This document shows positions 1-26,829 of a stretch of DNA of 26,829 bases, in pieces. Each line of letters opens with the position of its first letter. The first letter of the stretch is position 1. The stretch covers positions 1 to 26,829 of IMG/VR virus record IMGVR_UViG_3300034118_000178; one strand, written 5' to 3'. Made by a program: the position numbers and the translations under genes. Below the pieces are notes generated by a model. That model saw only the letters and a list, made by a program, of their open reading frames with translations, had not been told where the DNA came from and made no database searches. This stretch comes from a virus.

Positions 1-98
1 GTCAGGTCGTGAATGTAGTAAACAGTTTCGTACTCTTCCTTTTTCTTGAAAGGCCAAAGAGACAAAAGCCAAGCCTTAAACATAGCAAGCTGATTCAT
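1..98 (-). CDS. Start of an unidentified gene leaving the window (partial)
   Basis: Thirty-two codons remain before the left edge: MNQLAMFKAWLLSLWPFKKK, then EEYETVYYIHDL. The ATG at 98 has GAGGA about seven bases upstream, overlapping the end of the previous gene. The N-terminus is a short hydrophobic, Trp/Leu-rich stretch followed by KKK, suggesting a membrane-associated start; the length and product cannot be known. In phages of this order small terminase or spanin genes often follow, but the visible part does not identify either. Confidence 0.7.
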   Translation of the reverse strand, partial: MNQLAMFKAWLLSLWPFKKKEEYETVYYIHDL

Positions 99-108
99 GA
101 CTAATCCT

Positions 109-321
109 CTATTTGAAAAAGCCTAGCCAGTCAGCCAGCTTCATTAGCGCAGCGCCAAGAATTCCAGCGAGACTAGAAACGGCAACCAAGGTTCTCCATC
201 CTCCCTTCGCCTCCGCAAGCATGAGCTTGATGTCATGGACATCGCTCTTGAGGGACTTCATATCTTCCTGAAGACCCTCTATCTGGGCGTCGTGCCGCCC
301 TAGATCTCGCTGGACTTCCAC
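109..321 (-). CDS. Coiled-coil/membrane protein, XhlA-like (70 aa)
   Basis: The start is GTG at 321, with GGAGGG seven bases upstream. Residues 1-38 form a coiled coil (HDAQIEGLQEDMKSLKSDVH) and residues about 42-62 a membrane span (WRTLVAVSSLAGILGAALMK), ending in ADWLGFFK. A soluble coiled coil followed by a C-terminal span is the layout of XhlA-type lysis proteins and of some holin partners. It lies far from the main lysis cassette. Topology is opposite to the 51- and 92-residue proteins near the holin, where the span comes first. Lysis function is inference. Confidence 0.75.
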   Translation of the reverse strand: MEVQRDLGRHDAQIEGLQEDMKSLKSDVHDIKLMLAEAKGGWRTLVAVSSLAGILGAALMKLADWLGFFK

Positions 322-324
322 TTA

Positions 325-489
325 TTATCCCTCCGTCTTCGGAGCCTCAGCAGGAGGCGGCAACTGCGGCATCGCCTGCTGCTGCAGCTTCTGGATCAAG
401 CCAGCGACCGTCTCAAACGGCTGCTTGGCGAGGGCCGCAATCAAAAGGTTTCCTTCTTCCATCGAAACTTCAAACTTCAACGTATTCAT
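325..489 (-). CDS. Small conserved phage protein (54 aa), unknown function
   Basis: Read directly from the minus strand: 54 residues beginning MNTLKFEVSMEEGNLLIAAL, with a helix KQPFETVAGLIQKLQQQAMP and a Pro/Ala/Glu tail (QLPPPAEAPKTEG). A perfect AGGAGG lies five bases before the ATG, followed by a tandem TAATAA stop region. From memory, short proteins with the KFE-V-x-E-x-N-L-I-x-AL and AGLIQKLQQQ pattern are common in phages near late structural or terminase genes, without known function. The good ribosome site and family resemblance make it a reliable gene. Confidence 0.85.
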   Translation of the reverse strand: MNTLKFEVSMEEGNLLIAALAKQPFETVAGLIQKLQQQAMPQLPPPAEAPKTEG

Positions 490-518
490 AAATACCTCCT
501 ATTCAGGTTTAACCAAAA

Positions 519-986
519 TCACAACGTGAAATAACTCAAATAAATATTCACATCATCTGTGACAGATGTACTGCCTGATGTTACCGTTACTCTCCAAGTT
601 TCAGACGCTGCATCATTGCAAATGTAAGTAGACCATATAGGTCTTTGAACAGTAGAGCTGTTTATGGCAATTCCAGCGCTTGCTGATATTCGCTGCCAAG
701 AGTACGAGTACGTCCCATTACCGCCAGAAATGCTAGGCGCGGCAACTTGAACGTCTGCGCTTCCGCAATAGTCAGAGCCAAAGAAAGATCCTGTAGCCGA
801 ATCAGGATAGTTTACCGTAAGGGATGACTTGCCACGCAGATCGTTCATCGAGATGACCGTCCCGCTGCCGCCCACTCCTGCAAGGGTGCGGACAGCGGAA
901 TCGTTCATATTGATGTTCGCACCGGACGACCTGCCAAGCTCGATGTTGACATCGTTAAGGCTGATTGTGCCGGTAGGCGTAGGCAT
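519..986 (-). CDS. Virion protein with C-terminal Ig-like domain (155 aa)
   Basis: Residues 1-55 have the pattern TPTGTISLNDVNIELGRSSG, NDSAVRTLAGVGGSGTVISM, NDLRGKSS, familiar from many phage tail-associated proteins (ISLNDVN-E-G ... AVR-L-G ... ISMNDLRGKS). Residues 56-155 are beta-rich with C74, W97 and C123 in an Ig-like C-W-C arrangement (SDYCGSADV, YSYSWQRI, TYICNDAAS) and end DDVNIYLSYFTL. Ig-like domains on phage virions often aid weak surface or carbohydrate binding. The gene begins three bases after the preceding stop, with only a weak GAG ribosome site, so coupling is probable. Probably part of the tail or head surface; the function is not proven. Confidence 0.75.
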   Translation of the reverse strand: MPTPTGTISLNDVNIELGRSSGANINMNDSAVRTLAGVGGSGTVISMNDLRGKSSLTVNYPDSATGSFFGSDYCGSADVQVAAPSISGGNGTYSYSWQRISASAGIAINSSTVQRPIWSTYICNDAASETWRVTVTSGSTSVTDDVNIYLSYFTL

Positions 987-989
987 CGA

Positions 990-1367
990 TTACTCAGCAG
1001 TCGGCGGCGCTACAGGGGCAGGCTCAGGAGCCGGAACCCAAGGAAGCGGCTTGGCTTCCATGGCAAGCTTCTCTGCTTCTTTGGCGACGACGTATGCGAT
1101 GTGCGCCTTGATGCCTTCGAGCGGCGTCGGCACGTCCGAAGTCGGCGGGGCGTCCAGCCAAGTAACGATTTGCTCTTCGGTGAGATCGCCAAACGCAGTG
1201 AAGCTGCCGGGGTCAGCCGCGCCAAGCTTGATGGTAGTAGGCAGATCGAACTTCGCCGCACCGTCAGTGCCGGTAACGGTGACTTCGACTTCCTTTACAA
1301 CGTCAGCAAGACCGCCCTCGGCAATCACGCGAACGCCATTAACTTTATACGAATAAACAATAGCCAT
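990..1367 (-). CDS. Short fibre-adjacent protein, DUF7936-like (125 aa)
   Basis: I start the gene at the second ATG (1367) because GAGGG, directly after the fibre stop, is only one base from the first ATG but seven from the second. The N-terminus (MAIVYSYKVNGVRVIAEGGL then ADVVKEVEVTVTGTDG) and the centre (FTAFGDLTEEQIVTWLDAPP) follow a pattern I recall from short phage proteins (DUF7936-like): a beta strand pair, VV-x-V-x-W/V strand, then a Leu-Thr-Glu-Glu-x-Val-x-x-Trp-Leu helix. The C-terminal 25 residues are Pro/Ala/Glu-rich (PWVPAPEPAPVAPPTAE). It follows the fibre gene, a common place for fibre-assembly or accessory tail proteins. Exact role unknown. Confidence 0.7.
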   Translation of the reverse strand: MAIVYSYKVNGVRVIAEGGLADVVKEVEVTVTGTDGAAKFDLPTTIKLGAADPGSFTAFGDLTEEQIVTWLDAPPTSDVPTPLEGIKAHIAYVVAKEAEKLAMEAKPLPWVPAPEPAPVAPPTAE

Positions 1368-1379
1368 CGTCATGCCCTC

Positions 1380-4300
1380 TCAGTGGAGTTTAGATTTTAA
1401 CTCGGCCAGCTCACGTTTGAGCTGAACCAATTCCTTCGCAAGCTCAACCGCAGACGCCATGGCAGCGTTGCCGTAGGAAACGGACAGCGTTCCCATTTCA
1501 TCGCCAGCCTTGGTGATCGCCTCGGGCAGTAACCTCTGTAAGGACTGCGCCGAGACACCAACCTGCGTGATTCGCTCGCCGTCGGTGCGGTCGTAAATAC
1601 CAACCTTCACCGCAGCCAACCTCTCGACGAAGCTTTCCGGCATCGGACGCCAATTAGTCTTAAGCCGTTCGTCCGAGTACGCCGTCACGTTGCCGGACGC
1701 CTTGATCGAGTACGACATGCACGAACCAAAGCCGCCGTTGATTAGTACCAACATGCCATGGCTGTCGAGGTTGCCAGCGACGCCGCCAGCGTTCGGATGA
1801 GACCACGCCATGCCGTACAGCGACCCGGTGGTAGTGCCGTCGGCTGGCAGCTTGTAGCTGTCACCCATAGCGAACACGCCTTGATAGCGAGTCGAGGCGT
1901 AAGCGCCAACGATGCCGTTGCCGTAGTTGTCGTCGATGTAGAGGTTGCCATTAGCGCGTGTGGCGCGGGCTGCTGTGCCTGTGGTATCGGAATATGCAAC
2001 CCGGCAATCAGCATGGAAGCCGTCGCCAGAATAGCCAGCCAAGTACCAATGCGAGCCAGTCCAGTACGTCTGAACGCTGTAGTCGCTGTTGTCATCGCGG
2101 CGATACAGACGGGTCACGCCTCTGCTGTTTCGACTGTCGCTGTTTAGACTTGAGTTGTAGGTTAGCGAGACCGCGTAATCAGTGTAGTTGTTGTCGTCAA
2201 TCTGCCTGCGCCATGAGCTAAAAGACCCGCCGCTACAACCGCGTGAGAACAGCAAGCCACCTTGGTTGTACTGTCCGGCGACCTGAATGCCGTATGCGTT
2301 TCCGCCCGTCGAGCCAAGACTGTTTGTTGTGTAGTGAAGCGCATTGAAGCCTTGGATGTGAGAAGTGCCGCTCGGATAGTTGCTCCCGCTCCAGATGTCA
2401 AAGAAGCCAGAACCACCGTGGAAAGTCTCGTTTGCTCCGTATCCGCTGTGACCGAAAGAGCCAACCCAATAGTTGCTGTCGGAAGTGTAGTCAATTCGTC
2501 GGCTGTAGTTATTCTTTGCCGACAGCCCCATGTGGACCTTGAAGTCCGTCAGCGTGGAGTAGCGTAGGTATCCGTCGTCAGACGAATATATACGAGCTAG
2601 TCTGTTTGCTACGCCGCTGTCGCCGCTAGTGGTGTTGATCCAGCCTGCCTGTATGTAGCCGTTGCCATCCGTTCGGACGATCTTGTTTGCGTTATCGTTA
2701 CGACCGGAGTGGACATCGAGACCGCCAACTGTAGCGGCGTTACCAGTAATGCTGATTCCCCACGTTCCGCTTGCTCCGCTGCCGGTGAGCGAAGGCGCGT
2801 AGCTAGTGTAGTTACCGGCATGAAGCGCAACGTACGCAGAGCCGCCGCCGTATGTCGAATTGCTGATATAGAAGGCGCCGCTTTCGTGGTAGTACTTCCA
2901 CCCGTAGCCGTGCGTGTAGTAGCCAGTCGTGTTGCCGTTCGTCATCCACCCAGCGCTGCCAACGCCGGTTGAAAACATCGTTCCCCAGTACCCGTTACGT
3001 GATCCATCAATCAGAACTGAGCCGTAAGAGCTAGATGATGGCGTCAAGTGCGTCATTGACCCAGAGCCGGGGAAGTACAAGCCGTATCCCGTGCCGCCGT
3101 GGAAATGGAGCCACGTATAGACGTTGTTGTACGAGCCGCTGTAGTTATCGAAGCGACCGTTCGACACGTTAGTGGCGTACGTGGCAGTGCCGCTTATATT
3201 GATGCCCCACGTTCCGGACGCGCCGCTGCCGGTGAGCGATGGGGAGTATGAGGTGTAGTTACCAGCATGGAGAACGCGGTTGTTGCCGTCGTAATGTTCC
3301 GACTCGCCACGGATCGGCATCCGAGAGATGACCTCCGAGGCGACCGTGCTTGAATTGTACGAACGCGGCGAGAACGTCGCGCCGTTGGATGCGGTGTAGG
3401 TGCTGTAGTAAGGCGTCGCGCCTTTATACATTCCGCCGGGGCCGTGGAAGCGGTAGTAGGCATTGCCACCGCGCAGCCACACAATGATTCCGTTGACCGA
3501 CAGCGCCATGCCGCCGACCATCGTCGTGTACTGCTCGGAGAACTGGTTGACGCGGATCGTCTTGTCGTTACCGCCCCACGCACCGTCGCCTGACCACTCC
3601 CAAGTGAGAGTCAAGCCGCCACGGTGTGCGCCAGTACTGATTGGGTCCCACGGAGCGGTGTCACCGTAGCCGCGAGAGATCGACCAGCTTCCGAAGTGGA
3701 ACCACGCATACACATCGAAGCGAACTGGGTAGTACGTGTTCGCATCGCCGCCGACGTAGAACTCGATAAACGAATCGTTCTCAAAGATTCGTATGTCTCG
3801 ACCATTAGCGGTGATCGAGCTGTTAAATGTGGTCGGCTGCGACATTGTGATCGTGCCGTTCTCAAGAGTGAGAAGTGGCTGCGAACCGTACCCGTAGCGG
3901 TCGAAAACAAAACGACTCGCGCTGAAGGTATGCGTCCCGCTACTAGACGTTGATAGTGACGACCACGAGTTGACGCCGCCGACCGTGCCGCCGTAATAGA
4001 TCGTCCCCGTAAGGTGCGTCGTTCCTTGAACGCCAAGGTTGGCGTCTGTGTTAGTCGAGCCACCAGCGGTGATCTGACTGGCGCGAATCGCGCCACTTAT
4101 TGTGCCGCCGCTTAACGGAAGCGCGTAGCTGCTGTAGTTACCGGCGGTAAGGAGTTGGTTGCCGTTCAGCGTAGCCAAGCCTGAACTGTTGCCGATGATG
4201 AAATCCCCGCCGCCAGTCGTCGTGAATCGATGACGGTTTCCACTTCCTGCGCGATACCAACTGTCCGTGCCGTCAGCATCGAACGTGAGGCGGAACAGAT

Positions 4301-7300
4301 CGAGACCTGCTGACGCAGTAATTGTGAGCTTGCCAGTAAGAGTCCCACCACTTAACGGGAGTGCGTAGCTGCTGTAGTTGCTTGCGTTTAGAACAAGATT
4401 TCCTGTGAAGTAACCATTGGTATAGATACTGCCGCCCACGTACAGGTTATTGCCACTAGTGCTAGCGCCAATCTGCACATGGTTGCCGGGGTTATCGTAT
4501 TGCAGCCATAGGTGATCTGTACCGGCAGACGCCGAAGACTTGCCCCAAATATGACGAACCTGTAGCCGAGCGTCCCCTGTTCCGCCCACGTTAAGTGCAG
4601 GCGTTGCGTTATTCCACGCTAGTGTCGGCGTGATGGTTACTTGCCCGGATGCAGTAATAGATGTTCCGGTAAAGTTAAGCGCCGCGCCTGAATAAATCGC
4701 AAGACCGCCGTTGCCGTTGTCTTGTATGTACTGCCCATTTGCGACGCCGACCTTGTACGGCTGCTGTAGGTTGAGATGACCTGTCAAAGTCCCGCCGCTC
4801 AACGGGACGGCGTAGGAGCTGTAGTTGGCAGACGAAAGGATTTGCGTCCACGAAGTCCACCCACCGAGTCCTTGGCTGTAGTTACGCATCGCAAGCGCTG
4901 GCGTCGCCGCATCGTAGTTGCCGGATATCTGATATGCGCCGTATCTTTCATACCCGGACATCGTCAGCGTCGTTGCCCAGCTGCCAAACAGCCCGTGACC
5001 GCTGTGCATTGAGACTGTCGTTTGTCCAAAGTCGGGAGACAGCGTATACGCGGAGGTGGCGTCGCTGATCCAGGTGCTATCGTTGTAGTTGTATCGTGAG
5101 TACAACCCGCCGACGCTAATATTCTTGTAGTTACCACTCAAGGACGGGCTATACGAGGTGTAGTTTCCGGCGTGGAGGACTTGATTCCCGCCTGACGTGA
5201 CATTGCTCGCGTTGAATGTGCCAGCGGTATTTATTGACGCGAGGTCGCCGATACCGTTCGCGTGGAAAATCAAGCCACCGCCGGAGTCGTTGGCAAGCCA
5301 CCAGCCCGTGCCTGACGCTGCTGTGTTTCGCAGCCACAAGATGTAGCGCTGCGTGGAGTTGAGCGTAAGCGGATAGCCTGATCCAGAGCTGACCGTGCCA
5401 CCGCTCAACGGTAGATAGCTCGACAGCGCGGAGCTGGTGATGTAGCCGCTCGGGTTCGTGCTGTTATATGGCGTGTAACCAAGAGCGGTCGTTACCTGTG
5501 CGCCAGTGATACCAGTCAGGTATCCGCTGTCGTTCGTAAACGTGCTGACATTTGTCGGCTGCGTATACGAGAACACGCCAGTCGATGAGTTATACGAAAG
5601 TGATCCAGTCGCGCTTACGGCTGAACGCGCACGGGCGTTCGTGAAGTACAGGTTAGTGCTGCCTTCTGTAATGCCATCGCTGTTTGGCGTGGTGTAGCTG
5701 AAGGTGCCGGTCGTATTGTTGTACGACAAAGAGCCAGAGGCTGAGATCGAAGTCCTTACGCGAGAGGTCGTGTGGTAAAGATTCGTGCTGCCTTCCGGAA
5801 CCGCATCAGTGCTTCCGGGTGATGCGCTAATTTCAACGTATGCTGAACCAGACCAGCGATAAACCTTCGCGCTGTCTATGGCGATGTAGATCTTTCCAGA
5901 GTCTCCAGTCGCTGGGAAAGCCGCGAGGTTCGCGTACTCAAGGACGTCGTCAACGTAAGACGGCAAGTGCGATGACGCAATCTTTCCGGAGCTGTCTAGT
6001 CCGGCGTAGCCATTAGCAACGCCCTTATTTGCGGCGTTCTCTGGCGTAAATCCGAGTGCGGTCGTTACATCGCCGGACGCAATATTCGTGCCAACGGTAA
6101 CGCGGCCTTTCCCATCAACAGTTACTTTCGAGTACGTTCCAGCGGTGACGCCGCTATTCGCAAGCGTCAGCGCGACAGGTGAGCCGGTCGTGCCGGTTCC
6201 GGTAACGTCTCCGGTGAAGTCAAGGGAGCCAGACGGAATGGCGACCCAAGACGGATTAGTGCCATCAGTGCTGAGATACTTGCCGCTGTTGCTGGTTTGC
6301 GAAGGCAGGAAGCTATTCTTAACAGCAGCACTCGGGCTGCGAACCTCAGATACGTGCAGGTACTGCGGGTGATCGTCGTCAGACAAACCAGACAAGTTGC
6401 CGTGGTCAGTAGCAGGGTTGGCTGCCGAGCCAACAGCAGAAATAGAACGCAGATCAACAATGCTGACAAGTTGGGCGTTTACGCTATTTGCGTAGCCGTC
6501 TGAAGCTTTATAAATCAGTTTGTACAGCGGCCTAAACTCAACTGATGGGAACCCTGTGAGCGTTAAATCAGCAAAGGAAAACGCTTCAGCCTCGCCCAAA
6601 TTATCGGTAGCAGATTGACCGATGATTGCAATAACGGGGTACGTTAAATTGTTTGTGGCCAGAATCCATGTCGTAGCGTGTTGGTTATTGCCAACGTCTG
6701 CTGTACTCCAAACACCACCAGAGAATGAGTTGTACTGAGGTCTAGATGTACCCTGCCTGAACGGGAAATCTGTGGGGGCGTCCATAACCCACGAAGTGCC
6801 TTGCAGGTGCAGGACTGGAATCTTCGCGGGGAACAACAAGTTCTGTTGGTATGTACCAGCGGTAGGCGTAGCAGTCGACACGATGTCGATCTTCATGTCC
6901 TCGTCAAAGAACGTACCAGACTCAATTGCAATCTGAGTAGCAGCATCGGTAGCTGAGTTGTTCAGCGTATAGCCACTAGCCAAGAAACCATTCGCGATAG
7001 CAGCGCCGCGAGTACGGTGAAGGTACTCATGGGTCTGCCAATCAAGCGTAATGCCGTGGCGCTCATCGCCGAAATAGATGGCTTGTTGAGTAGTCGCGTT
7101 CCAATACACGTACGCGGTAGGAGCATGCTCCGCCCACGTAAAGTAACTCATCTGCGTCGAGAGAACGCCCGAAGCGCTGAAATAGATAAAGTGCAGGCCA
7201 GTGGTGTTAGGGATAGTTACCAGCTGGACGGTCGTGTACGTGTACTTAACACCCTTACAGTAGACGTCGAACGACGCCCCAGTCGGGGTGATCGAGAATG

Positions 7301-7679
7301 TGCGTATGCCGCTGTCAAACGTGATAGTCGTCTGGGACTTGTCCGGAAAGCCGATAGGCTCGCCAGACGGGTTTGCCCCAGCGACGTCGTTCAGTAGAGC
7401 AGCCGTAAGGCGCAGCTCTACCTTGGTACCGGCAGCAAAGGAAGCCGGGCTAGTGCCATCCTGACCGCGAGTGACCGTGAGCACGTTGCCAGAAACGGCA
7501 GTGACACGGACGATCTCGCGAGTAGGACTGGCGGTGTCAGTATCCAACGTGACGTAGGTGTGGTCCCCCGCCGTCAGGATCGGAAACTTAGAACCGTCTA
7601 CTACCGTTATGGATGTATCCGACGTGCCGATAGAAGAGGCAAGTTCGGTAGTTGCGTTGTTACTAAATTTTACTGACAT
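1380..7679 (-). CDS. Giant tail fibre with self-cleaving S74 chaperone domain
   Basis: A 2099-residue fibre. Residues 1-105 form an N-terminal attachment-like domain (FSNNATTELASSIGTSDTSI, VTRGQDGTSPASFAAGTKVE). The shaft is rich in Gly, Ser, Thr, Tyr and Asn and made of recurring modules: EGSTNLY units near residues 628 and 671, PLSGGT units near 757, 960, 1108 and 1190, and LHAGNYTSY units near 834, 1469 and 1619. The C-terminus is a peptidase S74 intramolecular chaperone: AYSDERLKTNW gives nucleophile S2002 and Lys2007 at the SDxRLK spacing known from endosialidase, then a coiled-coil end (LAKELVQLKRELAELKSKLH). Self-cleavage before S2002 would release a 98-residue chaperone after trimer folding. 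GAGGGG is six bases from the ATG. Probably the main receptor-binding protein. Confidence 0.93.
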   Translation of the reverse strand: MSVKFSNNATTELASSIGTSDTSITVVDGSKFPILTAGDHTYVTLDTDTASPTREIVRVTAVSGNVLTVTRGQDGTSPASFAAGTKVELRLTAALLNDVAGANPSGEPIGFPDKSQTTITFDSGIRTFSITPTGASFDVYCKGVKYTYTTVQLVTIPNTTGLHFIYFSASGVLSTQMSYFTWAEHAPTAYVYWNATTQQAIYFGDERHGITLDWQTHEYLHRTRGAAIANGFLASGYTLNNSATDAATQIAIESGTFFDEDMKIDIVSTATPTAGTYQQNLLFPAKIPVLHLQGTSWVMDAPTDFPFRQGTSRPQYNSFSGGVWSTADVGNNQHATTWILATNNLTYPVIAIIGQSATDNLGEAEAFSFADLTLTGFPSVEFRPLYKLIYKASDGYANSVNAQLVSIVDLRSISAVGSAANPATDHGNLSGLSDDDHPQYLHVSEVRSPSAAVKNSFLPSQTSNSGKYLSTDGTNPSWVAIPSGSLDFTGDVTGTGTTGSPVALTLANSGVTAGTYSKVTVDGKGRVTVGTNIASGDVTTALGFTPENAANKGVANGYAGLDSSGKIASSHLPSYVDDVLEYANLAAFPATGDSGKIYIAIDSAKVYRWSGSAYVEISASPGSTDAVPEGSTNLYHTTSRVRTSISASGSLSYNNTTGTFSYTTPNSDGITEGSTNLYFTNARARSAVSATGSLSYNSSTGVFSYTQPTNVSTFTNDSGYLTGITGAQVTTALGYTPYNSTNPSGYITSSALSSYLPLSGGTVSSGSGYPLTLNSTQRYILWLRNTAASGTGWWLANDSGGGLIFHANGIGDLASINTAGTFNASNVTSGGNQVLHAGNYTSYSPSLSGNYKNISVGGLYSRYNYNDSTWISDATSAYTLSPDFGQTTVSMHSGHGLFGSWATTLTMSGYERYGAYQISGNYDAATPALAMRNYSQGLGGWTSWTQILSSANYSSYAVPLSGGTLTGHLNLQQPYKVGVANGQYIQDNGNGGLAIYSGAALNFTGTSITASGQVTITPTLAWNNATPALNVGGTGDARLQVRHIWGKSSASAGTDHLWLQYDNPGNHVQIGASTSGNNLYVGGSIYTNGYFTGNLVLNASNYSSYALPLSGGTLTGKLTITASAGLDLFRLTFDADGTDSWYRAGSGNRHRFTTTGGGDFIIGNSSGLATLNGNQLLTAGNYSSYALPLSGGTISGAIRASQITAGGSTNTDANLGVQGTTHLTGTIYYGGTVGGVNSWSSLSTSSSGTHTFSASRFVFDRYGYGSQPLLTLENGTITMSQPTTFNSSITANGRDIRIFENDSFIEFYVGGDANTYYPVRFDVYAWFHFGSWSISRGYGDTAPWDPISTGAHRGGLTLTWEWSGDGAWGGNDKTIRVNQFSEQYTTMVGGMALSVNGIIVWLRGGNAYYRFHGPGGMYKGATPYYSTYTASNGATFSPRSYNSSTVASEVISRMPIRGESEHYDGNNRVLHAGNYTSYSPSLTGSGASGTWGINISGTATYATNVSNGRFDNYSGSYNNVYTWLHFHGGTGYGLYFPGSGSMTHLTPSSSSYGSVLIDGSRNGYWGTMFSTGVGSAGWMTNGNTTGYYTHGYGWKYYHESGAFYISNSTYGGGSAYVALHAGNYTSYAPSLTGSGASGTWGISITGNAATVGGLDVHSGRNDNANKIVRTDGNGYIQAGWINTTSGDSGVANRLARIYSSDDGYLRYSTLTDFKVHMGLSAKNNYSRRIDYTSDSNYWVGSFGHSGYGANETFHGGSGFFDIWSGSNYPSGTSHIQGFNALHYTTNSLGSTGGNAYGIQVAGQYNQGGLLFSRGCSGGSFSSWRRQIDDNNYTDYAVSLTYNSSLNSDSRNSRGVTRLYRRDDNSDYSVQTYWTGSHWYLAGYSGDGFHADCRVAYSDTTGTAARATRANGNLYIDDNYGNGIVGAYASTRYQGVFAMGDSYKLPADGTTTGSLYGMAWSHPNAGGVAGNLDSHGMLVLINGGFGSCMSYSIKASGNVTAYSDERLKTNWRPMPESFVERLAAVKVGIYDRTDGERITQVGVSAQSLQRLLPEAITKAGDEMGTLSVSYGNAAMASAVELAKELVQLKRELAELKSKLH
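2743..3272. repeat. Two near-identical fibre modules
   Basis: About 83 bases at 2743-2825 recur at about 3190-3272, both encoding a LHAGNYTSY-x-PSLTGSGASGTWGI unit; a shorter, more diverged copy of the NYTSY part lies at 5130-5180. They are in-frame repeats of the shaft and possible sites of recombination. Confidence 0.7.
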
Positions 7680-7704
7680 AGCTAGCCCCTCGATAACAAC
7701 TTAC

Positions 7705-8130
7705 TTAGGAAACCGTAACGCTCCAAGTAATCGTCATCGAGTCAGAAGCACCTTTGTTGACCACAGCAAACGTCGTGCGGCAGAACATCGTACCAGCAGT
7801 ATTAGCGTTGAACAGGCCAGCCTCGGTAATCGCACCGGTACCAGTCCCGGCAGGAAACGAAGCGACGTACGCTACGACGTTGTTCGTCACCGTGGTCGAG
7901 GTCAAAGCCACACGAGCGGCTTCGGCTCCGAGGGCAGTGTCGCCAGCAACAGCGGCAGTCGAGTTGGTGCCGATGCCCATGTGGGACATGGCGGCCGACG
8001 TAGTGTCCTTAATACGGCTAGCAACAAAGTTCTTGCCCGTAGTAACAACAAGGTTAGGTACATCAAAAACCGTCTCGCCATTCAGCGCGATGGTCAGATG
8101 TCCTTTCATTTTCAGATCATCAGACAGCAT
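7705..8130 (-). CDS. Conserved phage appendage protein (141 aa), unknown role
   Basis: A 141-residue beta-rich protein. Segments VTTGKNFVASRI, MSHMGIGTNSTAAVAGDTAL, GAITEAGLFNANTAGTMFCR and SDSMTITWSVTVS form a pattern I recall from many phage tail or fibre-adjacent proteins of unknown function, in which an N-terminal strand is followed by a tail-fibre-like beta domain. It sits immediately upstream of the giant fibre gene, so it may be a fibre connector or a minor tail protein. The ribosome site is inside a short palindrome. The gap to the fibre gene is 25 bases. Confidence 0.75.
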   Translation of the reverse strand: MLSDDLKMKGHLTIALNGETVFDVPNLVVTTGKNFVASRIKDTTSAAMSHMGIGTNSTAAVAGDTALGAEAARVALTSTTVTNNVVAYVASFPAGTGTGAITEAGLFNANTAGTMFCRTTFAVVNKGASDSMTITWSVTVS

Positions 8131-8143
8131 AGGAGTTCTCCTA
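8130..8143 (-). promoter_or_regulatory. Palindromic ribosome-binding site
   Basis: The transcribed strand reads TAGGAG-AA-CTCCTA, so the ribosome site of the 141-residue gene pairs with its own complement (five-base stem with a GAAC loop). It overlaps the stop of the preceding gene. Translating ribosomes arriving from upstream would open it, giving coupling. Small enough to be chance. Confidence 0.3.
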
Positions 8144-9310
8144 GTTATTGAATGGCGCTGAGTTAAAAGCGCCGATGTTTAGCACCGAAGAAGCGGTAGA
8201 CCTCTTCGCTACGACCAAAGACTCGTTCACAACGAACACGTCTTCCAAAGAGTTTTCTGCAGAATACGAGAACGAGTCTGTTGCTTCTACGGCGTCATCT
8301 GCAGCTTTTACTAACTCAAAGACCGATTCGTCAGAAAAACCAAAAACGTTAGTCTTAACAGCGTAGGTGTCTTTGATCACGCCATCAACGGTGGTCGTGT
8401 CATCGAGCGTAAACACGTCATTGAACGCACGGCTGTACACAACGACCCGTTCAAACAGGTCATCGGCAGCCAGAGTGTCCGACTCGGGGCGGCTGTAATC
8501 GATGGACGGTGTGTCTGTTACTAATGCTTCGTCAGCAGCAAACGCCTCAAACAGGTAGGCCAGCGAGTCAACAGGCAGCAGTTCTTCGGCTGGGCCAAGG
8601 TTAAGATCGAAGATCGGACGTACATCGCTTACCGCTGTCACTTCCTCGAAGAAGCTACGAGAGAACGAAACAACAGCTGAATAAATATCGGCAGTAGAAA
8701 TACCGTCCAGAGCGTCCTTAAATACCGAAAGGGCAGGGCCGGGGTCTTGCATGGTAGCGGAGCTAGCAAGCTCCTTGGCTACCTGCCATGAGTTAATCTG
8801 GTCTGAAGCGCCTAGAACATCTTGGGTAAGCTTATTGACGCTGAGCAGCGTCTGGTCTTCTACTACCGACAACGAGTCAAAAAACTCGCGCTGTATGATC
8901 AGTAAGACGTGTACCAAATCAGAAGTAAAAAGTGCGTCGCCGTCGACGTTCTTACTGTATCCGATAGCCGCCTGCTCGGTCAGGTGGGCCAGGTTGGACA
9001 GGGGGCGTTCGAAAGCCAGCGAAAGCGCGTCCAGAAAAGATACAGCGTCTGTATCTTTGAGGTATCGGTTCTTCGTATCCGGGTCGAGTACCAGCTCCGA
9101 TGTTTGAAGGTCTCGGAAGTAGATCGAATTGACCAGCCGCCGGTAGTTGACCGTAGTCTGATACAGCGGGTAAGCCAGCAACGCCGAGTAAACCGGACGG
9201 GTGACTATAACCTCTGCTGCTCTGAATTGGGGTGCAACAACCCGCAGGCTACGGGTCGACACGACCGCCTGTAGGTTGGTTACATGCTCAACTAAGAGGC
9301 GGATAGCCAC
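8141..9310 (-). CDS. Repeat-built virion protein candidate (389 aa)
   Basis: The start is GTG at 9310, overlapping the previous stop (TAGTG). Residues 1-95 are a distinct N-terminal region (RLLVEHVTNLQAVV, VNYRRLVNSIYFRD). From about residue 100 to 365 the chain is made of degenerate units of about 19 residues with a pattern like (Y/F/V)-S-R/K-x-F-x-D/E-x-V/L-x3-D: examples begin at F100, Y118, I139, V158, V177, F216, Y272, Y292, F331 and Y349. The repeats are acidic and alternate hydrophobic and Asp/Glu residues, which suggests an extended solenoid or spiral. It lies between a BppU-like protein and fibre genes, so a tail-fibre or appendage role is likely. I cannot assign a family. Confidence 0.75.
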   Translation of the reverse strand: MAIRLLVEHVTNLQAVVSTRSLRVVAPQFRAAEVIVTRPVYSALLAYPLYQTTVNYRRLVNSIYFRDLQTSELVLDPDTKNRYLKDTDAVSFLDALSLAFERPLSNLAHLTEQAAIGYSKNVDGDALFTSDLVHVLLIIQREFFDSLSVVEDQTLLSVNKLTQDVLGASDQINSWQVAKELASSATMQDPGPALSVFKDALDGISTADIYSAVVSFSRSFFEEVTAVSDVRPIFDLNLGPAEELLPVDSLAYLFEAFAADEALVTDTPSIDYSRPESDTLAADDLFERVVVYSRAFNDVFTLDDTTTVDGVIKDTYAVKTNVFGFSDESVFELVKAADDAVEATDSFSYSAENSLEDVFVVNESLVVAKRSTASSVLNIGAFNSAPFNN

Positions 9311-9684
9311 TAGTCAAAATCACTCCGTACTTTGAGCTTAATCAGGTCATTTACGGTCTGAATGCCGCCCGACAGGAACGTAACTTCCAGCTCCGCCTCA
9401 AATGTACCAGCCGTATTAAGGGTGCCGGTCGGGAAGTTGGTTATGACTTTACCCTGTAGGGGGTAGGTAACCGTGCAAGTAAGGGTGTTCTTCACGGTCG
9501 TGCTACCGAGTTCACGTATACGGAGGCGAACAGTCGCCCCCGTGAGGTCCACAGGAGCCCACGTAGCGCTGTTATTCGGGTCGAGGACAGTCCCAGGCGC
9601 AGCCGTATTGCTGTCCTTCAGGGTGAAGGTCAGCTCGGGCAGCGTGTCCCCAGCCACAAGATTGAGAGTGTCGGAGTACGCCAT
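9310..9684 (-). CDS. BppU N-terminal-like beta-sandwich virion protein
   Basis: A 124-residue, mostly beta protein: LVAGDTLPELTFTLKD at the start, VDLTGATVRLRIRELGSTTV in the middle, and GKVITNFPTGTLNTAGTFEA followed by ELEVTFLSGG near the end. The pattern GDT-x-P-L-x-F-x-L, then DLTGATVRLRIR, then a late pGty-AElev strand is that of the N-terminal domain of phage baseplate/upper-fibre proteins such as BppU, which also occurs as a stand-alone virion protein. AGGGG lies eight bases before the ATG. The stop overlaps the next start as TAGTG. It opens the adsorption module after the lysis genes and may help join fibres to the tail. Confidence 0.65.
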   Translation of the reverse strand: MAYSDTLNLVAGDTLPELTFTLKDSNTAAPGTVLDPNNSATWAPVDLTGATVRLRIRELGSTTVKNTLTCTVTYPLQGKVITNFPTGTLNTAGTFEAELEVTFLSGGIQTVNDLIKLKVRSDFD

Positions 9685-9719
9685 ACTAGAAACCCCTGTT
9701 TGCCATAATATTAACAGGA

Positions 9720-10226
9720 CTAGCCTGCCAATGCACCTTCCCGCAGCCCGGACAGGTACAGCTGCCGCTCGTCCTGTCGCCGTTTTACCAGCCCCGGCAG
9801 CACCCTACCCCCGGCCTTGGTCCATTTCATGAACTGCTCTGCCGCCTCCTCTAACTCGCCCCGGTTGAACTTCATACGCAGCGAACTACGTTGCAGATTG
9901 CCGAGGCCCACGTTGAAGGCGAAGCTGACCAGAGCGTCGAAGACTCCCTGACGGCCAGAAGCAGCAGGACACAGTCTAAGTACACCACGCTCAAAACGGC
10001 TAAGATCCTGAGCAAGAATAGAATCAACCTCTCCCATGGAGAGGACGCGGTCCCAGCCAGGGGGTATCGATAGACTGCGCCGTTCTTCATACTTCACCGC
10101 CGTGTGGGTAGGGTCAATTACGTGGCCGACGCCGACCGTCCACAAGAGGGCAGGACAACGGTAAGGTTTATTCCTTACCCCCTCGTGGTGTTTGATCATT
10201 CCAATGGCGGCGGGAGAGACTTTCAC
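9720..10226 (-). CDS. Endolysin, GH24 lysozyme (T4/P22 type)
   Basis: A 168-residue muramidase of the phage lysozyme family that cleaves the glycan of peptidoglycan. The catalytic region MIKHHEGVRNKPYRCPALLW then TVGVGH gives E15, C24 and T30 at the E-x8-(D/C)-x5-T spacing of the family; Cys occupies the place of T4 Asp20. The C-terminal lobe shows ALVSFAFNVGLGNLQRSSL, and GLVKRRQDERQLYLSG, the usual family ending. No signal peptide or signal-anchor is visible, so export depends on the holin. The start is GTG at 10226: the family N-terminus begins there, GAGG lies ten bases upstream, and the preceding 26-codon ORF ends in overlap with it. High confidence in function. Confidence 0.93.
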   Translation of the reverse strand: MKVSPAAIGMIKHHEGVRNKPYRCPALLWTVGVGHVIDPTHTAVKYEERRSLSIPPGWDRVLSMGEVDSILAQDLSRFERGVLRLCPAASGRQGVFDALVSFAFNVGLGNLQRSSLRMKFNRGELEEAAEQFMKWTKAGGRVLPGLVKRRQDERQLYLSGLREGALAG

Positions 10227-10303
10227 TGCCAGTCTGCCTCATCGGTGTTTGACTCATGCCCGGTTACAAGCGCCCATATAAGAACGATGTACAGGTGAAT
10301 CAT
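10223..10303 (-). CDS. Putative 26-aa membrane peptide between holin and lysozyme
   Basis: The ATG at 10303 overlaps the holin stop as ATGA, and the TGA overlaps the GTG start of the lysozyme as GTGA, so the frame fills the gap exactly. The peptide begins MIHLYIVLIWALVTG, a hydrophobic segment able to act as a membrane anchor or signal, and ends in an acidic tail (HESNTDEADWQ). No clear ribosome site is seen; re-initiation after the holin is the likely route. It could tune lysis, or just carry ribosomes to the weak GTG start. Its reality rests on the double overlap and hydrophobic content. Confidence 0.45.
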   Translation of the reverse strand: MIHLYIVLIWALVTGHESNTDEADWQ

Positions 10304-10785
10304 TTCTTGTTGAACGCCTGAGTACCGAACCAGAAGGCGATGATCGAGGACAGGATCAGCATCTCGTCGTCCCCGAACACGTTCTCCATGGCCACAGCAA
10401 ACGGCACGCCTTGGTTCCAGGCGTACCAGATGCCCGTGATGTTAAGGGCGACCAGTTCCAGCACGAAGATGTAGGTGACGACCGGGCGAACCGAGGCTCG
10501 CAGGTTGATCATCCATTGGCTTGCGCCTTTGCCAATCTCGATGTCGTGCTGATAAAGAGCCTGACGCTCCTCAACAGCGGTCTCAGTCTGGATCTGCTCC
10601 AGCTTGATCTCTTCGACCCGTGCCTGGGCCAGAAAGCCGCGCTCCGCCAGAGCGAGCTCGCGCTCCTTCTGGGCGGAGACAAGGGCCAGTTCGTGCTTCT
10701 TGTCCTGCCGGTCCTGAAAGATTGTCAGAATCTTGGGCAAGCCGCCTGCCAAAAAAGACAGGAATGTACTAACCATGGTCATCAT
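10300..10785 (-). CDS. Holin, three-span (Holin_3TM/GTA-holin type)
   Basis: A 161-residue protein with a hydrophobic N-terminal span (about 5-22), a long charged coiled coil (residues 25-80, QDKKHELALVSAQKERELAL), and two C-terminal spans (about 99-120 and 141-156). The C-terminal core ASVRPVVTYIFVLELVALN, FGDDEM and IIAFWFGTQAFNKK matches the pattern I know from the three-span holin family first described for gene transfer agents. It would make holes in the inner membrane to release the lysozyme. Two adjacent ATGs start the frame; GGAGGAG lies eight bases before the first, which also overlaps the previous stop as ATGA. Lysozyme follows after one tiny ORF. Good confidence in the family. Confidence 0.85.
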   Translation of the reverse strand: MMTMVSTFLSFLAGGLPKILTIFQDRQDKKHELALVSAQKERELALAERGFLAQARVEEIKLEQIQTETAVEERQALYQHDIEIGKGASQWMINLRASVRPVVTYIFVLELVALNITGIWYAWNQGVPFAVAMENVFGDDEMLILSSIIAFWFGTQAFNKK

Positions 10786-11060
10786 TTGCTGCGCTCCTCC
10801 ATCAACTTGACCCGCACCTGCAGGTCGTGAATATCGTGCATTAGGTCGTCTTTCATTTCTTGCCGCGCCGCCGCAGATTGAGGGCTGTCAATGATGACGC
10901 CTTCGTTCGTTATCAGGATCGGCATTTTAGACTCAAGAGCAATCAAGCGATTCTGGAATGAGGTGATCTCGCCCAGCAGCCAAGCGACGGCGGCAAGCAA
11001 GACTGGGAACAGCATGTCCACGACCTTCTCCATGCTGAAACCGGATTTTGAATCACTCAT
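10782..11060 (-). CDS. Single-span membrane protein with coiled coil, holin-like or spanin-like
   Basis: A 92-residue protein with a short polar N-terminus, one membrane span at residues 13-31 (VVDMLFPVLLAAVAWLLGEI), a charged segment (NRLIALESKMPIL), a small beta-like stretch (TNEGVIIDSP), and a C-terminal coiled coil (EMKDDLMHDIHDLQVRVKLM). It is linked by 4-base ATGA overlaps to the small membrane gene before it and the holin after it, placing it in the lysis cassette. One N-terminal span with a long coiled-coil domain also fits an inner-membrane spanin-type protein, but no outer-membrane lipoprotein partner is seen. Similar proteins in aquatic podoviruses are usually left unnamed, as far as I recall. 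Confidence 0.75.
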   Translation of the reverse strand: MSDSKSGFSMEKVVDMLFPVLLAAVAWLLGEITSFQNRLIALESKMPILITNEGVIIDSPQSAAARQEMKDDLMHDIHDLQVRVKLMEERSK

Positions 11061-11212
11061 TTGTCGCCTCTTTTATTAAGCAGGTCGAACAAAGTCTTGA
11101 TCTTGTCCTCTAATACGGCGACCCGCAGATCGAGCTTTGACAGCACAATGATCAGCGTGATCAGCGCCAGAATGACTGGCCATGCCCTGGTAAATATTTC
11201 AAACAGGTCCAT
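11057..11212 (-). CDS. Small membrane protein (51 aa), lysis cassette
   Basis: Read directly from the minus strand: 51 residues beginning MDLFEIFTRAWPVILALITL. Residues about 11-26 form one membrane span (WPVILALITLIIVLSK), followed by a short coiled-coil segment (LDLRVAVLEDKIKTLFDLL) and a basic end (NKRGDK). AAGGGG stands five bases before the ATG and overlaps the end of the giant gene. The stop overlaps the next start as ATGA, so it is coupled to the 92-residue membrane protein. The same span-then-coiled-coil layout occurs in that neighbour. It could be a small holin, antiholin or envelope partner; nothing in the sequence decides. Confidence 0.75.
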   Translation of the reverse strand: MDLFEIFTRAWPVILALITLIIVLSKLDLRVAVLEDKIKTLFDLLNKRGDK

Positions 11213-11221
11213 AAGTACCCC

Positions 11222-14200
11222 TTACAGCACGTTATAAACGGGCAGCAGCCGGTCCTTCAGCGTCCGGTCTACGCGCCAGCCATTTTGGAAGGCAGTATCA
11301 ATAGTCTCAGCCGTGGGGCCTAGCAGCGTGAACAACGGACTATCGCCGAAGTTTGTTGCCTGCGAAGCTCCTGTAATCAGGCCAAACGGGCCGCTAAAGT
11401 TTGACTTCTCAAACGCAGTACCAAGGTACTCCGGCCAGTCCATACGGTCTGTCTTGAAGTACTTCTGATCGGCTTCAACGAACGGGAACAACGCTGCGAG
11501 GCCAAACTTAGCGTACTCGCGAAGCTCCATACCCATCATCGCAAGAGGCATTGTGGCTACCGCAGTCAAAGCCATCAAGCCGACAGCCGAACCAACGCGG
11601 CCCCACGGGGTGCCGATGTTCTGCTCACGCAAGCGAGTCTCAGCTTCGCCGAACATACCGCCGAGGATGACTTTACCGTAGGAATAAAAATACCCCTTCA
11701 GCTGCCAGATCAAAGCGTAGTGCGGATCGGACGCCCAAACAGGGCGCTCTGCCGCATTAGGACGGAGCGTGGAGGATTCAACGAAACGCTGCAGGCCTTG
11801 GGCGACCTTCTTACCTTCCGGCGTGGTCAGCTTGCGGCCCCCAGCAATCCAGTCCAGCACTTCCTGGCGTGTCAGGCCAAGTTCGCTGAGGTAACGATCT
11901 GCTCGCGGGTTATTGAACTCGTTGCGTGCGTGCTTGGTGATGAACTGTACGCCCATGCCAGCCGCAAACTCACGGGTAAACCGGGTGAACCAGTTAAGCC
12001 CAGTAATGTTGAACCACCAGTCAGACGCCTTACGCGCCATAGGGTCCATGTAATCGGCGTCAGCTTCAGTGATCCAAGAGTTAGCTACGGCTTCTGGCGT
12101 AACCACGCCAATGTCACGGGCCAGTTGAATGGCCTCGTCGCGATTTTTAATCGTCGCAATGACTTCCTTCATGCCGGTCGTCAGCGCACCAAACTCTTTT
12201 GAGGCAATGACTGGGCCAGCCAAGTCCGTTACAGACGAGATAGCAGCAAACGGAAGAATAGTGACGAACTGAAGGAACTGCCCCCAGCTGTTCAGCTTGC
12301 GCCAGAACGGGCTGAGCGGGGCGCGGTAGCCCATGTAAGTGTTGATAACGCCCATGGCCGCTTCGCGGTCCTCTGGGTTAAGTCCATCGAGCAACGGCCT
12401 GAGTAGATCGTTACCCTGATCGTCCTTAGTGGCGCGGTCAAACTCAACGCGCTTAACGACGCTTCGGATATACCGCGAGAAGGCTTCTTTCGGCGGTACG
12501 AGAAACGCGCGAAGGTCGTTACGGGGCACGTTGGCGGTGAGTTCAAGAGCCTCGTTAACGCTAGCGTTCGGATCGAGCGGATTGCCTTCGACGTTGTCGC
12601 CATTAACAATGGCCTGCTGCAAGTCGACGAGTTTCTCCACTCGGTTGCGAATTGTCTGCGGGTTGGCGCTGGGATCAGAGCGAACGATCAGATCAACAAA
12701 CGCCTGTGGGTCGTTTGCGATAGCAATAAGATCGAGAACGCGGGGGAAGTAGTTCTGCTGGAAGCCGATCTTAGTTTTAGACGGCGAGACATACTCGGCG
12801 TAGAACTCTTCCAAGAACTGACGGATAGCCAGCGCCTTACCGGTAAGCTGAGAAGTCGGCGTATCGGACTCAGCTTCAGCAAACGCTGCGTCGAGAGCCG
12901 GATCATCCATCGCGCCGATCTCTTTCTCGATACGGTTCTTGTACTCGTCGAACGTGCGTGCGGCCTGCGGTACAAACCCAAGTCGGCCCTTGCCGGTCGG
13001 GTCTTGTGCGCGAACGTAGAACATATCCGCAAGCTCATCTCCACCGTACATACGAAGTATGCCGTCTGCGGTCATAACGAACTTGAGGATCGGCTGGACG
13101 TACTTGTTGCGCTTGAGCGACGAAATCTTCGACTGCCAGTGTGCGGCAAGCGCCGGGCCACCGCCTTGGATCGTCATCTCATCGAGTTCGTAGACGAACG
13201 CTTTTTCGGTAAAGTTAAGTCCGTTCTCGTTGACCTGATTACGGCGGGACTCAATCACGGAGTCCATAAACGTTTCGAAGTCTTCGTTTAGTCGTTGCGC
13301 GAATCGCTTGCGGAAACTCTCGCTGGTAGCGCGCCACAGATTACGGAGACGATTTACGAAGTCTCGGAAGAACCGATCGCCGAGCTTTTGCGGCTGCTTA
13401 TTTTTGTACCGCTGACTCGCCCACAGGGCTACCTGGTCAGAGAACCACTCTTCGAAACCCCGATCAAAACCATACCGCTCGCTAAGCCCCTTAAAAGTCG
13501 GGGACGCTTTATAGGCCTTAAAAAGACGCTCTCTTAACGCCTTGTTTTGGAGGGCCTTGTCACGCTCTTCCTTGTACAGGCTGTGGCCCATCTCGTGCGC
13601 GACTACAAGTGCATCCTGTAGGGGATTGTTGGTCTCGCGGTAGATAATCACCTTACCGTAAGGGCCAGACACGTGCCTGCCGAAATTACTTCGGTTTTCA
13701 CGCATGCTATTCAGGCTGATCTGCACAGACTCAAGCGCGCCTTGGAACTCGGCTGCTAGCTGTTCCGGGGTCATGCCGTCGAGCTGGGCAAACGTGTAGA
13801 TGCGTGGCGGACTCTTAAAGTTAAGGGCGGCCAGCAAGTCCTGGATGACACCCTGCACCATGCTGTTTACAGCGCCAGACACCACCATTTGCTCTCGCGG
13901 TGAGAGCGGAGCTTCTTCTGTGGGGCGTAAAGTGCTAGGGGCAGGAACTTGACGAAGGTCAATGGCCGAACGAGCCGTGTCGATATTCATGCGTGTAGCA
14001 AGCTCACCGTCACGAATATCTGACTTCGAGATTCTTATTCTGTCATTTTCAACCGCACCCTGAGTGTCGGTTTTATCCTGCTGTTGCTGCCACGATCGGA
14101 CGTCGTAAAAAACCGCAGTAATTGTGTCTACCAGGTCTTCGTCGATACCGAGACTTTTAATGATCTTGCCGCGTTTCTGGTTAAGCTCCAACCGGTAAAA

Positions 14201-16930
14201 CACGTCAGAAACAGTTTGAAAGTCCAATCCAAGCTGTTCCGAAAGATACTCAATGTCAGGCTCGCCCCGCTCATTAGACGCTCCGGGGGCGTCAAGCAAC
14301 TCAAATACCTGTTCCTGCAAGGCATCTCGTATGGCTGTTCGTGCTGGCGGTACTGACTGTGATTGGCTAATAAGATCGGCCAAAGACACGGGGCGTCCAC
14401 GATCCAGCCAAGCAGTAACCCCCGTTACAGAGGCAGGTATCTCCTTAGTGATGGATTGCCCATCGACCTGCACGTCGTATCCGTTGAGAGCAAGATCAGC
14501 CAGTAACGCGAAAAAGCCATTTCTAGCAGCAACTCTTGGGTTGGATGTGATCTGTCCTTGGCGATCTGTAGTACCAAGCATGCTCTCACCGCGACCAAAT
14601 AGCAGGCCGCGACCAGAATTTACAAGATCCCACAGAGCAACTTTTGCCGTTTTACCGCTAGGAGTAACGATTGTTACGCGATTAGCGTCTCTACGAAGAG
14701 TTGAATTACCTGGAGCCGCCCCAGCAGTACGTTCTTTGCCGCCAAACAAAAGGTTGCCGGATACCCTGGAAGCACGTCGAATTGATTCGACAAGGTACTC
14801 CTGTAGGTTAAGCATTAGAGTCTGGGTAGTTTCTACACCAGTCTCTTTATCTTTAACTGCTTTCTCGAACCGAAACTTTTCGTCCTGTCCGAAATCTTCT
14901 TCTACAAGACGGAACTTGCCATCGGGAGCATCTTCGATAATTACGGCTGAATACGGGTTAGCCTTCTGGCGCTTAACAGCAGCAATCAACATCTGCTCGC
15001 CCATTGAAGCAAATCGAAGACTGTTCCAGTCAGTGTCTCCAAAGACCTTTTCGTACTCAGCTCTAGCTGATTCCGTATTATCGAAAACCGCTGCTAGATT
15101 TTTCTTCTTATCGTACGTGCCAAGTACTTTACGCTCTGGCTCGATTATCTGGGAGCCTTCGCCAAAAATGTCTACATCCGTCTGGTCTTCACTGCCGTCC
15201 TGATCGTCTTCGACATTCATCTCGCGGATTTCAACGCGCTGCTCGGCCTCAAAACGGCGCTTGCGATCTTCGAGCGCCTTCTCAACCGTGGTCTGCTCGA
15301 CGCGGCCGCCCTGTGGCATAAGCTTGCCAGCCGCCTGGAAAGCCGCAGGCAAGTTGTCTTGTGTTGTGGCCTCCTCGGATACAACCCGACCTTCCCTGTC
15401 GAATACCTGAACGACTAGGTCACCCGGATTAGCAGAGTTCTTTACTGCGCTGTAGCCGAGAGCAACCTGAAGAGCTTTGTCGGACGCGCCAGCAGCTACA
15501 ACTTCCTCGACCAGATTGCGGTCAGTAGATACGATCGTGCCCCGGCCAGGAATGAACGAAGCGAAAGCCTCGTTTCCGTCTATAACGATTTCAGAAATCT
15601 TATTAGCGCGAGCTTTGACCTTAGTAGCTTCACCGGCAACCCACACAGCGTTCTTACCGCTAGTTGGGTCAAGCATCGCCCGAAGCTGTGCGTCGATATC
15701 GCGCTCCGGCTCGGGGGTTGTACCGCCAGAGAAGATGTCACCGAACTGTTCTCGGTTGACCTGGTCATTGACCCGTTGCTCACGGGCGGTGTCCAGCATG
15801 CGACGGGCGCGATCGAAGATGTTAGCGGCTTTATCTACAACGTTACCGGCTGCGTCGCGAGCACCTTGCGGAGCACGCGCCATAGCGTCGCCTGTAGCGC
15901 CAAGGACACCGCCAGCTGCGCCGGGGGCAGCACCGCCAAAGAAGCCAGCAAAAGCTGATTCGGCCAGCCGTAACTTGGCGTCTTCTGCAGTAAACAACGG
16001 GTCGAGGTCAGCACGGTTAGCGACCGCAATCCCTTCCTGCGCCAGTTCAGTCGTCGCTTCGATAGCGCCGCCCTGCAAGGCACCAGTTCCGACGCGCTTG
16101 GCGAAGTTAGCAAAGATCCCGCCTTCTACGGCGGCACGCTTTGTAGCCTGCTCACCGATCAATCTGAGCAAGGCGTACTCGCTTCCCACGCCGATAGCGG
16201 CTTGGGGGGCAGCGACAGCAGCAGCACGAAATGCTGTATCTCTATCAAGAGGCTGGCCGGACTCCAAGGCTTCCGACAGGTTGCTGCCTGACAAAGGCGC
16301 GAACTCAGCAGCGAAACCTCCGCCAATTGCGCCACGCGTAGCCGCTTGCCGAAGCGAGCCATAGGCCAGCTCAGCGATCTGCTGCTCGGCGGGGTCAGCA
16401 ACACCCTGAACAGTACGATCGACCGAGTCCTTAATAATACGCTTGGCCGCCTGGCGATTTACCTGGTTCAGTACGCCGCGACCAACAACAGCGGTCAGTG
16501 CGCCAGTACCGGCGCTAGCAATAGACAGAGCGGCGGAGGGCAGGACTTGGCCAAACCCACGCGTTGCTTGGCTGACAAACCCGCTAAAGGTCGGCTGGTC
16601 AAGGAACTGCTCAAACGTCTCTAGCCCCTCAAGCGGGGCAGCGGCAAACTCTTCTAAAAGTCGAGCTTCTCGAATATTAGTTTCGGCTGCGCGAGTGTCA
16701 CCTACTAGAGTGTTGCCTAGCGCTTTGAAGTATTCGAGATCCGCTGACAGTCCTTGGATGCCGGATTCCACAGCCCCGCTAAACTCTTCGCTGAGATTAG
16801 CCGCCCTACCACGAAACTGCGGAGTGGGGGCGTTACCCAAAAACTGTTGAAACTGCACGTCCTCTTCAGGACTAGTTTCGTTACCAGCGCGAAGGAACTC
16901 GGCAAACGGATCGTACTGCTCAGTGTCCAT
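11222..16930 (-). CDS. Giant internal virion/polyvalent protein with zinc-metallopeptidase motif
   Basis: A 1902-residue protein, the last of the ejection-protein block, in the position of T7 gp16. Near the N-terminus is a Gly/Ala-rich hydrophobic segment (about residues 126-154). Residues 1108-1120 read ALVVAHEMGHSLY, a clear HExxH zincin motif (H1112, E1113, H1116), and RGFEEWFSDQVALW follows with E1160/E1161 as candidate third zinc ligand. The C-terminal third has a hydrophobic stretch near 1550-1575, a conserved-looking GLNWFTRFTREF segment, RPVWASDPHYALIWQL, and a likely membrane span at about 1779-1802. Phage polyvalent proteins often carry such zincins. I see no lytic transglycosylase motif. 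Likely role: injected with DNA, with envelope or host-protein cleavage. There is no good ribosome site, so coupling to the previous gene (5-base gap) is probable. Confidence 0.8.
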   Translation of the reverse strand: MDTEQYDPFAEFLRAGNETSPEEDVQFQQFLGNAPTPQFRGRAANLSEEFSGAVESGIQGLSADLEYFKALGNTLVGDTRAAETNIREARLLEEFAAAPLEGLETFEQFLDQPTFSGFVSQATRGFGQVLPSAALSIASAGTGALTAVVGRGVLNQVNRQAAKRIIKDSVDRTVQGVADPAEQQIAELAYGSLRQAATRGAIGGGFAAEFAPLSGSNLSEALESGQPLDRDTAFRAAAVAAPQAAIGVGSEYALLRLIGEQATKRAAVEGGIFANFAKRVGTGALQGGAIEATTELAQEGIAVANRADLDPLFTAEDAKLRLAESAFAGFFGGAAPGAAGGVLGATGDAMARAPQGARDAAGNVVDKAANIFDRARRMLDTAREQRVNDQVNREQFGDIFSGGTTPEPERDIDAQLRAMLDPTSGKNAVWVAGEATKVKARANKISEIVIDGNEAFASFIPGRGTIVSTDRNLVEEVVAAGASDKALQVALGYSAVKNSANPGDLVVQVFDREGRVVSEEATTQDNLPAAFQAAGKLMPQGGRVEQTTVEKALEDRKRRFEAEQRVEIREMNVEDDQDGSEDQTDVDIFGEGSQIIEPERKVLGTYDKKKNLAAVFDNTESARAEYEKVFGDTDWNSLRFASMGEQMLIAAVKRQKANPYSAVIIEDAPDGKFRLVEEDFGQDEKFRFEKAVKDKETGVETTQTLMLNLQEYLVESIRRASRVSGNLLFGGKERTAGAAPGNSTLRRDANRVTIVTPSGKTAKVALWDLVNSGRGLLFGRGESMLGTTDRQGQITSNPRVAARNGFFALLADLALNGYDVQVDGQSITKEIPASVTGVTAWLDRGRPVSLADLISQSQSVPPARTAIRDALQEQVFELLDAPGASNERGEPDIEYLSEQLGLDFQTVSDVFYRLELNQKRGKIIKSLGIDEDLVDTITAVFYDVRSWQQQQDKTDTQGAVENDRIRISKSDIRDGELATRMNIDTARSAIDLRQVPAPSTLRPTEEAPLSPREQMVVSGAVNSMVQGVIQDLLAALNFKSPPRIYTFAQLDGMTPEQLAAEFQGALESVQISLNSMRENRSNFGRHVSGPYGKVIIYRETNNPLQDALVVAHEMGHSLYKEERDKALQNKALRERLFKAYKASPTFKGLSERYGFDRGFEEWFSDQVALWASQRYKNKQPQKLGDRFFRDFVNRLRNLWRATSESFRKRFAQRLNEDFETFMDSVIESRRNQVNENGLNFTEKAFVYELDEMTIQGGGPALAAHWQSKISSLKRNKYVQPILKFVMTADGILRMYGGDELADMFYVRAQDPTGKGRLGFVPQAARTFDEYKNRIEKEIGAMDDPALDAAFAEAESDTPTSQLTGKALAIRQFLEEFYAEYVSPSKTKIGFQQNYFPRVLDLIAIANDPQAFVDLIVRSDPSANPQTIRNRVEKLVDLQQAIVNGDNVEGNPLDPNASVNEALELTANVPRNDLRAFLVPPKEAFSRYIRSVVKRVEFDRATKDDQGNDLLRPLLDGLNPEDREAAMGVINTYMGYRAPLSPFWRKLNSWGQFLQFVTILPFAAISSVTDLAGPVIASKEFGALTTGMKEVIATIKNRDEAIQLARDIGVVTPEAVANSWITEADADYMDPMARKASDWWFNITGLNWFTRFTREFAAGMGVQFITKHARNEFNNPRADRYLSELGLTRQEVLDWIAGGRKLTTPEGKKVAQGLQRFVESSTLRPNAAERPVWASDPHYALIWQLKGYFYSYGKVILGGMFGEAETRLREQNIGTPWGRVGSAVGLMALTAVATMPLAMMGMELREYAKFGLAALFPFVEADQKYFKTDRMDWPEYLGTAFEKSNFSGPFGLITGASQATNFGDSPLFTLLGPTAETIDTAFQNGWRVDRTLKDRLLPVYNVL

Positions 16931-16935
16931 GCTGG

Positions 16936-19230
16936 TTATTGTCTAGCGTTTTGAGCTGCTCGACCAGAGGCTATATCTTCGTTGATAAGGGCTGCGCGTG
17001 CAAAAATCTGGAACAGCTCAGGGCCTCCGTCGATGTTCTGCATCTGGGTGGCGGTTATCTCTTTACCCTGCCGTCTACCAGTACCACGGTTTACTAGATA
17101 GAACGAAGTGACGGTTCCGTCAGAATCGGTTACTGCACGGACATTTTGAAGGCGCGTAGCCATTGTATCTACAGTAGGCTTGCTACCAAACCAATCGTAG
17201 ATTACATCCTTAGCACCACCGAATAAGCCAGCGCTGGGCAGCTCGTCAAATATGACTGCTGCTGCCTGAGACGATTGACCGATGTGAACGCCGTAATATT
17301 CACGTGCTGCGACTGGATCAAGTCGAGCCATCTGACGGATGAACGCCTCGTTTCGAGGCAGCGACATACGAGCCCAGTTAGATGCTGCGTCAATATTGCC
17401 CTTAGTAGGACGTCCGTCCACAGTGGGATTAAGCATGGACGAGCCATCTCTAAGGGCGCTATCTAGCGCTTGTATGTTAGCTAACCTAACAGAGTTAGCA
17501 GACTCCGCGCGTCTTTGCGCTGTAGCTGCATTACTAGCGTCTACTTCTCGCGCACGCATAGCCAAAGAAGCTGCTTCAAGCTCTTGATCGCGCCGCTTGA
17601 CGGCGCTCAAGAACGGACTTCCGGTCTCACCGGCGTTAGCGATCATCGTCATCAGCTGCTGCTGTTGACCAGCGTCATTTGACTGGGCATAAGCCACAGC
17701 CAAAGTCGCGATAATCTCTTCGCGGGGGAGAGTTTTTGAAGCGGTCCGAATGGCGTTGCCAGTTGTACCAGACACACCTGCCTCAGTCAGACGCGCCCGT
17801 AGTGCACGCACTTCTGGCTCGGAAAATCTCAAGGCCCCACTCTGGATAGCCCCGGCGACACCAGAAGGGGGCAACTCTCTGATACGGGAAATAACGTTTC
17901 GTTCCAGAACTTGATAATCAGTCGTACGTTGAACAGGAGTGTAACCACCGGCTTTAATAAACGCCTGCTTCTTTTTATCAACATCCTGCCCACGTGCGGT
18001 CCAATACGAACGCGTCCCGGCCGTAAGGTTGGAACCGGCAAGCGCGTCTTTTACTTTCTTGGCATCAGCCTCGTACCCCGCCCACGTATTTTGGTTTTCG
18101 GTACGAATGAAGTTTGCCTTTTTAGTAGCAATATCCGAAATTTCGGCCTCAAGTCTTTCGCGACGGGGATCGGTAATAGCAAGCTTATCAGCCTGCTGGC
18201 GCTTGGTAGCAATACGAGCATCAAAACCTTTTACCGCACTGCTAGTTTTAGTGCGGCTAATAGTCACGAACTCCCCGCCAATAGCAACAACAGGCTCTTC
18301 TCTGTCGAATCCGAGTCTAGTGGACGAAACTTCACCACCAGTTTCAACTGTTGCTGCCTCTACGCCGAGATCTTTTGCCACCTTCCAAATAAATTCTTGC
18401 TTCTGACGCGGATCTTTAATCGCCGACAGCTGAGAAATAAACGTACGGCTGGCTTCTACTGGAAGACCGCTAGCATCGATAGCATTTAAAACGGTGCGTG
18501 CCCCAGAGCCGCCAGACTCGGCGTAATATGGAGGTTTATTCTTATTGGCTTCGGCGATAGTGGTGCCTACATTGAGGCCAGTACGAAAACGACTTTCGGC
18601 GCTAGTCGCGCCAAAGTTTGAGTTCGGAATAACCCGCGTCTGCAAACCGGTGATAGCAAGATCAATCCCTTCATCGATCGTGCTAGTAACAACGTTCTCA
18701 TCTGGACCAGATCCGCCTTGGGCAGTCAATACGCCAGGGCGGCCATCTCTATACGAGCCAGTAATTACGAGTCTGCCTTGTGTTAAGGCATCTCTGTCTA
18801 TGCCTGTAAAAGCAAAATCGGTCGGAGCATAGTTGTTACGGCCAATAGCTTCTTCGCGCTTATTGACGTTCATGATGTCAGCAAGAAAACGAGTGTACTG
18901 CTCGTCTCCAGCCTTGACGCCTTTGAGCAAAGCATCCCGGTCGATTGTGCCGTCCGCTTTAATAACCCCAAGAGTCTGGCCTCGTCCAAATACTCGATCC
19001 GCGTCTTGAGCTAATTCGGTCTTCGCAAAAGTTCGGCGTTGCTCATTAGCCTCTGCTTCAGCACGGGCATCAACGTTTTTATTTAGTTGAAGTTGCTCTT
19101 GTTCACGGCCAGCCCGTTCACGAGCAAGATCCAGCTCCTGCTGCTGCATAAGCAACTGCTGCCGTTGCTGTGCTCCGGCTTGTACTCCCTGGATACCAGC
19201 GAGGATTGCGCTACCAAGATCTTGTGCCAT
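16936..19230 (-). CDS. Internal virion protein, T7 gp15-like position (764 aa)
   Basis: A 764-residue protein with a Gln/Arg-rich coiled coil at residues 18-75 (QQRQQLLMQQQELDLARERA), a mixed alpha/beta central part, further long helices near residues 330-420 and 590-620 (QELEAASLAMRAREVDASNA), and an ending ASGRAAQNARQ. No catalytic motif or membrane span is visible. It lies between two small Ala/Gln-rich proteins and the giant protein downstream, the place of the middle ejection protein in T7-like phages, which forms a tube across the periplasm with its neighbours. AGAGG is six bases from the ATG. The gap to the giant gene is five bases. Size is close to T7 gp15, but sequence similarity cannot be judged here. 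Confidence 0.6.
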   Translation of the reverse strand: MAQDLGSAILAGIQGVQAGAQQRQQLLMQQQELDLARERAGREQEQLQLNKNVDARAEAEANEQRRTFAKTELAQDADRVFGRGQTLGVIKADGTIDRDALLKGVKAGDEQYTRFLADIMNVNKREEAIGRNNYAPTDFAFTGIDRDALTQGRLVITGSYRDGRPGVLTAQGGSGPDENVVTSTIDEGIDLAITGLQTRVIPNSNFGATSAESRFRTGLNVGTTIAEANKNKPPYYAESGGSGARTVLNAIDASGLPVEASRTFISQLSAIKDPRQKQEFIWKVAKDLGVEAATVETGGEVSSTRLGFDREEPVVAIGGEFVTISRTKTSSAVKGFDARIATKRQQADKLAITDPRRERLEAEISDIATKKANFIRTENQNTWAGYEADAKKVKDALAGSNLTAGTRSYWTARGQDVDKKKQAFIKAGGYTPVQRTTDYQVLERNVISRIRELPPSGVAGAIQSGALRFSEPEVRALRARLTEAGVSGTTGNAIRTASKTLPREEIIATLAVAYAQSNDAGQQQQLMTMIANAGETGSPFLSAVKRRDQELEAASLAMRAREVDASNAATAQRRAESANSVRLANIQALDSALRDGSSMLNPTVDGRPTKGNIDAASNWARMSLPRNEAFIRQMARLDPVAAREYYGVHIGQSSQAAAVIFDELPSAGLFGGAKDVIYDWFGSKPTVDTMATRLQNVRAVTDSDGTVTSFYLVNRGTGRRQGKEITATQMQNIDGGPELFQIFARAALINEDIASGRAAQNARQ

Positions 19231-19239
19231 GACTTACCT

Positions 19240-19917
19240 CTAGAACGACATCAACATAATGGCTGCTGATGCCAGCGATCCAATCGTGGAGTATGTATTT
19301 GCTTTCGACTGCGCTTTAGCCTGAGTGTAGGCGTTACGACGCGCGGTTGCGTCTCCAGCAGCAGAACCTAGCTGCTGCTGCGAAGCGCGGTTTACGCCCT
19401 GGCCGATGTTAATCAGGTCAGAAAGCAGCGCTGTGTTTGATTCGCGCTGGGCAATCTTAGCGTCATTGACCGCCTGAATACCGCCAAGCGTGTTGGCGCG
19501 CTGCAGACGCAATTCTTGCTGCTGAATCTGAGCAGGCGTCAGAGCCACACCGTAACGTTGGGCGTTGCGAGAGGCGACGCCTTGTGTCAAAGCAGACGCT
19601 ACACCTACGTCTTTACGAGCCTGATCGATCAGCGAACGATCGGTTTGGGCCTTATTAATCAGCTGCTCTTCAAACTTACGGTAGTTCTGGATGTAGTCCA
19701 GATACTCCTGTCGAGTCAGGTCCGCATACGCTTTCTCAGGGTCGGCTACGTCGGTAAGACCGGCAGACGAACGGTTCTGAGTGTACACCCTATCAGAATC
19801 ATAAACTCCGGTGCGACCACCAGACAAACTGTTCTGGGTGGCGCCAGTAATCTGCATCTGCTGTTGCAGGCGCAGCATTTCTTCTAGGTTTAAAGAAGAC
19901 ATTGAAGAGGCGACCAT
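19240..19917 (-). CDS. Internal virion protein B-like (T7 gp14-like role)
   Basis: A 225-residue protein with Gln-rich N-terminus (LEEMLRLQQQMQITGATQN), a tyrosine-rich helix around residues 63-90, a region ALTPAQIQQQELRLQRANTL, a second helical stretch (QGVNRASQQQLGSAAGDATA), and a hydrophobic C-terminus from about residue 209 (TIGSLASAAIMLMSF) that could insert into a membrane. The pattern of Ala/Gln-rich helices plus a terminal hydrophobic segment fits the smallest ejection protein of podoviruses, which forms an outer-membrane pore in T7. GGAGG lies six bases before the ATG at 19917 and overlaps the previous gene's stop. No direct motif proves the family, so the name describes likely role. 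Confidence 0.6.
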   Translation of the reverse strand: MVASSMSSLNLEEMLRLQQQMQITGATQNSLSGGRTGVYDSDRVYTQNRSSAGLTDVADPEKAYADLTRQEYLDYIQNYRKFEEQLINKAQTDRSLIDQARKDVGVASALTQGVASRNAQRYGVALTPAQIQQQELRLQRANTLGGIQAVNDAKIAQRESNTALLSDLINIGQGVNRASQQQLGSAAGDATARRNAYTQAKAQSKANTYSTIGSLASAAIMLMSF

Positions 19918-19920
19918 TAT

Positions 19921-20700
19921 TTACCTCCCCTGAACAAGAGTTCGTCGGAACTGAGTAAGACTTGGCGTATTTGAAACAAAGCCAAGAGAACCATCTTGTC
20001 TTAAAACCGGAGTAGGAAATGTAGGCATAGACGGTGGGACGAAAAGCTGCGGGGGCGCAATGCTCAAAGAGCCGCGATCGGCAGGGATATTTCCAGCAGC
20101 AGTTCCATACGTGCTGTAGGCAAGGCGATCTTTCACACTACTAACCGAAAGACCGGTCTTTGGATCCTTTGGAGTGAACAAAGTACCGCCGCTTGCTTTG
20201 TTCTCGGCGGCTTTTGCAATGAACGCTCCCGCTACTTGGCCAGCGGCTGACTGCTTAGCAAGAGCTACCTGCTGATTAGCGCGGGCCTTCTCAAGAGCAC
20301 CAGATGTAGCAAGACGGCTAGCCTGAGCCATTCCGCTTTGCGCGTCAGCTGCCTGGCCGCGAGCGGTACCAAGCACACCAGATTGCATAGTGTTCTGAAC
20401 TTGGTTCGCCGCTACGTTTGCAGCGCCAAGCTGGCCCGTAAGAGCCTGGGCTGTGTCGCCAGCAACAGTTGAACTGGTAGCAGCCTCATAACTAGGAGCA
20501 GAAAGCGCCTGCATAACGTCCGCATTGGCGCGGCCGCGAAGGCCCGACTGAACGTCTTCGGTCAGAGACTTGTCGCGCATCTCTTGCAGAAGCGGATCGT
20601 ACTTCTCTTTGAAGTACTGATACTCTGCCATAGCCACCGAAGCAGAAGCTTTCTCTGCCTCACTTGGCTTGTAATCAGCTGCTTTCGGTTTGCTGGCCAC
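19921..20700 (-). CDS. Internal virion protein candidate, Ala/Gln-rich (259 aa)
   Basis: The start is GTG at 20700, overlapping the previous stop as TAGTG, with GAGGGAG five bases upstream. The 259 residues have a charged N-terminal helix (EAEKASASVAMAEYQYFKEK), then a long low-complexity Ala/Gln/Ser/Gly helical body (about residues 65-170, such as GQLGAANVAANQVQNTMQSG), then a Pro/Thr-rich, probably extended C-terminus (IAPPQLFVPPSMPTFPTP) ending RRTLVQGR. T7 gp14-like ejection proteins show comparable Ala/Gln-rich helical bodies, and the gene lies directly before other internal-protein candidates. No membrane segment is obvious. The role is inferred from composition and order. Confidence 0.6.
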   Translation of the reverse strand: MASKPKAADYKPSEAEKASASVAMAEYQYFKEKYDPLLQEMRDKSLTEDVQSGLRGRANADVMQALSAPSYEAATSSTVAGDTAQALTGQLGAANVAANQVQNTMQSGVLGTARGQAADAQSGMAQASRLATSGALEKARANQQVALAKQSAAGQVAGAFIAKAAENKASGGTLFTPKDPKTGLSVSSVKDRLAYSTYGTAAGNIPADRGSLSIAPPQLFVPPSMPTFPTPVLRQDGSLGFVSNTPSLTQFRRTLVQGR

Positions 20701-21155
20701 TATAGCTCCCTCGTATACACCACGGTATCAATCGACCAGCCGTTCTCTGTTAAGTGCGGCATCAAGCCTAGGAAGGGCGACCTAGTTTCAAGGTAGCTGT
20801 ACCCCGCCTCGCGCGCCACTCTCTCGAAGAACGATTGATACTTAGATACCAAGCTATTCCCCTTTTCCTTAGCCCATGCGAGCCAAAGAAACATCGTCTT
20901 CTTACCTGTGAAGGTGTCAGTCTCGGTTGTCGAAACGACGAAGCCTTCACTAGTCACCCAAAGCACGGCTTGCTGGTTAACGCACGCCGCGTACACATCT
21001 TCTGCCCGGTACGTAAGAGCCTTAGAGTTACGTAAGATCTCTTCAATACCCGGCCTTATCCAATCCCACTCTCTACGAACGTCGGCTACGAACGGTTCAA
21101 CCGCCGCGACCGTAACGATTTCGCCGTTGTGAGAATGGAGTGTAGATCCCGCCAT
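20700..21155 (-). CDS. GNAT-like virion-associated protein
   Basis: A 151-residue alpha/beta protein: an N-terminal helix with REWDWIRPGIEEILRN, a central sheet (AACVNQQAVLWVTSEGFVVS, KKTMFLWLAWA) and a helix followed by YSYLETRSPFLGLMPHLTENGW and a final strand (SIDTVVYTREL). This order resembles the GNAT acetyltransferase fold, including the late NGW-like beta bulge. The acetyl-CoA loop would be around EKGNSL, which lacks the second Gly of the Q/RxxGxG/A motif, so activity may be lost. Small GNAT-like proteins occupy the same place in T7-type phages (gp13-like, internal virion protein A). AGGAAGG lies upstream of the ATG. The gene overlaps the previous one by 59 bases and its stop overlaps the next start (TAGTG). 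Confidence 0.65.
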   Translation of the reverse strand: MAGSTLHSHNGEIVTVAAVEPFVADVRREWDWIRPGIEEILRNSKALTYRAEDVYAACVNQQAVLWVTSEGFVVSTTETDTFTGKKTMFLWLAWAKEKGNSLVSKYQSFFERVAREAGYSYLETRSPFLGLMPHLTENGWSIDTVVYTREL

Positions 21156-21783
21156 ACGCTACCTTCCTAGCAATACCAACGTCGGCATTCCTAGCGCGAC
21201 GATCAGCCTGTGTAATGCCTTCATTAAACAGCGACGAGTACACCTGTGCGCCGCCGAAATCAGTCCAGTCTTTGCTCGGTAAACGCAGCAAACGAAACAA
21301 AGCGCCGTTGACGATTGTATCGCGATACTCAGCCATCAGCTCATCGTCAGCAGCAGTAGAAGTCTGCGTAGGCTTCAACTGCGCTCGCACGATGGTGCTG
21401 GAGGCTTTAGTAACGTTAGGTACAGGCACCATCCAGAACAGAGACTGGCTGATCTTTACGTAGTATTCCGGCGTGCCGCGATTGTCGGCGTCTCGCCAGT
21501 TTTGCTTACGCTGCTCTAACAGACTGGTGCTAATCGGCTCGATGTCCTTGCCGTCGTGCACAACCCACATGATCTTATGCACAACCGTGCCTGACGGCGG
21601 TTCGAGGTCATACTCGTACGCACCGGCAACAGTTGTGATCGGATCAAGCTCAGCCTGAAGCACCGCCGCCTTTTCGCACAGCTCGATGACAGCTGCTCGA
21701 ATGTTGTTTTCGATCAGCGTGTCCGGACAGCCGGGCACCATCGGAATGATCTCAGGTAACAGCGACTCATAAAGAGTTGCCAT
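21097..21783 (-). CDS. Second connector/tail-adaptor-like protein
   Basis: A 228-residue protein: MATLYESLLPEIIPMVPGCP, then AAVIELCEKAAVLQAELDPI, beta-rich centre (YEYDLEPPSGTVVHKIMWVV, PEYYVKISQSLFWMVPVPN) and a helical end with EYRDTIVNGALFRLLRLPSK, FNEGITQADRRAR and a basic Gly/Arg tail (RRNRYGRGG). The helix-beta-helix arrangement and conserved-looking N-terminal IxxxIxxAVIELCEKA helix resemble connector proteins of short-tailed phages (T7 gp11 and P22 gp4 type roles). It follows another connector candidate with a 6-base gap and its 3' end overlaps the next gene by 59 bases. The ribosome site is poor (GGGG eight to nine bases away), so coupling to the previous gene is likely. Function is inferred from place and shape. 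Confidence 0.7.
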   Translation of the reverse strand: MATLYESLLPEIIPMVPGCPDTLIENNIRAAVIELCEKAAVLQAELDPITTVAGAYEYDLEPPSGTVVHKIMWVVHDGKDIEPISTSLLEQRKQNWRDADNRGTPEYYVKISQSLFWMVPVPNVTKASSTIVRAQLKPTQTSTAADDELMAEYRDTIVNGALFRLLRLPSKDWTDFGGAQVYSSLFNEGITQADRRARNADVGIARKVAYGGIYTPFSQRRNRYGRGG

Positions 21784-21789
21784 CGTTTA

Positions 21790-22500
21790 TTACCCCGCTA
21801 CTGCCGGAGCTGCCATCGCAAGACGACTGGAGTCATAGTTTGGCGAGGTCAAAGCATCAAGCTGCGCCTTACCAGTAATTGACGACATGAACAGCTGGAA
21901 GTGCGAAGACGCTCGCTGCTGGTTACCCGCATAATCCGCGTCCTTCATGTAGGCCATGTAGAGGACATAGTTCATCACCGCGTTGGCGAAGATGTCGGGA
22001 ATATCCAAGTTACCGTTCTGCGCTACCGTCACAGGGTTCGCTGAATAGATAATCTCGACAAACGAGCTGGCGGCCGTTGCTACGCCCGGATACACGTAGA
22101 AGTTACGCGGGTTCTGCTCATCATAGATGTAGTGCTTTACAACAGCTACATGTGCAGCGTCGCCCGTAACGAGCGGGTCGTGCCAGTCGGGAGTCTGGGC
22201 ATCAAGAACTTCGCGAGACACGACGCGAACAGCGCGCTTACCAACACCGCTGGAAGCGGCCGACATGTTACGGACCACCCGAAGTAGGCGGTTACCGTCA
22301 CTAGGGATGTCCTGTTTCGTACCGACAACAAGAGTGACAGTTACGTTCTTAGCAGAAGCGTCTGGCTTAAGAAGGGCGATCTCTCGCTGGGCGTCATTAA
22401 CCCAGAGTACGAGCTCGTCCACTACAGGCCAACGGACACCGGTCGTGTCCTGGAGGGTCTTTTGAACCCGGTCAATAACGCTTTGTACGGTGACAGTCAT
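21790..22500 (-). CDS. Head-tail adaptor-like phage protein
   Basis: A 236-residue protein starting MTVTVQSVIDRVQKTLQDTT, with the motif LVLWVNDAQREIALLKPDAS and later a conserved-looking NFYVYPGV, VEIIYSANPV, IPDIFANAVMNYVLYMAYMKD stretch and ADYAGNQQRASSHFQLF. This N-terminal pattern (helix, ND-AQREI, beta region, then long helix at the end) is typical of the phage adaptor family I know as DUF6682. The helical bundle plus beta insertion suggests a connector ring subunit joining portal to tail. It follows the capsid block, which fits. GAGG six bases before the ATG overlaps the previous stop. The family call is from memory; the exact ring position (first adaptor or tail-tube subunit) is inference. 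Confidence 0.75.
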   Translation of the reverse strand: MTVTVQSVIDRVQKTLQDTTGVRWPVVDELVLWVNDAQREIALLKPDASAKNVTVTLVVGTKQDIPSDGNRLLRVVRNMSAASSGVGKRAVRVVSREVLDAQTPDWHDPLVTGDAAHVAVVKHYIYDEQNPRNFYVYPGVATAASSFVEIIYSANPVTVAQNGNLDIPDIFANAVMNYVLYMAYMKDADYAGNQQRASSHFQLFMSSITGKAQLDALTSPNYDSSRLAMAAPAVAG

Positions 22501-22508
22501 GGTCTACC

Positions 22509-22919
22509 TCACGAGTGTAGGAACGCCTCCCAAGCAGCTTCGCGGTCCTCGGTGCTAACAGTACGCCCGACAACACGGTTAACCGCCGACGCTTTGGGCG
22601 TCCCATCAGCCTTAAAATCATCGGGATCAGCAAACTGTACCAGTTTCTCCATCCCGTTAATAACATCATCAAGAGACTTGAACTCTTCAAAAGCCTCGAC
22701 TTCAGCAGCCTTGGCGATAGGTTCCGTCACAGTCTTCGCCGGTGCTGGCTTGGCCACAACCGGCTCGGGGAGCTTCAACACATCAACCTGTTTTGCTCCC
22801 ATCTGGAGGGCTAGTAGTCCGATCTCATCGGACACTTCGCGCTCGACACCTGGAAGAAACAGTACACACGCACCGCTAAGGGTGGCTACCCGAATCTCTT
22901 GGTCTGCAATGACCTTCAC
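22509..22919 (-). CDS. Head-associated protein of unknown function (136 aa)
   Basis: The chosen start is GTG at 22919 because AGGAGG stands four bases before it; the frame stays open further upstream but would overlap the capsid gene and lose its family-like start. The N-terminal domain (VKVIADQEIRVATLSGACVL to GAKQV, residues 1-45) resembles short proteins often found beside capsid genes in aquatic podoviruses (recalled). Residues 46-75 form a Pro/Ala/Val/Glu linker, and the C-terminal part (residues 76-136) is acidic and helical (SLDDVINGMEKLVQFADPDD), ending in TEDREAAWEAFLHS. It lies between capsid and connector genes, so a head decoration or head-completion role is plausible. No catalytic motif is visible. 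The upstream UUCG hairpin may limit its expression. Confidence 0.8.
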   Translation of the reverse strand: MKVIADQEIRVATLSGACVLFLPGVEREVSDEIGLLALQMGAKQVDVLKLPEPVVAKPAPAKTVTEPIAKAAEVEAFEEFKSLDDVINGMEKLVQFADPDDFKADGTPKASAVNRVVGRTVSTEDREAAWEAFLHS

Positions 22920-22942
22920 GGAACCTCCTGGCTTAAAGAGTA

Positions 22943-22970
22943 GGGGACCCCCTCCGAAGAGAGGGCCCCC
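22943..22970 (-). terminator. UUCG-capped 12-bp hairpin after the capsid gene
   Basis: The transcribed strand folds into a 12-bp stem (GGGGGCCCUCUC pairing with GAGGGGGUCCCC, two G-U pairs) closed by the extra-stable C(UUCG)G tetraloop. It begins 7 bases after the capsid stop and is followed by UACUCUUU, only modestly U-rich. It may be a partial terminator that lowers downstream expression or a 3' stabiliser of the capsid message. Confidence 0.75.
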
Positions 22971-22977
22971 CCACGAC

Positions 22978-24120
22978 TTAGATGGCCGTGTCGAGGCAGA
23001 CCACGCCGAAGTCCTGAACGGACCCGTTGTAATCGCTGTTGTACTTCGGCTTGCGGAGACCGAAGATCTTACCGATCGAGATACCAGACTGATTCTGGTA
23101 GTCGAAGGTGTCTTCCACGATTTCCGGCAGACCGATGTCAGCCATCGCGAGCGCCTGCGCACCGCAGAAGAGCGCACGACCGCCAACAACGTTGGCGTTA
23201 GCACCCCACTTGTAACCAGCGGCACCGGCGTTAGCCGAGGTACCAGTGGTCGCAGTCGCGGTGTTAAACACGTGACGGAACTCGTGCACCATCACGCCGT
23301 CGACCATCAACGAGCTCGAACCAGCGAAGAGCTGGTTGCTCGGACCACGGATGCCAGCATTACGCACGTTGGCAAGGAAGTCCGAATCGAGCTTGAGGGC
23401 GGCCATCTGCTGCGGCGTCACGAAGAGGTGGAACACCTCGTCGTTGCCAGCGCCACGGACACCACGGATGTAGTTGTCCTTCGCGTAGGCCTTGAGGGCC
23501 ACGATATGGCGGTACTTGAGAATGTCAGCAGACGTGATCGTAGTCGTATCACCGGCAACGATGTCGTTGCCCGAAACGCGACGGTGACGAGCAGCGGTCG
23601 GGGCCGACACGTCCGAGGCGAACTCGAGGTTCGACAGGTTCTGGCCAGAGGCCAAAACGGTGCGGAGACCACCGCTCGTCTTGTGCGTGTAAGCAACACC
23701 GGCGAGCGTCAAGAACGCGAGCTGGTCCATACGATCGGCCATCGCGTAGGCGAGGGCGTCACGGCTGGTCTCACGGAAGTTGACGACCGACTTCTGGTCA
23801 GCAAGGCGACCGGCGATGCGGTTCGCAAAGCGCAGCTGATCGAGCTCGATGGTGATGTCGTAAGCGCGGAGCGCCTCTTCATTACCCTCAAGCGCGCTGT
23901 CGCCCGTCACGCCGTCACCGGTCATATCGGCGAGCAACGTGATGACAGCCTTCGTGCCCTTGTCTGACTTCGTCAGCTCGGTCACGCGCTGGATCATTGC
24001 ATTGGAACCCGAACCAGCGAACTGGTTCACAAACGACATATTGCGAGCGACGCGCCAGAAGTCACGGCTCCACGCCGTGAGTTGATCACTAGTCAGCGCC
24101 GCAAAGTTAGTAAGAGCCAT
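22978..24120 (-). CDS. Major capsid protein, N4-gp56 family
   Basis: A 380-residue protein of the length and pattern of the N4-gp56 major capsid family (Pfam Phage_capsid_3, as I recall). Supporting segments are an N-terminal FRVARN-like region (DFWRVARNMSFVNQFAG), a long E-loop-like region with GDSALEGNEEAL, the typical DQLRFANRIAGRLADQKS and FRETSRDALAYAMADRMDQL helices, VFHLFVTPQQ, VMVHEFRHVFN, and an ending with IFGLRKPKYNSDY and DFGVVCLDTAI. These follow the HK97-fold capsid layout of the family. It forms the icosahedral shell. A strong ribosome site (AAGGAGA, 7-8 bases) precedes the ATG, with a structured leader upstream and a stable hairpin directly after the stop, both consistent with separate high-level expression. 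Confidence in the family is high. Confidence 0.93.
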   Translation of the reverse strand: MALTNFAALTSDQLTAWSRDFWRVARNMSFVNQFAGSGSNAMIQRVTELTKSDKGTKAVITLLADMTGDGVTGDSALEGNEEALRAYDITIELDQLRFANRIAGRLADQKSVVNFRETSRDALAYAMADRMDQLAFLTLAGVAYTHKTSGGLRTVLASGQNLSNLEFASDVSAPTAARHRRVSGNDIVAGDTTTITSADILKYRHIVALKAYAKDNYIRGVRGAGNDEVFHLFVTPQQMAALKLDSDFLANVRNAGIRGPSNQLFAGSSSLMVDGVMVHEFRHVFNTATATTGTSANAGAAGYKWGANANVVGGRALFCGAQALAMADIGLPEIVEDTFDYQNQSGISIGKIFGLRKPKYNSDYNGSVQDFGVVCLDTAI

Positions 24121-24153
24121 TTGGCTTCTCCTTTAATTGCGTTACAAAATCTA

Positions 24154-24171
24154 GTAATGCACATGCATTAC
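24154..24171. repeat. Perfect 8-bp inverted repeat near the capsid start
   Basis: GTAATGCA (24154-24161) is followed after CA by its exact reverse complement TGCATTAC (24164-24171). It lies about 35 bases upstream of the capsid ATG and can be read as an 18-base operator-like palindrome or, in RNA, as a 7-bp hairpin with a four-base loop just before the ribosome site. Confidence 0.6.
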
Positions 24172-24233
24172 CAGCCTACAGCCGACTTGTGGTGCGGCTA
24201 AACCGTTTCCCCGTATCGTGGGGTCACGACTTA

Positions 24234-24304
24234 GCGCGTATTAACGAGGCGCGACCTCGGCACATTTAACGCCTATGCGAGGCGAAATCAGCACGTTTTT
24301 AACG
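24234..24304. repeat. Three degenerate TTAACG-containing direct repeats
   Basis: Plus-strand units GCGCGTATTAACG (24234-24246), GCACATTTAACG (24260-24271) and GCACGTTTTTAACG (24291-24304) share a GC-R-C-R-T start and an AACG end, and are spaced 26 and 31 bases apart. They may be repeated protein-binding sites or promoter relics. The match is by eye and partly driven by A/T runs. Confidence 0.35.
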
Positions 24305-24349
24305 TGTGCGACACGGCTGGATATCGTTCCAACGGACGAGTTCAGTTGT

Positions 24350-24378
24350 AGATTAACAACAGAGTAGAAAGTTCGCAA
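24350..24378 (-). promoter_or_regulatory. Weak sigma70-like promoter candidate
   Basis: On the minus strand TTGCGA (24378-24373) and TAATCT (24355-24350) are separated by exactly 17 bases. The -35 matches consensus at 4 of 6 positions and the -10 at 3 of 6. The -10 sits in the loop of the GTTGT/ACAAC inverted repeat. It would read toward the capsid gene. The match is poor enough that chance is a real possibility, and the phage may use its own polymerase. Confidence 0.2.
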
Positions 24379-24382
24379 CTAT

Positions 24383-24511
24383 TTAATAGGAATATTTCTT
24401 CTTGGCCGCCTTCTTAGCAGGCTTTTTAGCGCCGTGGGTCTTACCCGGCATCATGGTGCCATCCGGCATGCGGTGCATCGGGCCTTTTTCGCCCTTTTTC
24501 TTCATCTTCAT
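24383..24511 (-). CDS. Tiny basic protein (42 aa), MPDGTMMPGKTH type
   Basis: A 42-codon frame starting MKMKKKGEKGPMHRMPDGTM and ending in a poly-basic AKKAAKKKYSY tail. It is preceded by AGGAG eight bases before the ATG. Met- and Gly-rich patches (HRMPDGTMMPGKTHGAKKP) sit between two Lys clusters. Similar tiny proteins with MPDGTMMPG-type motifs occur in aquatic phages, from memory. It is the last gene before the non-coding leader of the capsid gene, and so the last of the five-gene basic cluster. Despite its size, the good ribosome site, its place in a row of similar genes and the strongly non-random composition support a real gene. Function unknown. Confidence 0.75.
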   Translation of the reverse strand: MKMKKKGEKGPMHRMPDGTMMPGKTHGAKKPAKKAAKKKYSY

Positions 24512-24528
24512 ACGCTCGTCTCCTGTGG

Positions 24529-24780
24529 TTAACGGTATCGCGCCGTCTTCTTGGCGATACGCTTGGGTTGCTTCGAAAACTGCTCCCCCTTAGCAAGCGA
24601 ACGACGCTTGTTACGGGTGGTAGCAGCATACTCTTGCGGGGACAGCGCCTGCCGAGCTTTCTTCGGCAGGTACCGTTCGCCAGTCGCTTTAGAGCCTTGG
24701 GTACTGTTCTTACCAGAACGGGTGCCCCAGTCCTCGTTAGTCCACTTTTTAAGGGACTTCTGTGGCTTAGCTAACCCCAT
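24529..24780 (-). CDS. Small basic phage protein (83 aa), YLPKKA/EYAATTR type
   Basis: An 83-residue, very basic protein: MGLAKPQKSLKKWTNEDW at the start, a central GERYLPKKARQALSPQEYAA motif, then TTRNKRRSLAKGEQ and a basic end (AKKTARYR). This KW...SG...RYLP.KA...S..EYAATTR pattern is familiar to me from hypothetical proteins of phages and some large viruses (possibly the family catalogued as DUF5872; recalled, not verified). A clear ribosome site, AAGGA, precedes the ATG by 7 bases and lies inside the end of the previous gene. Lys and Arg dominate, acidic residues are few, and there is no membrane segment or Cys pair. Nucleic-acid binding is plausible but not demonstrated. Confidence 0.85.
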   Translation of the reverse strand: MGLAKPQKSLKKWTNEDWGTRSGKNSTQGSKATGERYLPKKARQALSPQEYAATTRNKRRSLAKGEQFSKQPKRIAKKTARYR

Positions 24781-24783
24781 GGA

Positions 24784-24963
24784 CTAGTCCTTCTTCATCT
24801 TACGAAGGGTCATGGCCAAACGGGCACGCTGGCCGGTCTTGCCTGGCTTCTTGGCTGCTGCTTTCAGCTCTTTAGCCGGGATCTTCTCGCCTTTCTTGAC
24901 GCCCATGCTCTTACGCAGGGCACCAGGCTTCTTGATCGCATCTTTGATCCAGTCCTTAGCCAT
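24784..24963 (-). CDS. Small basic phage protein (59 aa), DWIKDAIKKPGAL type
   Basis: A 59-residue protein read directly from the minus strand: it begins MAKDWIKDAIKKPGALRKSM and ends LAMTLRKMKKD. The DWIK-x-AIKKPGALR N-terminus is, from memory, a widespread signature of short hypothetical phage proteins, followed here by a Lys/Ala linker and a C-terminal helix rich in Arg and Met. The ATG overlaps the stop of the previous gene by one base (TAATG), and the TAG at 24784 lies three bases from the next start. It is the third of five tiny basic genes. No function is assigned; tandem placement with other basic proteins next to the capsid gene suggests a shared virion or packaging role. Confidence 0.85.
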   Translation of the reverse strand: MAKDWIKDAIKKPGALRKSMGVKKGEKIPAKELKAAAKKPGKTGQRARLAMTLRKMKKD

Positions 24964-25142
24964 TACTTGTAGCCTCCTCCTGACTTTTTGTACTCGACCG
25001 CAAGCATCTGTGCTTTACGGGCGCTCCATTGGCCTGGTTTACCGCCTTTTCCACCAGCTTTTATGCTGTTAAACAGCTGCTTACGCATAGTCGGCTTGGT
25101 GTAGTTACCGGCGGCATTGACCTTTGACTTGGCCTTAGCCAT
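24963..25142 (-). CDS. Small basic phage protein (59 aa), GQWSARKAQ type
   Basis: A 59-residue Lys-rich protein (MAKAKSKVNAAGNYTKP at the start, YKKSGGGYK at the end) with a central GGKGGKPGQWSARKAQ motif. An upstream in-frame GTG two codons earlier exists, but the ATG at 25142 overlaps the preceding stop as TAATG, exactly as the neighbouring genes do, so I take the ATG. The NYTKP plus GQWSARKAQ plus GGGYK signature is, from memory, a recurrent hypothetical phage protein. No catalytic motif or membrane segment is visible. Gly-rich spacing between basic patches would suit nucleic-acid or capsid-surface binding, but that is a guess. Confidence 0.85.
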   Translation of the reverse strand: MAKAKSKVNAAGNYTKPTMRKQLFNSIKAGGKGGKPGQWSARKAQMLAVEYKKSGGGYK

Positions 25143-25426
25143 TACCACTTAACCTTATCGGCCCAATACGCTGCGGACATCTTGCCCTTAGCAATATTCC
25201 TAGAGTGACGGGCTTTAAAAGACTCGCGGCGGTTGCGATAGGCTTCGGACTCCCCCTTTTTACGGGGGGAGCCGCTCACGCCCTGCTGGCCGAAGCGAAT
25301 AGTCTTTACTTGCTCGCCCGACTTAGCCACAACCACGTGGCTCTTGGTCGGATGGCTCGGTGTGCGCTTGGGTTTGTTGTAGCCAGAGACACCGGCTCGG
25401 GCCAAACGTGAGTCACGGGTAGCCAT
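25142..25426 (-). CDS. Small basic phage protein (94 aa), unknown function
   Basis: A very basic 94-residue protein starting MATRDSRLARAGVSGYNKPK and ending SAAYWADKVKW. It has many Lys/Arg, a central VVAKSGEQVKTIRFGQQG stretch, and a C-terminal SFKARHSRNIAKGKMSAAYW segment. From memory, proteins with this ending and the N-terminal GYNKPKRTP pattern recur in aquatic podoviruses as hypothetical proteins; no function is known to me. It is the first of five tiny basic genes between scaffold and capsid. Its ATG overlaps the scaffold stop by one base (TAATG), and its own stop overlaps the next start in the same way, so the products are probably made in a coupled, near-stoichiometric fashion. A role in the head or in DNA binding is inference from charge and position only. 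Confidence 0.85.
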   Translation of the reverse strand: MATRDSRLARAGVSGYNKPKRTPSHPTKSHVVVAKSGEQVKTIRFGQQGVSGSPRKKGESEAYRNRRESFKARHSRNIAKGKMSAAYWADKVKW

Positions 25427-26424
25427 TAGACAACATCGCCTCTCAGTCGCTTAAGGGTGGCTGCCGGTAGGGCGTTAAACTCGTCCTCCGTCAGCTGCAT
25501 AACGTCAAACGCCTTCTCGCCGCGTGCGGCAGAACTCTCACCCGGCATATCAGGCGGCTGAGACTCGGCGGCCTTCATCTTGCGAGCGATATCGGCACGC
25601 TTTTTAGCCACTTCGTCGACCGGAGCGGCCTTCGTAGCGGTAGGAGCCGCCAGAGACGGCGTTTCCTGGGTGCTCATATCGACCAGATCGTACTCACGGA
25701 GGACGAACTTAGCCGCTTTTGACAGCGCAGCGACGGGGTTTTCGCCCTTAACGATAAATGCGTCGCGCAGATCGATCACTTCCTGCGTGTATTTCTCGTT
25801 GAACTCAGGGCTGTTGCGGTCGAAGACCGGGAAATTCGTCTCCAGCTCCGACGCGGCCTGCTGCAAAGCCGACATCTGCTGGCTTTGGGTGACCTTCTGC
25901 TCCATTTTCTGGGTCAGCTCAAACTCCAACTGGGCGCGTTCAGCCCGGCGGATCTCCTGACGCAGCGCCGCAGCCTTTTCATGCTGCCCGTCGAGCACCA
26001 TGTTCTGGTATTCGACCTCCTTGACCGCGAAATCAAAGCTATCTGGAGCTGTCTCGGCAGCGGTTTTTGCTGCCATCAGATCATCGAGCTGCTTCTGCAG
26101 CGCCTTCTGCTTAGCCAACACCTCGTCGAGGCGCGACTTCGGCACCATCGGCTTCTTAGCTTCCGGTTCCGGCGCAATTTTAGGTTCCGGCTGCGGGATT
26201 TCCTGGGCGACCGGTTCGATGACCGGTTCAGCAGCAACCTTCTGCTCCGGAACTACCGGCGCTTCAGGCTCCTCGATGGCCGGTTCGGCGACCGGTTCCG
26301 GGGCTTCGGCCTTTGGCTCTTCGCCCAAGCCAAAGTTCAGGTCGAATTTCGCCTCGGGCGGGGCTTCCACTGGGTCAGAACCCGGCATCCGGTCCTGGCT
26401 AACGTCTTTCGTGTCCTCAGACAT
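25426..26424 (-). CDS. Capsid scaffolding protein
   Basis: A 332-residue acidic protein. Residues about 20-95 are a low-complexity Glu/Pro/Ala/Val tract with many PEP and EP units; about 95-220 are strongly helical and Gln/Glu/Lys-rich, consistent with coiled coil; the C-terminal 90 residues are mixed, ending LKRLRGDVV. Lack of enzymatic motifs, an extended acidic helical body, a short basic C-terminal segment and a place between portal and capsid all fit a scaffold that guides prohead assembly and is later expelled. A TTG lies two codons upstream of the chosen ATG, but AGGAGA sits only 1-2 bases before that TTG and about 7 before the ATG at 26424, so the ATG is preferred. The stop overlaps the next start by one base (TAATG). 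Identification is by composition and context. Confidence 0.75.
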   Translation of the reverse strand: MSEDTKDVSQDRMPGSDPVEAPPEAKFDLNFGLGEEPKAEAPEPVAEPAIEEPEAPVVPEQKVAAEPVIEPVAQEIPQPEPKIAPEPEAKKPMVPKSRLDEVLAKQKALQKQLDDLMAAKTAAETAPDSFDFAVKEVEYQNMVLDGQHEKAAALRQEIRRAERAQLEFELTQKMEQKVTQSQQMSALQQAASELETNFPVFDRNSPEFNEKYTQEVIDLRDAFIVKGENPVAALSKAAKFVLREYDLVDMSTQETPSLAAPTATKAAPVDEVAKKRADIARKMKAAESQPPDMPGESSAARGEKAFDVMQLTEDEFNALPAATLKRLRGDVV

Positions 26425-26434
26425 ATTCAATCTC

Positions 26435-26829
26435 CTATTGTGGGGTCAACGGCCGCATGTTCGGGATGGGTCGCGGCGTACCCTGGGTCTGCGTCTTCGC
26501 TGCCGTCTGCATGACAGTGGCTGCGATACGCGTCGCTGCAGCCGTCTCCTGCTGCGAACGACGGGTCTGGTTGGTGAGCGAGGCCAGCTCACGCCGCAGC
26601 TGCAACTCCTGCTCCTTGATCCCGATCTGCGTCTGCAGTTCGGCCATCCTGAGCTGGGGCTGTACGTCTGCGACGTCCTGCACCTTGGCAATGTTGACCG
26701 CAGCTTCGGACTGCAACTTCTGCACTTCCGCCTGCATACGGGCCAGCTCCAGCTGCACCTGCTGCATTGCGATCTCTGCCTGCATCGCCGACGCTTCCAT
26801 CTGCTCCGGGGTCTGCTCGACACCGGTCA
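26435..26829 (-). CDS. Probable portal protein, C-terminal end (partial)
   Basis: The reading frame is open to the right edge, so only the last 130 residues are present. They are rich in Gln, Glu and Ala with a heptad-like pattern (repeated QAEIAMQQVQ, LARMQAEVQKL, MAELQTQIGIKEQEL), then a Gln/Thr/Pro-rich tail ending in RPLTPQ. Long Gln-rich coiled-coil tails are usual at the C-termini of podovirus portal (head-tail connector) proteins, and the next gene downstream is the scaffold, followed by the capsid, which is the classical portal-scaffold-capsid order. The portal would form the dodecameric ring through which DNA enters and leaves the head. The call rests mainly on position and composition; the diagnostic portal core lies outside the window. 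A different coiled-coil head protein is possible. Confidence 0.6.
   Translation of the reverse strand, partial: TGVEQTPEQMEASAMQAEIAMQQVQLELARMQAEVQKLQSEAAVNIAKVQDVADVQPQLRMAELQTQIGIKEQELQLRRELASLTNQTRRSQQETAAATRIAATVMQTAAKTQTQGTPRPIPNMRPLTPQ

Follow-up and report, generated by a model that had tools for sequence, protein, structure and literature searches.

Between the gene of an acidic scaffold-like protein and that of the major capsid protein, a phage contig from IMG/VR carries five small genes whose products are all strongly basic. We interpret them as a cassette of modular make-up, encoding small basic late proteins of the portal-scaffold expression unit that are predicted to lie in the interior of the procapsid and to associate with the scaffold; the probability we attach to this reading is about 0.45. 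The core component would be the first product, B94, which in its predicted model is a compact domain. The window (the whole stretch of DNA that was analysed) is 26,829 bases long, and the genes concerned are the following:

25426..26430, minus strand: acidic scaffold-like protein, 334 residues from TTG at 26430 (or from ATG at 26424); first cistron of the coupled run
25142..25426, minus strand: B94 (gene 1), 94 residues, net charge +17, Tlr6F/DUF5754-like domain protein; TAATG overlap with the scaffold gene
24963..25142, minus strand: B59a (gene 2), 59 residues, net charge +13, N-terminal half of a DUF5872-like protein
24784..24963, minus strand: B59b (gene 3), 59 residues, net charge +15, of the 'WI..AIKKPGALRK' family, between the two DUF5872-like halves
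24529..24780, minus strand: B83 (gene 4), 83 residues, net charge +18, C-terminal half of a DUF5872-like protein
24383..24511, minus strand: B42 (gene 5), 42 residues, Lys-rich accessory protein, confined to close relatives
22978..24120, minus strand: major capsid protein of the N4-gp56 type, 380 residues (PF13252, E 6.5e-46; phrog_334, E 1.7e-81)

A preliminary description of this DNA had placed five consecutive reading frames of 94, 59, 59, 83 and 42 residues between scaffold and capsid, and both this arrangement and its coordinates are confirmed. The same is true of the Lys/Arg richness it noted: across all five the pI is 10.4-11.3, the net charge +12 to +18 and the Lys+Arg content 24-34 %, and every other gene tabulated in the window has 16 % Lys+Arg or less. 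A consecutive run of the five most basic among 27 genes would arise by random placement with a probability of 23/80730 = 3e-4 (hand calculation). The first three genes are joined, as had been described, by one-base TAATG overlaps at 25142 (B94/B59a) and 24963 (B59a/B59b), and a further one at 25426 joins the scaffold gene to B94. B83 starts 3 bases after B59b and B42 17 bases after B83; a Shine-Dalgarno-like stretch lies upstream of each of the five starts.

The scaffold-like protein (pI 4.6, net charge -23) is so called from its position, which is between the preceding open reading frame and the capsid gene, and from its composition, not from a family match, since neither PHROG nor Pfam yielded a convincing one. 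The portal gene lies outside the window, and no protease was recognised among the window genes tested. Elsewhere in the window, positions 1380-7679 and 11222-16930 encode a 2099-residue protein with a C-terminal Peptidase_S74 chaperone domain and an unannotated 1902-residue protein without a Pfam match; PF24175, the SU10 adaptor family, is matched by the two adjacent proteins at 21790-22500 (E 6e-37) and 21097-21783 (E 1.5e-13), possibly reflecting a duplication.

The early impression that the five products lack known relatives has to be revised. Four of them match PHROG families without known function (B94, phrog_7595, E 2.6e-41; B59a, phrog_17747, E 2e-35; B59b, phrog_20603, E 2.7e-5; B83, phrog_14910, E 2.9e-33), and more remote domain relationships exist as well; B42 matches no family in PHROG or Pfam. 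In Pfam, no HU/histone-like or other known DNA-binding domain was matched above threshold by any of the five, and a sequence-profile search of the PDB with the B94, fused DUF5872-like and B59b families returned chance matches only.

The B94 domain provides the main support for our reading. Its profile matches the C-terminus of ICP1 gp125 (residues 187-261, E 6.7e-12; Foldseek probability 1.00), and the gp125 domain, used as query in turn, retrieves a stand-alone CRP-2 homologue (E 1e-11). By these matches, the gp125-type C-terminal domain is homologous to B94. ICP1 gp125 also carries a Peptidase_S78_2/XkdF protease domain (PF14550, E 7.5e-10); procapsid-like particles of ICP1 have been made in E. 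coli from gp122 and gp124 (PMC10945586). The B94 profile further matches residues 535-604 of the CL131 portal gp012 (E 1.5e-11), a protein (ORF012) identified among the virion proteins of that phage by LC-MS/MS (PMC6293099) and the one B94-domain protein with mass-spectrometric evidence in the literature, as well as a 388-residue protein encoded between portal and capsid in Vibrio phage 1.101.O (E 6.5e-10) and proteins of T4-like marine phages. Among the PHROG families reached by B94 relatives is phrog_220, 'minor head protein and DNA pilot' (23/31 members, best E 3e-19). It must be noted that gene fusion demonstrates a functional association, not a mechanism.

Stand-alone B94 genes are likewise found with head genes in phages whose capsids are unrelated. 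In P22-like phages the neighbours of B94 are the gp4-like tail accessory gene on one side and the gp10-like stabilization gene on the other; the ct3Oc712 homologue is 78 % identical, and about 20 further loci among the matches listed have this placement. Some HMO-2011-like contigs have it between portal and capsid and others ahead of TerL, the latter position being used in Zobellviridae types too. Lentibacter phage ICBM2 encodes it stand-alone as gp31, and HMO-2011-type roseophages combine B94 with B59a and B83. A recognised neighbour gene is present at 41 of the 78 B94-selected loci listed, and in 39 of these 41 all are on the same strand. B94 is thus head-linked across unrelated capsids. The idea of an assembly-related basic protein, put forward in the preliminary description, is therefore a fair one for B94, a real gene whose close tie to head morphogenesis extends over unrelated phages. 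A capsid-lining role tied to the N4-gp56 fold was rejected: B94 is found alongside unrelated capsids, and it is missing from the corresponding interval of KPP25 and Acidovorax AP1, the closest isolated phages by capsid protein (53 % and 45 %).

The AF2 model of B94 (pLDDT 87.7, pTM 0.76) consists of a beta-hairpin and helices; a fold search against the PDB gave nothing significant, with no Z of 2 or more. Compared with giant-virus proteins by Foldseek, the model matches V9SE36 with probability 1.00 and A0A0N9R3E1 with probability 0.92 (E 0.023 and 0.12). Weak matches to Tlr6F/DUF5754 (PF19058) and DUF6321 (PF19846) are obtained for 13 and 9 of 32 B94 relatives, all below the Pfam cut-offs; scored singly, relatives reach 11.1-16.6 bits against a PF19058 gathering cut-off of 27.4 bits, and the window B94 gives no match. 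This weak sequence and model similarity suggests that B94 is related to Tlr6F, and because all Pfam scores fall below cut-off we do not file it as a Tlr6F/DUF5754 member. Tlr6F itself is described as a small protein without known function, conserved in almost every polinton-like virus, in several virophages and many giant viruses, and in some phages (PMC4642659, PMC12220804). B94-type domains are probably present in giant viruses and virophages, whose capsids are unrelated, and this occurrence away from phage head genes weighs against our reading.

Genes 2 and 4 are, as alignment with their relatives shows, the two halves of one DUF5872-like protein, split here with B59b in between. In many relatives B59a and B83 form a single protein of 131 residues; phrog_17747 and phrog_14910 are both matched by each of the 22 aligned fused proteins, of which 21 also weakly match Pfam DUF5872 (PF19197; best E 1.8e-6), a family whose cut-off is reached by bacterial homologues. 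In Pfam, neither the window's own genes nor the separate halves match DUF5872. Counting five families, as had been done initially, therefore overstates the number by treating these two as distinct. Single-gene homologues with 50-86 % identity occur in genome contigs of bacteria and archaea, including many chromosomes of Alphaproteobacteria. The fused gene is chromosomal and stands alone in many Alphaproteobacteria and in Pseudomonas relatives (loci L397-L476), where no conserved neighbours were found, only genus-specific neighbours and overlapping-frame artefacts. The literature on DUF5872, DUF6321 and DUF5754 yielded no function. The B59b family, for its part, also occurs C-terminally in larger 'KKGG' phage proteins.

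Cysteine-containing versions of the basic proteins were noticed in four relatives (L146, positions 2693-4029, L142, L119 and L120): B94 with RH.C...YWSC, the DUF5872-like C-terminal half with CGR...YPSC, and a 52-residue 'ARYKVWPSAYASGAVAKCRKVGAKNWGNK' protein. These motifs suggest a metal-binding form, and the cysteine versions of B94 and of the DUF5872-like C-terminal half may vary in concert. A recurrent family of tiny, basic, Cys-rich proteins ('MFKPCKGCPSPAKCKAAGKCMKR...') occupies the scaffold-capsid intervals of six others (L123, L124, L103, L121, L133 and L149).

Could the five products act on nucleic acids in the cell rather than in the particle? They would then be late proteins that coat or condense DNA, assist packaging or serve as RNA chaperones, and their location among head genes would reflect late expression only. 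We regard this as possible, if rather unlikely. Their strong and uniform basicity would be expected of such proteins, and so would the wide spread over viruses with unrelated capsids, probable giant-virus relatives included (PMC4642659, PMC12220804), and the single DUF5872-like genes on bacterial chromosomes. In addition, a DNA methyltransferase family is among the PHROG families of B94 relatives (4 members). This context away from head genes counts against our own proposal, as does the occurrence of B94-type domains near or within cytidylyltransferase proteins of T4-like phages. However, late expression in general would not predict anything as specific as the fusion of B94 to a capsid protease and to a portal, or its position within the head module of several capsid types.

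The constancy of the set was assessed in relatives chosen by their capsid protein, without reference to the basic genes. The 80 best matches share 81 % identity or more and so define a close clade, known here from metagenomic contigs alone; each scan was represented by its best 80 loci, which weights the samples towards close relatives. Among these 80 best, 60 intervals are complete from scaffold to capsid, not all of them fully independent: B94 is present in 58, B83 in 27, B59a in 19, and B59b and B42 in 14 each. Interval length ranges from 534 to 2072 bp. Since presence counts and interval length differ between relatives, the five genes represent one state of a variable slot, with B94 the only near-constant member in this clade. 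B59b and B42 are accessory; by profile, they were detected at no fewer than 114 and 34 loci, respectively. Genes 2-5 come and go freely among close relatives, so the head does not require them.

Outside the clade, the families are common in aquatic phages with other capsids, i.e. HMO-2011-type phages, pelagiphages, Zobellviridae types, SIO1 and cyanosiphophages, a recurrence already named in the preliminary description. There they lie ahead of the terminase gene, in the portal-capsid gap or close to lysis genes, preferentially in the order B94, B59a, B59b, B83, with B59a-B83-B94 also frequent. The suggestion that the five always travel together beside N4-gp56 capsids is contradicted by the interval counts and by these gene orders: only B94 is near-constant, none of the five families is found between scaffold and capsid in KPP25 or AP1, and the families mostly accompany other capsids. 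Nor are they scattered at random through phage genomes, the outcome that had been named as contrary to a shared role. The neighbourhood pattern is neither random scatter nor linkage to one capsid.

Such variability invites the view that accessory 'moron' genes of unrelated function (host takeover, anti-defence or stress) insert preferentially in the scaffold-capsid gap, making it a hot spot, B94 being a long-standing resident and genes 2-5 interchangeable cargo. The spread of interval lengths fits this view, as do the many other small open reading frames in the interval, some of them acidic or of membrane type, the empty interval in KPP25 and AP1, and the movement of the families between phages with different capsids. 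Yet 90 of the 121 other small unlabelled reading frames in these intervals have a pI above 9, and the order of the DUF5872-like, B59b and B94 genes tends to be kept from one phage to another, which would not be so with random cargo. We consider the hot-spot explanation unlikely for the set as a whole; a mixture, with B94 structural and the rest cargo, is quite possible.

That some or all of the five are not expressed genes, a suspicion raised by their small size and by the many spurious reading frames of such length in mechanical lists, is ruled out for practical purposes by the substitution pattern (dN/dS 0.02-0.20 against relatives where calculable, similar to scaffold and capsid), by the ribosome-binding sites and TAATG coupling, and by homologues in many unrelated phages. 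This pattern holds for all five, the 42-mer included (0.06-0.20 where calculable), and since it shows purifying selection on each of them, the five are real genes under strong purifying selection.

The capsid gene itself is separated from B42 by about 260 non-coding bases, in which two elements were recognised:

24350..24378, minus strand: promoter-like element of the capsid gene, sigma-70-like; -35 TTGCGA (24373-24378), 17 nt, -10 TAATCT (24350-24355)
24180..24333, minus strand: structured leader RNA of the capsid gene, about 150 nt, six helices, two with ACGATA loops

The window element falls below the threshold of a generic promoter scan. A TTGNNN-N17-TANNNT element nevertheless lies 13-23 nt (mostly 13-17) upstream of the leader RNA in 28 of 31 relatives, with 0.9 expected after shuffling. 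For the leader, pairing is kept in 97.7 % of cells and the covariation score is 0.331, compared with 0.142 for shuffled and at most 0.077 for slid controls; sequences left out of the model were recovered at E 1.5e-16 or better. The evidence is thus one of covariation, single-sequence thermodynamic folding of the leader being not unusual (z -1.06). Its core motif lies directly 5' of the capsid gene in all 77 testable contigs, and it is absent from KPP25 and AP1. No Rfam family matches at gathering score; the best, freshwater-2, scores 20.4 against 49.9 bits and covers the last hairpin only. The leader RNA is an undescribed family absent from Rfam, possibly an autoregulatory or processing element of the capsid gene. 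An additional hairpin (24151-24174) precedes the capsid Shine-Dalgarno sequence. A link between leader RNA and B94 was considered and discarded: L161 and L163 carry the RNA but lack B94, and B94 is found in many phages that lack the RNA.

The capsid gene thus probably has its own promoter and leader RNA and is probably transcribed separately, and the five basic genes therefore probably belong to the upstream scaffold unit. This makes their coordinated production with the capsid, as originally envisaged, doubtful, the translational coupling being to the scaffold. A literature search found no virion or procapsid proteomics and no transcriptomics for the clade, and no virion proteomics was found in the main text of the Cobavirus paper; the published pelagiphage transcriptomes (PMC12753301) concern other phage types. 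The leader RNA ahead of the capsid gene suggests that capsid synthesis is under dedicated control in this uncultured group of phages.

In the cassette reading that we prefer, B94 would be a domain that tailed phages use for basic docking within the procapsid, as a separate protein or joined to an interior one such as the ICP1 protease or the CL131 portal. B94 and its companions would be made beside the acidic scaffold through translational coupling, and the negative charge of the scaffold would pull them into the procapsid core. The charges are consistent with this, scaffold orthologues having a median net charge of -48 and the basic products a median sum of +66. Once the scaffold leaves, B94 and its companions may remain and contact the portal, the inner shell or the incoming DNA. 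The DUF5872-like halves, B59b and B42 would be optional additions of the same physical type. We infer the location in the procapsid, the binding partners, the contact with DNA and a role common to all five. The presence of B94 in 58 of the 60 intervals picked by capsid, together with its domain in a predicted capsid protease and in a virion-detected portal, supports the proposal.

More tentatively, the B94/Tlr6F-like domain, which occurs in tailed phages and apparently also in giant viruses, virophages and polinton-like viruses, may be a basic docking module of the particle interior in general, alone or fused to portal or protease; in this aquatic phage clade it would be accompanied by optional basic partners co-made with the scaffold, and the capsid would be controlled separately via the leader RNA. 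Among viruses of algae and protists, Tlr6F-type small proteins have been described as ubiquitous yet uncharacterised (PMC4642659, PMC12220804). The tie of the B94 domain to the predicted capsid protease of ICP1, a tractable phage, and to a virion-detected portal offers a concrete and testable function, that of a procapsid-interior module. Annotation gene by gene can also mislead, as the split DUF5872-like protein shows: several small 'hypothetical' genes in a row can amount to a single divided protein together with optional companions.

Among known systems, the T4-type internal head and basic core proteins are small basic proteins that co-assemble with an acidic scaffold core; the likeness to the present cassette is one of idea only. 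With Tlr6F/DUF5754 and DUF6321, the B94 relatives share by eye a pattern of FG, ARH and W; several relatives keep the RH.C...YWSC cysteines, whereas the window B94 is without them. DUF5872 (PF19197) is matched by fused relatives of B59a and B83, while the window has two genes with B59b between them, neither half being recognised by Pfam. In Aphanizomenon phage vB_AphaS-CL131 the B94 domain lies within a 1393-residue portal (gp012, phrog_220), whereas the window B94 is a separate protein of 94 residues. In ICP1, a predicted capsid protease carries the domain, unlike the window B94, in which Pfam finds no PF14550 domain. The likeness to gp125 lies in its C-terminal ~75 residues, homologous to B94, and in its setting within the late capsid operon gp122-gp126, next to the scaffold gp124 (PMC7567579, PMC9040626).
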